Origin: Bacillota bacterium
Lineage (GTDB): Bacteria > Bacillota > Dethiobacteria > Dethiobacterales > Dethiobacteraceae
NCBI GenBank assembly: GCA_018725565.1
Contig: QLUR01000014.1
Coordinates: 1 to 61,615, forward strand
DNA: 61,615 nucleotides
Reading direction: 5' to 3'
This document shows, in pieces, positions 1-61,615 of this stretch (its first letter is position 1; the number at the start of each line of letters is the position of its first letter). Both the position numbers and the translations under genes were made by a program. The notes under the pieces were generated by a model, which saw only the letters and a program-made list of their open reading frames with translations, searched no databases and was not told the DNA's origin.

Positions 1-78
1 GAACACGGCCGTTAAGCCCTCCTGCGCCGATGGTACTTAGGACGCAGGTCCTCAGGAAGAGTAGGTCTCCGCCAGAGA
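1..78 (+). rRNA. 5S ribosomal RNA, 3' part (5' end outside window)
   Basis: The first 78 bases read as the 3' two thirds of a bacterial 5S rRNA: GAACACGGCCGTTAAGC (loop C region), GCGCCGATGGTAC and the closing GAGAGTAGGTC-type segment. The 5' end lies before the window, so an rrn operon probably ends here. A strong hairpin terminator follows at once. The exact 3' end is estimated. Confidence 0.9.
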
Positions 79-86
79 GTAATTTT

Positions 87-128
87 AAAAAAGTAAGTCA
101 GGGGAACGGTCTCCTGACTTACTTTTTT
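87..128 (+). terminator. Rho-independent terminator of the rRNA operon
   Basis: A perfect 16-bp inverted repeat (87-102 with 113-128; core AAGTAAGTCAGG) has a 10-base loop and ends in a T run. It immediately follows the 5S rRNA and would also work in the reverse direction because of its A run. Confidence 0.85.
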
Positions 129-259
129 CATCTGGCTACCGGGTTGCGTCAAAAGTGGTCTTAACAAAAAAATGACATAGGAAATTTAAAGGAAGACGTA
201 GAAGATTAGTAAGTTGAGAAGACTTAGTAACCACTGAATAAGAAACGAGGTATTAAGCT

Positions 260-3200
260 ATGCCAAAACGCCAGGATATCCACAAGCTTATGATTATCGG
301 TTCGGGACCGATTGTAATCGGACAGGCTGCCGAGTTCGATTACTCGGGTACGCAGGCATGTAAAGCTTTGCGTAAACTGGGGTACGAGATTGTCCTTGTA
401 AACTCAAATCCGGCAACAATTATGACTGACCCGGGCATGGCCGACGCTACATACATTGAGCCGTTGAATGTCAACCGGTTGACGGAAATTATTGAAAAGG
501 AACGTCCGGATGCATTACTTCCGAATCTGGGAGGACAGTCAGCCCTTAATCTAAGTATGGAGCTCAGTAAGAAAGGAGTTCTTGAAAAATACGGGGTTAC
601 CGTCATCGGTGTACAGCTTGACGCAATTGAAAGAGGCGAAGACCGTATTGCCTTTAAGGAGAGCATGAAAAAGCTGGGTATTGAAATGCCTAGGAGTGCG
701 CCGGCTTATTCAGTGGACGAGGCGGTGAATATCGCCAAAAAACTTGGGTTTCCTGTTGTGATCCGCCCCGCTTATACCATGGGCGGAACAGGAGGCGGTC
801 TTGTTTACAACGTGGAAGAACTGAAGGTTGTAGCCAGCAGGGGCATATCTGCCAGTATGGTGGGGCAGATCCTAGTCGAAGAATCTGTCCTTGGCTGGGA
901 AGAGCTGGAGCTGGAAGTTGTCCGTGATGCCAAAAACCAGATGATTACCGTGTGCTTTATTGAAAACATAGACGCCATAGGAGTTCACACAGGAGACTCA
1001 TTCTGTGCTGCGCCAATGCTTACTATCAGCCGGGAATTGCAGGAGCGTATGCAGAAATACGCTTACGACATTGTGGAAGAGATCGGCGTGATTGGTGGCA
1101 CGAACGTTCAGTTTGCCCATGACCCTAAAACTGGGCGGATTGTGGTCATTGAGATTAATCCACGCACATCGCGGTCTTCCGCGCTCGCTTCAAAGGCCAC
1201 CGGTTTTCCGATTGCCCTGGTTTCCGCGATGCTGGCCGCAGGGTTGACACTTGACGAGATACCTTACTGGCGGGACGGGACGCTGGAAAAATATACGCCT
1301 TCAGGTGATTATGTCGTGGTAAAATTCCCCCGGTGGGCCTTTGAAAAGTTTAAAGGAGCCGAAGATAAACTGGGGACCCAAATGAAGGCTGTCGGTGAAG
1401 TAATGAGCATCGGGAAAAACTACAAAGAAGCGTTTCAAAAAGCAATCCGCTCACTGGAAATAGGTCGCTACGGTTTAGGGTTTGCAAAGAATTTTAACCA
1501 GCTATCCCTTGATGATTTACTGGGAATGCTTGTCGAGCCGTCCAGTGAGCGGCAGTTCATCATGTATGAGGCGTTGCGCAAGGGGGCGACCATAGAGCAG
1601 CTTCACCGCCTGACGCATATTAAGTCATGGTTTATAGAGCAGATGCAGGAGCTTGTGTTGCTGGAAGAAGAGGTATTGAAAAACAGAACCGGTGTGCTGC
1701 CGGATGATTTGTTGGCGCGGGCGAAAAAAGACGGTTTTTCTGACCGGTATCTGGCTAAGTTGCTGCAGGTTCCGGAAAAAGAAATAAGAGAACGCAGGTT
1801 ATCGCTGGGGGTCAAAGAAGGGTGGGAGCCTGTGCCCGTCAGCGGGGTGGAAAATGCGGCATACTATTTTTCCACTTATAATACGGAAGATAAAACTACA
1901 TCGAGTGACAGGCAGAAGGTTATGATTCTGGGTGGCGGACCAAACCGTATCGGACAGGGCATTGAGTTTGACTACTGCTGTGTTCACGCGGCATTTGCCC
2001 TGCGTGACATGGGCTATGAGACAATCATTGTCAACTGCAACCCGGAGACTGTTTCCACCGATTACGATACATCGGATAAGTTGTATTTCGAGCCGCTAAC
2101 AGTTGAAGATGTGTTAAGCATATATCAGAAAGAAAATCCCGCCGGCGTAATAGTTCAGTTCGGTGGGCAGACTCCGTTGAACATTGCCGGCGAACTGGCT
2201 GAAGCAGGTGTGCGGATACTGGGCACATCACTGGATACCATCGACCTGGCGGAAGACCGGGACAGGTTCAGAAAAGTCATGGAGAAGATGGGGATTCCCA
2301 TGCCGGAGTCGGGTATGGCCAGCAACCTCAGCGAGGCCCAGGCCATCGCCAAAAGAATCGGTTATCCGCTCATGGTCAGGCCATCCTATGTTCTTGGCGG
2401 CCGGGGGATGGAGGTTGTCCATGACGATGAAATGCTTTGCCGGTATATTCTTGCTGCGGTAGAAATTACACCGGAAAAGCCAATCCTGATCGATAAATTT
2501 CTGAATAACGCCACCGAAGCGGAAGCAGATGCCATTTCGGACGGTACTGATGTTTTTGTGCCGTCGGTTATGGAACATATCGAATATGCCGGGATTCACT
2601 CGGGAGACTCGGCCTGTGTGATCCCCACAATCAGCATATCGGAAGAGAACCTGAAGACAATAAACGATTATACCAGGAAAATTGCCCGGGAGCTGAATGT
2701 GGCCGGCCTCATGAATATCCAGTATGCCATTGCCGACGGCCGTGTTTACGTCCTGGAGGCTAACCCCCGCGCCTCCCGCACCGTACCCATTGTCTCAAAA
2801 GTTTGCAATATATCGATGGCCCGGCTGGCTACCGAGATTATTATGGGTAAATCAGTGATCAGAAATATGACCACAGCGAAGATACCGCATTTCGGGGTTA
2901 AGGAAGCGGTATTCCCTTTCAATATGTTCCATGAAGTGGACCCTCTGCTGGGGCCGGAGATGCGGTCTACCGGCGAGGTGCTGGGGATTGCCGGGTCATT
3001 CGGATTAGCGTACTACAAGGCCCAGGAAGCAACGCAGATGGTTCTCCCGGCTTCCGGAACCGTATTGATCAGCGTAAGGGAACAGGATCGTCCCGCCGCG
3101 CTTGAAGTGGCGCGTAAGTTTGTCTCCCTGGGCTTCAATATTCTGGCAACGGAAGGCACGAACCGTCACCTGAACCAGAATGGCGTACCATCCGCATATA

Positions 3201-3460
3201 TTAAAAAACTGCATGAGGGCAGGCCAAATATCCTGGACAGTGTGACGAACAGGGAGATTAATCTGATTATTAATACCCCCATCGGCAAGCTTGGCGAGAT
3301 TGATGATTCATACATTCGGAAGGCTGCTATTAAATGCAAAATACCGTACATTACCACATTGGCCGCAGCTATGGCCAGCGTCAAAGGCATAGAGGCTTAC
3401 AGGCAGGCAAAAACGGCACACATCAAACATCTGCAGGCTTATCATTCTGAAATTAAATAG
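260..3460 (+). CDS. carB: Carbamoyl-phosphate synthase large subunit CarB
   Basis: CarB makes carbamoyl phosphate from bicarbonate, ATP and glutamine-derived ammonia, for arginine and pyrimidines, as partner of the CarA glutaminase. The 1066-residue length is the full family size. Two homologous ATP-grasp halves are visible, each opening with an (I/L)GGGPNRIGQ or IGSGPIVIGQ motif (about residues 12-20 and 556-565), and each with an EINPRTSRSS or EANPRASRT metal/ATP motif. The last 130 residues form the allosteric MGS-like domain. No carA or other pyrimidine gene is adjacent; the gene sits alone between 5S rRNA and tRNA-Leu. The ribosome binding site is weak (GAGG, 247-250). Confidence 0.97.
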   Translation: MPKRQDIHKLMIIGSGPIVIGQAAEFDYSGTQACKALRKLGYEIVLVNSNPATIMTDPGMADATYIEPLNVNRLTEIIEKERPDALLPNLGGQSALNLSMELSKKGVLEKYGVTVIGVQLDAIERGEDRIAFKESMKKLGIEMPRSAPAYSVDEAVNIAKKLGFPVVIRPAYTMGGTGGGLVYNVEELKVVASRGISASMVGQILVEESVLGWEELELEVVRDAKNQMITVCFIENIDAIGVHTGDSFCAAPMLTISRELQERMQKYAYDIVEEIGVIGGTNVQFAHDPKTGRIVVIEINPRTSRSSALASKATGFPIALVSAMLAAGLTLDEIPYWRDGTLEKYTPSGDYVVVKFPRWAFEKFKGAEDKLGTQMKAVGEVMSIGKNYKEAFQKAIRSLEIGRYGLGFAKNFNQLSLDDLLGMLVEPSSERQFIMYEALRKGATIEQLHRLTHIKSWFIEQMQELVLLEEEVLKNRTGVLPDDLLARAKKDGFSDRYLAKLLQVPEKEIRERRLSLGVKEGWEPVPVSGVENAAYYFSTYNTEDKTTSSDRQKVMILGGGPNRIGQGIEFDYCCVHAAFALRDMGYETIIVNCNPETVSTDYDTSDKLYFEPLTVEDVLSIYQKENPAGVIVQFGGQTPLNIAGELAEAGVRILGTSLDTIDLAEDRDRFRKVMEKMGIPMPESGMASNLSEAQAIAKRIGYPLMVRPSYVLGGRGMEVVHDDEMLCRYILAAVEITPEKPILIDKFLNNATEAEADAISDGTDVFVPSVMEHIEYAGIHSGDSACVIPTISISEENLKTINDYTRKIARELNVAGLMNIQYAIADGRVYVLEANPRASRTVPIVSKVCNISMARLATEIIMGKSVIRNMTTAKIPHFGVKEAVFPFNMFHEVDPLLGPEMRSTGEVLGIAGSFGLAYYKAQEATQMVLPASGTVLISVREQDRPAALEVARKFVSLGFNILATEGTNRHLNQNGVPSAYIKKLHEGRPNILDSVTNREINLIINTPIGKLGEIDDSYIRKAAIKCKIPYITTLAAAMASVKGIEAYRQAKTAHIKHLQAYHSEIK

Positions 3461-3478
3461 CACGTATACATAACGAAA

Positions 3479-3520
3479 CGGGTGCTACTTAGGACGCAGG
3501 TCCCCAGCAAGAGAAGGAAG
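3479..3520 (+). repeat. 5S rRNA-like remnant downstream of carB
   Basis: Bases 3486-3503 are identical over 18 nt to bases 34-51 of the 5S rRNA at the window start (TACTTAGGACGCAGGTCC). The following 14 bases differ at about three positions. The rest of 5S is absent, so this looks like a decayed or truncated 5S fragment rather than a working gene. Confidence 0.6.
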
Positions 3521-3621
3521 CAGCAAAAGCTGCCTATCTGATGTAAAACAAGAAAGTATTGCGCTAGTTATTATGGTTTATTATGACGTAAAAAGTAAAG
3601 ACAGAAATTAATCGGTTGTTT

Positions 3622-3671
3622 GCACCAAGCAAAAAGGCTTCCCAACACGGGGAAGCCTTTTTGCTTGGTGC
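3622..3671 (-). terminator. Terminator of tRNA-Leu, overlapping the tRNA 3' end
   Basis: A perfect 22-bp inverted repeat (3622-3643 with 3650-3671, 6-base loop) contains internal A5/T5 runs, so it can terminate in either direction. Its right arm includes the encoded CCA end, the discriminator and one acceptor-stem base of the minus-strand tRNA-Leu. Confidence 0.8.
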
Positions 3672-3750
3672 CTGAGGTCAGAGTCGAACTGACACGCCCA
3701 GAAGGCAACGGTTTTTGAGACCGCCGCGTCTGCCATTCCGCCACTCAGGC
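3666..3750 (-). tRNA. tRNA-Leu (anticodon CAA)
   Basis: Read on the minus strand, the acceptor arms GCCTGAG and CTCAGGC pair perfectly over 7 bp and are followed by discriminator A and an encoded CCA (3668-3666). The anticodon arm is GCGGT-CTCAAAA-ACCGT, giving anticodon CAA, which reads UUG. The long variable arm is typical of class II tRNA-Leu, and the T arm contains GTTCGACTC. The gene is 85 nt including CCA. Confidence 0.96.
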
Positions 3751-3895
3751 ACTTTCCTGCCTGCTTAAATAATAGCATGTTAACCGATAGTTTTCAAGGG
3801 TTACCTTGATGAAGGGCGTACACGACGCAATTTTCACCAAACTGTCTGTAAAGACATATATTGTTGCGAAAATACATATAGAAAGGGGTGAGGAT

Positions 3896-4069
3896 TTGCG
3901 AACCTTCAGGGTAGTGGCAATATGTTGCAGGCTGCTGGGTTTCGCCTTGGCAGTGGCAGGCATAGGCCTTATTGCCAGCGCCTTGCCCCGTTTTGTATGG
4001 GTTTTCCTGCTGGGAGCCGCATTAATCTGGCTAGGTTGGGCAATGTTCCGGAAAAAACAGATATATTGA
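3896..4069 (+). CDS. Small membrane protein of unknown function
   Basis: A 57-residue product is predicted from a TTG start at 3896, chosen because AGGGGTGAGG (3884-3893) lies just upstream. It is very hydrophobic, with two likely transmembrane helices (about residues 6-25 and 28-48) and a basic end, MFRKKQIY. I do not recognise the family. It lies 17 bp before spoVM, so it may be co-transcribed with it, which would fit a sporulation or envelope role, but that is only inference from position. Confidence 0.5.
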   Translation: MRTFRVVAICCRLLGFALAVAGIGLIASALPRFVWVFLLGAALIWLGWAMFRKKQIY

Positions 4070-4086
4070 TTGCGGGAGGTGGTAAG

Positions 4087-4164
4087 ATGCGTTTTCAGGT
4101 TGTACGCTTGCCAAAATTGCTGGCCAGGATTGTAAAAAAAGTTATAGGTGTTTGGAAAAAATAA
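4087..4164 (+). CDS. spoVM: Stage V sporulation protein SpoVM (25 aa)
   Basis: SpoVM is a tiny amphipathic peptide that marks the convex outer forespore membrane and anchors SpoIVA and the spore coat. The 25-residue product has the family pattern of a short polar start, LPK at residues 8-10 including the conserved Pro9, then an amphipathic helix LLARIVKKVIGVW with a basic tail. Bacillus subtilis SpoVM has 26 residues with the same LPK-hydrophobic pattern. GGGAGGTGG (4074-4082) precedes the ATG. The neighbour is a convergent rpmB, the same arrangement as in B. subtilis, which supports the assignment. Most gene callers would miss this gene because of its size. Confidence 0.88.
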   Translation: MRFQVVRLPKLLARIVKKVIGVWKK

Positions 4165-4189
4165 AAAAGCGCACAAGCGCTTTTTTATT
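4160..4189. terminator. Bidirectional terminator between spoVM and rpmB
   Basis: A 13-bp perfect inverted repeat (4160-4172 with 4177-4189) has a GCGC core, a 4-base loop, and A and T runs on either side. It serves both convergent genes and overlaps the last bases of spoVM. Confidence 0.85.
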
Positions 4190-4195
4190 TTTTGG

Positions 4196-4387
4196 CTAGA
4201 CAACCCGCGTAACTTTACCGGCTTTCAGGCAGCGAGTACAAACTGTCATCCTGCCCGGACTTCCGGCCACCAAAGCCCTTATTTTTTGAACATTGGCTTT
4301 CCAGGTCCTCTTTGTTTTGATGTTGGAATGGCTGACATGGTGACCTGTTTCTGTACCCTTACCGCATACAGAGCATTTTCTGGCCAG
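4196..4387 (-). CDS. rpmB: 50S ribosomal protein L28, probable CTG start
   Basis: The 63-residue product is the L28 family: ARKCSVCGKG at the N-terminus, HSNIKTKRTWKANVQ in the middle and a C-terminal CTRCLKAGKV. The two Cys pairs suggest a zinc-binding form. The start is unusual. The strong GGAGG lies at 4400-4396. The in-frame TTG (4393-4391) is only 2 nt away, whereas the CTG (4387-4385) is 8 nt away and matches the family Met in MARKC. I therefore place the start at CTG, with TTG two codons upstream as the alternative. Confidence 0.93.
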   Translation of the reverse strand: MARKCSVCGKGTETGHHVSHSNIKTKRTWKANVQKIRALVAGSPGRMTVCTRCLKAGKVTRVV

Positions 4388-4580
4388 ATTCAACACCTCC
4401 TCGCTAACTGACAGTGCAAAAAAGCAAAAGCATAAGTTAAAAACAGGCTGATTAATTTTATCACAGTAATTGCGGGGTTGCAAGGCAAAAACCGGTTCAA
4501 AGTTTGTTTAATCAGCAGGACTTTCGCTAAGATTATTGAATAACTATGCTAGCGGTATTTCCCTGCAGGAGGGAAGGAAA

Positions 4581-4787
4581 ATGAAAATATCTCGCGAAAT
4601 GACCATATTCCAGGCTATCCGTACCTGTCCACAAGCTATTGACGTCTTTAGGTCCTACGGTATGCCTTGCAGCGGTTGCCTGGCGATGATGGATGAAAGC
4701 ATTGAAGCAGGAGCACGTCGCCATGGTGCTGATTTGCAGGAATTACTGAAAGCCCTTGATGCTTTGGCAGAAAAAAACGCACAATAA
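4581..4787 (+). CDS. DUF1858 (hybrid-cluster-associated redox disulfide) protein
   Basis: A 68-residue product starts at ATG 4581, preceded by GGAGGGAAGG. It carries the DUF1858 signature: I-T-x-A-I-RTCPQAIDVFRSYGMPCSGC, with a CxxC (CSGC, about residues 33-36) suited to disulfide or metal chemistry. Members of this family accompany hybrid cluster proteins and anaerobic redox enzymes, but no such gene is next to it here. The biochemical function is unknown. Confidence 0.85.
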   Translation: MKISREMTIFQAIRTCPQAIDVFRSYGMPCSGCLAMMDESIEAGARRHGADLQELLKALDALAEKNAQ

Positions 4788-4861
4788 AAAATTTTGGAAA
4801 CCTGTCCGGATTTCTGCTTTAAAAAGTAACTGTTTATATTTCAGGAGTACGCTTCGCAGAG

Positions 4862-4898
4862 ATAAATAAATACCTGAAATTAACAGGTATTTATTTAT
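4862..4898. terminator. AT-rich hairpin downstream of the DUF1858 gene
   Basis: A perfect 15-bp inverted repeat (ATAAATAAATACCTG and its complement) has a 7-base loop and lies between the DUF1858 gene and the SASP gene. It has no clear U run, so it may be a weak terminator or a protein-binding palindrome. Confidence 0.45.
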
Positions 4899-4997
4899 GT
4901 GAGCTGGAAAAATTAAATTTTTGCAGGAAAACAATACTAGTATATCAGCTGACAAGGGAGAAATACTAACACCAGAAAAGAAAAGGAGGTGAGTTAA

Positions 4998-5225
4998 TTG
5001 CCGACAGAAGCTAATTTGACCAATGTATCCGGTCGCAACCGTGTTCTTGTGGCAGGTGCCGAGCAGGCGCTGACGCGCTTTAAGAACGAAATCGCTTCCG
5101 AGTTGGGCCTCGACTACAGTGGCGACAAAGGTAACCTGACCTCCCGCCAAAATGGCTACGTCGGTGGACTGATGGTTCGTAAAATGATCCATCAGGCGGA
5201 AAGCCAAATGATTGGCAAGCAGTAG
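4998..5225 (+). CDS. Alpha/beta-type small acid-soluble spore protein (SASP)
   Basis: Alpha/beta SASPs coat spore DNA and hold it in an A-like conformation, protecting it from UV and heat. The 75-residue product has the family core: A-EQALTRFKNEIASELGL (with the germination-protease site region FKxEIA) and GGLMVRKMIHQAE. The start is TTG at 4998, preceded by AAAGGAGGTGA. It is followed by a terminator and stands alone. A sigma-G promoter is expected but I could not identify one with confidence. Confidence 0.94.
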   Translation: MPTEANLTNVSGRNRVLVAGAEQALTRFKNEIASELGLDYSGDKGNLTSRQNGYVGGLMVRKMIHQAESQMIGKQ

Positions 5226-5236
5226 CTTTGTTTCAT

Positions 5237-5267
5237 AAAAGCGGAAGAAGGAGATACTTCCGCTTTT
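5237..5267 (+). terminator. Terminator of the SASP gene
   Basis: An 11-bp perfect stem (AAAAGCGGAAG with its complement; 5237-5247 and 5257-5267) has a 9-base loop and a T-rich tail, 11 bp after the SASP stop. Confidence 0.85.
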
Positions 5268-5441
5268 CTTATTGCTTGAAGCAGCAAATAAAAATCCCCC
5301 CGGGCGGGGAATCCCGGAGGGTGGGAGAGGAGAAACCGGAGGAAGAGCTTATGGGGAATAATGTTGTGTTTTTATTATGGACAATAACAATATAAAAGAT
5401 TCATAAAAAATAATTGAAATTAATGGTAAAAAGACAGGGCG

Positions 5442-6011
5442 ATGCAGATGAGAGTTATAGCCGGAATCGTCGGCGGGTATATACTGAAAACACGAAAAGG
5501 ACTGGAAACAAGACCAACCTCGGATATTGTTAAAGAATCTCTTTTTAATGTTTTGGCGGGAAGAATTATCGGCAGCCGCTTTCTCGATATTTTTGCGGGA
5601 AATGGCGGAGTTGGCATTGAGGCGCTGAGTCGCGGTGCCCTTTTTTCTGTTTTTGTTGAAAAAAACAAGCAGTGTGTTAAAATAATTAAGGACAATCTGG
5701 AGCTAACAGGATTTTCCGGCAAGGGACTCATTATTCCTAAGACGGCAGCCGTGGCCCTGGATGAAATAGCAAAAAAAGGTGAAATATTTGAGCTGATTTT
5801 TCTTGACCCACCGTATTTCAGCCCGGCTCTGGCGGCAACTTTGTCCAAGCTGTCTGCTTTGCGGACGCTTGTCCCTGACGGCGTGGTCATCGTCGAGCAC
5901 CACCGCCTGGATATTGCCTGGCATGACCCGGCTTGGACAATAGTAAAAGAGAAAAAATACGGTGACACTATGCTGGCCTTTCTTGTCAGGACAAAGCAGG
6001 ATGAATGTTAA
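5442..6011 (+). CDS. rsmD: 16S rRNA (guanine966-N2)-methyltransferase RsmD
   Basis: RsmD methylates G966 of 16S rRNA using SAM. The 189-residue product shows the family start RVIAGIVGGYIL, RPTSDIVKESLFN, the SAM-binding LDIFAGNGGVGIEALSRGA and the catalytic DPPY motif at about residues 124-127. It may start at ATG 5442 or at ATG 5448 (MRVIAG, the usual family N-terminus); the ribosome binding site is weak. It is followed by coaD with a 27-bp gap, the standard rsmD-coaD pair (ylbH-coaD in Bacillus). Confidence 0.95.
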   Translation: MQMRVIAGIVGGYILKTRKGLETRPTSDIVKESLFNVLAGRIIGSRFLDIFAGNGGVGIEALSRGALFSVFVEKNKQCVKIIKDNLELTGFSGKGLIIPKTAAVALDEIAKKGEIFELIFLDPPYFSPALAATLSKLSALRTLVPDGVVIVEHHRLDIAWHDPAWTIVKEKKYGDTMLAFLVRTKQDEC

Positions 6012-6038
6012 AGAGCTGTACTACGGGAGGAGAAGAAG

Positions 6039-6536
6039 ATGAAGATTGCTATTTATCCAGGGAGTTTTGATCCGGTGACTAATGGGCATAAAGATATTAT
6101 CGACCGTGGCAGCAGACTCTTTGACAAACTGATTGTTGCCGTTTTGGAAAACCCGCGCAAGGTGCCGCTTTTTACCACAGAAGAGCGGTTAGAGATGTTG
6201 AAAGCAGTTGCCCACAGCTATTCAAACGTGGATGTTGATGCTTTCTGCGGTTTGTTGATCACTTATGCCAAGCTAAAAAACGCGCAAATTATTATTAAGG
6301 GATTGCGTGCCATGTCGGACTTTGAATTTGAGTTCCAGATGGCTCTGGTTAATCGCAAGTTGGATCCGAGGCTGGAGACAATGTTTATGATGACAAATAA
6401 CCGGTATGCATTCCTTTCCAGCAGCATCGTCAAGGAAATTGCTTTTTATGGCGGCGACATCTGTGAATTGGTGCCAAGCGAGGTCTATAATCAGGTGTTG
6501 CGGAAAATTCGCGATGTCAACAGCGGAAATGTCTGA
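6039..6536 (+). CDS. coaD: Phosphopantetheine adenylyltransferase CoaD
   Basis: CoaD transfers AMP from ATP to 4'-phosphopantetheine, the penultimate step of CoA synthesis. The 165-residue product is of normal length and carries the nucleotidyltransferase signature [16 protein letters not shown] at residues 5-20 and the second motif [22 protein letters not shown] precedes the ATG. Its 3' end overlaps the convergent ylbJ by 20 bp. Confidence 0.97.
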
Positions 6537-7761
6537 TGCGAATCCGGCGCAGGACTGCGGTAAGCAGACCCGCAACTATAAGCAGGGCACTTACCAAAAG
6601 AAATCTCCAGCCAACCTGTGCCGTGCGCTGTAAAAGGAAAGCGGGGCTTCCCTGCGGCACCGTCTGCAGAAAGACCGGAATGCTGTAATTGTAAGATACA
6701 GCTGACAGCGGCCCCATCAATACATAAGTGTAGACTGCAGCTAATACTGCATGGATAAAGCGGGAAACAATGTACGGAATCATTTTCATGCCTGTTCCGG
6801 TTATCAGGCTGGCTACCTGGGCATGAACTGAAAGCCCGCTCCAGGCGATAATTGCGCCTGCTACCATTGCTTTTTGCATTAGGGGTACGGTAGGCGGGGC
6901 CTGACCTGCCAGTTGGCAACCAAGGGTTATTTCAAACAGACCGCTGATTAGCGCCGGTATCAGTGCTGGCTCCAGCCCCAAAGGTGTCAAAATAAACGTC
7001 AGGATACGGGACAGGAACCCGACAATACCCAAGACAGTCAAGACCCTGATAATAACTGAAAATAGAATGATGAAACCGCCGATCAGGAGCAGCGTGTTAA
7101 CGGAATTGCGCACGGCATCGCCCATTAACTGGCCAAATGAACGGGCGTCTCTTTCCCTGGCACGATAAAGGGCCTGTATCGCTTTCACTAAAATGTTGCC
7201 CGAGGTGGATGCTTCAGGTGTGTTTGCCTGGGAGCAGCCATAAAATCGCAAGGCAAGGCCAGTTGAAACGCTTGCCAGGTAATGAGCAGCAGCGATTGTT
7301 ATTCCGATTTGCGGGTGTCCGAACATACCTACAGCCACTGCACCAAACATAAACAACGGGTCTGCCGTATTGGTAAAACCTAAAAGCCGTTCTCCTTCTA
7401 CTTTGCTGCACAATTCTTCCCGGCGCAGGCGCGCTGTTAGTATGGCACCAATGGGATAACCGGAAGCCAGGCCCATAGCCATGACAAACGATCCTGTGCC
7501 TGGGACATTAAATACAGGTCGCATCAGCGGCTCAAGCAGTACGCCCATAAAGTGGACTGCTCCGAGACCCATTAATATTTCCGAACCGACAAAAAACGGC
7601 AATAGTGCGGGAAAAACGATGTTCCACCAGACGTTCAAACCTGCAACGGCTGCCTCAAAAGCTTCTTTTGGGTAAAATACCATCGAAACGGTAAAAAAAA
7701 TAGCGCCTGCTGCCGGAAAAGAGGACGATAACCGTCCTCCCCTTAAAGTTTTTTTTCGCAT
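6517..7761 (-). CDS. ylbJ: Sporulation integral membrane protein YlbJ
   Basis: YlbJ is a multi-spanning membrane protein needed for efficient spore cortex formation in B. subtilis. The 414-residue product is strongly hydrophobic, with about eight membrane segments. It has the nucleoside-recognition/Gate-type motifs [21 protein letters not shown] near residue 45 and [11 protein letters not shown] near residue 95. The start is ATG 7761 with GGAGGAG three bases upstream. The neighbourhood rsmD-coaD-ylbJ-ylbL matches Bacillus, but ylbJ is inverted here and lies convergent with coaD and divergent from ylbL. Function is inferred from the family. Confidence 0.92.
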
Positions 7762-7862
7762 GGCTCCTCCAAACAGTATCGGAATAAGCTGAATAGTAAT
7801 GTATATAGCTGCCTTTTATTAAATATTCCGCACGAAAAACCTCCTGAGAGAAGAGGGATTAA

Positions 7863-8861
7863 ATGAAGATTCCGGGGAAAATTCCAAAGCTTGCGATCAT
7901 CCTATTGACCGCAGCAGTTCTGTTATTTGCCAGGACAGGCTATGTGCTGATGAAACCGGGGACTGTCGAAAATCTGGAATCCCTGGTTACGGTGAAAGGG
8001 GCCGCAAAGGAAAACGGCGGCAGTTTTTATCTTGTCACGGTAACCCAGCAGCAGGCCTCCCCACTGCTTATGATCTATGCTTTGTTTGCCGGTAACGTTG
8101 ACCTTGCACCAAGCCGTCAGCTAATCCCCCCTGGGATGGATATGCAAAGATATAATGAGATGATGCATCGCTGGATGGAGGAAAGCCAAAATCTGGCTCG
8201 TGTTATCGCTTTCAGAAAAGCGGGTTTTTTGGTGCCTATTACCAGTGACGGCGTGGAAGTGGTCGAGGTTGGCAGGGACGGTCCTGCACAGGGGATCTTG
8301 GCTGCTCACGACATTATCCTGTCTGTGGACGACAAACAGGTGTTCCTGGCTCATGAACTGGTAAACATGGTTCAGCTTCGCCGAATCGGAGACCCGGTAA
8401 CACTTCGTGTCCTCCGTGAAGGTCACGAACTGCATGTTACAGTTCCGACAGTAAGCCATCCTGAAGATTCAGATAGGGCTGCTCTCCGCGTTCTTGTCCA
8501 GACATTGAATTGGCGGCCGCAATTGCCTCGCAGCGTAGAGATTGATGCCGGAGAAATCACCGGTCCGTCGGCCGGGTTAATGTTTGTGCTGGAAATATTG
8601 GACCAGCTAAAGGAAGATGACCTTTCAGCCGGCCGGCTGATTGCAGGCACCGGCACCATCAACCTGCAGGAACAGGTGGGCAGCGTTGGCGGTGTGCGTC
8701 AGAAAGTGGCAGCCGCGGAAAAAGCAGGAGCAGAATACTTTTTAGTGCCGCGAGAAAATTATGCTGAAGCCCAGGCGGTTTCCCGGCAGATCAAGCTTGT
8801 CCCCGTATCAACTCTGTCAGAGGCGCTGGTCTTCCTTGCAGATTTAGAAAACGAAATATAG
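7863..8861 (+). CDS. ylbL: YlbL/SepM-type PDZ and Lon-like membrane protease
   Basis: The 332-residue product has an N-terminal membrane anchor (residues 9-28), a PDZ domain (about 120-195: GFLVP-VEVGRDGPAQGILAAHDIILSVDD) and a C-terminal S16 (Lon-like) protease domain. The catalytic Ser lies in ITGPSAGLM (about residue 237) and the Lys in VRQKVAAAEKAG (about residue 279). The family cleaves extracytoplasmic or membrane substrates; in streptococci SepM matures a signal peptide, and in B. subtilis YlbL is involved in the DNA-damage checkpoint. GAGAGAAGAGGGA lies upstream. It is transcribed divergently from ylbJ. Confidence 0.93.
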   Translation: MKIPGKIPKLAIILLTAAVLLFARTGYVLMKPGTVENLESLVTVKGAAKENGGSFYLVTVTQQQASPLLMIYALFAGNVDLAPSRQLIPPGMDMQRYNEMMHRWMEESQNLARVIAFRKAGFLVPITSDGVEVVEVGRDGPAQGILAAHDIILSVDDKQVFLAHELVNMVQLRRIGDPVTLRVLREGHELHVTVPTVSHPEDSDRAALRVLVQTLNWRPQLPRSVEIDAGEITGPSAGLMFVLEILDQLKEDDLSAGRLIAGTGTINLQEQVGSVGGVRQKVAAAEKAGAEYFLVPRENYAEAQAVSRQIKLVPVSTLSEALVFLADLENEI

Positions 8862-8916
8862 CGCAAAAAAGCGATATGAGGAGTTAAATGGCGAAATTGT
8901 CTCTTAGTATAAAATC

Positions 8917-8946
8917 TTGACAAAAATACTCCGCCTTGATTATAAT
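8917..8946 (+). promoter_or_regulatory. Sigma-A promoter of the rpmF-plsX-fab operon
   Basis: A -35 TTGACA (8917-8922) and -10 TATAAT (8941-8946) are separated by 18 bp, both perfect matches. The site lies 126 bp before rpmF, leaving a long leader. The yceD (DUF177) gene that often precedes rpmF is missing. Confidence 0.85.
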
Positions 8947-9072
8947 ATTCAGTAGCGCAAGCGAGGTGCGTATTGCTGTTATGCGGATTTCAATTCTACA
9001 GGGGATCTGCGTTTGTCGACGCTTAACAAATTACTGTCGTAAAAAGAAAAGTAGCTGGAGGTATGCATAATT

Positions 9073-9249
9073 ATGGCTGTTCCAAAGCGAAGAACGTCCA
9101 AGGCGAGAAAACACAAACGGAGAACACACTGGAAGCTGGTTCTTCCTGGGCTGATTTCCTGCCCGCAATGCCAAGAACCGAAGCTTCCTCACCGGGTATG
9201 TGTGCATTGCGGGCATTACAAAGGAAGAGAAGCCGTAGAAACTGAATAA
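9073..9249 (+). CDS. rpmF: 50S ribosomal protein L32
   Basis: The 58-residue product begins [20 protein letters not shown], diagnostic of L32, and carries a zinc ribbon made of two Cys pairs (C30-x2-C33 and C43-x2-C46). GGAGG lies at 9057-9061. It is the first gene of the fatty-acid operon, a common arrangement. The gene is short and easily missed. Confidence 0.96.
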
Positions 9250-9266
9250 GATCCAGGAAAGCCTTA

Positions 9267-9297
9267 CTCTCCTTCTTGTCCGAGGAGGGTTTTTATT
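9267..9297 (+). terminator. Weak terminator or attenuator between rpmF and plsX
   Basis: A stem CTCTCCT with AGGAGGG (one G-T pair; 9267-9273 and 9283-9289) is followed by TTTTTATTATT. It could lower transcription into plsX relative to the ribosomal gene rpmF. Confidence 0.55.
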
Positions 9298-9363
9298 ATC
9301 AGAGGCGATGTTGTTACGGCATAAATTTGCCTGTAGCAAATTGTATCGTGAGGTGTAAAGTTT

Positions 9364-10410
9364 TTGGTAAGGATTGCTCTTGATGTTATGGGTGGTGATC
9401 ATGCTCCCGGGGAAATGCTGCGGGGAGGACTGCTGGCCGCCGGAGAAATAGACGACCTGCAGCTGTTGCTGGTCGGCTCTCATGAACGTATACAGAGTTA
9501 TTTGGACAGCGTGAAATACCCGCGGGAGAGGGTAGAGATTGTCAGTGCGCCGGAAGTGATAGGTGATGATGAGGCTCCTGTCTTGGCAGTGCGCCGAAAA
9601 AAGAATGCTTCTTTGACAACTGCTGTGCGCCTGGTCAAGGAAGGAATGGCTGATGCTGCAGTATCTGCGGGAAACACAGGGGCACTGATGGCCGCAGGAC
9701 TGTTATTGCTGGGTCGAATGGCAAATATTGAGCGGCCGGCGCTGTCTGCCTGTCTTCCTGTTTTTAACGGGGGAAATTTAGTGCTGTTGGATGTAGGGGC
9801 TAATATGGATGCTACTGCAGAACAATTGTTCCAATATGCGGTAATGGGTTCTGTTTATGCGAGGGAGATACTTGGCAAAAACAACCCGCAGGTTGCTTTG
9901 TTGAACGTCGGGACTGAAGAAAGTAAAGGCAATGAGCAGGTCAGGGAAGCACACAATCTGCTCAAAACGAAATTGCCCGGTTTTGTGGGCAATATGGAAG
10001 CCCGCGACATTTTCGGAGGCGTAGTTGATGTAGTTGTCTGCGACGGTTTTGTAGGCAATATTCTCCTGAAAGCAACAGAAGGCCTGTCCGCAGGTATTTT
10101 TGGTGCGCTGCGGGAAGCTTTTGCCGCAGACCTGCGAGGCAAAGCCGGAGCGGCGCTCCTTATGCCAAAACTGATCTCTTTAAAAAAGCGGATGGACTAT
10201 TCAGAGTACGGAGGTGCGCCGCTCCTGGGTGTCGATGGGGTCTGCGTCAAAAGCCACGGCTCCTCTAAGGCGGCGGCAATTCGCAGTGCCATTGTGCGGC
10301 AAGCTTATCGTTCGGTAAAATTGAGTATCAATGAACAAATTCGCAGGCAGTTGCTTTTGGTGACGCAAAAGGAAAATACTTGCGCTTGTCAGGAAAGGAA
10401 AGACACATGA
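9364..10410 (+). CDS. plsX: Phosphate acyltransferase PlsX
   Basis: PlsX makes acyl-phosphate from acyl-ACP, the donor for PlsY in phospholipid synthesis. The 348-residue product has the family start RIALDVMGGDHAP, the SAGNTGALMAAG motif near residue 100 and NVGTEESKGNE near residue 180. The start is TTG at 9364 with GAGGTG upstream. The stop overlaps the fabH ATG (ATGA). No fapR gene is present between rpmF and plsX, unlike in Bacillus. Confidence 0.96.
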   Translation: MVRIALDVMGGDHAPGEMLRGGLLAAGEIDDLQLLLVGSHERIQSYLDSVKYPRERVEIVSAPEVIGDDEAPVLAVRRKKNASLTTAVRLVKEGMADAAVSAGNTGALMAAGLLLLGRMANIERPALSACLPVFNGGNLVLLDVGANMDATAEQLFQYAVMGSVYAREILGKNNPQVALLNVGTEESKGNEQVREAHNLLKTKLPGFVGNMEARDIFGGVVDVVVCDGFVGNILLKATEGLSAGIFGALREAFAADLRGKAGAALLMPKLISLKKRMDYSEYGGAPLLGVDGVCVKSHGSSKAAAIRSAIVRQAYRSVKLSINEQIRRQLLLVTQKENTCACQERKDT

Positions 10411-11396
10411 CAGAAAGAACTGGAGTAGGGATACTGGGAATCGGCTCGGCTTTGCCCGCCAGAGTAGTTACCAATATTGACCTGGAAAAGACCCTTGATA
10501 CCAGTGACGAATGGATTCGTACGCGGACCGGGATTTGTGAGCGCCGTATCGCCGAGGAAGATGTGTGCACATCTGATTTGGCAGCCCAGGCAGCAATGGC
10601 CGCCCTGCGCGATGCCGCAGCCGGACCTGATGAAGTAGACTTAATAATTCTGGCTACGGCTACTCCAGATGCACCGTTGCCGGCTACCGCCTGTTATGTG
10701 CAAGCGAAACTGGGGGCGTCCCGTGCTGCTGCCTTTGACGTTGCTGCAGGTTGCACCGGTTTTATCTATGCCCTGTCAATAGGACACCAGTTTATCGCTT
10801 CCGGCAACTACCGGCGCGTATTGGTGATAGGTGCTGAGATTCTCTCCCGCATTCTTGACTGGAACGACCGGGCGACCTGTGTCTTATTTGGTGACGGGGC
10901 AGGCGCTGTTCTTTTGGGACCGGTCCCTGCCGGTCAGGGACTGCTGTCGTTTAAACTTGGCTCTGACGGTACATACGCTGACGTATTGGCCATACCGGCG
11001 GGAGGCACAAAATTGCCTACAAGTATTGCTACCGCAGAGGCGCGGCTGCATTATGTCAAAATGGCCGGGAATGAAGTGTTTAAATTTGCCGTCCGTGTCA
11101 TAGGAGATGTAACTGTCCAAGCCCTTGATGAACTTGGGCTGACTGTGGCGGATCTGGATTTTTTGGTGCCGCATCAGGCAAACTGGCGAATTATCGATGC
11201 GGCCCGTAAACGCTTTGAATTGCCGGAAGAAAGGGTAGTCGTCAATATTGACCGCTATGGTAATATGTCAGCCGCTTCTATTCCAGTGGCATTAGAGGAA
11301 GCGGTCCGGTCGGGGCGTTTAAAAAGAGGAGATTTGGTGTCCATGGTAGGATTCGGTGCCGGGCTTACTTGGGGTGCGGCAATCATGAGGTACTAG
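10407..11396 (+). CDS. fabH: 3-oxoacyl-ACP synthase III FabH
   Basis: FabH condenses acetyl- or branched acyl-CoA with malonyl-ACP to start fatty-acid synthesis. The 329-residue product has the catalytic triad in DVAAGCTGFIYAL (Cys), VPHQANWRII (His) and NIDRYGNMSAAS (Asn). The ATG at 10407 overlaps the plsX stop and is preceded by AGGAAAGGA. The length is normal. Confidence 0.97.
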   Translation: MTERTGVGILGIGSALPARVVTNIDLEKTLDTSDEWIRTRTGICERRIAEEDVCTSDLAAQAAMAALRDAAAGPDEVDLIILATATPDAPLPATACYVQAKLGASRAAAFDVAAGCTGFIYALSIGHQFIASGNYRRVLVIGAEILSRILDWNDRATCVLFGDGAGAVLLGPVPAGQGLLSFKLGSDGTYADVLAIPAGGTKLPTSIATAEARLHYVKMAGNEVFKFAVRVIGDVTVQALDELGLTVADLDFLVPHQANWRIIDAARKRFELPEERVVVNIDRYGNMSAASIPVALEEAVRSGRLKRGDLVSMVGFGAGLTWGAAIMRY

Positions 11397-11410
11397 TGGA
11401 GGTGTCTGCG

Positions 11411-12379
11411 TTGGAGTTTAAAACTGCTTTGTGTGAGCTGCTGGGGATAAATGTCCCAGTGCTGCAAGGCGGTATGGCCTGGGTGGCAACGGGGGAACTG
11501 GCTGCCGCTGTTTCTGAAGCCGGAGGGCTTGGGATCATCGGTGCCGGAAATGCTCCTGCCGCCTTTGTGGAACAGGAGATAATCAAGGCCAAATTGCTGA
11601 CAAAAAAACCTTTTGGTGTTAATCTTATGCTGCTTTCGCCTTTTGTAGAGGATGTGGCGGAACTGCTATTGCGGGAGGAAGTCAGGGTAGTCACCACCGG
11701 TGCCGGAAACCCTGGGAAGTATGTTGACAAGTTTAAGAAGAAAAATATCAGCCTGATCCCGGTGGTATCTTCAGTGGCACTGGCGAAACGCCTTGAACGG
11801 ATGGGGGTTGATGCCATGATTGCCGAAGGGAAAGAGAGCGGCGGTCATGTGGGGCAGTTAACGACCATGGTTTTAGTGCCTCAGGTGGTGGACGCCGTCA
11901 GTGTGCCTGTTATTGCTGCCGGAGGCATAGCAGACAGTCGGGGCGTGGTTGCAGCCCTGGCTTTGGGCGCACAGGGGGTTCAGCTTGGTACACGTTTTGT
12001 CTGTGCTACTGAATGCACGGTGCATCCCAACTATAAGGCGGCTATTCTCAAAGCGAAAGACAGGGATACTGTGATAACCGGCCGTTCCACAGGACATCCG
12101 GTACGCGTTCTCTATAATAAACTTGCTCGCCAGTTCGAGAACATGGAAAAAGCAGGTGCTTTGCCCGAGGAAATTGAGAAACTTGGCATAGGAAAGCTTG
12201 CCGCTGCCGCCAGGGATGGGGACGTGGTTCTTGGCTCTGTAATGGCCGGTCAGTCCGCTGCCCTGGTACACAGGGAAGAACCGTCCGCAGCCATAATCGA
12301 TGATTTGGTGAAGGGTTCTTTGCAGTTGATCACGGAACTGAAAGCAAAATTTTGCTCTGAGGTGTCCCATGGCTGGTAA
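11411..12379 (+). CDS. fabK: Enoyl-ACP reductase II FabK (FMN-dependent)
   Basis: FabK reduces trans-2-enoyl-ACP and replaces FabI in many Firmicutes. The 322-residue product is a nitronate-monooxygenase-like TIM barrel: VPVLQGGMAWVATGELAAAVSEAGGLGIIG at the start, EGKESGGHVG (His near the FMN), PVIAAGGIADSRG and GAQGVQLGTRF for phosphate binding. The start is TTG 11411, chosen because GGAGGTG lies at 11399-11405. An upstream in-frame extension would overlap fabH by 28 bp. Confidence 0.95.
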   Translation: MEFKTALCELLGINVPVLQGGMAWVATGELAAAVSEAGGLGIIGAGNAPAAFVEQEIIKAKLLTKKPFGVNLMLLSPFVEDVAELLLREEVRVVTTGAGNPGKYVDKFKKKNISLIPVVSSVALAKRLERMGVDAMIAEGKESGGHVGQLTTMVLVPQVVDAVSVPVIAAGGIADSRGVVAALALGAQGVQLGTRFVCATECTVHPNYKAAILKAKDRDTVITGRSTGHPVRVLYNKLARQFENMEKAGALPEEIEKLGIGKLAAAARDGDVVLGSVMAGQSAALVHREEPSAAIIDDLVKGSLQLITELKAKFCSEVSHGW

Positions 12380-13340
12380 ACTGGCTTTTATTTTCCCGGG
12401 GCAAGGCGCACAATACATTGGAATGGGCAGAGAAATAGCTCAAAATTACGGGATAGCAGGTCGCGTCTTTGCCGAGGCTGATGAGGTTTTAGGTTTTAGG
12501 CTGACAGAAAAAGTGTTTTACGGTACCGAAGAAGAACTAAAACAAACGGAAGTAACTCAACCGGCAATCCTAGCCACAAGTATTGCCTGCCTGCAGGTCC
12601 TCCGCAATGAATATGGACTTAATCCCGATGGTGCAGCAGGCTTAAGTCTTGGCGAATATTCCGCGCTTGTTTGTGCCGGAGCGTTGTCTTTTGACGAGGC
12701 TCTGTTGCTTGTCCAGAAAAGGGGGCGCTATATGCAGGAAGCCCTGCCGCCGGGGGTAAGCGGCATGGCTGCGTTGCTCGGGCTGGAAAGGGAGAAGGTC
12801 CTGGAAGCATGTCGTTTGTCGGCAGAATATGGTGTGGTGGAGCCTGCTAACTTTAATGCTCCTGACCAGATTGTTATTGCCGGCGAACTGGCGGCTTTGC
12901 GGAATGCCTGCCGGATTGCCAAAGAGCTTGGTGCTAAACGGGTTATTGAACTCCCGGTCAGTGTTTCTTTCCATTGCAGCCTGCTGAGAAATGTGGAAAA
13001 GCTGCTGGCGCAAGCTCTGGACAGCGTGACGCTGGTTCCTGCCAACCTGCCGGTTGTGGCCAATGTTTCCGCTGAGTATGTCAGGACGCCTGAAGAAATC
13101 AGGCTGGCTTTGATTCACCAAGTCAGCCATGCAGTTCTTTGGCAGGATTCCGTGGAAAAGTTTGCCGCCGATGGTTATAAAATTTTTGTGGAAGTCGGCC
13201 CGGGAAAATCATTGACCGGGCTGGCAAAAAAAATTAATCCTGGTCTTTGTGCACATCATGTTGAGGATCTGCAGTCCCTCAGAAAGGTAGTGAAATTCTT
13301 GCAGCAAAGGGAGGAAGCGATTGATGCAGTTGGCTGGTAA
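12369..13340 (+). CDS. fabD: Malonyl-CoA:ACP transacylase FabD
   Basis: FabD loads malonyl from CoA onto ACP. The 323-residue product shows the FPGQGAQYIGMG start, the nucleophile elbow GLSLGEYSALV (Ser near 93), and a catalytic His in VSFHCSLL. It overlaps fabK by 11 bp and fabG by 17 bp, so translation is probably coupled. Confidence 0.97.
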   Translation: MAGKLAFIFPGQGAQYIGMGREIAQNYGIAGRVFAEADEVLGFRLTEKVFYGTEEELKQTEVTQPAILATSIACLQVLRNEYGLNPDGAAGLSLGEYSALVCAGALSFDEALLLVQKRGRYMQEALPPGVSGMAALLGLEREKVLEACRLSAEYGVVEPANFNAPDQIVIAGELAALRNACRIAKELGAKRVIELPVSVSFHCSLLRNVEKLLAQALDSVTLVPANLPVVANVSAEYVRTPEEIRLALIHQVSHAVLWQDSVEKFAADGYKIFVEVGPGKSLTGLAKKINPGLCAHHVEDLQSLRKVVKFLQQREEAIDAVGW

Positions 13341-14070
13341 AGTGGCCATTGTTACCGGCGCCTCCAGGGGGATAGGGCGTGCTGTTGCTCTCGGGCTCGC
13401 CTCTCGCGGTGCCGCCGTTGTCATCAATTATGTTGCCGGAACAGCCGCCGCCGCAGAAACTTTGGCGGCTGTGGAAAATGCCTGTGGGAGAGGATTGCTG
13501 TTTCAGGCGGATGTGGCTGATGCCAGGTCCTGTGAGGAGATGGTTTCCGCTGCCCTTGATAATTTCGGAAGAATTGATATACTAGTTAATAACGCCGGAA
13601 TTACCAGAGACAACATCCTGGCCCGCATGAAACAGGATGAATGGCAGTCGGTTATCGACACAAACCTGACCGGTGCTTTTAACTGTTCAAAAGCCGTTCT
13701 GCGACCGCTGCTTCGCCAGAAGACCGGCGGAAGAATTATCAATATTTCCTCAGTGGTCGCCTTGTCAGGAAGTACAGGTCAGGCTAATTACGCCGCTGCC
13801 AAGGCCGGGTTAATCGGTTTGACCAAGTCTTTGGCCAGGGAACTGGCCAGCCGGCAGATTACAGTTAATGCTGTGGCACCCGGAATTATTGCTACTGATA
13901 TGACAGCGGTACTACCGGCAACGCTGCAGGAGAGCATGCTGTCAAGGGTACCGTTGGGCCGTGCCGGAACCGCTGAGGAGGTAGCAGAAACTGTTGTCTT
14001 TCTTGCGACAGCCGGTACTTATATCACGGGACAGGTCATAACTGTTGACGGAGGCTTGTTAATGGTTTAG
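13324..14070 (+). CDS. fabG: 3-oxoacyl-ACP reductase FabG
   Basis: FabG reduces 3-ketoacyl-ACP with NADPH. The 248-residue SDR product has the cofactor motif TGASRGIGRAVA, NNAGITRDN, and the catalytic Ser, Tyr and Lys in INISSVVAL and NYAAAKAG, with the family C-terminus GQVITVDGGLLM. The ATG at 13324 is preceded by GGGAGG; a TTG one codon upstream is the alternative. It overlaps the end of fabD. Confidence 0.97.
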   Translation: MQLAGKVAIVTGASRGIGRAVALGLASRGAAVVINYVAGTAAAAETLAAVENACGRGLLFQADVADARSCEEMVSAALDNFGRIDILVNNAGITRDNILARMKQDEWQSVIDTNLTGAFNCSKAVLRPLLRQKTGGRIINISSVVALSGSTGQANYAAAKAGLIGLTKSLARELASRQITVNAVAPGIIATDMTAVLPATLQESMLSRVPLGRAGTAEEVAETVVFLATAGTYITGQVITVDGGLLMV

Positions 14071-14109
14071 AATATGTTTCTGCAGGCTTTTCCAAGGAGG
14101 TGAGACGAA

Positions 14110-14337
14110 ATGGATATTTACGCCAAAGTTAAAAAACTGATCAGTGAACAACTGGGTGTGGACGAAAGCGAGATTGCCAAGGAAACTTCGTTTGAAGATC
14201 TGGATGCGGATTCCTTGGATATAGTCGAACTGGTTATGGCGCTGGAAGAGGAGTTCGGCTTAGAAATAGCCGATGAGGAAGTAGAAAAGATCAAGAGCGT
14301 GGGTGATGTGGTGCGTTACATAGAAACGCGCGTCTGA
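14110..14337 (+). CDS. acpP: Acyl carrier protein
   Basis: The 75-residue acidic protein carries the 4'-phosphopantetheine attachment motif [16 protein letters not shown], with the modified Ser at about residue 37. AAGGAGGTGA precedes the ATG. It lies between fabG and fabF, the standard place. Confidence 0.97.
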
Positions 14338-14340
14338 TGA

Positions 14341-14366
14341 AAAGCCCTGTGTAATGGCAGGGCTTT
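14341..14366 (+). terminator. Intercistronic hairpin between acpP and fabF
   Basis: A perfect 9-bp stem (AAAGCCCTG with CAGGGCTTT) has an 8-base loop. It is followed by only three T residues, so partial termination or mRNA 3'-end protection of the abundant acpP message is more likely than full termination. Confidence 0.5.
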
Positions 14367-14399
14367 CTGGCAGAAATGACTTATCATGAGGTGAGAATG

Positions 14400-15659
14400 A
14401 TGCAGCGTCGTGTGGTTGTCACGGGGTTGGGCGTTATATCCCCGGTAGGAATCGGCAAGGAATCTTTTTGGAATAGCCTTTGCGCCGGCAAATCCGGAGT
14501 CAGCCGCTTTACCCGCTTCAATGTTGAAGACTATCCGACACAAATCGGCGCCGAGGTCAGGGACTTTGAACCACACGACTATATTGAAAAAAAAGACCTC
14601 CGGCGCATGGACCGTTTCGGTCAGTTTGCCGTAGCTGCCGCCAGAATGGCCCTGGAAGACGCTCGCCTAAACGGTGACTTTGACAGTGAGCGTGCCGGAG
14701 TTTCAATAGGCTCAGGTATCGGCGGCATTATCACCATTGAAGAACAGATCAAGGTACTTAACGAAAAAGGTGTGCGCCGGGTCAGTCCGTTTTTTGTGCC
14801 AATGTTGATTGCCAATATGGCGTCTGGTTATGTATCAATGGAATTTGGTCTGAAGGGGCCGAACACTACCTTAGTTACCGCCTGTGCCACCGGTACGCAC
14901 TCGTTGGGAGAAGCCTTCAGAAGCATCCAGCGTGGCGATGCCGATTTGATGATTGCCGGAGGCAGTGAAGCCGCCTTTACGCCGGTGGCTTTTGCCGGCT
15001 TTTGTGCGATGCGGGCTATGTCCACCCGCAATGATGAGCCTGAACGCGCTTCACGACCCTTTGACCGGGACAGGGATGGTTTTGTCATGGGGGAAGGTGC
15101 CGGTGTGCTGGTGCTTGAGTTGCTTGAGCATGCCATGAGGCGTGGTGCCAGGATTTATGCCGAGATTTGCGGTTATGGATTAAGCGGAGATGCCTACCAT
15201 GTCACGGCCCCCGAACCTGATGGCTCAGGAGCCATTCGCTGCATGACCATGGCTCTGCATGATGCAGGTCTTAACCCTTCAGAAATTGATTATATCAACG
15301 CTCACGGAACTTCCACTGATTTGAACGACAGAACGGAAACTCTGGCTATTAAAGCCGTTTTTGGTGAGCACGCCTACCGGTTGGCGGTAAGTTCCACCAA
15401 GTCGATGATCGGCCATCTTTTAGGTGCTGCCGGCGGCGTGGAAGCGATTGCGTCTGTACTTAGCATAGACACCGGCGTTATTACTCCTACAGTCAATTAT
15501 GAAAACAAGGACCCGGAGTGCGACTTGGACTACGTGCCTAACAGGGCCAGGGAACGCAGAATATTTGCTGCTATGTCTAATTCTTTTGGGTTTGGAGGTA
15601 CCAATGCCTCCCTTGTTTTCAAAAAGATAACAAACCCTGAACAAGTTGTGGCTGAGTAA
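14400..15659 (+). CDS. fabF: 3-oxoacyl-ACP synthase II FabF
   Basis: FabF elongates acyl-ACP with malonyl-ACP. The 419-residue product has the start [15 protein letters not shown], the catalytic Cys in TACATGTHS, and the two His in [11 protein letters not shown] and [18 protein letters not shown] at 14388-14394 gives good spacing to ATG 14400; ATG 14397 is an alternative. Confidence 0.97.
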
Positions 15660-15683
15660 ATATTTCTTTAACCGGAGAATTTC

Positions 15684-16385
15684 ATGACAGATAAGAACCT
15701 GGCAGCATTGTTTTACAAATTGAGGATCACGCCGAAGAACATTGATCATTATTTGCAGGCTCTGACACATTCGTCTTACGCCAACGAACGCGGCATGTTG
15801 ACTGGGGCTCATAACGAGCGGCTGGAATTTCTTGGGGATGCCGTTCTGGAGCTTGCTATCTCTGAAACTCTCTATATATTTTTCCCTGAATTGCCTGAAG
15901 GCAAGTTAACCCGCTACCGGGCCGGACTGGTTTGCGAAGAATCACTGTCGAGGCTGGCAAATGAGTTAGAACTTGGGACATTGGTCCGTCTTGGGAAGGG
16001 AGAAGATTCGAGCGGCGGCCGCCTGCGCCCGTCGTTGCTGGCTGACGTTTTTGAAGCGCTGCTAGGCGCTGTTTACCTTGACCTTGGTTTTGAGGAGGCC
16101 CGATTGCTCACCAGGCGGCTTTTTTCACCATTGTTCAAGGACCTAGCCCGTGGTTGCCTGCACCGTGACTATAAGACGTTGTTGCAGGAATACACTCAAC
16201 TGAAGCTGGCTTTGACTCCGGAATATCTTATTATCTCGGAGCAAGGACCGGACCATGCCAAAATTTTTGCGGCGCAAGTTTTTATCGGTACCCAGGTTGC
16301 GGGACAAGGAAGCGGCCGCACCAAAAAGGAAGCGGAACAGGAAGCTGCCAGAGAAGCTTACGAATTGTTGGTAAGGGTCAAATAA
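15684..16385 (+). CDS. rnc: Ribonuclease III
   Basis: RNase III cuts double-stranded RNA, including rRNA precursors. The 233-residue product has the signature NERLEFLGDAVLELAIS (about residues 44-60), a second metal site DVFEALLGAVYLD, and a C-terminal double-stranded-RNA-binding domain (about 160-230, ending KKEAEQEAAREAYELL). It ends the fatty-acid operon. The order fabF-rnc-smc-ftsY is common in Firmicutes. Confidence 0.97.
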   Translation: MTDKNLAALFYKLRITPKNIDHYLQALTHSSYANERGMLTGAHNERLEFLGDAVLELAISETLYIFFPELPEGKLTRYRAGLVCEESLSRLANELELGTLVRLGKGEDSSGGRLRPSLLADVFEALLGAVYLDLGFEEARLLTRRLFSPLFKDLARGCLHRDYKTLLQEYTQLKLALTPEYLIISEQGPDHAKIFAAQVFIGTQVAGQGSGRTKKEAEQEAAREAYELLVRVK

Positions 16386-16524
16386 TTTTGGCAGTGGCAG
16401 GAATTTTAACAGTTGGCCAGAAATAGTATTGTTACTAATAATAAGCAACCGGAACGAAACTGCTCCAGCGGTTTGTCAGCTACAGCCAGTAAATTCATCC
16501 TTAAGTTTTGAGGAGGAGCAGCAC

Positions 16525-16785
16525 TTGGAAGTACTCAAGGTTTCCGCCCATTCGAGTCCCAAATCGGTTGCCGGAGCACTTGCCGCCGTAATCAGAGAAA
16601 AAGGCGCTGCTGAAGTTCAGGCCGTAGGCGCAGGAGCGGTTAATCAGGCTGTAAAAGCTATTGCTATTTGCCGTGGCTTTGTTGCTCCAAACGGGATTGA
16701 TCTGGTTGCTGTACCTGCGTTTGCCGAGATTATCATTGATAACGAAGAACGGACGGCCATCAAGTTTATTGTGGGGCCACGGTAA
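16525..16785 (+). CDS. spoVS: Stage V sporulation protein SpoVS
   Basis: SpoVS is an Alba-like protein required for spore coat assembly and full spore maturation. The 86-residue product matches the family throughout: EVLKVSAHSSPKSVAGALAAV, GAGAVNQAVKAIAI, RGFVAPNGIDL and a C-terminal ERTAIKFIVGPR. The start is TTG 16525 with GAGGAGGAG upstream, giving exactly the family length of 86. A loose sigma-H-like pair (AGGAATT at 16399, GAAAT at 16420) lies upstream, but this is tentative. Confidence 0.95.
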   Translation: MEVLKVSAHSSPKSVAGALAAVIREKGAAEVQAVGAGAVNQAVKAIAICRGFVAPNGIDLVAVPAFAEIIIDNEERTAIKFIVGPR

Positions 16786-16870
16786 TCAAAGAATGACCTA
16801 GGCCTGCTTGGCTGCAAGCAGGTGTTTTTACGTTTCCCTGAAGGTCGCTGGAGACAAGGGGGCTTTATTT

Positions 16871-19800
16871 TTGTATATTAAGCGGTTGGAAATGTATGGA
16901 TTTAAATCGTTTGTCGACAGGACAACCCTTGAACTGACACCCGGCATTACGGTGGTGGTAGGCCCGAACGGCTGCGGAAAAAGCAACATAGCAGATGCCT
17001 TGCGCTGGGTACTTGGTGAGCAAAGTGTGCGACTGTTGCGTGGGACCCGGATGGATGACCTTATCTTTAACGGGGCAGCCTCCCGCAAGCCGTTGGGTTT
17101 TACTGAAGTATCGGTAACCATGGATCATAGTGACGGCAGCCTCGGACTCGACTACAGGGAGATAACTGTTACCCGGCGCCTTTATCGTGATGGCACAAGC
17201 GAGTACCTGCTCAACCGTCAAACTTGCCGATTGAAGGAAATCCTGGAAATGTTTATGGATACCGGCATTGGCAAAGAGGCCTATTCATTTATCGGCCAGG
17301 GTCGTATAGAGGAAATTCTTAACTCCAGGCCGGAAGAACGTCGTCTTATTTTCGAAGAAGCTGCCGGTATCCAAAAGTATAAAAATCGTAAACGCGAGGC
17401 GGAAAGACGGCTGGCAGAAACGGACGAAAACCTGCTGAGGGTCAATGACATTATCCGTGAACTCTATGCACAGCTTGAGCCGCTTCAGGCGCAGGCGGCA
17501 GCAGCACGTTACTATCTTGATTTACGCTGTGCGCTAAAGAACATAGAAGTATCACTGTTTGTTCATGAGGCACAGGCTCTTTGCAGCCGCATCCGTGAAA
17601 CGGATGCTTTGTGCGGGAAAGCTGCCGATGCGGCGATACAGCGACAGGCAGAAGCCGCCGGTAAAGAGTATCAACTTACGACCTGTCAGATAACCCTGGA
17701 CGAGGAGCAGTCTGTTTTAATGAAGGTACAGCGAGAAACACAGTACCAGTCTTCCGAGTTGGAAAAAGATTGTATGCGGGTGTCGCTGGCAGAAGAAAAA
17801 TTGCGTAACCTGCAGCAACATGCGGCCGATTTAGAAATTGCTGTCCGGGAGCTTGAACAACAGTACGCTGCAATGCAGGCTGGCAAGCAACAGGACCAGA
17901 AGGAAATGGCGGAAACAGCGACAGCTATAGAAAAACTGAGCGAAGAATTGGTCGAACTGGAAAATTTGCTGTCTGCCGCGCAGAGTCTGCCTGAAGCAGA
18001 CCAAGTGCTCCTTGAGCAGGCTGAACTGGAACTTTTATTGAGCGAAATTCGCTCGTTACAGGTGGAATATGACCGGTTTCGGTTTAAAAGCGAACAATTG
18101 GCCTTGCGTCAGGACAGGCTGCAGCAGGAAGAGCTAAAAAAGGCAGAGGAGCTCTCCCTTCTGGAGGAGAAAACAGAAAACCTGTTCGCAAACAAAAATG
18201 CCAGGCAACAGGAATGGGAAAGTACGGCTGCCGATAAGCACGCCGCTCAACAAACTGTTAAAGAGCTGGCGGCTCAGGGAGAATTGCTGGACAAGCAATC
18301 ACTGGAAGCTGAAAAGCAACTGGCCGAAACAGGCGGCCGCCTCCGACTGCTGCAGGAACTGGAGGCTAATCTTACCGGTTACGGTCATGGGGTAAAAACG
18401 GTCTTGGAAGCCAAAAAGAACAGCAATGTTAATCTGGACGGTATTCACGGCACTGTGGCTGATATTTTGCGGGTGCCGGCTCCCTATGTCGCTGCAGTTG
18501 AGGCAGGTCTTGGCTCTGCCCTGCTGAATCTGGTTGCCGAGGATGACACTGTTGCTAAGGCTGCGATTGCCTGGTTAAAACAAACAAAGGGGGGTCGGGC
18601 TACTTTTCTGCCGATGAATCTGCTTGCAGCTCAGCAAAGTTACAGAACGACGGCAAATCTCAGATTTATTGACGGATATCTCGGTGTTGCCTCACAGCTT
18701 GTGGAAACGCCTTCCCGCTTTCAGAAGGTGGCAGATATGCTCCTCTCACGTGTCCATATTGTTCGCGACCTGGATACAGCTGTTACGGTAGCGGGAGCTC
18801 TCCGCTTCCGGGAACGTGTGGCGACATTGGACGGTGAAGTTATTCAGCCGGGGGGCGCTATAACCGGAGGCTGGGAAAAGAAACAGGGGGGTATTCTGTC
18901 CCGGCGCCGCGACGCGGAGGAACTAAGGCAAGTGGTTGCCGGGGAACAGGAACAGCTGCTCTCTTTTGCCAAAGCACGGACATTGCTGTCTGACAGGCTG
19001 GAGACAGCCCAGCGGTTGTCAAAGAGTTTGGATGAGCAATGTCTCCGGCATGAACAAACGCTTTCTTTTTATGAAAGAGAGCTTGTTTCCCTGCGGGAGC
19101 AGTCGCTGGTACTGAGAACCTCGCTTGCCTCACTGGAACACGAAGCCGGTATGCTGTCTGAACAGGCGGGAGAGAGTGCCGCTGCCGGGCGGGAAGCTTT
19201 GGCAAAGCTCGAAGTACTGGCTGGCAAGGAAAAGGAGACGCGGCTTGCCTTAAATCAACTACAGGAGAAACTGACGAATAGGAAACAGGAAAAGAAGCAT
19301 TTGCGGGAACGCCATACAGAATGTCGTATCCAATTGGCTGCTCTGGGGAACAAACAGGAATTTCTAAAAGAAGCAAAGGAGCGGCAGTCCAGGGTGGAAC
19401 AGGACTTAACAGCGGCAATACGTCTGAAAGAAGTGGAGCTGAAAAAGTGCCGGACGTTACACCAGGAACTTCTGGAGGAACTTGCCGTAAATCGGGATGC
19501 TGCGGCTGCATTGGAACAGACATTGAAAACACTGTTCTCTGAACTTTCGGACAAAGAAAAGACCGTCCGGACACTCGCCGGCCAATTGCGCCATGAAAGA
19601 GAAGAATTGCGGCAGTCAGAAAAAGAATTTTCCGCATTGGAACGGCAGCAGCATCGACTGGAGCTGGAAAGGGAAAAACTAGAACATGAGCTGCAAGCAG
19701 TGCTGGCCCGTCTGCGGCATAACTGGCAGCTCGAATTTGCCGAAGCTGAAGCGGCAGCTGTCCCTGTTACGGAATGCTCTGCGGCACACAAGCAAGCCGA

Positions 19801-20449
19801 AGAGCTGAAAGAAGCGCTTCAGGCTCTGGGAGCGGTCAACGTGGGTGCCATAGAGGAATATTCCCGCGTTAAAGAACGTGTCGACTTTCTGACGGTACAG
19901 CGTAATGACTTGTCAGCTGCCGGGAGAGACCTGCAGAAAATTATCCGAGAAATTGACATGCTGATGGGTGAAAAGTTTGCCGCGTCTTTTGCCGTCCTCA
20001 ATGAAAGTTTTGGCCTGGTTTTCAAAGAATTGTTCGGCGGAGGCAAGAGCATGCTGAGTCTGGCTGACCCTCAAAACCTTTTGGAATCGGGTGTTGAAAT
20101 AAATGCACAGCCGCCAGGGAAACGGCTGCAGCATCTTTCTTTACTTTCCGGAGGGGAAAAAGCGCTGGCTGCTATTGCTCTGCTCTTTTCCTTTCTGAGG
20201 GTGAAACCGGTGCCGTTTTGTATTCTTGACGAGATTGACACAGCACTTGATGAAGCAAACCTGGCCAGGTTCAATTCTTATTTGCAACGCCTGGCCGGGA
20301 AAATCCAGTTTATCCTGATTTCGCATCGTAAAAAAACCATGGAGCGTGCGGATATGCTTTATGGAGTAACAATGGAGGAGCCAGGCGTTTCCAAATTGAT
20401 TTCCGTACGTTTAGGCGCGGCGACACATCTTGAATCAAGCGCCGGCTGA
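16871..20449 (+). CDS. smc: Chromosome segregation protein SMC
   Basis: SMC, with ScpA and ScpB, compacts and separates chromosomes. The 1192-residue product has the N-terminal Walker A (VVGPNGCGKSNIADAL), long coiled coils (about 170-500 and 670-1000), a hinge (about 510-660, GIHGTVADILRVP to GVASQLVE), and a C-terminal ABC signature LSLLSGGEKALAAIAL with Walker B FCILDEIDTALDEANL. The start is TTG 16871 (LYIKRLEMYGFKSF, the usual family N-terminus) after AAGGGGG at 16857-16863; an upstream in-frame stretch has no family match. Confidence 0.97.
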   Translation: MYIKRLEMYGFKSFVDRTTLELTPGITVVVGPNGCGKSNIADALRWVLGEQSVRLLRGTRMDDLIFNGAASRKPLGFTEVSVTMDHSDGSLGLDYREITVTRRLYRDGTSEYLLNRQTCRLKEILEMFMDTGIGKEAYSFIGQGRIEEILNSRPEERRLIFEEAAGIQKYKNRKREAERRLAETDENLLRVNDIIRELYAQLEPLQAQAAAARYYLDLRCALKNIEVSLFVHEAQALCSRIRETDALCGKAADAAIQRQAEAAGKEYQLTTCQITLDEEQSVLMKVQRETQYQSSELEKDCMRVSLAEEKLRNLQQHAADLEIAVRELEQQYAAMQAGKQQDQKEMAETATAIEKLSEELVELENLLSAAQSLPEADQVLLEQAELELLLSEIRSLQVEYDRFRFKSEQLALRQDRLQQEELKKAEELSLLEEKTENLFANKNARQQEWESTAADKHAAQQTVKELAAQGELLDKQSLEAEKQLAETGGRLRLLQELEANLTGYGHGVKTVLEAKKNSNVNLDGIHGTVADILRVPAPYVAAVEAGLGSALLNLVAEDDTVAKAAIAWLKQTKGGRATFLPMNLLAAQQSYRTTANLRFIDGYLGVASQLVETPSRFQKVADMLLSRVHIVRDLDTAVTVAGALRFRERVATLDGEVIQPGGAITGGWEKKQGGILSRRRDAEELRQVVAGEQEQLLSFAKARTLLSDRLETAQRLSKSLDEQCLRHEQTLSFYERELVSLREQSLVLRTSLASLEHEAGMLSEQAGESAAAGREALAKLEVLAGKEKETRLALNQLQEKLTNRKQEKKHLRERHTECRIQLAALGNKQEFLKEAKERQSRVEQDLTAAIRLKEVELKKCRTLHQELLEELAVNRDAAAALEQTLKTLFSELSDKEKTVRTLAGQLRHEREELRQSEKEFSALERQQHRLELEREKLEHELQAVLARLRHNWQLEFAEAEAAAVPVTECSAAHKQAEELKEALQALGAVNVGAIEEYSRVKERVDFLTVQRNDLSAAGRDLQKIIREIDMLMGEKFAASFAVLNESFGLVFKELFGGGKSMLSLADPQNLLESGVEINAQPPGKRLQHLSLLSGGEKALAAIALLFSFLRVKPVPFCILDEIDTALDEANLARFNSYLQRLAGKIQFILISHRKKTMERADMLYGVTMEEPGVSKLISVRLGAATHLESSAG

Positions 20450-20518
20450 CATATGCGCCACTGATTACAGGCATCTGAGAAGTTATATATTAAGGATCAA
20501 AGTGAAGGAGATTATCTG

Positions 20519-21436
20519 TTGGGACTGCTTGGCCGAATTGGAGAAGGTCTTAAAAAAACCCGGAACAACATAATGGATCGTTTGCAGGGTTTGCTGACGA
20601 GCAAGAGTTTTGATGAACAATTCTATGAAGAGCTGGAGGAGCTTCTGCTTGCTGCCGACGTAGGAGTTCAGGCCGCACAGGAGTTAGTGGGAAAACTGTG
20701 CGAACAGGCATCGGCAAAGCGCATCCAGGATGCGGAGCAGCTGACTGCACTGTTGAAAAATCTGATTTTGCAGCTCCTGACATGGGAAACAACATCGATT
20801 GCTATTACGCAAAAGCCGACGGTAGTCCTGGTACTGGGCGTCAACGGAGTGGGAAAGACTACCACTATTGGCAAACTTGCCGGTCTTTTCCGCAGTCAGG
20901 GGCAAAAAGTTATCCTGGCTGCCGGAGATACTTTTCGTGCCGCTGCCAGCGAGCAACTGGAGATATGGGCCGGCCGCGCCGAAGCGGAAATTGTCCGTCA
21001 TCAGCCTGGTGCTGACCCGGCGGCGGTAATTTTTGACGCCATCACTGCCGCAAGAGCGAGGAATGCGGATCTGGTTCTCTGTGACACCGCCGGAAGGCTG
21101 CACAATAAATCCAACCTGATGGATGAACTGAAAAAGATTTACCGGGTGGCGGAGAGAGCTCTTCCCGGTGCACCGCATGAGGTATTGTTGGTGCTTGACG
21201 CGACAACCGGACAAAATGCTATAGCTCAGGCCCGTATTTTTCATCAGGCTGTACCGCTGACGGGCATTGTTTTGACCAAACTGGACGGCACAGCCAAAGG
21301 CGGGATTATTATAGCTGTGACCCGGGAACTTGGCATACCGGTTAAATTTGTCGGCATCGGTGAAGGAGTTGATGATTTGCAGCCTTTTAACCCGCAAGAG
21401 TATGTAACCGGTCTGTTTGAGGAACCGGTGCGGTAA
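20519..21436 (+). CDS. ftsY: Signal recognition particle receptor FtsY
   Basis: FtsY is the membrane-associated GTPase that receives the SRP-ribosome complex. The 305-residue product contains the N and G domains only: GVNGVGKTTTIGKLA (G1), DTFRAAASEQL, DTAGRLHNKSNLM (G3), TKLDGTAKGG (G4) and GIGEGVDDLQPF at the end. The acidic A domain is absent, as in many Firmicutes. The start is TTG 20519 with AAGGAG upstream. The usual ylxM gene between ftsY and ffh is missing. Confidence 0.97.
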   Translation: MGLLGRIGEGLKKTRNNIMDRLQGLLTSKSFDEQFYEELEELLLAADVGVQAAQELVGKLCEQASAKRIQDAEQLTALLKNLILQLLTWETTSIAITQKPTVVLVLGVNGVGKTTTIGKLAGLFRSQGQKVILAAGDTFRAAASEQLEIWAGRAEAEIVRHQPGADPAAVIFDAITAARARNADLVLCDTAGRLHNKSNLMDELKKIYRVAERALPGAPHEVLLVLDATTGQNAIAQARIFHQAVPLTGIVLTKLDGTAKGGIIIAVTRELGIPVKFVGIGEGVDDLQPFNPQEYVTGLFEEPVR

Positions 21437-21448
21437 TGCCTTTTATTC

Positions 21449-21477
21449 TTTACAGCACTGGGGGGATGTGTTACAAT
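21449..21477 (+). promoter_or_regulatory. Sigma-A promoter before ffh
   Basis: TTTACA (21449-21454) and TACAAT (21472-21477) with a 17-bp spacer lie just after the ftsY stop and 33 bp before the ffh ATG. This would uncouple ffh, rpsP and the downstream genes from ftsY. Confidence 0.7.
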
Positions 21478-21510
21478 CCGTTTGTATCGCATAACAGTGG
21501 AGGACAGGCG

Positions 21511-22836
21511 ATGATTTTTGAGAGTCTGGCCGGCAAACTGCAGGAAACTCTGCGGCGTTTGCGGGGAAAAGGCCGGTTGACTGAAAAAGATATAGATACT
21601 GCGTTGCGTGAAGTGCGTCTTTCACTGTTGGAGGCGGATGTTAATTTTAAGGTTGTCAAAGAATTCGTGGGGGTGGTCAGGGAACGCTGCCTTGCCGCTG
21701 AAGTCCTGGAAAGCCTGACTCCCGGCCAACAAGTAGTCAAGGTTGTCAGTGAAGAACTAACCAGGATGATGGGAGAAAAACAAGCTAAGCTGAATCATTC
21801 ACCAACGCCTCCAACTGTGGTAATGATGGTCGGGTTGCAGGGCTCAGGCAAAACGACTTCTGCCGCCAAGCTTGCTGCCATATTAAAGAAAAGCAGCCAT
21901 AATCCACTGCTGGTTGCCGCTGATATTTACCGCCCGGCCGCTATCAAGCAACTTCAGGTGCTAGGGGACCAACTGGGAATAGCTGTTTTCCAGCTAGGGC
22001 AGCAAGATCCGGCTAAGATTGCCATTGCGGCAATAGAAACAGCGAAGAAAACCCGCCATGACTATGTTATTATAGATACGGCCGGACGCCTTCATATTGA
22101 TGAAACACTAATGACTGAGTTGCGCTGCATTGAGCAGGCCGTTGCACCGCATGAAACCCTGCTTGTAGTGGACGCGATGACCGGTCAGGATGCCGTAAAC
22201 GTAGCACGCGTTTTTCAGGAGAAGATCAAACTGACGGGCGTGGTTCTGACCAAGCTGGACGGTGACAGCCGCGGTGGAGCTGCCTTGTCTGTCAGGGCTG
22301 TTACCGGTTGCCCGGTCAAATTTGCCGGATCAGGCGAAAAAACTGAAGCTTTTCAACCTTTTTATCCGGAGCGAATGGCAGCTCGAATTCTTGGAATGGG
22401 CGATGTGTTGTCGTTAATTGATAAAGCGCAGGCTGCGTATGACGGGAAAAAAGCGCAAGAAATGGAAAAAAAATTGCGCGAACAGCAGTTTTCCCTTGAG
22501 GACTTCCTTGACCAGTTGGAACAGCTTAAAAAAATGGGTCCGCTTAACCATTTGCTGGAGATGATGCCTGGCATGGGCGGCCTCGGCAAGAAACTGAAAG
22601 GAATAACGGTTGATGACAGGGAATTGGTCAAGGTCGAGGCAATTATAAAGTCTATGACGAAGCAGGAAAGGCTGAGCCCGACGATTATTAACAGCAGCCG
22701 TCGCAAGCGAATTGCTTTGGGCAGCGGCACAAAAGTTCAGGATATAAACAATCTGCTGAAGCAGTTTGAAATGATGCAAAAAATGCTAAAGCAGTTTGGC
22801 AAAGGAAAAAACAAGGGCAAATTCCCACTGCTGTAA
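21511..22836 (+). CDS. ffh: Signal recognition particle protein Ffh
   Basis: Ffh binds signal sequences and 4.5S/6S SRP RNA. The 441-residue product has the NG GTPase domain ([49 protein letters not shown]) and a Met-rich C-terminal M domain ([30 protein letters not shown]). The ATG at 21511 follows GTGGAGGACAG and gives the family start [11 protein letters not shown]. Confidence 0.97.
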
Positions 22837-22849
22837 GGAGGTGAAACCT

Positions 22850-23095
22850 ATGCCAGTCAAAATTCGCTTAAAGAGAATAGGGGCCAAGAAGCGCCCGTTT
22901 TACAGAATTGTGGTCGCGGACAGCCGTTCACCGCGAGACGGTGCAAATTTAGATGAAATTGGCTTTTACAATCCGACTACAAACCCGACAACTCTGCAGA
23001 TTGACAGTGAAAAAGTACGTGTATGGCTGCAGAGCGGCGCTCAGCCGTCGGATACGGTAAAAGTGTTGTTGGTTAGGTCCGGGGTCAGCCAATAG
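22850..23095 (+). CDS. rpsP: 30S ribosomal protein S16
   Basis: The 81-residue product is a full S16: [35 protein letters not shown] and [25 protein letters not shown] precedes ATG 22850. It lies 13 bp after ffh and begins the rpsP-khpA-rimM-trmD-rplS block. Confidence 0.97.
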
Positions 23096-23122
23096 TTTTT
23101 TGGAACAGAAGGTGAAGATCAG

Positions 23123-23353
23123 GTGAAGGAACTGCTTGAGTTTTTGGCAAAGTCCTTGGTTGACCATCCGGACCAAGTTCGGGTGGAGCGCTGTGAGAAC
23201 GAACAAGCCATTACTCTGAAGCTGCAAGTAGCATCTGCGGATATGGGAAAGGTGATAGGCAAGCACGGGCGGATAGCCAAAGCTATCCGCACAGTTGTCA
23301 GCGTTGCGGCAACTGCCGGGAAGAAAAAGGTTTTTGTGGACATAGTTGAATAA
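23123..23353 (+). CDS. khpA: KH-domain RNA-binding protein KhpA
   Basis: The 76-residue product is a single KH domain with the GxxG loop in VIGKHGRIAKAIRT (about residues 40-53). KhpA works with KhpB/Jag in RNA binding and affects cell elongation and division in Firmicutes. The start is GTG 23123. The place between rpsP and rimM is conserved. Confidence 0.93.
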   Translation: MKELLEFLAKSLVDHPDQVRVERCENEQAITLKLQVASADMGKVIGKHGRIAKAIRTVVSVAATAGKKKVFVDIVE

Positions 23354-23364
23354 GGTGATGCGGT

Positions 23365-23883
23365 ATGACAGAGATGGCTGTCATTGGCAAAATCGTTAAG
23401 CCGCATGGTATACATGGAGAGCTGAAAGTCAGGCCGTACAGTGACTTTCCGGAGAGGGTCAGGTCTTTGACCAGGGTGTTCCTGGAAACAGGAGGAACGG
23501 ACAAGGCTTATCAGGTACGGGATGCTTTTGTCCATGGACGTTTTTGGGTCCTTTCCCTGGTTGGTGTCAGCACACCTGAGGCGGCAGGCCAACTGAAGGG
23601 AGTACTGCTTAAAATCCCTCTTTCTGAAAGAGTGCCTTTACCTGAAGGCACCTATTACCTGGACGAACTGATCGGTCTGCAAGTTTACACCGTAACAGGA
23701 ATGCTGCTTGGAACTGTCAGTGAGATATTGCAAACCGGAAGTAACGATGTGTATGTCGTTGACCGGGCAGATTCGGCACAAGGAGCAGGGCAGCTCTTGA
23801 TCCCGGCTTTGAAGGCGGTAGTGGTGAAACTTGAACCTGCACTTAAGCGAATGGAAGTAGTTCTTCCGGAAGGCCTGTTGTGA
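23365..23883 (+). CDS. rimM: Ribosome maturation factor RimM
   Basis: RimM helps assemble the 30S head around S19. The 172-residue product shows the N-terminal IGKIVKPHGIHGELKVRPYSDFPER and a C-terminal PRC-barrel (YYLDELIGLQVYT, GSNDVYVV, LLIPALKAVV). It lies one base before trmD. Confidence 0.96.
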   Translation: MTEMAVIGKIVKPHGIHGELKVRPYSDFPERVRSLTRVFLETGGTDKAYQVRDAFVHGRFWVLSLVGVSTPEAAGQLKGVLLKIPLSERVPLPEGTYYLDELIGLQVYTVTGMLLGTVSEILQTGSNDVYVVDRADSAQGAGQLLIPALKAVVVKLEPALKRMEVVLPEGLL

Positions 23884-23884
23884 A

Positions 23885-24640
23885 ATGGCATTATTGCGGA
23901 TTGATATTGTCACCATCTTTCCCGGGATGTTTACAGCCCTGCAGGAAAGCATTGTAAGGCGTGCTGTGGAAACAGGCCGGGCAGAAATTTGCATTACCGA
24001 CCTGCGTGAGTTTACTGCCGATAAGCATCGAAGCACGGACGACTACCCTTACGGTGGCGGCCCGGGAATGGTAATGCGGCCGGAACCGTTTTTCAGGGTG
24101 GTAAAACACTTGCGGGCTGCCGACAGCCGTCAGGGTCCGGTAATCTTGCTTTGTCCTCAGGGTAAGACGTTTACCCATGAACAAGCACAAAGACTGACAA
24201 CATTTGAGCGGTTCATCCTGCTTTGTGGTCATTACGAAGGAATTGATGAACGCGTCCGTGAAAAGCTGGTGGATGAGGAGCTTTCCCTGGGAGATTTTGT
24301 TCTTACCGGGGGAGAAATTCCGGCGATGGCGGTAACTGATGCAGTCGTCCGTCTTTTGCCAGGAGTGCTGCCCGCTGTCTCAGTAACAGAGGAGACCTTC
24401 TGTACCGGCTTGTTGGAATACCCGCAGTATACCCGGCCTGCGGAGTTTGAAGGGCTGAGAGTTCCTGAGATATTGATGTCCGGAAACCATGAGCGGATCA
24501 AAAGATGGCGACGTGAGCAAAGCCTGCTCAGAACGCTGCGCCGCCGGCCTGACATGCTGAAAAAACTTGCTCTGGAACCCCCGGAACGGGAGTTGTTGTT
24601 GCTTGCAGCAGAGCGGGAAGGGCTGGAGGCAGAGTTGTAA
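23885..24640 (+). CDS. trmD: tRNA (guanine37-N1)-methyltransferase TrmD
   Basis: TrmD makes m1G37 in tRNAs and prevents +1 frameshifting. The 251-residue product has the family start RIDIVTIFPGMF, the YGGGPGMVMRPEP loop, and the trefoil-knot SAM site LLCGHYEGIDERV and SLGDFVLTGGE. The length is normal. Confidence 0.97.
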   Translation: MALLRIDIVTIFPGMFTALQESIVRRAVETGRAEICITDLREFTADKHRSTDDYPYGGGPGMVMRPEPFFRVVKHLRAADSRQGPVILLCPQGKTFTHEQAQRLTTFERFILLCGHYEGIDERVREKLVDEELSLGDFVLTGGEIPAMAVTDAVVRLLPGVLPAVSVTEETFCTGLLEYPQYTRPAEFEGLRVPEILMSGNHERIKRWRREQSLLRTLRRRPDMLKKLALEPPERELLLLAAEREGLEAEL

Positions 24641-24663
24641 ACCGCGGAATCGTATGGTATAAT
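24635..24663 (+). promoter_or_regulatory. Probable promoter of rplS
   Basis: TTGTAA (24635-24640) and TATAAT (24658-24663) with a 17-bp spacer; TGG directly before the -10 gives an extended -10. The -35 overlaps the trmD stop codon. Confidence 0.65.
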
Positions 24664-24706
24664 TTCACTGGCAATACGCAAATAGATAGGTTAAGGAGGT
24701 GTGGTT

Positions 24707-25051
24707 GTGGACCTCATACGCCAAATTGAAAGTGAACAGTTAAAAAAAGGCCTGCCGGGCTTTTCTCCTGGCGACTTGGTACGCGTCCATGTTAAAGTTG
24801 TCGAAGGGGCCAGGGAGAGGACGCAGGTTTTTGAAGGCATTGTAATCAAACGTCAGGGCGGAGGTTTACGCGAAACGTTCACAGTCCGCCGAGTCACATA
24901 TGGAGTCGGTGTAGAAAGAACTTTCCCTCTTCACTCGCCAAAAATTGAAAAGCTGGAGGTTATGCGATACGGTGACGTTCGCCGCGCCAAGCTGTACTAC
25001 CTGCGCAAGCTGACGGGAAAGGCAGCCCGCATCAAGGAAAAACGCCAGTAA
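24707..25051 (+). CDS. rplS: 50S ribosomal protein L19
   Basis: The 114-residue product is L19: [47 protein letters not shown] and a C-terminus [29 protein letters not shown] ends at 24700, so GTG 24707 has the better spacing; GTG 24701 is the alternative. It is followed by a terminator. Confidence 0.97.
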
Positions 25052-25055
25052 ATGA

Positions 25056-25080
25056 GGACTGTCACGTACAGTCCCTTTTT
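25056..25080 (+). terminator. Terminator after rplS
   Basis: A perfect 7-bp stem GGACTGT/ACAGTCC with a 5-base loop is followed by CTTTTT, starting 5 bp after the rplS stop. Confidence 0.8.
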
Positions 25081-25147
25081 ACAGGCAGCAACCTCTATCT
25101 TGCTGCATACCATCACTGCACTGCAATTTATGCTTGCAGAGGAAGGC

Positions 25148-25681
25148 GTGAAAGAAGTGGATTTTGTGGATAAGAAGGAGGTCCTGGAATGGATAAGGTC
25201 CATTCTGATTGCCGTTTTACTTGCTCTGGTAATCAGAGCTTTTTTCATGGAAGTCTTTCTTGTCCAGGGGCAGTCAATGCAGCCGACTTTGCAGGACCGC
25301 GAGCGGCTGATTGTTAATAAAGTGCCTCTGTACTACCGCCTGCCGCGGCGTGGTGAAATATTTGTTTTCAATGCAGCTAAACGGCGTGATTTTATTAAGC
25401 GTGTCATCGGCTTGCCCGGAGATGAGGTGCTGGTTTCCGCCGGCGGAACTTATGTTAATGGTCAACGTCTTGACGAGCCCTACGTGTATGATGCGGTAAA
25501 CGAGCAGTTTGGTCCGGTTATAGTACCTGATGGGAGCGTCTTCGTTTTGGGTGATAACCGTGACAACAGCATGGACAGCAGGCACCCCGGCATAGGATTC
25601 ATCCCGCTGGAGCGCCTGAAAGGGAAAGCGGTTCTTGTTTTCTGGCCGCCTGGAAACTTCCGGTTACTCGAGAGGCCTTAA
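25148..25681 (+). CDS. lepB: Signal peptidase I
   Basis: SPase I removes signal peptides from exported proteins at the outer face of the membrane. The 177-residue product has one N-terminal membrane helix (about 14-33, SILIAVLLALVIRAFF), the catalytic Ser in VQGQSMQPTL (about residue 42) and Lys in RRDFIKRVIGLPGD (about residue 82), plus GDNRDNSMDSR. I chose GTG 25148 after GAGGAAGG, giving a normal length; an upstream in-frame extension would run into the rplS terminator. Confidence 0.94.
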   Translation: MKEVDFVDKKEVLEWIRSILIAVLLALVIRAFFMEVFLVQGQSMQPTLQDRERLIVNKVPLYYRLPRRGEIFVFNAAKRRDFIKRVIGLPGDEVLVSAGGTYVNGQRLDEPYVYDAVNEQFGPVIVPDGSVFVLGDNRDNSMDSRHPGIGFIPLERLKGKAVLVFWPPGNFRLLERP

Positions 25682-25706
25682 AGACAGCAGCTGGAGAGCG
25701 GTGTTT

Positions 25707-26531
25707 ATGGAAATCAACTGGTACCCTGGACAGATGGCTAAAGGCAAGAGGCTGTTGCGGGAAAATCTTTGCTTGACCGATGCCGTTATCGAAGTGCTTG
25801 ACGCCCGTATTCCGTCGGGCAGCCGTAATCCGGACATCCGGAAAATATTGTCCGGCAAACCGGTTATCGCGGTTCTCGGCAAGGCGGATCTGGCCGACCC
25901 GGTCCTTACGGACTTATGGCTTAAATTCTTGAGCAGGGATTACCAGGCTGTTGTTGATGTTGACCTTGCTTCCGGCAAAGGGATAAAGCGGCTGCTCGCT
26001 GAATTGCATAAATTGCCTGAGAAGAAGGCGGTAAAGACGTGGCGCTTTGTAGTGGTTGGAATTCCAAACGTCGGCAAGTCGTCTCTCTTGAACCGCCTGA
26101 CCGGCAGACGGGTCGCCCTGACAGGCGATAAGCCGGGGATTACCAGGGACAAGCAGTGGGTACGTATCCGGGCAGGTCTGGAAATTTTAGATACCCCGGG
26201 AATGCTGTGGCCTAAAATTAGCAATAAGAAACAAGCTTTTGGCTTAGCGGCAACAGGCGCTGTAAAAATCGAAACTGTCGACATTTTCCAGTTAGGGCTG
26301 GAGTTAAGTGAGTTTTTGGCTAAACAGGCCCCCCAAGCTGTGGGTAACCGCTTTGGCCTGGGAGATATTGACATAGCCCCGGCGGAATTGCTGAAAAAGA
26401 TAGGCAAACTCCGGGGTTGTCTGCTTAAAGGCGGGGAGACAGACCTGGAGGCTGCTGCCAGGCTGTTAGTAAAGGATTTTCAAAAAGGGCGCCTGGGGAG
26501 AATTACGCTGGAGCACCCTGACAGCGCTTAA
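25707..26531 (+). CDS. rbgA: Ribosome biogenesis GTPase YlqF/RbgA
   Basis: RbgA is a circularly permuted GTPase for late 50S assembly. The 274-residue product begins MEINWYPGQMAKGKR and has its motifs in permuted order: G4-like LGKADL (about 53), then G1 GIPNVGKSSLLN (about 120) and G3 DTPGMLWPK. The C-terminal domain ends in LVKDFQKGRLGRITLE. The start is ATG 25707, 25 bp after lepB. The order rplS-lepB-rbgA-rnhB matches Bacillus and Clostridia. Confidence 0.96.
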   Translation: MEINWYPGQMAKGKRLLRENLCLTDAVIEVLDARIPSGSRNPDIRKILSGKPVIAVLGKADLADPVLTDLWLKFLSRDYQAVVDVDLASGKGIKRLLAELHKLPEKKAVKTWRFVVVGIPNVGKSSLLNRLTGRRVALTGDKPGITRDKQWVRIRAGLEILDTPGMLWPKISNKKQAFGLAATGAVKIETVDIFQLGLELSEFLAKQAPQAVGNRFGLGDIDIAPAELLKKIGKLRGCLLKGGETDLEAAARLLVKDFQKGRLGRITLEHPDSA

Positions 26532-26539
26532 GGAAGGCG

Positions 26540-27148
26540 ATGCATGTGCTCAATTTTGAAATTGAGGCCCGCAAAAGTGGTTACCATCTGATCGCCGGAG
26601 TGGATGAAGCAGGCCGGGGTCCACTGGCTGGCCCGGTGTTTGCGGCAGCGGTAATCTTGCCTGAGAATGTTTTTCTGCCCGGAGTGAACGATTCAAAATT
26701 GCTGAGCCCTGCCAAGCGCGAAAAGCTTTATCAGGAAATCGTCAATCAGGCCTTAGCGTGGTCCACCGGCATAGCAGCGGTCTCAGAAATTGATTCCCTG
26801 AACATCTTGCAGGCTACTCGCCTGGCGATGCTGAGGGCACTGACTGACTTATCTGTTAAACCAGACTATATTTTGCTGGACGCCCTGCGACTGGAAGGCT
26901 TGGAGTGTCCTCAGCGGCCCGTTATTGGCGGAGACCGTCTTTCGCAGTCTATTGCCGCTGCCTCAATAGTCGCCAAGGTTGCCAGGGACCGCCTGATGCG
27001 GGAGATGGACAGTGTTTTCCCCGGTTATGGTTTTGCCAGGCACAAAGGATATGGCACTCCGGAACACTACCGTGCCTTGTCTGTGAAAGGCTCATGTCCC
27101 TTGCACCGCCAATCTTTCCTGCCGGACGCAGGGAGGAAGAGGAGATGA
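26540..27148 (+). CDS. rnhB: Ribonuclease HII
   Basis: RNase HII removes ribonucleotides from DNA. The 202-residue product has GVDEAGRGPLAGPVFAAAVIL (first Asp and Glu), DSKLLSPAKRE, an Asp in DYILLDAL, and ASIVAKVARDRLM with a following RHKGYGTPEH. Its stop overlaps the next start (ATGA at 27145). Confidence 0.97.
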   Translation: MHVLNFEIEARKSGYHLIAGVDEAGRGPLAGPVFAAAVILPENVFLPGVNDSKLLSPAKREKLYQEIVNQALAWSTGIAAVSEIDSLNILQATRLAMLRALTDLSVKPDYILLDALRLEGLECPQRPVIGGDRLSQSIAAASIVAKVARDRLMREMDSVFPGYGFARHKGYGTPEHYRALSVKGSCPLHRQSFLPDAGRKRR

Positions 27149-27483
27149 GCAATCTGGGGAAAGCGGGGGAAGACCTGGCGGCATCTTATCTGGCGGCTAA
27201 CGGTTATAACATTCTGGTCCGCAACTGGCGCTGCAGTCAGGGGGAACTTGACATCGTTGCGCGTCAGGGGGAAACGCTTGTTTTTATTGAAGTTAAAGCG
27301 CGGCGCTCCGCTCTTTGCGGCACACCTGCAGAGGCGGTCAACCATTATAAGCAGCAACGTTTGAGAACGCTGGCCCTAAGCTTTATTAATGCTACGGGAC
27401 ACTCAGCTCCAACCTACCGGTTTGATGTAATGGCGCTTGACCTGCGTGAGAATAAAATATTCTTGATTAAAGACGCTTTTTAG
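27145..27483 (+). CDS. yraN: YraN family (UPF0102) nuclease-like protein
   Basis: The 112-residue product has the UPF0102 pattern: GKAGEDLAASYLAANGYNIL, RNWRCSQGELDIVARQGETLVFIEVKARR. The E-x-D-(x)n-E-x-K arrangement is that of an endonuclease-like fold. The function is not well established. ATG 27145 overlaps the rnhB stop and follows AGGAAGAGGAG. A terminator follows directly. Confidence 0.93.
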   Translation: MSNLGKAGEDLAASYLAANGYNILVRNWRCSQGELDIVARQGETLVFIEVKARRSALCGTPAEAVNHYKQQRLRTLALSFINATGHSAPTYRFDVMALDLRENKIFLIKDAF

Positions 27484-27508
27484 ACGGCCCTGCCGTCTTT
27501 TTTATTTA
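27482..27508 (+). terminator. Terminator after yraN
   Basis: A 7-bp perfect stem AGACGGC/GCCGTCT with a 3-base loop is followed by TTTTTTATTT, overlapping the yraN stop codon. It closes the long ribosome/secretion block. Confidence 0.87.
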
Positions 27509-27655
27509 ACAAATCTTAATAAGTATTAAAGAATGTTAATTTTGGTATCAGTATACGAATTGGCAGAAAAAAGTTGTTTTACACCAAACACTGATTTTGT
27601 TAACATAATGAGACCGACTCGCTATTATATCAGCGTTACGGCTTGTACAGCAGTT

Positions 27656-27685
27656 TTGCGCGCGGCAATTATGTTAAGTTATAAT
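27656..27685 (+). promoter_or_regulatory. Probable promoter of the sleB riboswitch transcript
   Basis: A perfect -10 TATAAT (27680-27685) lies 18 bp after a poor -35 TTGCGC (27656-27661). It sits 10 bp before the riboswitch. The 150 bp between the yraN terminator and this promoter are AT-rich and hold nothing else I recognise. Confidence 0.55.
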
Positions 27686-27695
27686 AGGCAGTACA

Positions 27696-27814
27696 TGCGA
27701 TAAAGCCGAATCCCCCTGTAAGCAGGGGGTACGGGGGAACCAATTATCGAGGGGTGAACCTTGAAAAAGGAAGGGAGCTCCTGCCCAAACCCGTCAGCTA
27801 ACCCCGGAGGCGCA
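27696..27814 (+). promoter_or_regulatory. c-di-AMP riboswitch (ydaO-yuaA type)
   Basis: The leader shows the conserved blocks of the ydaO aptamer in order: TGCGATAAAGCCGAA, GGGGGAACCA, GGGGTGAACC, GGGAGCTCC, ACCCGTCAGCTAACC and the closing GGAGGCGCA, whose CGCA pairs with the initial TGCG. It ends 14 bp before a cell-wall hydrolase gene, a usual target class of this riboswitch, where c-di-AMP normally shuts off expression. No obvious intrinsic terminator follows; AAAGGAGG begins right after the P1 strand, so control may act on translation. Confidence 0.9.
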
Positions 27815-27828
27815 AAGGAGGTAAGTGC

Positions 27829-28632
27829 ATGAAGAGGAAAGCATTTTTGTTGAAGGCTGTCGTGATGCTGCTGGTTGGGGTATTGTCGACAGGAGGAACA
27901 GCCGGGGCATTTAATGTTAACAGCGCCGCTTTTTTTCGCAATGGACTGCGGCTGGTGCCTGCGAGATGGCAGATAGCAGGTCCGGAACGCCGGCTGCCGT
28001 TCCTTGGTGCCAGCACTTTAGCTTTCAGTATCATGGGACGGCTATCTCCAAGTAACAGCAATTTGGCAAGTATTGTGCCGCTGGCTTCATCTGTCTCAAC
28101 AACCGTTTCACCCGTGCCTGCGGTAAGGCAAGCTCCGGTTGCAGGGGGCACACCGGGTGGACAGGCTGCTGCCGCAGAATCATCATCGCAGGCAAGGACG
28201 GCGCCGGTCCCGCCTTCTGCCGCTCCGCAGTCCGCGCCACCTGCGCAGACAGGCGGCTTTCGTTTTACGCCGGCAGAGCTGGATTTGTTTGCCAGGCTGG
28301 TCCATGCCGAGGCGGCAGGAGAACCGTTTGAGGGGCAGGTGGCAGTTGCGGCCTCCGTTCTTAACCGGATCAGAAGCCCTCTGTACCCTGACACACTTTC
28401 AGCGGTAATCTACCAGGTAGTGAACGGTTATTACCAGTACAGTCCGGTTCTGGACGGGCGAATAAATCTTCCGGCAAACGAAAGCGCACGCCGTGCAGTA
28501 CAGGAGGCCCTGAGCGGGCGTGACCCCTCCCTTGGAGCACTTGGTTTTTTTAACCCCCGCAAGACGGACAACCAGTGGGTACGCTCCCGGCCGGTAACCG
28601 TGACCATCGGTCAGCACGTCTTTATCAGATGA
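27829..28632 (+). CDS. SleB-type cell wall hydrolase, secreted
   Basis: The 267-residue product has an N-terminal signal or anchor segment (about 6-26), a Pro/Ala/Ser/Gln-rich low-complexity linker (about 85-140), and a C-terminal hydrolase_2 (SleB) domain: LFARLVHAEAAGEPFEGQVAVAASVLNRI with the probable catalytic Glu, then YQVVNGYYQYSPV and ALGFFNPRKTDN. The family are lytic transglycosylase-like spore-cortex or cell-wall enzymes. There is no LysM or PG_binding_1 repeat. AAGGAGGTAAG precedes the ATG. Control by c-di-AMP is inferred from the riboswitch. A germination role is possible but not shown. Confidence 0.9.
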   Translation: MKRKAFLLKAVVMLLVGVLSTGGTAGAFNVNSAAFFRNGLRLVPARWQIAGPERRLPFLGASTLAFSIMGRLSPSNSNLASIVPLASSVSTTVSPVPAVRQAPVAGGTPGGQAAAAESSSQARTAPVPPSAAPQSAPPAQTGGFRFTPAELDLFARLVHAEAAGEPFEGQVAVAASVLNRIRSPLYPDTLSAVIYQVVNGYYQYSPVLDGRINLPANESARRAVQEALSGRDPSLGALGFFNPRKTDNQWVRSRPVTVTIGQHVFIR

Positions 28633-28833
28633 CCATTGCCGTGCCTTCAAGCAGGCGGCACACCCCTTGGTCTTCCTCAGGCCTGAGCAGTTGCAAACGG
28701 GTTAAGCAGCGCCGGATAAATGGCGTGAGCGGGTAAATAAATTATATTAATCCGTGGGAAAGTAAGTCATGCTGGCAGGGAATAGAAGATAAATAAAGAA
28801 CAAATAATAACGAATCAATGCAAACCGCAGAAA
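28633..28833. other. Intergenic stretch with no recognised feature
   Basis: Between the SleB-type gene and the Moco/Tuco riboswitch I see no credible ORF with a ribosome binding site and no clear hairpin terminator. A promoter for the tat/moa operon must lie here or further upstream, but no convincing -35/-10 pair was found. Confidence 0.5.
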
Positions 28834-28987
28834 ACTTCTCCGAGCCTGTCTGCCTGTAAGGTGATTCCTATGGCAGACAGGCCTGGGCATCTTCTGCCCG
28901 CGGGGTGTAACTGGAAACGGCTGTACCTCCCTGCCTGGAAAGGAGAGTAGAGCACCAGGGGACCTCTGCCTTTCCCGGCAGAGGTTT
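28834..28987 (+). promoter_or_regulatory. Probable Moco/Tuco riboswitch with terminator
   Basis: The leader of the tat/moaA operon contains CTCCGAGCC (28839-28847), an 11-bp perfect stem GCCTGTCTGCC/GGCAGACAGGC (28844-28854, 28872-28882), a small GGGCA/TGCCC hairpin, and a downstream TAACTGGAAACGG block, as expected for the molybdenum-cofactor RNA motif. ACTTCTCC can pair with GGAGAGT (28942-28948) to close it. A textbook terminator follows: CCTCTGCC/GGCAGAGG (28963-28970, 28977-28984) with a T run. The genes behind it make Moco. I identify the family from remembered consensus and gene context, so a covariance search is needed. Confidence 0.7.
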
Positions 28988-29015
28988 TTCTGAATTATGG
29001 AGGCAGAACTACAAG

Positions 29016-29756
29016 ATGTCGATAAAAGGCGATCCGGAGAAAGTGATGTCTTTGCTGGACCACCTGGAGGAGTTACGGCGCCGGTTGATTATCTGCGGGA
29101 TAAGTATGGTTATTTTTACTGTTGTGTCCTATCTGAGTGTGGAGGAGATACGCACCCTCTTTATCAGACCGGTGGGACAACTTGTGTATCTTGGACTGGC
29201 GGACGCCTTGATGGCTAACTTGCGGCTGTCACTAGCAGCAGGCTTTTTCCTGTCGCTGCCGGTGATTTTTTACCAGTTGTGGCTGTTTGTCCTGCCGGGG
29301 TTGCACCGGCAGGAGCGGGGGCTGGTTCTGGGCATCTCGTTGTTAACACTGCTGTTTTTTATGCTGGGCGTGGCCTTTGCCTTTTTCGTTATCCTGCCAA
29401 TTTCTGTTCACTTCTTCCTGGGTTTTGCCGGCGAGGGACTGACGCCGATGATTTCATTAAGTGCCTATATTTCTTACAGTATGGGGCTGCTGCTAGGATT
29501 TGGCTTAGTTTTTCTGACACCGGCAACGGTTCTTGTGCTTGCGCGGCTTGGGCTTGTTTCTCCTGATTTTTTGGCGCGGCAGCGCATGTATGCTACCATT
29601 ATCATTTTTGTCCTGGCTGCTGTGCTTACGCCGCCGGATGTAGTCTCACAGGTTCTGATGGGAGTACCGATGCTGGTGTTATACGAGTTTTCAGTTTTTT
29701 TGGCGCGTTTTGCCAGGAAGCGGGAAAACAAGGCGGCGGCAGAGTCGCCACGCTGA
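29016..29756 (+). CDS. tatC: Sec-independent protein translocase TatC
   Basis: TatC binds twin-arginine signal peptides and starts export of folded, cofactor-loaded proteins. The 246-residue product has the N-terminal MSLLDHLEELRRRLI motif and six predicted membrane helices, with FYQLWLFVLPGL between. GGAGGC precedes ATG 29016. It is the first gene behind the Moco/Tuco-type riboswitch, which fits export of molybdo- or tungstoenzymes. Confidence 0.96.
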   Translation: MSIKGDPEKVMSLLDHLEELRRRLIICGISMVIFTVVSYLSVEEIRTLFIRPVGQLVYLGLADALMANLRLSLAAGFFLSLPVIFYQLWLFVLPGLHRQERGLVLGISLLTLLFFMLGVAFAFFVILPISVHFFLGFAGEGLTPMISLSAYISYSMGLLLGFGLVFLTPATVLVLARLGLVSPDFLARQRMYATIIIFVLAAVLTPPDVVSQVLMGVPMLVLYEFSVFLARFARKRENKAAAESPR

Positions 29757-29789
29757 TAATCTGAAGTCATTAAGGAGGTGATGAAGTTA

Positions 29790-30020
29790 ATGTTGGGGCG
29801 GATTGGTCCAACAGAGCTGCTGTTGATTCTAGGGCTGGTGCTCATTGTGTTTGGACCGCGGAAGCTGCCGGAAATCGGCAAGGCTATTGGCAAAGGCTTA
29901 AAGGAATTCAGGCAGGCGACTAGGGAGATCAAGGAAAGCGTTGACATTAATGAAGATCTTGATGGCGCAAGCGGGGAGGATAAGGGGCAGACAGCCAGGG
30001 AAACTGAGGCGGGGAGGTAG
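29790..30020 (+). CDS. tatA: Sec-independent translocase subunit TatA
   Basis: The 76-residue product has the TatA form: GRIGPTELLLILGLVLIVFGPRKLPEIGKAIGKGLKEF (one helix, the FGP hinge and an amphipathic helix) and an acidic tail. AAGGAGGTG at 29772-29780 spaces best to ATG 29790, which also gives the usual TatA N-terminus; ATG 29781 is too close to it. The gene lies between tatC and moaA. Confidence 0.95.
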   Translation: MLGRIGPTELLLILGLVLIVFGPRKLPEIGKAIGKGLKEFRQATREIKESVDINEDLDGASGEDKGQTARETEAGR

Positions 30021-30024
30021 CATA

Positions 30025-31011
30025 ATGACTGTGCTGGTCGACGGTTTCGGCAGACGGATCACTTACCTGCGGGTTTCCGTCACTGACCGCTGCAATTTGA
30101 ACTGCTTCTACTGTATTCCCGGCCGGGAAGGTTGCCTGGACGGCGGACAGTTGCTGTCCTTGGAGGAAGTTGTCCGGATTGCCGATGTGGCTGCAGCTTG
30201 CGGCATCAGCAAGATCAGACTGACCGGCGGCGAGCCGCTTCTGCGTCCCGACCTGACAGAGCTGGTGCGGCGCTTGAGGGAAGTGCCCGGAATCAGAGAA
30301 TTGTCTCTGACAACAAACGGGATGTTGCTTGACACGCTGGCGCGGCCGCTGGCAGAAGCCGGGTTGCAGCGTGTCAACATCAGCCTGGATTCGCTTTTGC
30401 CGGAAAATTTTAGCGGTATCACGCGTGGCGGCACGCTGGAGCGTGTGCTTGGCGGAGTACGGGCGGCCCGCGAAGCCGGACTCTATCCAATCAAAATAAA
30501 CGTAGTGCTGCTTAAAGGAATTAATGACGGTGAGATTGCCGACTTTGCCGGACTGACGCTGGCTGATGACTACCATGTGCGCTTTATCGAGTTTATGCCG
30601 GTTACCGCTGAGGAAGAGCGCTGGCGGGAACACTACCTGCCGCTGGAGGCGGCAATGGCTGAATGTACCCGCCTTGGTCCGCTGGTAGAGGAACCAGGAC
30701 CTCCGAATGGCGGACCGGCCAGATATTTCCGCCTGGCCGGTGCGCGAGGCAACATTGGATTCATCTCGCCACTTTCCAGACACTTTTGCGGCGATTGCAA
30801 CCGCCTGCGCGTCACGGCGCAGGGAAAGCTGCTGCCCTGCCTGTTGCGGGAACAGGCCATTGATTTACGGCCGCTGCTCCCTGATACGGCGGAGATAGCC
30901 GCGGCTTTTGTCAAAGCTCTGCTGGCCAAGCCTGATCCTACGAGCTTGGCGGCAGACCCGTTAGTACGTTGCCGGCCTTTCATTACAAAAATGGCGGCCA
31001 TAGGCGGTTAG
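30025..31011 (+). CDS. moaA: GTP 3',8-cyclase MoaA
   Basis: MoaA is the radical SAM enzyme that starts molybdopterin synthesis from GTP. The 328-residue product has the SAM cluster motif VTDRCNLNCFYC (Cx3Cx2C, about residues 22-29), the C-terminal second cluster CX2CX13C in HFCGDCNRLRV with its final LPCL, and the C-terminal Gly-Gly (AIGG) needed for MoaC-coupled activity. The start is ATG 30025 after GGGGAGG. The other moa genes are not in the window. Confidence 0.97.
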   Translation: MTVLVDGFGRRITYLRVSVTDRCNLNCFYCIPGREGCLDGGQLLSLEEVVRIADVAAACGISKIRLTGGEPLLRPDLTELVRRLREVPGIRELSLTTNGMLLDTLARPLAEAGLQRVNISLDSLLPENFSGITRGGTLERVLGGVRAAREAGLYPIKINVVLLKGINDGEIADFAGLTLADDYHVRFIEFMPVTAEEERWREHYLPLEAAMAECTRLGPLVEEPGPPNGGPARYFRLAGARGNIGFISPLSRHFCGDCNRLRVTAQGKLLPCLLREQAIDLRPLLPDTAEIAAAFVKALLAKPDPTSLAADPLVRCRPFITKMAAIGG

Positions 31012-31021
31012 AGGGGTGAAG

Positions 31022-31492
31022 ATGGGGAAGATTACAGCGGTGTCGCTCAGCGACACTAAAGGAACAAAAAAGAGAAACGTAGACGAGGCTGAAATGAGGG
31101 CTGACTACGGGCTGGTCGGTGATGCCCATGCCGGGGACCGGCACCGTCAGGTTAGCCTTTTAGCCAGTGAAAGTATTGCCAAAATGGCAGAGCAAGGGCT
31201 GAAAGTAGTTGCCGGGGACTTTGCCGAAAACCTGACTACAGCCGGAATTGAGCTGACCGCTCTGTTGCCGGGCACTAAGCTGGCGGCAGGGAAGGAAGTT
31301 CTGCTGGAGGTTTCCCAGATCGGCAAGGAATGCCATACGCGCTGCGCCATCTATTATCAGGCAGGTGATTGCGTAATGCCGAGGGAAGGTATTTTTACCA
31401 GAGTCCTGCGCGGCGGGCGCGTCCGCCCAGGGGACGAACTGACGGTATTGGAGAGGGAGTGCTTTGCAGAGGTGTCTCATGAAAAAAAATGA
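31022..31492 (+). CDS. MOSC domain protein (molybdenum cofactor-related)
   Basis: The 156-residue product is a stand-alone MOSC domain: GLVGDAHAGDRHRQVSLLASESI, GDFAENLTTAGI, and the conserved Cys in KECHTRCAIYYQAGDC. MOSC domains are thought to carry sulfur for, or bind, molybdenum-cofactor species. It follows moaA by 10 bp, in the same riboswitch-controlled operon. ATG 31022 is preferred over GTG 31016 because GAGGGG ends at 31016. It overlaps the next gene by 14 bp. Confidence 0.92.
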   Translation: MGKITAVSLSDTKGTKKRNVDEAEMRADYGLVGDAHAGDRHRQVSLLASESIAKMAEQGLKVVAGDFAENLTTAGIELTALLPGTKLAAGKEVLLEVSQIGKECHTRCAIYYQAGDCVMPREGIFTRVLRGGRVRPGDELTVLERECFAEVSHEKK

Positions 31493-32627
31493 AGTGCAGG
31501 CCATCCTGAGCAACGTCAGGAGGGCTATCCACGCTTATCCGGAAATTGGTTTTAACCTGGAGCGAACCAGAGCTTATTTAACCGCTTTGCTGCAGGAGGC
31601 CGGCTGCCAACCGCGTGCCGTGGCCGGCGGGTTGGTCGCAGACTTAGGTTCCGGTCCCGGCCGCGTGTTACTACGTGCCGAAATGGACGCGCTGCCGCTC
31701 GCGGACGGGAAGAAAGTCAGCTATGCATCGCAAAATGCCGGCGCTTGCCACGCCTGCGGCCATGACGGCCATATGGCCATGCTGTACGGGGCCTTGCTGC
31801 TGCTGAAAGAAAACCCGCCGGCCAACGGCGGCGTGCGCCTGCTATTTCAGCCGGCCGAAGAAAGCCCGCCAGGAGGCGCTTTGGGAATGTTGGAGGCAGG
31901 GGTTCTGGACGGTGTCCGTGCCGCGTTTGCCCTGCACCTGAATCCCGGCCTGCCTTACGGAAAAGTTGGTGTCAAGGCCGGCGTCATGATGGCGGCGGCT
32001 GATAATTTCCGTCTGACTGTCCTTGGCAGCAGCGGGCACGGCGCCATGCCGCAGGGTACTGTGGACGCCGTGCTGGTGGCGGCACACGCCGTTACGGCGC
32101 TGCAGGCTCTTGTCAGCCGCTTTAGGGACCCACTGGAGCCGCTGGTGGTCACGGTCGGCAAAATCCATGGCGGTACAGCCAGTAACGTGGTTGCTGATAA
32201 AGTTGTCCTGGAAGGAACGGTCAGGACTCTCGACCAGCAACTGCGCCAGGAAATGCCCGGAAAACTGGAGGCGCTCTCTGCCGGCGTCTGCGCGGCATTC
32301 GGCGCACGCCTCGGTTTTGAATACCTTTGGGGGTATCCTCCGCTGATAAACAACCGGGAGTTGACAAACCAAGCAGCGGTGAGGGTAAAGGAGACTCTGG
32401 GTGCGGAGACTCTGCTGGAACTGGAGCGCCCCTTGATGGGCGGAGAGGACTTTGCTTACTTTCTGGAAAAAGTACCAGGGACTTTTCTGTTCCTTGGCAC
32501 CGGCAGCGAGCATTTTCGCTATCCCCTTCACCACTGCTGTTTTGATTTTAACGAGGACATTCTTGTTCACGGGGCTAGGTTGCTGGCAGCATTAGCCAGA
32601 GAAACGGGCAGTGTTTTGAATATATAA
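31479..32627 (+). CDS. M20 family amidohydrolase (hippurate/IAA-amide hydrolase type)
   Basis: The 382-residue product is an M20D metallopeptidase-like amidohydrolase. Its metal ligands appear in GACHACGHDGHMAM (about 90-103), FQPAEESPPGGA (about 125-136) and a late His in YPLHHCCFDFNED; the dimerisation lid is about 175-290. Family members hydrolyse N-acyl amino acids such as hippurate or N-acetyl amino acids; the substrate here is unknown. ATG 31479 (after GAGGTG) overlaps the MOSC gene, so it may be in the same operon by position only. Confidence 0.9.
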   Translation: MKKNEVQAILSNVRRAIHAYPEIGFNLERTRAYLTALLQEAGCQPRAVAGGLVADLGSGPGRVLLRAEMDALPLADGKKVSYASQNAGACHACGHDGHMAMLYGALLLLKENPPANGGVRLLFQPAEESPPGGALGMLEAGVLDGVRAAFALHLNPGLPYGKVGVKAGVMMAAADNFRLTVLGSSGHGAMPQGTVDAVLVAAHAVTALQALVSRFRDPLEPLVVTVGKIHGGTASNVVADKVVLEGTVRTLDQQLRQEMPGKLEALSAGVCAAFGARLGFEYLWGYPPLINNRELTNQAAVRVKETLGAETLLELERPLMGGEDFAYFLEKVPGTFLFLGTGSEHFRYPLHHCCFDFNEDILVHGARLLAALARETGSVLNI

Positions 32628-32637
32628 ATATTCACTC

Positions 32638-32666
32638 TTGCAAGTATAAATTTCAATTGATATAAT
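32638..32666 (+). promoter_or_regulatory. Sigma-A promoter of the hdr-etf-flox operon
   Basis: TTGCAA (32638-32643) and a perfect TATAAT (32661-32666) with a 17-bp spacer lie 11 bp after the amidohydrolase stop, with AT-rich sequence around them. This gives a leader of about 270 nt before the first structural gene. Confidence 0.75.
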
Positions 32667-32943
32667 TTAAGGGAAAAGTAGCCACAATCGAATGGAGCAA
32701 AAATTCTAAAGATTATAAGCGCGCATTTTTAGTGCTGCAAGGTTAGGAAAGGATTTTTACTTATTCTCAAGAATACTTGCATGGGTGCATGGTTGGCGCC
32801 CAAATCGCCGTATCGGAAATTTTTTTTGCACTTTCTCATCAGGTAGTTACATTTTTCGGAGGTGATTATGAATCAACCATAGTACTAATGGGGGCAGACG
32901 GGACCTGCAAGCAATGAACGCATACTGAAAGAGGTATAAGGTT
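32667..32943 (+). other. Long leader of the hdr-etf operon with a 4-codon ORF
   Basis: About 275 nt separate the promoter from the HdrCB start. I found no riboswitch family here. A near-ideal ribosome binding site GGAGGTGAT (32858-32866) is followed by ATG AAT CAA CCA TAG (32868-32882), a four-codon ORF. A T8 run at about 32820-32827 is not preceded by a convincing stem. Confidence 0.45.
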
Positions 32944-34077
32944 ATGAATTCGGAAGTCCGGAGTTTTTTGGAAAAACATGATTTGCTGGGTTGCGTCCAG
33001 TGCGGAAGATGCACGGGTGGGTGCCCGGTGACGGCGCGTACTGATCTGAATGTCAGGCGTGTAATTTATGAGTCTATCGACGAAAAAATGTTGGACAAAA
33101 TGTCAAAGCTGCCGGACATCTGGGACTGCACCACCTGCAGCACCTGTGCGGTCAGGTGCCCGAAAGGGCTTAAGCCGCTGGAAGTGCTGATAGGTTTACG
33201 GGAAGTTCTGGTGGAAAGCGGCATGGTTCAGTCTACCGTTCGGGATGCCCTAGAAAGCGTGTTCCAGGAAGGAAACCCCTGGAAAAAGCCGAGGGCTACT
33301 CGCTTGGACTGGGCCGAGGGACTTGAAGTTAAGATCGCTGAACCGGGAGAAAAGGTAGAGAATCTTATTTTTGTTTGTTGCACGGTCGCTTACGATCCAA
33401 AACTTCAGGATATTGCCCGGAACCTGGTTAAGGTTCTCAACAAGGCAGGGGTTGATTATGGCCTGGTCGGAGATGGGGAAACGTGCTGCTCAAGCGAGGT
33501 GTACAACCTGGGAGAAGCTGGTTTGTTCGAAATGATGGTGGAAGATAACACCGAGTTGCTCAAAGGCTTTGCAGCCGACAGGATGGTGACCATATCCCCG
33601 CATTGTTACTCAACCTTTAAAAACCAGTACCCTCTGTTGAAGATGGAAATCGTACATTATACCCATCTTATATCTGAATTGCTGGCAGAGGGCAAATTGG
33701 CGCTGCCAAAAGAGGTCAGCAAAAAGGTTGTCTTTCACGACCCTTGTTACCTGGGCAAGAAAAACAATGTCTTTGAGGAGCCGCGCTTTATTTTGAAGCA
33801 GGTACCCGGTGTGGAAGTTCTGGAATTCGAGCGTAAGAAGGAAAGAAGCCTTTGCTGTGAAGGCGGCGGCGGGAAAATGTGGGTGGAAACCGAATCCCGT
33901 AAGGAACGGTTGGCGGAAACCAGAATTAAGGACGCCCGGGCTCTGGGGGCGGACGTGTTGGCAGTAGCCTGTCCGTTCTGCATCTTGACTTTGGATGATG
34001 CGTTGAAGGCCAAAGGGTTCGAAGAGGAGATGAAGGTGGCTGACATCCTGGAAATTTTGCATGAAGCCGCTGGGTAG
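32944..34077 (+). CDS. HdrC-HdrB fusion (HdrD-like Fe-S oxidoreductase)
   Basis: The 377-residue soluble product joins an HdrC-like part with two [4Fe-4S] motifs (C17-C20-C23-C27 and C62-C65-C68-C72) to an HdrB-like part with two CCG-type sites. The second site is complete (C268, C304-C305, C343-x2-C346). The first is altered: C145-C146, C181-C182 followed by Ser rather than Gly, and S218-x2-C221 in place of CxxC. There are no membrane helices, unlike HdrDE or the membrane-bound DUF224 proteins. It lies directly before etfBA and hdrA, suggesting it passes electrons between an ETF and HdrA. The natural acceptor is unknown. Confidence 0.9.
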   Translation: MNSEVRSFLEKHDLLGCVQCGRCTGGCPVTARTDLNVRRVIYESIDEKMLDKMSKLPDIWDCTTCSTCAVRCPKGLKPLEVLIGLREVLVESGMVQSTVRDALESVFQEGNPWKKPRATRLDWAEGLEVKIAEPGEKVENLIFVCCTVAYDPKLQDIARNLVKVLNKAGVDYGLVGDGETCCSSEVYNLGEAGLFEMMVEDNTELLKGFAADRMVTISPHCYSTFKNQYPLLKMEIVHYTHLISELLAEGKLALPKEVSKKVVFHDPCYLGKKNNVFEEPRFILKQVPGVEVLEFERKKERSLCCEGGGGKMWVETESRKERLAETRIKDARALGADVLAVACPFCILTLDDALKAKGFEEEMKVADILEILHEAAG

Positions 34078-34149
34078 CCCTTCCTGCAGCAGGAAATTTA
34101 TTGTGCATCATGGTTCAACAAATACTAGTTTCGGGAGGTGGAGTTCAGT

Positions 34150-34938
34150 ATGAAAATGTTTGTGTGCATCAAGAGAGTCCCCGATACCTCGGAAGCAGAT
34201 GTGAAAATTGATCAAACAGGAAAGAGCGTTGATAGCAGCAGGTTTTCTTTCGGTATCAATGACGCTGATAACTACGCGGTGGAAGAAGCAGTGCTGATCA
34301 AGGAGGCAAGGGGCGGGGAAATTAAATTTCTCTGTATAGGTCCTAAGGACTCGGATGTTGTTATCCGCATGTCATTGGCCAAAGGCGGAGAAAGCGCTGT
34401 CCGTATTGAGGACCCGCGCATTAACCAGAAAGATCCGCTGCAAGTTGCCAAGGTGCTGGCTGCGGCAATTAAAAGAGAACAATTCGACCTGGTAATGACA
34501 GGCTGTATGTCCGCTGACGACAGCAACATGTCGGTAGGCGTAGCTTTGGCCGAGGAGCTGGGAGTGTCTCATGCCGCAATGGTGAAAAGCGTGGAAATAC
34601 TGGACGGTAAGATTAAGGTAAAGCGCGAACTGGAAGGCGGCCTGACTGAAGTGGTGGAAATGTCTCTGCCTGCCGTAATCACCATTCAGACAGGTATAAA
34701 TGTGCCTCGCTATGCACCGGTCCGCGGTATCCGCGAAGCACAGAAAAAGGAACTTAAGGTCCTGAAACTGGAAGACCTTGGACTGGCTGAAGAGGAAGTA
34801 AGTGAAGCCGGTTCACGCGTTGAACTGATGAAATTGTATATTCCTGTTGTTGCTTCAAACGCTGAAATGATTCAAGGAACACCCGATGAAAAAGCTGAAA
34901 TCATGGCCGTCAAAATGGTGAAAGGGGGCCTGCTGTAA
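34150..34938 (+). CDS. etfB: Electron transfer flavoprotein beta subunit
   Basis: The 262-residue product begins MKMFVCIKRVPDTSEADVKI and has the adenine-nucleotide-binding pattern of EtfB (GCMSADDSNMSVGVALAEELG, about 118-138). Bifurcating EtfB proteins hold a second FAD here; sequence reading alone cannot settle which type this is. ATG 34150 follows GGGAGGTGG. The TAATG junction couples it to etfA. Confidence 0.95.
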   Translation: MKMFVCIKRVPDTSEADVKIDQTGKSVDSSRFSFGINDADNYAVEEAVLIKEARGGEIKFLCIGPKDSDVVIRMSLAKGGESAVRIEDPRINQKDPLQVAKVLAAAIKREQFDLVMTGCMSADDSNMSVGVALAEELGVSHAAMVKSVEILDGKIKVKRELEGGLTEVVEMSLPAVITIQTGINVPRYAPVRGIREAQKKELKVLKLEDLGLAEEEVSEAGSRVELMKLYIPVVASNAEMIQGTPDEKAEIMAVKMVKGGLL

Positions 34939-35912
34939 TGGGTGACATTTTTGTCCTGGCCGAACACCGTCGTGGAGAGTTGCGCGAGGTAAGCCTGGAA
35001 ATGTTGGCTGCCGCCTCCAGCGTGGCGCCCCAGCTTGGGGGTAAAATCACAGCCATCCTGCTTGGCAGCGGGGTCAATTCTTTTGCCGAAAAACTGGCTG
35101 GCTACAGCGATAAGGTTCTTTATGTGGACGATCCCCTTTTTGCAGAATATAACTCAGAAAAATACCAGTTAGCTCTGTCTGACCTGATCAGCCGGTATCA
35201 GCCGGAATTAGTGATGGTCCCTCATACCACGCAGGGTGTGGATATGGCACCTGCCTTGGCCGTGGAACTAAAAATGCCTTTTGTGGCCGATGTGGCGGGG
35301 TTGAGCTTTGAAGGAGGCAAGCTGCAGCCGGTAAGGACGTATTATCAGGGCAAGATAAATGCCGATTTTGCCTTTAAAGGAAAACCTCCTTACCTGATTA
35401 CCGTCAGGGAATCATCCTTCAGTGCAGGGGACCCGTCGAAACAGGGGACAGTTGAAAAAATAGCCTCCCCGCTGAAGGAAGACATTCAGTACCGCAAGTT
35501 TGTAGAGTATATTGAAGCTGTTGTAGGCGACGTGGATATCAGTCAGGCGGAAATCCTGGTAGCCATCGGCCGCGGTCTTAGGGAAGAAAAGAATTTGTCG
35601 ATGATCGAAGACCTGGCTAAGTCCATTAACGCCGTTATTGCCGGTTCGCGCGCCGCCATTGATGCCGGTTGGCTGCCCCATGACCGCCAGGTCGGCACCT
35701 CGGGGAAGAATGTAAAACCTAAAGTCTACATTGCCATCGGTATATCAGGCGCCTTTCAACACCTGGCCGGCATGAAAGCAGCCAAAACCATTATTGCCAT
35801 TAACAAGGACCCGAATGCACCTATTTTTACAGTCGCTGACTATGCCATAGTCGACGACCTCTTTAAAGTGGTTCCCAAGCTGACAGAAAAACTCAAGGAA
35901 TTAAGGGCATAG
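34938..35912 (+). CDS. etfA: Electron transfer flavoprotein alpha subunit
   Basis: The 324-residue product has an N-terminal ETF domain and the C-terminal FAD domain with VGTSGKNVKPKVYIAIGISGAFQH and the closing NKDPNAPIFTVADYAIVDDLFKVVP. Its ATG shares one base with the etfB stop. No acyl-CoA dehydrogenase gene lies nearby; the adjacent partners are HdrCB and HdrA. Confidence 0.95.
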   Translation: MGDIFVLAEHRRGELREVSLEMLAAASSVAPQLGGKITAILLGSGVNSFAEKLAGYSDKVLYVDDPLFAEYNSEKYQLALSDLISRYQPELVMVPHTTQGVDMAPALAVELKMPFVADVAGLSFEGGKLQPVRTYYQGKINADFAFKGKPPYLITVRESSFSAGDPSKQGTVEKIASPLKEDIQYRKFVEYIEAVVGDVDISQAEILVAIGRGLREEKNLSMIEDLAKSINAVIAGSRAAIDAGWLPHDRQVGTSGKNVKPKVYIAIGISGAFQHLAGMKAAKTIIAINKDPNAPIFTVADYAIVDDLFKVVPKLTEKLKELRA

Positions 35913-35968
35913 GAGACAGCATTGCTATTGTCGCCTGACTGCAGCTAATTGGAGGATTAAAATGTGTT

Positions 35969-37969
35969 ATGAGCAGTAAACCGAAAATCGGCGTTTATAT
36001 CTGCCATTGCGGAATTAATATCGCTAAAACGGTGGATGTAGAGGAACTGACCAGGTATGCGGTCAAGCTTCCGAATGTCAGGGTGGCACGTGACTATTCC
36101 TATATGTGTTCTGATCCCGGTCAGCTTATGATCAGGGAGGACATCAGGAAAAACGGATTAAACCGGGTTGTGGTCGCCTCCTGCTCACCCCGTATGCACG
36201 AACTGACCTTTCGCAAGGCTCTGGTCGAAGCCGGCCTGAATCCGTATTATTTGGAGATAGCAAATATCAGGGAACACTGTTCCTGGGTACACAAGGATAA
36301 GCAGGAGGCGACCGCCAAGGCCAAGAAACTGCTGCAGGCCGCTGTGGCCAAAGTAAGGTTCCTTGAGCCTCTGCAAGAAAAGGAAGTTGATGTGGAAGCC
36401 TCGGCATTGATTATCGGTGGGGGTATTGCCGGAATTCAAGCCTCGCTTGATATCGCCAATGCCGGTTTTAAAGTATACTTGGTAGAGAAAACACCTTCCA
36501 TCGGGGGCAGGATGTCTCAGCTTGACAAAACATTTCCGACTCTGGACTGCTCCGCCTGTATTCTGACTCCGAAGATGGTGGATGCAGCCAGTCATCCTAA
36601 CATCACCCTTCTGACCTATTCGCAGGTGGAAAGCATCACTGGTTATGTGGGTAATTTCCAGGTAAAAGTTCGCAAAAAGGCGCGATATGTTGATTTTAGC
36701 AAATGTACGGGCTGCGGGCTTTGTGCGGAGGAATGCCGGCTGGCTGACCGCGTTAAAAGTGAATTTAACATGGGAATAGGTAACCGTTCCGCTATCTACC
36801 TGCCTTTCCCGCAGGCTGTGCCTGCCAAGTATACGGTCGATCCGCACAGTTGCCTGTTCCTGACAAGGGGTAAATGCGGTAAGTCTCCCAAGTGCGTAGA
36901 GGCCTGTCCGGCCGGAGCTGTCGATTTTGAGCAAAAGGATGAGATTGTCGAATTTAAAACCGGGACAGTCATCGTGGCCACGGGTTTTGATGTGTTTGAT
37001 GCCGCGCGGAAGCCTGAGTACGGTTACAGTGATTACGACAACGTACTTACCGGTCTGGAAATGGAGCGCCTTATTTCATCTTCCGGCCCCACGGGCGGCA
37101 AACTGGTTCTTGGCAAAGGGGACGGGGAATATGTTCCCAAAGAAATTGCTTTCATCAAATGCGTGGGTTCCCGGGACAAAAGTACGGGAAACGAGTACTG
37201 CTCCCGCGTATGCTGTATGTATACCGCCAAGCTGGCTCACCTGGTGAAAGACAAGCTCCCCGAAGCCAACGTCAGAATTTATTACATGGATGTTCGCGCC
37301 TTCGGCAAGGGCTTTGAAGAGTTTTACGACCGGGTGCGCCGCGAAGGCGTCCGCTATATCCGCGGGAACCCCTCGGAGATTTTTAAAAGAAACGGCAAGC
37401 TTGTAATCATGGTGGAAGATACCTTAACGGCCAAGCCGCTGGAAGATGAAGTCGACATGGTGGTTCTGGCGGTTGGCCTGGAACCGCGACGGGACGCCAG
37501 GGAAGTGATCGACCTGTTAAGGCTGTCGCAGTCTTCAGACCGCTTTTTCCTGGAGGCGCATCCTAAGCTTGCGCCTGTGGATACGGCTACCGAAGGAGTA
37601 TATCTGGCCGGTTGCGCCCAGGGTCCCAAGGACATTCCGGATACGGTGGCCCAGGCTAAAGGAGCGGCATCATCCGCCCTTGTACTTCTTTCCAGCGGGA
37701 AAGTAAAGGTGCAGGCTCAGATATCATGGGTGAACGAGGCAACCTGCCGTGGCTGCGGTTACTGTGTTGAGATTTGTCCTTATACGGCCATCGAATTGGT
37801 GTCAGTTAACAAGATGGGCCACGAAGTGAATGTGGCCCGGGTCAATGAGGCACTCTGCAAAGGTTGCGGAGCCTGCGCCGCCGGCTGCCTGTCGGGGTCA
37901 GTCCAGCAAAAGTCATTTATGGACAGCCAGATTCTGCCGCAAATAGCAGCCTTGGGGGGTAAGTCATGA
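35969..37969 (+). CDS. hdrA: Heterodisulfide reductase subunit A-like protein HdrA
   Basis: The 666-residue flavoprotein has an N-terminal Fe-S region (CHC at 10-12, further Cys near 46 and 70), an FAD-binding GGGIAGIQASLDIANAG (about 150-166) with the HdrA-specific cluster region LDCSACILTPKM, an inserted ferredoxin-type domain (CTGCGLCAEEC; CGKSPKCVEACP), a thioredoxin-reductase-like part, and a C-terminal ferredoxin domain (CRGCGYCVEICP, CKGCGACAAGC). HdrA is the bifurcating flavin subunit of Hdr complexes. The C-terminal ferredoxin marks the long form. Its stop overlaps the mvhD start (ATGA). Confidence 0.95.
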   Translation: MSSKPKIGVYICHCGINIAKTVDVEELTRYAVKLPNVRVARDYSYMCSDPGQLMIREDIRKNGLNRVVVASCSPRMHELTFRKALVEAGLNPYYLEIANIREHCSWVHKDKQEATAKAKKLLQAAVAKVRFLEPLQEKEVDVEASALIIGGGIAGIQASLDIANAGFKVYLVEKTPSIGGRMSQLDKTFPTLDCSACILTPKMVDAASHPNITLLTYSQVESITGYVGNFQVKVRKKARYVDFSKCTGCGLCAEECRLADRVKSEFNMGIGNRSAIYLPFPQAVPAKYTVDPHSCLFLTRGKCGKSPKCVEACPAGAVDFEQKDEIVEFKTGTVIVATGFDVFDAARKPEYGYSDYDNVLTGLEMERLISSSGPTGGKLVLGKGDGEYVPKEIAFIKCVGSRDKSTGNEYCSRVCCMYTAKLAHLVKDKLPEANVRIYYMDVRAFGKGFEEFYDRVRREGVRYIRGNPSEIFKRNGKLVIMVEDTLTAKPLEDEVDMVVLAVGLEPRRDAREVIDLLRLSQSSDRFFLEAHPKLAPVDTATEGVYLAGCAQGPKDIPDTVAQAKGAASSALVLLSSGKVKVQAQISWVNEATCRGCGYCVEICPYTAIELVSVNKMGHEVNVARVNEALCKGCGACAAGCLSGSVQQKSFMDSQILPQIAALGGKS

Positions 37970-38397
37970 GTGAGAAGTTCGAACCTAATGTAGTTGCCTT
38001 TCTGTGCAACTGGTGTTCCTATGCCGGTGCGGACCTTGCCGGTACCAGCAGGATTGAGTATCCCCCGAACCTCCATGTCATCAGGGTTATGTGTTCCGGC
38101 AGGGTCAACCCGCTGTTTATAGTAAACGCCCTGCAACAGGGTGCCGACGGAGTTTTGGTTTCAGGCTGTCATCCAGGGGACTGTCACTACATGGAAGGTA
38201 ACTTTTTAGCCCGCCGGAGATTTGCGCTGATGAGAGAACTGCTGAATTTCGTGGGAGTGGATGAAAGCCGTTTCAATATGAGCTGGGTTTCCGCGTCAGA
38301 AGGCGCAAAATGGAAGGACGTGGTAACGGGAGTGGTTAACAATTTGCGTGAGGCCGGCGCCTTTACGGAATTTCCCAGGAAAAAGATTGATTGGTAG
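37966..38397 (+). CDS. mvhD: MvhD/FloxD-type [2Fe-2S] hydrogenase iron-sulfur subunit
   Basis: The 143-residue product is the MvhD family: AFLCNWCSYAGADLAG at the N-terminus, VMCSGRVNP, and GCHPGDCHYMEGN. The five Cys hold a [2Fe-2S] cluster. MvhD docks hydrogenase, formate dehydrogenase or Flox modules onto HdrA. It overlaps hdrA by 4 bp. Confidence 0.94.
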   Translation: MSEKFEPNVVAFLCNWCSYAGADLAGTSRIEYPPNLHVIRVMCSGRVNPLFIVNALQQGADGVLVSGCHPGDCHYMEGNFLARRRFALMRELLNFVGVDESRFNMSWVSASEGAKWKDVVTGVVNNLREAGAFTEFPRKKIDW

Positions 38398-38412
38398 AAG
38401 GAGGGAAAATCA

Positions 38413-39396
38413 TTGCCTGACCTTGAAAAGCTAAGGGCATTAGCCAAAGAGACCATCTCCCGCGATGATATTAAGTGCCTGATCGGTTGGAGACCGGGCA
38501 CTTACGGCTATCGCACCTCACCACACTTTGTCAGGAGCCCTGAAGATGCTGACCAGTTGATTTTTTCTCCGCTGTGCAGCTCCAACCTGGCCACCTATCT
38601 TACCCTGGCAGAAAAACGGCCTGTTCCTCGCGGCGCTCAACCGGATACGCGCAAAGTAGCGATATTGGTCAAAGGCTGTGACAGCCGGGCGGTAGTGCAG
38701 CAAGTGGCTGAGCAGGGAATTAAAAGAGAGGCTGTTTATGTAATCGGCTGCCCCTGTGAGGGGATTATAGATCTCAGGAAGTTGGAGGACAAGTATCCTC
38801 ATACTTTAGAGAGGGTGGAAGCAAGGTGGGAAAACGGCAAAATCAGCCTGGACCTGCCTGGTGGCAGAGCAGTCTTTCCCCGGGAGGAGATTGTTGCCGG
38901 GAAATGCCTGACTTGCCGCTATCCCAACCCTGTTATCGCCGATGTTACTGTGGGAGAAGACGTGGAAGTCAGAGGCAGTGCCGGTTTCGAAGACATTAAC
39001 TGGTTGGAAGTGAAAAACGCGCAAGAAAGATGGGCGTTTTGGCGGGATAAAGTCAACAGTTGTCTCAGGTGCTATTCATGCCGCAATGTCTGTCCGATGT
39101 GTTACTGCGAGGAATGTATCCTGGAGAAGCAAAATCCTGCCTGGATTCAGCGCTCGGTAAACATCTCGGAAAATACTGCTTTTCAATTGGCCAGGGCGTT
39201 CCACCTGGCCGGACGCTGTATAGAATGCGGGGAATGTGAACGGGTTTGTCCTGTTGAAATACCACTGACTCACCTGAACAGAAAACTTGTTAAGGAAGTA
39301 TCTGAACAATTTGCTTTTACGCCGGGGGTTGACCCTGAGGCCAAACCGCTGCTTGTGGGCTACCGCCCTAATGACAAGGAAGACTTTATTTTATAG
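38413..39396 (+). CDS. Flox-type Fe-S protein with FrhB-like N-terminus
   Basis: The 327-residue product combines an N-terminal FrhB/FdhB-like part (VKGCDSRAVVQ, YVIGCPCEGI, GKCLTCRYPNP) with two clustered Fe-S motifs, CLRCYSCRNVCPMCYCEEC (about 217-235) and CIECGECERVCPVEIP (about 275-290). Such proteins sit beside HdrA-MvhD in Flox (NADH dehydrogenase) clusters and relay electrons toward MvhD. I do not assign FloxB or FloxC. The start is TTG 38413 after AGGAGGG. Confidence 0.85.
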   Translation: MPDLEKLRALAKETISRDDIKCLIGWRPGTYGYRTSPHFVRSPEDADQLIFSPLCSSNLATYLTLAEKRPVPRGAQPDTRKVAILVKGCDSRAVVQQVAEQGIKREAVYVIGCPCEGIIDLRKLEDKYPHTLERVEARWENGKISLDLPGGRAVFPREEIVAGKCLTCRYPNPVIADVTVGEDVEVRGSAGFEDINWLEVKNAQERWAFWRDKVNSCLRCYSCRNVCPMCYCEECILEKQNPAWIQRSVNISENTAFQLARAFHLAGRCIECGECERVCPVEIPLTHLNRKLVKEVSEQFAFTPGVDPEAKPLLVGYRPNDKEDFIL

Positions 39397-39416
39397 TGGT
39401 GGTGATGTATTGAGTT

Positions 39417-40424
39417 ATGAAGCTGAACAAAGATAAATTGGCTGATTTTCTGGCGGCAATTCCCGGAAAGACAATATTTGGCCCGCAGCTAAGCGGTGAA
39501 ACGCTTAAGTTTACCCCAATAACAAAAACCGGCGACCTCTGTCTGACAGCGAACAATACAACTGTTCCTCCTAAAAGCGTTGTTTTTCCCCAGACGGAAA
39601 CCATGCTCAGGTTCGAGCAAGGAGCAACAGACATCAGGACGGCGGAACCGGCGGGCGAAACCGTGCTGTTTGGGATCAGACCCTGCGATGCCAGGGCGAT
39701 GTACATTGTCGACAATGTGTTTTTCTGGGACGTAGATGATCCCTATTACCTGGCAAGACGTACAAATTCAACGTTAGTGGGAATGGCCTGCCTTGACCCC
39801 TGTGTAAACTGCTTTTGCACATCCATGGGGGGCGGCCCCGCTTCTACCGAAGGGTTGGACTTGTTGCTGACAGACTTGGGTGACAGCTATCTGCTGGAGG
39901 TGCTGACGGGGAAGGGTGAAATGCTTTGCCAAGGCGCAGGGAATCTGCTGGATGAAGCATCCGTCGCAGACAAAGAGGCGGCAAAGTTGCTGCAGCAAAA
40001 AGCAGCGGGTCAAATAAGGCGGAAAATCGATCCGTCCGGTATCCCTGCCCGGCTGCCCGCCCTCTGGGAAAGCCCGGTCTGGGAAAAAGTTTCTGCATCT
40101 TGCCTCGGTTGCGGGATCTGTACGTACCTTTGCCCCACCTGTCACTGTTTTGACATGCAAGATGAGACAGAAGGCGCAGAATCCAGGAGATACCGGACCT
40201 GGGATTCCTGCATGTTTCCGGAGTACACACTTCATGCCTCGGGACACAACCCCCGTCCTGCCCGGCGGGAACGCACGCGCAACAGGATCAACCATAAATT
40301 TTCTTACTTTGTGGACAAATTTAAGGTTATTGCTTGCGTGGGCTGTGGCAGGTGTATAAATCTCTGCCCTGTAAACATCGATATTTTGGACATTTTGTCG
40401 AAGGTCGGGGAGGAGGCGCTATGA
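39417..40424 (+). CDS. Flox/sulfhydrogenase-beta-type 4Fe-4S protein
   Basis: The 335-residue product resembles sulfhydrogenase beta and anaerobic sulfite reductase A subunits. It has the N-terminal GPQL and KSVVFPQTETML region, FGIRPCDARAM, ACLDPCVNCFCTSMGGGP, then two ferredoxin motifs, CLGCGICTYLCPTCHCFD (about 223-240) and CVGCGRCINLCPVNIDI (about 303-319). It would pass electrons between the flavin subunit encoded next and the Fe-S chain. Its stop overlaps the next ATG. Confidence 0.87.
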   Translation: MKLNKDKLADFLAAIPGKTIFGPQLSGETLKFTPITKTGDLCLTANNTTVPPKSVVFPQTETMLRFEQGATDIRTAEPAGETVLFGIRPCDARAMYIVDNVFFWDVDDPYYLARRTNSTLVGMACLDPCVNCFCTSMGGGPASTEGLDLLLTDLGDSYLLEVLTGKGEMLCQGAGNLLDEASVADKEAAKLLQQKAAGQIRRKIDPSGIPARLPALWESPVWEKVSASCLGCGICTYLCPTCHCFDMQDETEGAESRRYRTWDSCMFPEYTLHASGHNPRPARRERTRNRINHKFSYFVDKFKVIACVGCGRCINLCPVNIDILDILSKVGEEAL

Positions 40425-41263
40425 ATACTCATCCGTATAAACCAAACATTGCTACTGTGCAGGACACTTGGTTCGAGACTTATGGAGACCGCTGCATTAA
40501 GACTTTTAAGGTGGTCTTTGACGACGAGGAGGTGAGGGACAACTGGACCCACCTTCCCGGCCAGTGTGCCATGATTGGAGTGCTGGGCACAGGGGAGAGC
40601 ATGATCTCTATCTCCTGTTCTCCTACGGAGGGAAAATTTCTCCGCTTTTCAGTCATGCGAGCGGGTAAAGTGACAAAGGCGCTGCACGAGCTCGAAGCGG
40701 GTGACAAGATGACTGTTCGCGGACCCTACGGCAACAACTTCCCGGTCGATGAGTGGAAAGGCAAAAACATTATTACCATTGGCGGAGGAATAGGGCAGGC
40801 ACCGTTGCGTCCCATTATCGAATACATCAGGGCCAAAAAAGCGGAATATGGCGACCTGACAGTTGTGTACGGGGCCAGGACCTCGGCTGACTTGTGCTTC
40901 AAAGGGGAATTCAGTGAGCTGGCAAAGGTTGAAAACACCAGTTGTCGTCTTTCTATTGACGTGAAAGAAGAAGACTGGCCCCACTATGTGGGCTTTGTCC
41001 CGGCCCTGCTGATGGAGATCAACCCCTCATTCGAAAATACTATTGCCATAACCTGCGGCCCGCCCATCATGATCAATTTTGTGCTGCAGAACCTGAAAAA
41101 ACTTAACTTTCCTGACGAACAGATCTACACAACCCTTGAGAACAGGATGAAATGCGGTATTGGTAAATGTGGCCGCTGCAATGCGGGCAATCTTTATGTT
41201 TGTAAAGACGGACCGGTGTTTTCCTACGCGACGCTTAAAAATGTGCCGGAAGCCTTTGCTTAA
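40421..41263 (+). CDS. FAD/NAD(P)-binding subunit (FloxA/sulfhydrogenase-gamma type)
   Basis: The 280-residue product is a ferredoxin-NADP reductase-like subunit: an FAD domain (FSVMRAGKVTKAL, DKMTVRGPYGNNFPV), an NAD(P) domain (IITIGGGIGQAPLRPII, VVYGARTSADLCF, ITCGPPIMINFVL) and a C-terminal [2Fe-2S] site (MKCGIGKCGRCNAG-x8-C). It is the likely NAD(P)H entry or exit point of the HdrA-MvhD-Flox assembly. ATG 40421 follows GGGGAGGAGG and overlaps the previous stop. Confidence 0.92.
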   Translation: MNTHPYKPNIATVQDTWFETYGDRCIKTFKVVFDDEEVRDNWTHLPGQCAMIGVLGTGESMISISCSPTEGKFLRFSVMRAGKVTKALHELEAGDKMTVRGPYGNNFPVDEWKGKNIITIGGGIGQAPLRPIIEYIRAKKAEYGDLTVVYGARTSADLCFKGEFSELAKVENTSCRLSIDVKEEDWPHYVGFVPALLMEINPSFENTIAITCGPPIMINFVLQNLKKLNFPDEQIYTTLENRMKCGIGKCGRCNAGNLYVCKDGPVFSYATLKNVPEAFA

Positions 41264-41354
41264 TACAGGGTACTGCCGCTGCGGACCAAAAATTCAGGTA
41301 AACAATAGTATTGATATAGATTGTGGCGCTGCGATACGGGCGCCATAATTATCT

Positions 41355-41383
41355 CTTGGCAGGTTTTGCCCTTCGCTGTATAA
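41355..41383 (+). promoter_or_regulatory. Sigma-A promoter before the RseC-family gene
   Basis: TTGGCA (41355-41360) and TATAAT (41378-41383) with a 17-bp spacer lie 52 bp before the ATG. A short imperfect TGGCGC/GCGCCA hairpin (41324-41345) lies just upstream and may end the flox transcript weakly. Confidence 0.75.
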
Positions 41384-41435
41384 TCGTTATTAAGATTAGC
41401 AGCAGGGGGAAACTTATGGACAGGAGGGTTGCGCG

Positions 41436-41867
41436 ATGGAGCAAGTCGGTCGGATTGTGGAAATTGTTGGGGACAAAGCAAAAGTTTTAGTTGAACGCGG
41501 CGAGGTCTGCGGTAAATGTGGCGGCTGTGGCATCAGCCTATCCGGAAAAGGTGAAAACTATTTGCAGGCGCTGAATACGGTTAATGCAGCGGTAGGACAG
41601 ACAGTCAGGGTAACTTCCGATACCGGACAGGTATTAAAGGCCTCTTTTGTTGTATATATTGTGCCAATTTTGTCGCTGCTGTCCGGTCTCTGGCTTGGTC
41701 AACTGTTAGACGGCGATCTGTCCGCTCTCATTCTCGGTGTTGTTTTCCTGCTGTTGTCTTACCTGGTGGTGCGGGCTTATGACCGGAAGGTGGCGCGTGG
41801 CAAGGTGCAAGCTGCGGTTGTGGAAGTACTGGAGGAGCCGGCTGTCCCGGCTGACGAGCGATGTTAG
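41436..41867 (+). CDS. SoxR-reducing system / RseC family protein
   Basis: The 143-residue membrane protein has an N-terminal Cys cluster VCGKCGGCG (about 24-32) and two adjacent membrane helices (about 70-110), the RseC/MucC pattern. In other bacteria RseC proteins work with Rnf/Rsx electron-transport complexes or sigma-E control; here the neighbours are redox proteins, so a membrane redox role is more likely. ATG 41436 is preceded by GGAGGG. It overlaps the next gene by 7 bp. Confidence 0.88.
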   Translation: MEQVGRIVEIVGDKAKVLVERGEVCGKCGGCGISLSGKGENYLQALNTVNAAVGQTVRVTSDTGQVLKASFVVYIVPILSLLSGLWLGQLLDGDLSALILGVVFLLLSYLVVRAYDRKVARGKVQAAVVEVLEEPAVPADERC

Positions 41868-42433
41868 TGCTGGGCGTGGCTGGCAGCCCGAGGCGAGGCG
41901 GTAACTCGGAGTTGTTGCTTGATGAGGCGCTGGCCGGAGCCAGGGAAGCAGGAACTGTTGCGGAAAAAATCGTCCTGGCCGAGCTCTGTCTTTCACCTTG
42001 TACGGCTTGCGGAACCTGTGACAAAACGGGCCGCTGCCCTATTGCTGATGATATGCAGGAAATTTACCGCCTGCTTTCCAGCTGCACCGCCCTGGTCTTT
42101 GCTACGCCAATCTATTTTTATTCCGTAACTGCCTGGGCCAAGGCGTTTATTGACCGTACCCAAGCTTTGTGGGCACAAAAGTATGTCCTGAAAAGTATGC
42201 CGGAAATGTCAGCCAGACGGGCAGCCTTTATTGCAGTTGGTGCTACACGGGGAAAGAGCTTGTTTGACGGTCCGCAGCTGACCATGAAGTATTTTTTTGA
42301 TGCCGCGGGCTTTACCTGTATTGATTCGCTGCTTTTAAAAGGACTTGATGAAAAAGGCGCTGTCCTGCAATTTCCGGAATATCTGGAGAAGGCCAGGGCA
42401 CTGGGCCGCTCCCTGGTGGAGAGCGGGCAATGA
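41861..42433 (+). CDS. Iron-sulfur flavoprotein (Isf), NADPH-dependent FMN reductase fold
   Basis: The 190-residue product has the flavodoxin-like start LVLGVAGSPRRGGNSELLLDEAL and the compact [4Fe-4S] motif CTACGTCDKTGRC (CX2CX2CX5C, about 47-59) diagnostic of Isf proteins, then PIYFYSVTAWAKAFIDR for FMN binding. Isf proteins move single electrons from ferredoxin and may detoxify oxygen species. ATG 41861 overlaps the RseC-family stop. Confidence 0.9.
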   Translation: MLVLGVAGSPRRGGNSELLLDEALAGAREAGTVAEKIVLAELCLSPCTACGTCDKTGRCPIADDMQEIYRLLSSCTALVFATPIYFYSVTAWAKAFIDRTQALWAQKYVLKSMPEMSARRAAFIAVGATRGKSLFDGPQLTMKYFFDAAGFTCIDSLLLKGLDEKGAVLQFPEYLEKARALGRSLVESGQ

Positions 42434-42484
42434 TATGTTGTCCGGCCGTTTTGTGTGTATCCTATTAGTGCTGGAGGGAGTCAA

Positions 42485-43846
42485 TTGTTTCTGACAGGGA
42501 CGATGCGTGTCAACCGGGGTGGCAGGCTGGAAATAGGCGGCTGTGATGCCGTGGACCTTGCCCGGCGGTTCGGCACGCCGCTTTATGTTCTGGATGAAGC
42601 ACTGGTCCGGCAAAATTGTACCGCCTACCGCGAAACTCTGCGGCGTCTTTACCCGCGGAGCCAGGTGGCTTATGCCGGAAAAGCCTTTTTGAACATGGCT
42701 ATGTGCCGGCTGGTGGGACAGGAAGAACTGGCACTCGATGTGGCTTCCGGCGGCGAGATTTATACGGCCCTGAAAGCTGGCTTTGCTCCGGAGAAAATGA
42801 TTTTTCACGGCAACAACAAGACACCGGAGGAAATCAGACAGGCACTGCGTGCGGGACTCGGCCGTTTCGTTGCTGACAGCATCTCGGAACTTGAACTTTT
42901 GGCCTCTCTCGCTGCAGAGGAGCGCAAAATCGCGGCCGTAGTTCTGCGCGTCAAGCCGGGGATTGAGGCGCACACCCATCACTATATTCAGACGGGCCAG
43001 CTTGATTCCAAGTTTGGTCTGGGACTGGCCGACGGGCAGGCCCTGGCCGCGGTATGTCTGGCCCTTGATGCGGAGTACCTGGAGTTTTGTGGTTTGCATT
43101 GCCACATCGGTTCGCAGATTTTTGAACTGGAACCGTTCAGACTGGCTGCCGCGGTTATGATGGATTTTATCCAGGAAATCAGGAGTAAAACAGGTGTTGT
43201 AGTCAGGGAGCTGAACCTGGGCGGCGGCGCCGGTATCCGTTATCTGCCGGAAGATACTCCTTTCCCTGTGCAGCGCTACCTCGAGCTGATTACGGCCACG
43301 CTGCAGGAAAAAGCGTCAGAGCATAATTTGCCCCTGCCGCTGCTGTTGATTGAACCGGGCCGCTCCATTGCCGGAGAGGCCGGCAGCACCCTATATACAG
43401 CGGGCGCGATTAAGGAAATTCCGGGAATCCGTAAAATCGTCGCAGTGGACGGCGGGATGACGGACAATTTGCGCCCGGCGCTGTATGGAGCAAAGTACAC
43501 GGTCCTGCACGCAGGCCGGGTGGAGGACCGGGACCTGGAAGTAGTTACGGTCGCAGGGAAGGCCTGCGAGTCAGGAGATGTGCTGATCCGGGACGCTAAA
43601 CTGCCCAGCCTGGCACGCGGGGATGTGCTGGCAGTTCTTTCTACCGGAGCCTATAATTATTCCATGGCCAGCAATTATAACCGCTTCCCGCGCCCGGCCG
43701 TGGTCTTTGTCCGTGACGGCCATGCCGAATTGGTGGTGGCAAGGGAGTCTTACGAAGACCTGGTGCGAAACGACTTGCTCCCGGAACTGCGGACGGCGGC
43801 TGGAGGGGGGAGTGACAGGTGCGGTTCACAAAAATGCACGGCTTAG
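42485..43846 (+). CDS. lysA: Diaminopimelate decarboxylase LysA
   Basis: LysA makes lysine from meso-diaminopimelate. The 453-residue PLP enzyme shows the cofactor Lys in VAYAGKAFLNMAM (about residue 63), HGNNKTPEEI, LHCHIGSQI, LNLGGGAGIRY, EPGRSIAGEAG and CESGDVL. The start is TTG 42485 after GGAGGGAG; ATG 42503 is an alternative. It overlaps dapF by 28 bp. Confidence 0.95.
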   Translation: MFLTGTMRVNRGGRLEIGGCDAVDLARRFGTPLYVLDEALVRQNCTAYRETLRRLYPRSQVAYAGKAFLNMAMCRLVGQEELALDVASGGEIYTALKAGFAPEKMIFHGNNKTPEEIRQALRAGLGRFVADSISELELLASLAAEERKIAAVVLRVKPGIEAHTHHYIQTGQLDSKFGLGLADGQALAAVCLALDAEYLEFCGLHCHIGSQIFELEPFRLAAAVMMDFIQEIRSKTGVVVRELNLGGGAGIRYLPEDTPFPVQRYLELITATLQEKASEHNLPLPLLLIEPGRSIAGEAGSTLYTAGAIKEIPGIRKIVAVDGGMTDNLRPALYGAKYTVLHAGRVEDRDLEVVTVAGKACESGDVLIRDAKLPSLARGDVLAVLSTGAYNYSMASNYNRFPRPAVVFVRDGHAELVVARESYEDLVRNDLLPELRTAAGGGSDRCGSQKCTA

Positions 43847-44655
43847 GGAACGATTTTGTGGTTATCGGGGAATGGCCGCAAGAGACGCGGAACTGGCCGG
43901 AATTGGTCCGCCGGCTTTGCCATCGCCGTTTAGGTGTCGGCGCAGACGGTGTGGCTGTCTTACAGCCTGGAGAAAAGACCCGTTATCGCCTGCGGGTTTT
44001 TAACGCTGACGGCAGTGAAGCGGAAATGTGTGGCAACGCGCTGCGTGTGGCCGGCAAATACCTGTATGAGCGGGGCTTAATCCGGGAGACCGTTTTTCAG
44101 TTGGAAATGCAACAGGCTGTTAAAACGTTGCGCCTGGAGCTGGCCGGCGACCGGGTGGCGGCAGTGGAAGTGGACATGGGCAGTCCGCTGCTGGACAGCA
44201 CAGCTGTACCGGTCGGCGGGCCTGCGAGACAGGTGGTTGGCGAAGAGCTGGAGGCTGCCGGGCAGGTATTTAAGATCACCGCTGTTTCCATGGGTAACCC
44301 GCACTGTGTAATCTTTGGCGGCGACCCGGAGCTTGTCCCGCTCCGGGAATGGGGCCCGGCGATTGAAACTCACCCGCTTTTCCCCCGGAAAACCAACGTG
44401 GAATTTGTCGAGGTACTTTCGCCAGGGGAAGCACGCTTGCGTGTTTTTGAGCGGGGGGTAGGAGAAACTCCGGCCTGCGGGTCAGGTGCCTGCGCCGTTT
44501 TGGTGGCCGGGGTGTTAAACGGCCTGCTGGACCGCCGGGCCTGGATAACCCTGCCGGGTGGTACGCTGCGGGTGGAATGGCGGGAAGACGGCCATGTATA
44601 CATGACCGGTCCTGCCAGCGAGGTTTTCCACGGTGAACTGCTATCCGCGTGGTAA
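43819..44655 (+). CDS. dapF: Diaminopimelate epimerase DapF
   Basis: DapF converts LL- to meso-diaminopimelate. The 278-residue product has the family start RFTKMHGLGNDFVVI and both catalytic Cys, in SEAEMCGNALR (about 74) and ETPACGSGACA (about 219), plus GNPHCVIF. The start is GTG 43819 with GGAGGGGGGAG upstream, inside the end of lysA. Confidence 0.96.
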   Translation: MRFTKMHGLGNDFVVIGEWPQETRNWPELVRRLCHRRLGVGADGVAVLQPGEKTRYRLRVFNADGSEAEMCGNALRVAGKYLYERGLIRETVFQLEMQQAVKTLRLELAGDRVAAVEVDMGSPLLDSTAVPVGGPARQVVGEELEAAGQVFKITAVSMGNPHCVIFGGDPELVPLREWGPAIETHPLFPRKTNVEFVEVLSPGEARLRVFERGVGETPACGSGACAVLVAGVLNGLLDRRAWITLPGGTLRVEWREDGHVYMTGPASEVFHGELLSAW

Positions 44656-44682
44656 AAGAAAACGCGAAAAGGAGGTCCCCGC

Positions 44683-44946
44683 ATGGTTACTGTACAAATT
44701 TGTGTGGGCAGTTCCTGCTTTCTACGGGGAGCTCCCAGGATCATCGATAAGTTTCAGGAGCTTATGGCCGAACACGGGCTTTCCAACCGCCTTATTCTTA
44801 AAGGCTCGTTTTGTCTGGAACAATGCACCAAAGGTGGCGTTACCCTGTTTATCGGTGATGAGTTGCTGACCGGAGTCGGGTATGAAGATATACCTGTGCT
44901 GTTCGAAAGCAAGATCCTCCCGGCCGTGAAGGATGTGAGCAGATGA
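44683..44946 (+). CDS. Thioredoxin-like [2Fe-2S] ferredoxin-domain protein
   Basis: The 87-residue product is a NuoE/HydC-like thioredoxin-fold [2Fe-2S] protein: CVGSSCFLRGA (Cys 7 and 12) and GSFCLEQCTKGGV (Cys 44 and 48), giving the four ligands. AAGGAGG precedes the ATG. Its stop overlaps the hydrogenase-like gene start (ATGA), so it is probably its direct electron partner. Confidence 0.9.
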   Translation: MVTVQICVGSSCFLRGAPRIIDKFQELMAEHGLSNRLILKGSFCLEQCTKGGVTLFIGDELLTGVGYEDIPVLFESKILPAVKDVSR

Positions 44947-46697
44947 CTGAGCGTGCCACTGAATACATTCAGTCGATCAAGGCCAAGTGCCGTGACTGCT
45001 ACCTCTGCCTGCGCTCTTGCCCGGTTAAAGCCATCAGGTTTGAACCGGGGAAAGACCGGCACGAGCTGCATACCAGCGTCATCGACCAGCGGTGTGTCTT
45101 GGACGGGCGTTGTGTTCAGGTCTGCCCGCAAAAGGCCAAACGACCCCGTCGGAACATAGATCGGGTACAGGCTATGCTGGCATCCGGCAGCCCGGTGGCC
45201 GTCAGCCTGGCGCCCTCTTTCCCTTCTGTGTCCGCTGTCGATCCATTCCTGGTGCCGGCCGCTTTGCGCAGGCTGGGTTTTGCTTACGTCCAGGAAACCG
45301 CCATCGGCGCGGAGATGGTGGCTCGGGAACACCAGAGGCTGGCACGACTGTCAAACCGCACCCTGATCACCAGTTCGTGCCCGGCTATCGTCAACCTGAT
45401 CGAGTGCCATTATCCGGAAGCCAGGCGCTTTCTATCCCCGATTGTGTCGCCGATGATTGCACACGGGCGCTATCTCAAGCGTATCCTTCCCGATCATAAA
45501 ATCGTGTTTATCGGACCGTGTATCGCAAAAATGCAGGAGGCCGAAGCCAGGGCGCTGGCCGGCGCAGTCGATGCGGTACTTACTTTCGAGGAACTGGCGG
45601 AGTGGCTTGACCGCCTGAATATAGCCTTAGATCAACTGGAGCCCAGCGGTTTCGATGGGATTACACCGCACTGGGCTAGGTTGTTTGCGGTTGACGGGGG
45701 CACCTTGCGCACTGCGGCGCTGGACACCGACGCCCTCAGCCAGCATACCCAGATTGTCTCCGGGTTGGACAAGTGCAAGGAAATGATCGAATATCTGCTT
45801 ATGCAGACGGATGAACTGCCCCGGCTTATTGAAATGGTGGCTTGCGAAGGCGGCTGTATAGCAGGTCCCAGCAATCCAAGCTTGGATCAGGTGTTGCTGC
45901 GCCGCAGCCGGGTATTGAAATATGCCGAGGCCCGTGCTCAAGCGGCGGGATCCGATTTTGAAAGTCGTGCTCTTTTAAGCGAAGTGGATCTCTCACGCTC
46001 CTACGAAGACTGGTCCATCAGCTTGTTTGAGCCGGACGAGGATACTATCCGGGCTATCCTGGCCAAATTCGGCAAATTCAGCGCCGCGGATGAACTCAAC
46101 TGCCGATCCTGCGGCTATAATACATGCCGGGAAAAGGCAGTGGCAGTTTTCAGGGGCTGGGCCGATCCGGAGATGTGTTTACCCTATATGCGCGAGCGCG
46201 CCGAGTCCATGTCCAACATGGTTGTCTCCTCTACGCCCAACGCTATTTTCGTGGTTAACGCCGATGGAATCATTATCGAGATCAACCCTGCCGCCGAGCG
46301 GGTGTTTCGCACGGCCAAGGCCGATACCGTAAATCGCCATATCAGTGACTTCATGCCCCCGGAGATCTTCGCACGGGCAATGGAAACAGGCGAGATCTTG
46401 CTCGACGAGGTATCGTTTCCCCACTTGCATTATACGGCGCGGCGAACAGTGTTCCGGGAAGACTGCCAAATGGTGACCATCGCGCTGCTGGCGGACTGCA
46501 CCGAAGAAAAACATCACCTGGAAACCGTCCAGAAGATGCGCTGGCAGACGCTTGACAAAGCCCAGGGAGTTATCAACAAGCAGATGGAAGTGGCGCAAAA
46601 GATCGCCGGCCTTCTGGGAGAAACTACGGCGGAAACCAAGGTTTTGCTCACGCAGCTGATGCGGGTAATGCGTGACGAGGACAGTCAGTCCGGATGA
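44943..46697 (+). CDS. Sensory [FeFe]-hydrogenase-like protein with PAS domain
   Basis: The 584-residue product has an N-terminal ferredoxin domain (C16-C19-C22-C26; C51, D54, C57, C61), an H-cluster domain with all four cluster Cys (C146 in TSSCPA, C193 in GPCIAK, C301 and C305 in ACEGGC), a further [4Fe-4S] motif (C387, C390, C395, C412) and a PAS domain (about 430-540) with a short C-terminal helix. L1 is TSSCP instead of TSCCP, so the proton-relay Cys of catalytic hydrogenases is Ser145. This matches group C (HydS-type) sensory hydrogenases. The neighbour downstream is a PP2C phosphatase, the presumed output. Confidence 0.88.
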   Translation: MTERATEYIQSIKAKCRDCYLCLRSCPVKAIRFEPGKDRHELHTSVIDQRCVLDGRCVQVCPQKAKRPRRNIDRVQAMLASGSPVAVSLAPSFPSVSAVDPFLVPAALRRLGFAYVQETAIGAEMVAREHQRLARLSNRTLITSSCPAIVNLIECHYPEARRFLSPIVSPMIAHGRYLKRILPDHKIVFIGPCIAKMQEAEARALAGAVDAVLTFEELAEWLDRLNIALDQLEPSGFDGITPHWARLFAVDGGTLRTAALDTDALSQHTQIVSGLDKCKEMIEYLLMQTDELPRLIEMVACEGGCIAGPSNPSLDQVLLRRSRVLKYAEARAQAAGSDFESRALLSEVDLSRSYEDWSISLFEPDEDTIRAILAKFGKFSAADELNCRSCGYNTCREKAVAVFRGWADPEMCLPYMRERAESMSNMVVSSTPNAIFVVNADGIIIEINPAAERVFRTAKADTVNRHISDFMPPEIFARAMETGEILLDEVSFPHLHYTARRTVFREDCQMVTIALLADCTEEKHHLETVQKMRWQTLDKAQGVINKQMEVAQKIAGLLGETTAETKVLLTQLMRVMRDEDSQSG

Positions 46698-47881
46698 GCA
46701 CCATGACGAGCAGATTTGAGTCGGTGGAAGAACTGTTTTTCGAGGTCGGCTACAGCCAGCTCAACAAGAAAAACGAAGAGCTGTGCGGCGACAGTATCGC
46801 CGTGGCCGAATCGGGAGATTCTTTGATTGTGGTTTGTTCCGACGGGCTGGGCAGCGGAGTCAAAGCCAGCATCCTCTCTTCGCTTACCTCCAAGATGGCG
46901 TCGACCATGCTGCAGCAGCATGGGTGTACTCTCGAAGAAGTGATCGAAACCCTGGCCTACACGCTGCCGGTATGCGAAGTGCGGGGGCTGGCCTATAGCA
47001 CTTTCAGCATTTTACAGATTATGCGTGACGGCCGTGCCTACCTGGCCGAATATGACAGCCCGGCGGCGTATTACGGTAACCGCGACAAATTGCTGGAAAT
47101 CCCCAGGCAAGACCGTATTATCGGAGAACGCCTTATCCATGAAGCATATCTTGAGCTTATGCCCGGTGACTGGATCTGCCTGATCAGCGACGGTATCCTG
47201 CATGCCGGTATCGGCGGCATCTGGAACCTGGGGTGGGGAGCGGAGCGCGTCGGCAGCTTTGTTAAACACGTTGCCGCGAAAGGCGAGGACGCCGTAGCCA
47301 GCGCCAATGAGGTTACATCTCTGGTTAACAAGCTATACGCAGGCCAGCCTGGGGATGACGCCAGCGTAATTTTTGTCTATGCCCGCCGGCCGCGCCTGCT
47401 TAATATGTTGTTTGGGCCGCCCCGCGACCGCACTGCGGATCGGGAGGTGGTGCGCCGGTTCATGGAAAGCCCGGGGAATAAGGTCGTCTGCGGCGGCACC
47501 ACCGCCTATATTGTCGCCCGGGAAATGGAGAAGGAGCTCCATGTGGATCTCTCCTCCATGAATGACAAGGTCCCGCCCACGGCTGAGATCGACGGTATTG
47601 ACTTAGTTAGCGAAGGCATGCTTACCGTGTCTTATGCCACAGCCAAGATCAGGACTGCTGCCCGATGCGGCGATCTGGCAAACATGCGCGACGGCGCCAG
47701 CCGCCTGGCAGCGCTGTTGCTCAAAGCTGACCGTATTGAGATCTCCGTTGGCCTGGCTCTCAACCCGGCCCACCAGAGCCCGGATGTGCCGCTCAGCCTG
47801 GGTCTTAAGAACAAGGTTGTGGATGACCTCGTGGAAGCCCTTAAGCAGCGCGGAAAGAACGTAACCGTTAATTGTTGCTAA
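46694..47881 (+). CDS. SpoIIE-family PP2C phosphatase with extra C-terminal domain
   Basis: The 395-residue product has a PP2C/SpoIIE domain at about 12-230 with its metal Asp residues in VCSDGLGSGVKAS, CLISDGILHAG and GQPGDDASVIF. Such phosphatases act on phosphorylated anti-anti-sigma factors or similar targets. The C-terminal region (about 240-395, starting near MESPGNKVVCGGTTAYIVARE) is not a known domain to me. The ATG overlaps the stop of the hydrogenase-like sensor (ATGA), so the two are almost surely co-translated. No anti-sigma pair is adjacent. Confidence 0.88.
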   Translation: MSTMTSRFESVEELFFEVGYSQLNKKNEELCGDSIAVAESGDSLIVVCSDGLGSGVKASILSSLTSKMASTMLQQHGCTLEEVIETLAYTLPVCEVRGLAYSTFSILQIMRDGRAYLAEYDSPAAYYGNRDKLLEIPRQDRIIGERLIHEAYLELMPGDWICLISDGILHAGIGGIWNLGWGAERVGSFVKHVAAKGEDAVASANEVTSLVNKLYAGQPGDDASVIFVYARRPRLLNMLFGPPRDRTADREVVRRFMESPGNKVVCGGTTAYIVAREMEKELHVDLSSMNDKVPPTAEIDGIDLVSEGMLTVSYATAKIRTAARCGDLANMRDGASRLAALLLKADRIEISVGLALNPAHQSPDVPLSLGLKNKVVDDLVEALKQRGKNVTVNCC

Positions 47882-47937
47882 TGGCGTGTTAAAAAATGGG
47901 TATGCATAAAACTAAACGGCGGAGGAGAGGGAAAGCG

Positions 47938-49119
47938 TTGCACATTCAGCCGGCTGAACGTATCAGTAAGCTGCCGCGCTACCTGTTTGCGGAAATCGAC
48001 AAAAAAGTAAGGGCCGCTGCGGAGAAGGGAGTCGATGTGATCAGGCTTGGTATCGGCGACCCGGACGAGCCTGCCCCGGAATATATTGTCCGGCGGATGA
48101 TGGCGGAAGTACAGCAGCCGCGCAATCATACTTACCCTCCTGATGAGGGCTTGCCGGAATTTAAACAAGCAGTCGCCGATTATTATTACCGGCGGCACAA
48201 GGTAACCCTTGATCCCAAGAAGGAGGTCTGTGTGCTGCTGGGTTCCAAGGAAGGCATTGCTCATATTTCCGCCTGCTTTGTCAATCCCGGCGACATAAAT
48301 CTGGTGCCTGACCCGGGATACCCGGTTTACAGTATCGGCACGATGTTTGCGGGCGGAGAAGCGTACCGGATGCCGCTTTATAAGGCAAACAATTTCCTGC
48401 CGGACCTGCAGGCCATTGCTCCGGCTGTTGCCCGCCGCGCCAAGCTGATGTTTTTGAACTATCCCAACAACCCGACCGGAGCAGTGGCGCCGCCGCAGTT
48501 TTTTGCCGATGCAGTGGAATTCGCTGATAAATGGCAGATTATAGTCTGTCATGACCTGGCCTACAGTGAAATCGCCTATGATGATTATTTGCCTCCCTCT
48601 TTTTTGGAGACTCCGGGAGCGAAAGAAGTTGGCATTGAATTTGGTTCGCTTTCCAAAACTTTTAACATGACTGGCTGGCGAATCGGCTATGCGGTGGGAT
48701 GCAGTGCAGTGGTTGAAGTGTTGAGCCGCTATAAGACTAATATTGACTCCGGGACTTTTAAGGCTATCCAGTATACAGGCGCTGAGGCGTTCAACAACCC
48801 GGCTGCCGCTGAATTCCGCGCGAGAATGTGCAGCCTCTACCGGGAAAGACGTGATGCCGCTGTCCTGGCGTTACGGGAAATGGGCTTTGAGGTGCAGACA
48901 CCTCTTGCCACCTTTTATGTTTGGGCGTCGATCCCGGCCGGGTTTGCCGGTTCTGCTGAATTTGTCAGCTTTATCCTGGAAGAGGCCGGCGTAGTTCTTA
49001 CTCCGGGACGAGGTTTCGGCGAGTACGGCGAAGGCTATTTCCGTCTGGCTTTGACGGTGGAGGCGACCAGAATCCGCGAGGCAATGGAACGTATCAAAAA
49101 GGCGCTTTCGCGCCGGTAA
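47938..49119 (+). CDS. dapL: LL-diaminopimelate aminotransferase DapL
   Basis: DapL converts tetrahydrodipicolinate straight to LL-diaminopimelate, skipping the acylated intermediates. The 393-residue class I/II aminotransferase has VIRLGIGDPDEPAP, NYPNNPTGAVA, CHDLAYSEIAYDDY, the PLP Lys in GSLSKTFNMTGWRIGYAVG, and the late PGRGFGEYGEGYFRLA. The start is TTG 47938 after GGAGGAGAGG, which gives the usual length. DapL is typical of Peptococcaceae-like anaerobes. Confidence 0.93.
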   Translation: MHIQPAERISKLPRYLFAEIDKKVRAAAEKGVDVIRLGIGDPDEPAPEYIVRRMMAEVQQPRNHTYPPDEGLPEFKQAVADYYYRRHKVTLDPKKEVCVLLGSKEGIAHISACFVNPGDINLVPDPGYPVYSIGTMFAGGEAYRMPLYKANNFLPDLQAIAPAVARRAKLMFLNYPNNPTGAVAPPQFFADAVEFADKWQIIVCHDLAYSEIAYDDYLPPSFLETPGAKEVGIEFGSLSKTFNMTGWRIGYAVGCSAVVEVLSRYKTNIDSGTFKAIQYTGAEAFNNPAAAEFRARMCSLYRERRDAAVLALREMGFEVQTPLATFYVWASIPAGFAGSAEFVSFILEEAGVVLTPGRGFGEYGEGYFRLALTVEATRIREAMERIKKALSRR

Positions 49120-49141
49120 AACTATATCGGGAAAAGCTGTG

Positions 49142-49170
49142 TTGCGCGGCGCCAGCTATGCACATATAAT
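49142..49170 (+). promoter_or_regulatory. Probable promoter of asd-dapG
   Basis: TTGCGC (49142-49147) and a perfect TATAAT (49165-49170) with a 17-bp spacer lie 26 bp before the asd start. Confidence 0.65.
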
Positions 49171-49196
49171 AAGCGAAAGAGTCAGGAGGGCTTAAC

Positions 49197-50234
49197 ATTA
49201 AAAAGTATAATGTAGCTATCGTAGGAGCAACAGGGATGGTGGGGCAGTCGCTGGTCCAGGTGTTGGAAGAACGTCGCTTCCCGGTAGGAGGACTGAAGCT
49301 GCTCGCTTCCTCCCGCTCCGCCGACCTTACCGTGGACGTTCTAGGGCGCACCTACCGGGTGGAGGAGGCTAAAGCTGAGGCCTTTGCCGGTGTGGATGTA
49401 GCTTTTTTCAGCGCCGGCGAGGCAATCAGCAAAGAATTGGCTGCGGAGGCGGTGCGGCAGGGAGCGGTGGTGGTAGATAACAGCAACGCTTTCCGGATGG
49501 AGGAGGACGTTCCGCTTGTCGTCCCTGAAGTTAATGCTGCCGCGCTGTCCGGGCATCGTGGAATTATTGCCAACCCCAACTGCTCTACTATCCAGTTGGT
49601 GGTAGCTCTGGCACCGCTGCAACAGGCGGCTGGTCTGCTGCGGGTAGTGGTCTCGTCTTATCAGTCTGTTTCCGGTGCCGGCAGGGAGGCTGTTGACGAG
49701 TTGGCGGCCCAGTCCCAGGCTGTTTTAGCGGGGCGCGATGATTTTCCGCGGGAGCGCATTCCCCATGCCGGCGCCAAGGTACAGCACCAGATTGCTTTTA
49801 ACCTTGTGCCGCAGATTGATGTTTTTGACCTTGACGGCTACTGCCGGGAAGAGCTTAAGATTATTAGGGAAACACGCAAGATCATGGGGCTGCCTGAGTT
49901 GCGGATCACGGCGACCACTGTACGTGTTCCCGTTTTCAACAGCCATTCCGAAGCGGTCAACCTGGAGCTGGCTGCGCCGCTTTCAGCCGCTCAAGCCACG
50001 GAGGTATTGCGTTCAGCGCCGGGGGTGGTGGTGGTTGATGACCTGTCGCAGCTTACCTACCCGATGCCGGTACAGGTAAGCGGTCGCGATGAAGTTTTTG
50101 TCGGGAGGATACGGCCGGACTTTTCGGTGGAAAACGGGCTTAATATGTGGGTGGTAGCGGACAACATCCGCAAAGGTGCGGCGACCAATTCCATTCAGAT
50201 TGCCGAGGCGCTTCTGGCCGGCAGCTTACTTTAG
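49197..50234 (+). CDS. asd: Aspartate-semialdehyde dehydrogenase, apparent ATT start
   Basis: Asd reduces aspartyl phosphate to the semialdehyde. The 345-residue product, read from 49197, has KYNVAIVGATGMVGQSL (NADP motif), NPNCSTIQLV with the catalytic Cys (about residue 132), and a late VPVFNSHSEAVNLE. No ATG, GTG or TTG occurs in frame between the stop at 49170-49172 and ATG 49236, which would delete the essential GxxGxxG motif. GGAGGG (49185-49190) lies 6 nt before ATT 49197, and translation from there gives the expected family N-terminus. An AUU start (as in infC) is the best reading; a sequence error is the alternative. Confidence 0.93.
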   Translation: MKKYNVAIVGATGMVGQSLVQVLEERRFPVGGLKLLASSRSADLTVDVLGRTYRVEEAKAEAFAGVDVAFFSAGEAISKELAAEAVRQGAVVVDNSNAFRMEEDVPLVVPEVNAAALSGHRGIIANPNCSTIQLVVALAPLQQAAGLLRVVVSSYQSVSGAGREAVDELAAQSQAVLAGRDDFPRERIPHAGAKVQHQIAFNLVPQIDVFDLDGYCREELKIIRETRKIMGLPELRITATTVRVPVFNSHSEAVNLELAAPLSAAQATEVLRSAPGVVVVDDLSQLTYPMPVQVSGRDEVFVGRIRPDFSVENGLNMWVVADNIRKGAATNSIQIAEALLAGSLL

Positions 50235-50247
50235 GAGGCTCAGGGAA

Positions 50248-51504
50248 GTGAAAATCATCGTACAAAAATTTGGAGGAACGTCTGTGGCCAGCCCGGTGCT
50301 GCGTGCGGAAGCGGTCAATCGTGTCCGGGAGGCCAGGGAAAGAGGCTATAAGCCGGTAGTTGTAGTCTCGGCCATGGGGCGGGCGGGTGATCCATACGCC
50401 ACGGATACACTGCGCGACTTGCCGTCTTCAGCCTGTCTGTGCGGCGAATATTCGCTGCGCGACCTGGACCTGATTATGTGCTGCGGAGAAATAATCTCCG
50501 CCGTAGTGATGGCCGCCACCCTCTGTGACCGTGGGCTGATTTCCCTGGCTTTGACCGGCTGGCAGGCAGGGATGATCACCGACGGCAATTACGGGGAGGC
50601 GCAGGTGATTGATTTCCAGCCTGAGCGGCTGCTGGCCCACCTGCGTAACGATGAAGTGGTGGTGGTAGCCGGTTTTCAGGGGATTACACCGGAGGGAGAG
50701 ATTAACACCCTGGGGCGGGGCGGCAGCGATACCAGCGCAGTAATTTTGGGCGCAGGACTGGGGGCTGAGCGGGTGGAAATTTATACCGATGTGAACGGGA
50801 TAATGACGGCAGACCCGAGGCTGGTTCAGGATGCCCGGATAATCGACCATCTTACTTATAATGAAGTCTGTCAGCTGGCGTATGAAGGCGCTAAGGTGAT
50901 CCACCCTCGGGCGGTTGAAGTAGCCATGCATCATAACATCCCGCTGATTGTCAAGCACCTGCGGGAAAGCGAGTCCGGCACCGTTATCAGCCGTGACCCG
51001 GCCGTCGGTGAGCCCGGCTTTGGCAAGAAGGAACTGCGCGTGATTACCGGTATTGCCCACAGCACCGGTCTTGCCCAGGTGATAGTGGAGATGACAGCGG
51101 AGGAGGCGGACTTGGAGCTTGCCGTGTTTGAACGATTGGCCGCGGACCGCATCTCCATTGACCTGATATCTTTGTTTCCTGAGCGCAAATTTTTTATCGT
51201 TCAGGAGGAAAAGCTGGCGCAGGTTGAAGCAATATTAAACTCACTTGGTGTGAAATACCAGGTTTTACGCGGATGCGCCAAAGTTTCCGTGGTCGGTCTT
51301 GGCATGCGTAACCTTCCCGGAGTCATGGCCCGTGTTGTGCAGGCGCTGCACGAAAAAAGAATCCGCATCTTACAAACAGGCGACTCCAATATTACTATCT
51401 CCCTGCTAATCCGCGAAGAGGACCTGCCTGAGGCCATCCGCACTCTGCACGACCATTTCAAACTGTCTGTTCCGCCAAGCGACGACGAGCGAGTATTGGC
51501 CTAA
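50248..51504 (+). CDS. dapG: Aspartokinase (aspartate kinase)
   Basis: The 418-residue product phosphorylates aspartate, the first step of the aspartate pathway. It has KFGGTSVASP at the start, GRGGSDTSAVILG, YTDVNGIMTADPR, and two C-terminal ACT domains (about 275-405) for feedback by lysine or other end products. The start is GTG 50248 after TAGGAGG. It follows asd by 13 bp, an asd-dapG pair as in Bacillus. Which end product inhibits it cannot be read from sequence. Confidence 0.94.
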   Translation: MKIIVQKFGGTSVASPVLRAEAVNRVREARERGYKPVVVVSAMGRAGDPYATDTLRDLPSSACLCGEYSLRDLDLIMCCGEIISAVVMAATLCDRGLISLALTGWQAGMITDGNYGEAQVIDFQPERLLAHLRNDEVVVVAGFQGITPEGEINTLGRGGSDTSAVILGAGLGAERVEIYTDVNGIMTADPRLVQDARIIDHLTYNEVCQLAYEGAKVIHPRAVEVAMHHNIPLIVKHLRESESGTVISRDPAVGEPGFGKKELRVITGIAHSTGLAQVIVEMTAEEADLELAVFERLAADRISIDLISLFPERKFFIVQEEKLAQVEAILNSLGVKYQVLRGCAKVSVVGLGMRNLPGVMARVVQALHEKRIRILQTGDSNITISLLIREEDLPEAIRTLHDHFKLSVPPSDDERVLA

Positions 51505-51573
51505 GCTGCTGTCACAAGTTTCAGTTGACTTTTCCTGTTAAGTTATGAGCAAAGACAGGAGTGAGGAGGCGAT

Positions 51574-52671
51574 ATGGAAAATAACTGGGAGGTGACCGTC
51601 AGTCTTGGGGATGACCTTCCGGGCGGGGTAATGCTGCTCCTGCTTGCCGGCATTAAAGAGACAGGCTCCCTGAGCAGGGCGGCGCGGGAGGCCGGGGTAT
51701 CATATCGTTATGCCTGGAGCCTGCTGAATAAACTGGAAAAAACCCTTAACCAGCAGCTGCTGGTGCGCAGGGCCGGGGGCTATGCCGGCGGGGGCAGCGA
51801 ACTGACCGGCCCCGGCCTGCGGGTGCTAAGCTATCTGCTGGAGCTGCGGCAGGAGACACGCCTGCAGCTTGCTGCGCTGTTGCAGGGGCCACTCCGGGAG
51901 AAAAGGGGCAGGCAGCTGGTTGTGGCCAGTTCCATGGAGCCGGTTGTTACCGGGCTGCTGGATGTATTGGAGCAGGCTTACCTGCAGGAAACAGGCACAG
52001 TTGTCCGTCATGTGGCTGCCGGCAGCGGCCAGGCCTTGGAGTTGGCCAAGGCAGGGCGCGCCGATCTGTGTTTGACCCACGCTCCGGAACTGGAAGAAAA
52101 ATTTGTCGCCGCCGGCTGGGGAACACGCCGCCTGCCGGTAATGGTTAATGACTATGTGCTGGCAGGGCCTGCGGACGACCCGGCAGGAGTTTGCGTGACA
52201 ACCGCGGTGGTGACCGCCCTGCAAAAGATTGCCGTCAGAGCCGCTTTTTTCGTCAGCCGCTCTGACCTGTCCGGGACAAACTTGCTGGAACTGAAATTGT
52301 GGCGGAAGGCAGGAATAGCTCCGGCAGGAGAACCATGGTACAGGGAATCCAGGAGTGTACTTGGGAGTTATGGAGTATTGCGGCAGGCGACCGAGCTGCA
52401 GGCGTATACCCTGGTGGACCGGGCCAGCTTCATCGCCGGCCATGGCGGAACTGCCCTTAAAATTTGTCTTGAAGGGGACGGGCTGCTCGTTAACGTTTTC
52501 TCCGTTTTGCCTGTCAGCGCCCTGAAAACCGGCGTGGACCAGGAAGGGGCGGAGCAGTTTGCTGACTGGCTGACGGGGAGGACGGCGCAAAGTATAATCG
52601 CCGAGTTTGGTTGTTATAATTTTGCCTGTTCACTGTTCAAGCCCGTTAATCCAAGCAGGCAAACTGCTTGA
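51574..52671 (+). CDS. ModE-like regulator with TupA-type tungstate-binding domain
   Basis: The 365-residue product has an N-terminal ModE/LysR-type winged helix (about 15-90: LLLLAGIKETGSLSRAAREAGVSYRYAWSLL, then LNQQLLVRR) and a C-terminal domain like the TupA/ModA oxyanion-binding fold (about 110-350: VVASSMEPVVTGLLDVLE, AAGSGQALELAKAGRADLCLTHAPELE). It probably senses tungstate or molybdate with the periplasmic-type domain rather than the usual MOP domains. It is divergent in domain make-up from E. coli ModE. It lies just before tupABC, whose promoter holds a ModE-like palindrome. GTGAGGAGG precedes the ATG. Confidence 0.88.
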   Translation: MENNWEVTVSLGDDLPGGVMLLLLAGIKETGSLSRAAREAGVSYRYAWSLLNKLEKTLNQQLLVRRAGGYAGGGSELTGPGLRVLSYLLELRQETRLQLAALLQGPLREKRGRQLVVASSMEPVVTGLLDVLEQAYLQETGTVVRHVAAGSGQALELAKAGRADLCLTHAPELEEKFVAAGWGTRRLPVMVNDYVLAGPADDPAGVCVTTAVVTALQKIAVRAAFFVSRSDLSGTNLLELKLWRKAGIAPAGEPWYRESRSVLGSYGVLRQATELQAYTLVDRASFIAGHGGTALKICLEGDGLLVNVFSVLPVSALKTGVDQEGAEQFADWLTGRTAQSIIAEFGCYNFACSLFKPVNPSRQTA

Positions 52672-52697
52672 CAGCGTTTGCAGCCGGGTGTTATACT
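52668..52697 (+). promoter_or_regulatory. Sigma-A promoter of tupABC
   Basis: A perfect -35 TTGACA (52668-52673) and a -10 TATACT (52692-52697) with an 18-bp spacer overlap the end of the regulator gene. Confidence 0.8.
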
Positions 52698-52723
52698 CGC
52701 TATGTATAACGATGCATAGCGAG
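52696..52723 (+). promoter_or_regulatory. ModE-like operator overlapping the tupA transcription start
   Basis: A perfect 9-bp inverted repeat CTCGCTATG/CATAGCGAG has a 10-bp TATAACGATG spacer. It begins inside the -10 and covers the expected start site, so a bound repressor would block transcription. CGCTAT...ATAGCG resembles the half-sites of the E. coli ModE box. Regulation by the adjacent ModE-like protein is inferred. Confidence 0.7.
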
Positions 52724-52737
52724 GGAGGAACTATTTA

Positions 52738-53925
52738 ATGCAAAAGTTGCCGCGCGTGTTTGCAAGTCTGTTGGTAGTTCTGCTGTTTATGGCTGCCTGC
52801 GGCAGCGGGTTGGCCGCCGCCGCCGAACTGAGGGTCACTCTGGATGGCCGGCCTGTCACTATGGATGTCAAGCCAATAAGGGAAAACAATACTGTTTTGC
52901 TGCCGCTCCGGGCCGTGCTTAGCGAGCTGGGCGCGGAAGCAGCCTGGGACGCCGGAAACAGGCGCGTAAACATTCGCAGAGGGCGTACGGACCTAACCCT
53001 GACGATAGGCAGTACCGCAGTGTTGAAGAACGGCGCGCAGATGTCTGTGGCTGTCCCGCCCAGGATTGTTAATGGACGGACATTTGTGCCTCTGCGTTTT
53101 GTCATAGATGCAGTCGGGGCACAGGCAGTCTGGCGGGAGAGAGATTTAACGGTAGCTATTACCAGCCCGCCCAAACGGCCGCTGACTCTGGCGACTACCA
53201 CCAGTACCTACGATTCGGGACTGCTGCAGTTCATGATGCCGTTTTTTGAAAGAGCGTTCGATTATGAAGTAAAAACTATTTCCGTTGGCACAGGCGCCGC
53301 GTTGGCTTTAGGGCGCGACGGCAACTGTGACGTTGTCCTGGTCCACGCCAGGGAAACGGAGTTACAGCAGGTGGCGCAGGGATTTTTTATCGGCCGGCGT
53401 GAAGTGATGTATAATGATTTTATTATCGTTGGCCCGACGGCTGACCCGGCCGGGGTGCGCCGGGCGGCCGGCGCTGTAGCCGCGTTAAGAGCAATTGCTG
53501 AGACCAGGGCAACTTTTGTCTCCAGAGGGGACAGGTCGGGCACACACATTAAGGAAAACGAACTGTGGCGCGCGGCAGGCCTGACCCCCGCCGGAGCCTG
53601 GTATTTGAGTGCCGGAGCCGGTATGGCCGACACATTGCGGATTGCTGATGAGCGGCAGGGGTACACCCTAACTGACCGCGGCACATTCTATGCGCAGCAG
53701 GAGAGATTACCGGGGCTGACCCTCCTGTTTGAGGGAGGGGAAATTTTGCATAACCAATACGGGATTATGGCAGTTAATCCGGCGCGGCACCCCAGGATTA
53801 ATCTGGAAGGCGCAACTGATTTAATTCAGTTTTTTGTTTCTCCCCGGGGACAGTCATTAATCAGGGATTTCAAAGATCCCCGTGGCAGACAGCTCTTTTT
53901 CCCCAACGCCCATCTAATGAGGTAA
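52738..53925 (+). CDS. tupA: Tungstate-binding protein TupA with N-terminal copper-amine-oxidase-like domain
   Basis: The 395-residue exported product has a signal segment (about 1-28; the Cys in MAACGSG is a weak lipobox), then a copper-amine-oxidase N1-like domain (about 32-142, with the paired repeats VLLPLRAVLSELGAEAAWD and FVPLRFVIDAVGAQAVW) and a TupA domain (about 148-395). TupA features are TTTSTYDSGLLQFM, SVGTGAALALGRDGNCDVVLVHA, YNDFIIVGP and FVSRGDRSGTH. TupA hands tungstate to TupBC. The extra domain is unusual and may anchor it near the cell wall. GAGGGAGGA precedes the ATG. Confidence 0.92.
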   Translation: MQKLPRVFASLLVVLLFMAACGSGLAAAAELRVTLDGRPVTMDVKPIRENNTVLLPLRAVLSELGAEAAWDAGNRRVNIRRGRTDLTLTIGSTAVLKNGAQMSVAVPPRIVNGRTFVPLRFVIDAVGAQAVWRERDLTVAITSPPKRPLTLATTTSTYDSGLLQFMMPFFERAFDYEVKTISVGTGAALALGRDGNCDVVLVHARETELQQVAQGFFIGRREVMYNDFIIVGPTADPAGVRRAAGAVAALRAIAETRATFVSRGDRSGTHIKENELWRAAGLTPAGAWYLSAGAGMADTLRIADERQGYTLTDRGTFYAQQERLPGLTLLFEGGEILHNQYGIMAVNPARHPRINLEGATDLIQFFVSPRGQSLIRDFKDPRGRQLFFPNAHLMR

Positions 53926-53945
53926 CCGATTGAGAGGGTAAAACT

Positions 53946-54638
53946 GTGATTGAAGCGTTATCAAGCGCAGTTAAGCTGCTAATCTCCTTTGATCAGGAGT
54001 TGTACCGCATTATCGGACTATCACTTCTTGTCTCCGGAAGCGCAGTCGTTTTGGCTGCGCTTTGCGGTATTCCCCTTGGTACTTGGCTTGGCCTGAAGCC
54101 TCTCCCTGGTGTGCGGGCCATAACTATTGCCGTTTACACGTTAATGGGGCTTCCCCCGGTTGTTGCCGGCCTGCTTATCTATATGCTCCTGTCCAGAAGG
54201 GGGCTGCTTGGTCCCTTAGACCTGCTCTTTACAGTGGAGGCGATGATTATCGTGCAGACGTTATTAGCTACCCCGATCATTATTGGCCTGACGGCAATCG
54301 CCGTGCGGAGCAGGGGGAGAGAAATCCGTGAAACGGCGATTGTTTTGGGTGCAAACCGCCTTATGTTGCTGCGGTCGCTGATCCATGAGGCCCGTTACGG
54401 TATCTTCGGAGCGGTTATAGCTGGTTTTGGACGCTTGGTTGCCGAAGTTGGCGCGGTAATGATGGTAGGCGGCAACATTGAGGGTCATACCCGGGTGCTG
54501 ACCACCGCAATTGTCCTGGAAACCAGGAAAGGCGATTTTGCTTTGGCTGTGGCCCTCGGTATCATCCTCTTGCTTCTTGCCCTGCTGATTAACAGCGCCC
54601 TGTTCCGTCTGCAGTCCGGAGGCGCCAGTGGCGCATAA
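53946..54638 (+). CDS. tupB: Tungstate ABC transporter permease TupB
   Basis: The 230-residue product has five or six membrane helices and the cytoplasmic EAA-type loop RETAIVLGANRLMLLRSLIHEARYGIFGAVIAGFGRLVAEVGA (in two parts, about 127-170). It matches the TupB/ModB type and follows tupA. The start is GTG 53946 after GAGAGGG. It overlaps tupC by 11 bp. Confidence 0.92.
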   Translation: MIEALSSAVKLLISFDQELYRIIGLSLLVSGSAVVLAALCGIPLGTWLGLKPLPGVRAITIAVYTLMGLPPVVAGLLIYMLLSRRGLLGPLDLLFTVEAMIIVQTLLATPIIIGLTAIAVRSRGREIRETAIVLGANRLMLLRSLIHEARYGIFGAVIAGFGRLVAEVGAVMMVGGNIEGHTRVLTTAIVLETRKGDFALAVALGIILLLLALLINSALFRLQSGGASGA

Positions 54639-55371
54639 ACAGTTCGTTATCGAAGGGTTGGGTCTGTGTAAAAGTTATGGCGGGAAAGAAGTCCTGCGTG
54701 CTGAAAACGTAGCTGTATCTAACGGCAGAATTACAGGGATAATGGGTCCCAGCGGAGCGGGCAAAAGCACGCTGCTAAGAATAATGAGTCTGCTGGAGGC
54801 CCCGTCAGGCGGCGAGCTATCTTTATTCGGCAGCCTAGTGCCGGTCAACAAGGCTGAAAAACAGGCCTTGCTTCGCCGGATGACCATTGTTTTTCAAAAG
54901 CCGGTTTTGTTTGACACCACCGTTTTTGACAATATAGCATTTGGTCTGAGGGCCAGGCGCCTGCCTGCCGGGGAGATACGCACCAGAGTGACAGCTTCAC
55001 TAAAAAAAATAGGGTTGTCCGGGCAGGGCAACCAGAAGGCTAGGACGCTTTCCGGAGGGGAGGCACAGCGCGTTGCTTTGGCCAGAGCGCTGGTTATCGA
55101 ACCGGAGATACTATTTCTTGATGAACCGACGTCCAACCTGGACCCGGCCAATGTGGAACTGTTGGAAGGACTGCTGCACGACCTGAACCGGGAACGCGGC
55201 ACAACGATAGTGATGGTAACCCATAACCTGTTTCAGGCCCGCAGGTTGGCTGATGACCTGCTTTTCCTTTGTCAGGGTGAACTTGTCGAAGCAGGACCGG
55301 CAGAGCGGGTATTTCAGGAGCCGGCCGATATGCGAACCAAGGCTTTTGTGGAAGGGCGGATGATTTACTGA
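54628..55371 (+). CDS. tupC: Tungstate ABC transporter ATP-binding protein TupC
   Basis: The 247-residue ATPase has Walker A GPSGAGKSTLLR (about 41-52), the Q-loop FQKPVLFD, the ABC signature LSGGEAQRVALARAL and Walker B ILFLDEPTSNLD, with a switch His in MVTHNL. The start is GTG 54628 inside the end of tupB. Its 3' end overlaps the convergent cyclase gene by 7 bp. Confidence 0.94.
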   Translation: MAHKQFVIEGLGLCKSYGGKEVLRAENVAVSNGRITGIMGPSGAGKSTLLRIMSLLEAPSGGELSLFGSLVPVNKAEKQALLRRMTIVFQKPVLFDTTVFDNIAFGLRARRLPAGEIRTRVTASLKKIGLSGQGNQKARTLSGGEAQRVALARALVIEPEILFLDEPTSNLDPANVELLEGLLHDLNRERGTTIVMVTHNLFQARRLADDLLFLCQGELVEAGPAERVFQEPADMRTKAFVEGRMIY

Positions 55372-57410
55372 GCGAGAGCTCCTTCCCTCGAGAGCTGCTT
55401 TTTCTCTCGCTTGTTACAATACATTTCATTATCCGCGGTTTTAAATACGGTCATTAGCGATTTATCGGCATGTACAGTTGTAGCCGTGCCCAAAGAAAAG
55501 CTTAACTGGTGAGGTGTGTTTTCTTTGTTGTAGTTTTCAACATTAACCGTAATACGACGGGCTATTTCGGCGGCCTTTTTTGCTGCAGTTTTGGGTAGAA
55601 GCAGCACAAATTCATCCCCGCCGATACGGGCCACGACATCCCTGCGGCGCACCGAAGCCTGTAAAACCATGGCCCCCGCCTTTAACAAGGCATCGCCAAA
55701 ACTATGTCCGTAAGTATCGTTGATATACTTCAGGTTATCTATGTCTGCAACTATGATACTCACGGGAAATTCCCTGCCGTCGCTGAGGCGGCGAATTTCT
55801 TCCTCAAAATAGGCGCGGTTATATACACCGGTCAAAGAGTCGTGCATGCTCAAATATTCCAATTGCCGCATGTGGCGTTTCCGGTCAGTGATATCAGAAA
55901 AGATGACGTAACCGCCAACCTCCCGTCCGTTTACTGCCACGGGAACGCCTTTCATGATCACTTCTATGGGTTGTCCATGGCGATGATTGGCGACGAGTTC
56001 ACACTCAATTGATTCCCCTCGCAAGATTTTCCGGCTAAAATCAGCGATTACCTGCATTTTTCGGCCTCGGAAGATTAGCGCGCTCATTATTTTCCCTTTT
56101 ACCTCTTCCGCGGCATAACCGAAAAGAGCGGTAAACTGACGGTTGCAATTGACTATGCGTTCTTCCTTGTCAAAGAAGATGATAGCGTCGGTGGAATGAG
56201 TAAACAAAGCTTCAAAATGGTTCTTTTGCCGCTCGATCTCCAGTGCGGCGCGTCTTCGTGCGGTAATATCACGAACGATACCCCTGAACCCGGTGACGTT
56301 GCCCTGTTGACCTTTAATCAGGGATATCGAAATTTCGGCGTAAGCTTCTTTACCGTACTTATTAGCCACTGCCAGGAGAAAATTTCGTTCAGGGTCACCG
56401 GCGCTAAATACTGACTTGTAAGCATCGTATACCTTCCTGGAATCTTTGACTAGTACTTCAAAACCGACCCCCAACAGTTCTTCCGCGGTATATCCCGACC
56501 ACCGGTAAATGGCATCGTTGCAATAAGTAAAACGTCCTTTCAAGTCGACTTCGTAGTACCCCTCCTCAATGGAGGCTAATATCTCGCGGTAGCGCGCTTC
56601 CGAGCGGCGCAGCGCTTCTTCTAAGCGGACACGGTCCGTCACATCACGCAGCATTCCCCGAAACCCCACAGGTTGTTGCTTCATGTCCTTGATGACCGAA
56701 GCAGATACCTCTACGGTTCCTTCTGCTCCCCCCCGCTTTATACATTTCCAAATAAACCCAACTTCAGGAATACAGGTCCGATAGACCCGGTTGAAAACCT
56801 CAAACACTTTCTCGGGTTCCAGGGACAGCTCTCTATAATTAAGGTTTTGCATCTCATCGCGGGAATAGCCAAAGATTTTCAGTAGAGAGTCATTGAAAAA
56901 GGTGTAATTGCCTTTCAGGTCGACTTCATAGTAGCCATCTTCAATGGAAGCTAAGATATCGCGGTAGTGCTCTTCTGAGCGGCGCAGCGCTTCTTCCATA
57001 GAGATACGCTCCGAAATGTCGGTAATATATCCTTCCAGAGAGGTAACCAGGCCTTGATGATCCATAACTGCTATCCCCTGCTCCCATACCCATTTCACCT
57101 TACCTTCAGCGGTAATTATGCGGTATTCCACGGTAAAAGGGTTAGAGGCCTGCGCCGCCGCGTTGATTTTATCCCACAACAAACTGCGGTCTTCGGGGTG
57201 AATCAACTCCCCGTAGGCAATCTTTCGGTTATGCTCTAAATCCTCAGGCCGATACCCGGTAAGTTCCTGGCATCTTTCACTTACATATTCCATGGTCCGG
57301 TTTTGTTCCAAACGGCAACGGTAAACTATGCCTGGCAGCTTTCCAACCAGGGAAACAAAAGCATGCTCACGCTCCAGGTGCCGCCGCTCCACTTCTTTTT
57401 GTTGCTCCAT
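55365..57410 (-). CDS. Diguanylate cyclase with four PAS domains
   Basis: The product (681 residues from ATG 57410) has four PAS/PAC units followed by a GGDEF domain. The active-site motif is intact (ARIGGDEFVLLLP), and an RRRD inhibition site lies five residues before it, so it should make c-di-GMP with product feedback. PAS units two and three are near-duplicates (ALRRSE-x2-YR-[DE]-ILASIE-[DE]-GYYEVDLKG). There are no membrane helices, so it is a cytoplasmic sensor. An in-frame ATG at 57509 would add 33 residues without clear domain character; neither start has a strong ribosome binding site. Confidence 0.92.
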   Translation of the reverse strand: MEQQKEVERRHLEREHAFVSLVGKLPGIVYRCRLEQNRTMEYVSERCQELTGYRPEDLEHNRKIAYGELIHPEDRSLLWDKINAAAQASNPFTVEYRIITAEGKVKWVWEQGIAVMDHQGLVTSLEGYITDISERISMEEALRRSEEHYRDILASIEDGYYEVDLKGNYTFFNDSLLKIFGYSRDEMQNLNYRELSLEPEKVFEVFNRVYRTCIPEVGFIWKCIKRGGAEGTVEVSASVIKDMKQQPVGFRGMLRDVTDRVRLEEALRRSEARYREILASIEEGYYEVDLKGRFTYCNDAIYRWSGYTAEELLGVGFEVLVKDSRKVYDAYKSVFSAGDPERNFLLAVANKYGKEAYAEISISLIKGQQGNVTGFRGIVRDITARRRAALEIERQKNHFEALFTHSTDAIIFFDKEERIVNCNRQFTALFGYAAEEVKGKIMSALIFRGRKMQVIADFSRKILRGESIECELVANHRHGQPIEVIMKGVPVAVNGREVGGYVIFSDITDRKRHMRQLEYLSMHDSLTGVYNRAYFEEEIRRLSDGREFPVSIIVADIDNLKYINDTYGHSFGDALLKAGAMVLQASVRRRDVVARIGGDEFVLLLPKTAAKKAAEIARRITVNVENYNKENTPHQLSFSLGTATTVHADKSLMTVFKTADNEMYCNKREKKQLSREGALAQ

Positions 57411-57583
57411 CCGGTCCAAGTTATCAACTCCACAACTTAACTCGGCATAACCGGAATATATAGGGGATAAGCGGTGTCTGCCCCGACAATTCTCCAAGCA
57501 GCCATTCACTATACTTAATTGGACAATTCTTTCCTTATTCCTGCTAAATTTAGGATGAACCTTGAATAATGGGCCAGCTCCTG

Positions 57584-58312
57584 CTAGGGCATAATACCGC
57601 TGATTTTTATTTCCAGACCATCGAAAGCGGCTGCTTTAATCGTATCCTCTGCGCCAAAAGTATTTAAACTGTCTATATCCCGTTCCGCGGAAAAAAGATA
57701 TTGAATAATGCTTTTCCTTTCCAGATCCGCAACCCAGTATTCCCGGACGCCGCTTTTCATATAGAGGTTTAATTTGGCTGCCATATCCTTGCCCCTGGTA
57801 GACGGAGAGAGGACTTCCACCACCAGCGCCGGTATGCCCTCGTACCTGCCGTCTGCGTTGACCTTCTCTTTGTCGCAGATCACCACAACATCGGGCTGCA
57901 CTACATTAGGGTCTTCCTCGAACTTGGTGGCGAAACCAAAAAGCCTGATGTCAAGCGGCGCTGTCAGTGAGTTGCAGTCTTTATTCCTGAAATAGTTATT
58001 AAAATGCCAGGAGATTTCACTCACTGCAACCTGGTGTTTGAAGCTGGGTGAGGCCAGCAGGTAAACCTCGCCGTCAATCAGTTCATAGCGCTGGTCCGAC
58101 GTGTTAACCAGGGCCATGTATTCATCGTAGCTGACACGCCTGTGAGATTTATACTCTTTCGCTTCCTCATGCACGATAAAAAAATCTGGTTCGCTGTAGC
58201 GGATGAGCTTGGCTACGCTTTTCCCGTTTTTGACGACGATAATCTCTTCTTTTTCTACCAGAGAAAGATATTTGCCGAAGGCATTCTGCAGATCCGTGGT
58301 ATTGACACGCAT
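57584..58312 (-). CDS. Phd/YefM-like antitoxin domain fused to Uma2-family nuclease
   Basis: The 242-residue product has an N-terminal Phd/YefM-like segment (about 1-45: VNTTDLQNAFGKYLSLVEKEEIIVVKNGKSVAKLI) followed by a Uma2 (DUF820) restriction-endonuclease-like domain (about 58-240). The nuclease motif is visible: VQPDVVVIC (Asp), ALVVEVLSPSTRG (E-x-[VL]) and KLNLYMKSGVREYWVADLE (Lys, Tyr). Uma2 proteins are abundant in filamentous bacteria and cyanobacteria and their role is not known. ATG 58312 is preferred; GTG 58321 is possible. Confidence 0.88.
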   Translation of the reverse strand: MRVNTTDLQNAFGKYLSLVEKEEIIVVKNGKSVAKLIRYSEPDFFIVHEEAKEYKSHRRVSYDEYMALVNTSDQRYELIDGEVYLLASPSFKHQVAVSEISWHFNNYFRNKDCNSLTAPLDIRLFGFATKFEEDPNVVQPDVVVICDKEKVNADGRYEGIPALVVEVLSPSTRGKDMAAKLNLYMKSGVREYWVADLERKSIIQYLFSAERDIDSLNTFGAEDTIKAAAFDGLEIKISGIMP

Positions 58313-58345
58313 AATTGTCACGCCATTTCTTCTGGGATAAGTATA

Positions 58346-58374
58346 ATTATAGCAGATAATAGCTATGTAATCAA
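58346..58374 (-). promoter_or_regulatory. Sigma-A promoter of the Phd-Uma2 gene
   Basis: On the minus strand, TTGATT (58374-58369) and a perfect TATAAT (58351-58346) with a 17-bp spacer lie 33 bp before the ATG, in AT-rich sequence. Confidence 0.75.
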
Positions 58375-58410
58375 TAATAATTAGCCATATTCAGCATATA
58401 ATTTTAGGGA

Positions 58411-59085
58411 CTAGCGGCCTTTTCTGAAAGCCGCAATTTCTTTTTTCAGCCAGTTTATCCACGCTTCAAGGCCTGCGCCTGTTTTGCATGAAATTTCGAA
58501 GATGGTCATGCGGGGATTGAGGTTCAAAACCCGCTCGCGCAGGGAGTTCATGTCAAAATCGCCGAGTGACAGGTAGTCAATTTTATTGACCAGCAGGAGA
58601 TCGCAAACAGTAAACATGAGAGGGTATTTAAGCGGTTTGTCGTCCCCTTCGGGGACGCTCAGGATCATCGCGTTTTTGTGCGCGCCCGTATCAAATTCTG
58701 CCGGACAGACCAGGTTGCCGATGTTTTCGATGATGATCAGATCCAGGCCTGTTTCCGGCAGGGCATCGAGGCCCCGGTTAACCATGGCGGCATCGAGGTG
58801 GCAAAAACCACCTGTCCTGAGTTGAACAACGGGAGCGCCAACCGCGGCGATTTTTTCCGCGTCAACGGCAGAATCGATGTCGGCTTCGATCACGCCTAAG
58901 TTTATACTGCCTTTCAGGCCTTCCAGCGTACGCATGATCAGGCTGGTCTTGCCTGAGCCAGGAGAGGACATCAGGTTGATCAGCATTATTTTTTTCCCGC
59001 GCAGCTGTTCACGAATTGCAGCGGCCAGTCTGGAATTATCGGCACGGATATCTTCTTTGATTTCAATAAGCCTGAAGGCTGTCAC
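58411..59085 (-). CDS. hypB: Hydrogenase nickel incorporation GTPase HypB
   Basis: HypB is the GTPase that, with HypA, delivers nickel to [NiFe] hydrogenase. The 224-residue product has Walker A LMSSPGSGKTSLI (about 38-50), IEADIDSAVDAEKI, the metal site region GGFCHLDA (Cys and His), IIENIGNLVCPAEFD and NKIDYL. The His-rich N-terminal nickel-storage stretch is absent. The start is GTG 59085, sharing one base with the hypA stop. No [NiFe] hydrogenase structural gene is in the window. Confidence 0.95.
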   Translation of the reverse strand: MTAFRLIEIKEDIRADNSRLAAAIREQLRGKKIMLINLMSSPGSGKTSLIMRTLEGLKGSINLGVIEADIDSAVDAEKIAAVGAPVVQLRTGGFCHLDAAMVNRGLDALPETGLDLIIIENIGNLVCPAEFDTGAHKNAMILSVPEGDDKPLKYPLMFTVCDLLLVNKIDYLSLGDFDMNSLRERVLNLNPRMTIFEISCKTGAGLEAWINWLKKEIAAFRKGR

Positions 59086-59435
59086 TACTGCACCTCCATC
59101 GTTTTTACGGTATACTCTCTGCCGGAAAGCAGCGTCCCGTTATTCCCCCCGCAATCCGGGCAGGCAAGGTTCCCCGTCTGCTCCAGCCGGACCTCATACG
59201 CCCCCGGGCAAGTTCCGCATTTTACCATGAGAGGCGTTTTTTCGATCTTCAGCTTTGCTCCCCCGGCTATCGTGCCTTTGCTCAAATAGTCAAAATAGCG
59301 TTGCAGCCATTCACCCTCCAGGCCGCTGAGCCCGCCTATCTGCAGGTAAATGGTTATTACCTTTTCTGCCTTATTCATTTCGGCATGATTCAGGACAATC
59401 TTCAAAATACTTTCCGTTACCGCCATTTCATGCAT
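59085..59435 (-). CDS. hypA: Hydrogenase nickel metallochaperone HypA
   Basis: The 116-residue product has the nickel-binding N-terminus MHEMAVTESI (His2) and a zinc ribbon built from CGTC (about 73-76) and CPDC (about 92-95). It feeds nickel to HypB and the hydrogenase large subunit. GAAAGGGG lies upstream. It is 17 bp after the TetR gene and coupled to hypB. Confidence 0.94.
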   Translation of the reverse strand: MHEMAVTESILKIVLNHAEMNKAEKVITIYLQIGGLSGLEGEWLQRYFDYLSKGTIAGGAKLKIEKTPLMVKCGTCPGAYEVRLEQTGNLACPDCGGNNGTLLSGREYTVKTMEVQ

Positions 59436-59452
59436 GCGGCAACCCCTTTCTT

Positions 59453-60034
59453 TTACTTCTTCAGGTATCCGGCCATATGCCGGCGGAAAGCCCTGTAAGG
59501 TTCAATATTTCTTTTTACTTTCATATGCAGTATAGCCCCTTCAAAGGCATGAAAGATGAATTGCGCCGTATCATGCGTATCCAGGCCGGCGGACACGGAA
59601 TGGTCCTGTTTGGCTTCCCGCAGGCACGTTTCGATCCGGAGGATCAATTTGCTGACCGCCGCCTCCAGGTGCGAGCGCAGCCTTTCGCTGGAACCGGCAA
59701 GCTCCAGCGAGAGATTGCCTACAGGACAGCCCAAGGCGCAGCCGGCTTTTTGAAAGACATTTTCAAAATACATAAAAAGGTTCTCCAGCCTTTTCAGCGG
59801 GGGTACTTCTTCATTTTTCAGGCAGCGGTTAAAGATTTCACCGATGTTAGAGGTGAAATAATCAATCACCGCCAGTCCGAAATCCTCTTTGCTGCTAAAA
59901 TAATAATAAAAGGAACCCTTGGGGATTCCGGCAGCAGCAAGAACCTGCTGAATACCCGTGGCACTAAAGCCCTGCGCGTGAATGAGGGCGGCTCCTTTAC
60001 GTACAATTTCCTCCCGAAGACTGCCATGCGCCAT
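59453..60034 (-). CDS. TetR/AcrR family transcriptional regulator
   Basis: The 193-residue product has an N-terminal TetR helix-turn-helix (about 8-50: IVRKGAALIHAQGFSATGIQQVLAAAGIPKGSFYYYFSSKEDFGLAVI) and a ligand domain with CALGCPVGNLSLELA and a TetR_C-like end, the YxaF/LmrA type. It lies in a minus-strand operon with hypAB and the HTH-ferredoxin protein. A GACCGGTC palindrome sits in the promoter of that operon, so autoregulation is likely. Confidence 0.92.
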   Translation of the reverse strand: MAHGSLREEIVRKGAALIHAQGFSATGIQQVLAAAGIPKGSFYYYFSSKEDFGLAVIDYFTSNIGEIFNRCLKNEEVPPLKRLENLFMYFENVFQKAGCALGCPVGNLSLELAGSSERLRSHLEAAVSKLILRIETCLREAKQDHSVSAGLDTHDTAQFIFHAFEGAILHMKVKRNIEPYRAFRRHMAGYLKK

Positions 60035-60061
60035 GAATCCTGTCTCCCTGCAAGCAATTTG

Positions 60062-61144
60062 TCAGCTTTGCATTATTTTCTGGAAAGATTCCAGCCTGCC
60101 TTTTTCCTGCAATACTTTTAAGCCCATTTCCATAACCGTTGCCGGGGTGGATGGCACCTGCTTCCTTTCCGTAAAAAAGACAGCGCCGGCAGGGCATCCC
60201 GTAACGCACAGGCCGCAGCCGATGCATTCCGCCGCGTTGATTACGGCCGTGTTATTTTCCATGTTGATAGCCTTCACCGGGCAGCGCTCATCGGCACAAA
60301 TTGAACATCCTGTGCATTCCCCGGCGCGCACTTGTGCTTCGAACCGGCTGGGCTCGAAAGCATGGGGATGCTTAAGCTGGGTTTTGCCGCGCAAAACGGT
60401 ACAGCAGCAGGAGCAGCAGTTGCAGATCATATTCGCCCGGTCCGCGCTGTTGTTGCTGGTGTGAACCAAGCCGGCTTCATCTGCCAGGTTAAGCACCTTC
60501 AGGCCTTCATCCCGGCTTATCTGACAGGCAAACCCTTGCTCCACGAGAAATTCCGCCACGTTGCCGAAAACTAGGCAAACCTCCCTTGGCTTGTCGCAGC
60601 CGGCGACACTGACCCTGCAGGCGCACTTAGTCAGCGCTAGATAAGAAGCATCATTGATGAGGTTCTTCACCTCTTCATAGGAATGAACCCGATCCCGGGG
60701 TGTGATCGATTTTTCTACCGCTACGACCCGCATCAGCGGTGTAGGGTTACCGGCAAGGGAGGCGCCGAATGCTTCCCGGTGGTACTCTTCCCACAGTTCA
60801 CCCAGACGTTTGTGCATCGGTGTGCCGCCGCCTTTCATGAAAGGAAACTCAAACACACCCGGAATAAGCGGCGCCAGGCAGTAGTGCTTTTCGCCGTTCT
60901 TGTTGCGGGAGATAATGATTCCTTTATTGGTCATTGCCTCCAGGTGCTTTAACATTTCACTTTCGGAAAGTCCTGCCTTCTTAGCGATTACTGCCGGATT
61001 TTTGGTCTTGTAGCTCATGTTTACGGCAACGGCGGCCTCCTGCGGGGTAAAAAGGATTTTTAAAATTTCATCGATTGACCTTGCCTTCGGCGCAGTAGAC
61101 GGGTGTGCATCCATAATCTCCCTCAGGCTTTCGTAAATATCCAT
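60062..61144 (-). CDS. Winged-helix and 4Fe-4S ferredoxin-domain protein
   Basis: The 360-residue product has a MarR/ArsR-like winged helix (about 28-95: KNPAVIAKKAGLSESEMLKHLEAMTNKGII), a middle region with unusual Cys clusters (KCACRVSVAGC near 168-178 and CNCCSCCC near 241-248), and two C-terminal [4Fe-4S] motifs (CTGCSICADERCPVKAI and CIGCGLCVTGCPAGAV, about 279-322). It looks like a redox-responsive protein; whether it binds DNA is unknown. GGAGG with 6-nt spacing precedes ATG 61144. It heads the TetR-hypA-hypB operon. Confidence 0.88.
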   Translation of the reverse strand: MDIYESLREIMDAHPSTAPKARSIDEILKILFTPQEAAVAVNMSYKTKNPAVIAKKAGLSESEMLKHLEAMTNKGIIISRNKNGEKHYCLAPLIPGVFEFPFMKGGGTPMHKRLGELWEEYHREAFGASLAGNPTPLMRVVAVEKSITPRDRVHSYEEVKNLINDASYLALTKCACRVSVAGCDKPREVCLVFGNVAEFLVEQGFACQISRDEGLKVLNLADEAGLVHTSNNSADRANMICNCCSCCCTVLRGKTQLKHPHAFEPSRFEAQVRAGECTGCSICADERCPVKAINMENNTAVINAAECIGCGLCVTGCPAGAVFFTERKQVPSTPATVMEMGLKVLQEKGRLESFQKIMQS

Positions 61145-61176
61145 CAGATACCTCCTGCAGATGATTATTTTTGTAT

Positions 61177-61206
61177 ATTGTAATAGACCGGTCGCTTATA
61201 AATCAA
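61177..61206 (-). promoter_or_regulatory. Promoter of the ferredoxin-TetR-hypAB operon with TetR-type operator
   Basis: On the minus strand, TTGATT (61206-61201) and TACAAT (61182-61177) are 18 bp apart. The perfect palindrome GACCGGTC (61186-61193) lies wholly inside the spacer, with a second GACCG at 61207-61211 just upstream of the -35. A TetR dimer bound here would exclude RNA polymerase. Confidence 0.7.
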
Positions 61207-61304
61207 GACCGTTTCTAAACAAGAATGAAAAATATTTATTGACGACCATTGTGAAGGACCCGGCAAATATTTGTTAATTGGAATTCCGAGGCAAATGACT
61301 CATT

Positions 61305-61325
61305 AATGAATCAGTGCGATTCATT
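61305..61325. repeat. Inverted repeat AATGAATC/GATTCATT, possible activator site
   Basis: A perfect 8-bp inverted repeat with a 5-base spacer, preceded at 61294-61304 by the related palindrome AATGA-C-TCATT. It is centred about 165 bp upstream of the expected sigma-54 start site, a normal distance for an enhancer-binding activator. Confidence 0.5.
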
Positions 61326-61379
61326 CCAGTAACAGCATCTGCTTCTATGTTGTCTTTTATTGCTTTTTTCATTAGCGGC

Positions 61380-61413
61380 GTTCATAGTGATTCAAAATCT
61401 AATCACTATGAAC
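61380..61413. repeat. 13-bp inverted repeat, terminator or enhancer site
   Basis: GTTCATAGTGATT and its exact complement (61380-61392, 61401-61413) flank an 8-base loop and are followed by AATTTTTT. It could be a terminator for an unseen transcript, but its place about 85 bp upstream of the sigma-54 start and the shared TGATT/AATCA element make an activator site at least as likely. Confidence 0.55.
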
Positions 61414-61454
61414 AATTTTTTAAAACTTAATCAATAAACTGGGCATTCCTGTTA

Positions 61455-61471
61455 TGGCACAGTCCTTGCAT
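61455..61471 (+). promoter_or_regulatory. Sigma-54 (RpoN) promoter
   Basis: TGGCAC-N5-TTGCAT matches the -24/-12 consensus, with GG at 61456-61457 and GC at 61468-61469 separated by exactly 10 bp. It lies 88 bp before the partial gene at the window end, in the same direction. Confidence 0.82.
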
Positions 61472-61558
61472 AAGAATTGTCGAGGATTGTCGTCGGGTTA
61501 TGTATGACAGATAAACCGTAGACTCTCAGAAACCAAGCTTTAGGAGGCGAAACGGTGC

Positions 61559-61615
61559 ATGGCAACAGTTCAACTTTATGTTGACGGTCGGGAGATTACC
61601 GCCCAAGAAAGCAAT
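61559..61615 (+). CDS. Partial [2Fe-2S] domain protein (hydrogenase or formate dehydrogenase N-terminus)
   Basis: Only the first 19 codons are present, running to the window end. MATVQLYVDGREITAQESN is the pattern of the N-terminal [2Fe-2S] domain of NuoG-like subunits, NAD-linked [FeFe] hydrogenases and Mo/W formate dehydrogenases. TAGGAGG lies 12 nt upstream. The sigma-54 promoter precedes it. With so little sequence the enzyme cannot be named. Confidence 0.65.
   Translation, partial: MATVQLYVDGREITAQESN

Follow-up and report, generated by a model that had tools for sequence, protein, structure and literature searches.

A phosphatase-linked group C [FeFe] hydrogenase homologue, a putative H2 or redox sensor, apparently inserted in a lysine operon of a Bacillota bacterium

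Introduction

In anaerobes, H2 sensing decides how electrons are split between H2, ethanol and acetate. Class C3 of the HydDB classification holds the "phosphatase-linked (putative)" [FeFe] hydrogenases, sensory group C H-domain proteins with a PAS domain that are encoded with a Ser/Thr phosphatase and for which H2 sensing via that phosphatase has been proposed (PMC5037454). They usually lie beside a group A hydrogenase, as has been reported for Hydrogenedentota (PMC11406978). In Thermoanaerobacterium, the hfsABCD operon encodes HfsA, the PAS hydrogenase HfsB, the serine phosphatase HfsC and the hydrogenase HfsD (PMC5707799, PMC11837493), and deletion of hfsA/hfsB redirects fermentation (PMC5707799). 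Plasmid pRUMAL01 of Ruminococcus albus 7 carries the order rex-adhE-phosphotransferase-Trx-Trx-HydS-PP2C-4Fe4S hydrogenase; a R. albus cluster of this description is 111-fold lower when co-culture draws H2 down, and a role for its phosphatase has already been proposed (PMC6776011). H-cluster binding and turnover have been shown experimentally for TmHydS of Thermotoga maritima, a group C PAS hydrogenase that lacks Cys299, Met353 and Met497 (PMC10055695), and both TmHydS and TamHydS (groups C/D) turn over H2 without Cys299 (PMC10055695, PMC8163306). In the literature on C3 sensors that we surveyed there is no biochemical demonstration that a C3 HydS controls its phosphatase, and the identity of the phosphatase substrate is likewise absent from it.

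Here we describe a module of this kind in a 61,615-nucleotide stretch of DNA (contig QLUR01000014.1 of assembly GCA_018725565.1; hereafter the window) from a Bacillota bacterium of the family Dethiobacteraceae. The best explanation of the locus as a whole, to which we assign a probability of roughly 0.75, is that it encodes a C3 HfsABC/HydS-type H2 or redox sensor that acts on a PP2C phosphatase and was inserted horizontally in a lysine operon. A sequence-only reading of the same DNA had presented the route from an H-cluster to a PP2C phosphatase as little studied; because C3, hfsABCD and the R. albus operon have already been published, the route is not a new idea. What appears to be new is the relocation of a lone module of this known type into a lysine operon, and a module that has moved without its hydrogenase is a natural test of whether its three genes suffice for signalling.

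Results and Discussion

Gene order and anatomy of the module

The module consists of three intact frames on the forward strand, each with its own ribosome-binding site: a Trx-like [2Fe-2S] protein resembling HfsA (44683-44946; 87 aa, with four Cys in CVGSSC ... FCLEQC), a HydS/HfsB-like PAS [FeFe] hydrogenase homologue of the HydDB group C3 type (44943-46697; 584 aa) and an HfsC-like SpoIIE-type PP2C phosphatase (46694-47881; 395 aa). The coordinates of these frames are exact and agree with the earlier description of three genes joined by two ATGA overlaps. Chance is excluded as the origin of the arrangement, since the order Trx-HydS-PP2C is found again across phyla. The first protein matches the 2Fe-2S_thioredx family of Pfam weakly (0.0012, below the curated cut-off) and, by phmmer, the Trx-like end of the bifurcating HydA (7p5h; 2.5e-7), in line with its original annotation as a [2Fe-2S] thioredoxin-like protein; it probably serves HydS as an electron or docking partner.

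The small [2Fe-2S]-type gene, PAS-HydS and PP2C follow one another as in an HfsABC module. Compared by description only, HfsB and HfsC of Thermoanaerobacterium match the window HydS and PP2C in kind and order, and HfsA, which precedes them, may be the equivalent of the Trx-like protein. Unlike the hfs operon, which includes the HfsD-type catalytic hydrogenase, the window has no catalytic hydrogenase gene downstream of the module, and the flanks are lysA-dapF and dapL-asd-lysC. The R. albus 7 operon shows the same order (identity 39% for HydS, 39.5% for PP2C and 39% for Trx), but adds rex, adhE, an APH-like phosphotransferase and a catalytic-type hydrogenase.

Domains and cluster ligands of HydS

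Pfam matches in HydS comprise two Fer4 domains, Fe_hyd_lg_C (1.5e-51), FeS (PF04060) and PAS. The H-domain (45198-45869) contains the motifs L1 TSS(145)C(146)P, L2 G(191)PC(193) and L3 V(299)AC(301)EGGC(305), and its four H-cluster Cys (C146, C193, C301 and C305) are kept in 68 of 68 homologues. The positions of C299, M353 and M497 of CpI are occupied by Ser145, Gly191 and Val299, where the published TmHydS residues are Ala, Gly and Ser. The sequence-only reading had correctly recognized the four Cys and the Ser in place of the proton-relay Cys; as a diagnostic mark of this type of HydS, however, the loss of Cys299 is overstated, because 21 of the 68 members of the PP2C-linked clade retain Cys there. 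Between the H-domain and the PAS domain (residues 428-510; 46224-46472) lies a [4Fe-4S]-type motif, C387xxC390x4C395x16C412 (46101-46178), which had at first gone unnoticed and is of a kind common to groups C and D (PMC8163306).

The first ferredoxin motif, C16xxC19xxC22xxxC26P (44988-45020), is followed by a second, C51xxD54xxC57xxxC61P (45093-45125), in which Asp54, also overlooked previously, stands for the second Cys; HydS of R. albus 7 keeps this Cys. Among the 68 homologues the Asp is confined to the window and three others (L024, L025 and L026), and it occurs also in genomes G011, G059 and G019; being common to a close clade, it is inherited and not an error. CxxDxxC is the ligand pattern known for 3Fe/4Fe-interconvertible ferredoxins, and by this analogy Asp54 would give HydS an altered Fe-S cluster. 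The CxxDxxCxxxCP motif of this clade is a new observation.

Placement in HydDB class C3

HydS was compared with 80 loci from public genomes and five other Fe_hyd_lg_C loci of its own genome, a set that includes the 68 full-length PAS-HydS proteins. In a quickly built tree of 141 H-domains, whose group labels come from domains and gene context with named reference sequences mostly absent, the window H-domain falls in a PP2C-linked clade (68 rows, SH-aLRT 92), sister to histidine-kinase-linked group C proteins. The group C branch as a whole has an SH-aLRT of 96, and trimeric group A, HfsD-like group B and HATPase-linked group D form separate groups. Assignment to groups A to D had been proposed as the deciding comparison, with clustering among catalytic group A enzymes as the outcome that would speak against a sensor; HydS instead belongs to the sensory group C and lies off the HydA cluster, with C299, M353 and M497 not kept, the four H-cluster Cys retained and the C-terminal Cx2Cx4Cx16C motif and PAS domain present.

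Pairing with the phosphatase is near-obligate. PP2C lies directly downstream of every assessable full-length PAS-HydS in the set of 68, the special cases being one contig end (L095), one N stretch (L024) and one divergent PP2C (L051), and a Trx-like gene lies upstream of most. As judged from domains, gene context and the tree, and with the HydS gene overlapping that of a SpoIIE-type PP2C, the window module fits HydDB class C3.

From these motifs and the presence in the same genome of a gene for the maturase HydG, HydS is a putative H2 sensor. H2, or a ferredoxin redox state set by H2, would alter the H-cluster and Fe-S chain of HydS, and the C-terminal [4Fe-4S] cluster would hand the change on to the PAS domain and a conserved C-terminal helix. 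It is also conceivable, though rather unlikely, that the signal is not H2 but the general redox or ferredoxin poise (or O2 or iron via the Asp-ligated cluster), with the H-domain serving only as an electron relay to PAS. The CxxDxxC motif of the clade, with its link to interconvertible 3Fe/4Fe clusters, the [2Fe-2S] partner that could supply electrons and the Ser at the CpI C299 position are all consistent with such a role, and this Ser and Asp54 might reflect lost or changed H2 chemistry. Against it stand the invariance of the four H-cluster Cys, the HydG gene and the precedent of TmHydS and TamHydS, which, though devoid of Cys299, bind an H-cluster and turn over H2 (PMC10055695, PMC8163306).

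Proposed output through a conserved helix and an unusual phosphatase

The last ~40 residues are the most conserved stretch of the HydS C-terminus and contain a helix (46548-46667) in which Q547, A555 and G559 are 100% and L558, A563 and L572 99% conserved across the C3 set. This helix is absent from 18 other group C proteins; a histidine kinase is fused to each of the four of these that were examined. High conservation in C3 together with its lack in kinase-fused relatives makes the helix the best candidate for the element that contacts the phosphatase, and it would thereby set the activity of the partner PP2C, with control presumably running from sensor to phosphatase.

The third protein was rightly described from the start as a SpoIIE-type phosphatase (Pfam SpoIIE, 3.2e-13). 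Its metal-site Asp residues (D33, D50, D166 and D221/D222) are invariant, and its AF2 model (pLDDT 89.7) matches the SpoIIE phosphatase domain as the closest solved fold. It shares with SpoIIE and RsbU the phosphatase fold, the metal-site Asp residues and the DG(L/M)G motif, but differs from them in that a separate protein provides the sensor, no STAS partner gene lies nearby and an extra C-terminal domain is present. This alpha/beta domain (47396-47878; ~160 aa), missed by the sequence-only reading, is conserved (GPP, CGGTT, PP, GIDLVTEG, GxxxN and GK) and confidently folded in the AF2 model (pLDDT 90.5). It has no Pfam match and no PDB match below E 0.001, and a sequence search found no credible relative; the best PDB match, methylglyoxal synthase (E 0.01, TM 0.37), was not accepted. 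Among 98 genomes of the class, full copies of the domain follow HydS in 9 of 9 cases. A conserved domain of this kind, predicted to fold confidently and for which neither Pfam nor the PDB gave a convincing match, is a new observation.

The substrate of PP2C would be a Ser/Thr-phosphorylated regulator, and a STAS anti-anti-sigma factor is improbable in this role. As the sequence-only reading had remarked, no kinase or anti-sigma pair lies beside the group C H-domain and PP2C genes, and neither a STAS nor a HATPase_c_2 gene was found near the window module. The group D cassette (DRTGG-HATPase-HydS-D) offers a candidate, albeit an unlikely one, for the opposing kinase in its RsbW-like HATPase; two H2 sensors would then drive a kinase and a phosphatase with a common substrate, which may be the DRTGG protein. 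The genome carries both cassettes, the C3 module and a TamHydS-like cassette of group D whose genes include those for an RsbW-like HATPase and DRTGG. C3 and D cassettes also share one operon in G011 and are neighbours at a Bacteroidales locus (L067), and the HATPase gives a strong match in 14 of the 98 genomes of the class, namely in all 5 with a full C3 phosphatase versus 9 of the 93 others (hypergeometric 2.9e-5). This association is confounded, since both cassettes travel with hydABC operons, and the genomes are related; moreover, a strong HATPase match is missing from a sixth genome (G060), in which C3 is represented by a fragment, several C3 genomes outside the class lack HATPase_c_2 above the cut-off, and operons of the R. 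albus type have an APH-like phosphotransferase instead. Across the loci compared, the APH-like phosphotransferase occurs in 15, AdhE in 20 and Rex in 29.

Classical partner switching, in which PP2C, like SpoIIE and RsbU, would dephosphorylate a STAS anti-anti-sigma factor, seems improbable. The closest solved fold is that of the SpoIIE phosphatase, and the search for anti-anti-sigma partners suggested earlier did yield one STAS protein in the genome, with a SpoIIAB-like kinase beside it; as SpoIIAA is the only STAS candidate, partner switching would link H2 to sigma-F and sporulation. Among 30 module genomes, several of them partial and searched with PF01740 rather than STAS_2, 2 have no STAS match and in 4 the only matching frames are as large as sulfate permeases (about 520-590 aa), so that 6 of 30 lack a free-standing STAS protein. 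HATPase_c_2 above the cut-off is missing in 4 of the 30, and modules are also present in Bacteroidales, Ignavibacteria and Izimaplasma, groups not known to sporulate. Because of the 6 genomes without a free-standing STAS protein, and within the limits of genome completeness and of a PF01740-only search, partner switching is unlikely as the general C3 output.

These comparative data narrow the search for the substrate, in which a STAS protein is an unlikely general candidate, and point to a short conserved helix as the probable coupling element and to an unstudied conserved domain in PP2C. We tentatively suggest that C3 sensors represent a form of phospho-signalling without STAS or anti-sigma factors, working through the helix and the PP2C C-terminal domain, and that the window copy, with its Asp-ligated cluster, has left its hydrogenase operon and been rewired within lysine/DAP biosynthesis.

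Probable insertion in the lysine operon

The host operon, which the sequence-only reading had not recognized, has the order lysA-dapF-[module]-dapL-asd-lysC, all on the forward strand. Its upstream part (42455-44655) comprises lysA (42455-43846) and dapF (43819-44655), and its downstream part (47938-51504) comprises dapL, for LL-diaminopimelate aminotransferase (start probably TTG 47938 rather than ATG 47896), asd (49236-50234) and lysC (50176-51504). Wherever the locus of a relative spans both dapF and dapL, the two genes are neighbours and no module separates them. The nearest modules, at L024 (HydS 91% identical) and L025 (82%), lie directly downstream of hydABC. DNA homology to the donor-like locus L024 begins at the dapF stop codon (44649-44656) and ends just upstream of the probable dapL start (47915-47938). 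The dapL gene of the L024 genome is only 64% identical to that of the window, against 91% for HydS of the same genome, and dapL orthologues within the window's own family are 73-82% identical. Since dapF and dapL are joined in relatives and the closest modules follow hydABC, the simplest reading of these comparisons is that the module was gained horizontally, as three genes without hydABC, and inserted between dapF and dapL.

Two other origins are possible. The module may be older in the family and lost elsewhere; the one further HydS of the window type among 20 sampled family genomes is that of G011 (73%), inside a hyd operon. An assembly misjoin at the dapF and dapL boundaries is conceivable in this 112-contig genome, yet both junctions are cleanly intergenic. 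The window contains no hydABC remnants, the DNA homology to L024 ending at dapF, and no hydABC of the window-module type is present in the assembly. No convincing repeats flank the insert, no transposase ORF lies between dapF and dapL, and the GC and GC3 of the insert are like those of its neighbours and thus uninformative as a sign of foreign origin. A consensus scan for an internal promoter did no better on the operon than on shuffles. Its position between dapF and dapL makes it probable that the module is co-transcribed with the lysine/DAP genes and acts in trans.

The nearby redox operon (37966-41263), with FlpD/MvhD-like, FrhB-like, ShyB-like and FAD/2Fe-2S subunits, had been put forward as the target of the module. 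We found no conserved link to such genes and regard the proposal as unsupported: of the 55 loci that could be assessed, 41 have hydrogenase genes within 10 kb of the homologue, and the window copy is an apparent insert in the lysine operon.

That the relocated copy, cut off from its hydrogenase operon, is non-functional or decaying would accord with the absence of its own type of hydABC from the assembly and with a second complete module beside hydABC on contig 31, but is doubtful given three intact frames with their ribosome-binding sites, catalytic Asp and cluster Cys preserved, and 14 of 55 assessable modules that also have no hydrogenase within 10 kb. The module on contig 31 (L020) has the order NuoE-HydB-HydA-Trx-HydS-PP2C and is ~40% identical to that of the window, its Trx-like protein (L020:10228-10470) sharing 36% identity with the window paralogue. 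The genome encodes three SpoIIE-type phosphatases, one SpoIIE-like and two of the C3 type.

The genome from which the window derives also contains, on contig 102 (L019:6862-14540), a group D (TamHydS-like) cassette that comprises, in listed order, genes for DRTGG, an RsbW-like HATPase, HydS-D, DRTGG, NuoE, HATPase, Trx, HydB and HydA. This cassette is a second candidate H2-sensing system. On contig 2 of G011, a genome of the same family, a single locus (L156) combines a group D/RsbW-like cassette with hydABC, a TM1266-like regulator and a C3 module of the window type. The group A HydA at L019:12810-14540, like some other HydA proteins of this group, has TSCSP rather than TSCCP as its L1 motif; of the 26 group A rows in the H-domain alignment, 12 show Ser where the cluster ligand Cys300 would align.

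Also in the window's genome, at L021:9520-14695 (contig 2), a 366-residue Fe_hyd_lg_C protein adjoins a 1363-residue ATPase, assigned by eye to the BadF/HgdC type. The smaller protein forms a long branch in the H-domain tree and, because its L3 motif reads ADPCDGGPG rather than ACxGGC, its final H-cluster Cys may be absent or shifted.

Within the window, FlpD/MvhD-like, FrhB-like, ShyB-like and FAD/2Fe-2S subunits (37966-41263) possibly form a soluble electron-transfer or sulfhydrogenase-like complex, for which no hydrogenase subunit is in view. Positions 51574-55371 encode a ModE-like regulator, labelled by eye, and a TupA-type tungstate ABC transporter whose TupA carries an additional N-terminal domain of ~140 residues.

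At comparison locus L051, a very divergent phosphatase (11518-12705) comes after a HydS, scoring 58 bits versus >370 for the remaining complete phosphatases. DNA comparison gave a short match between the extreme contig end (window 61542-61615) and positions 8020-8087 of L024, the public-genome locus with the nearest module, which belong to the gene after that module.
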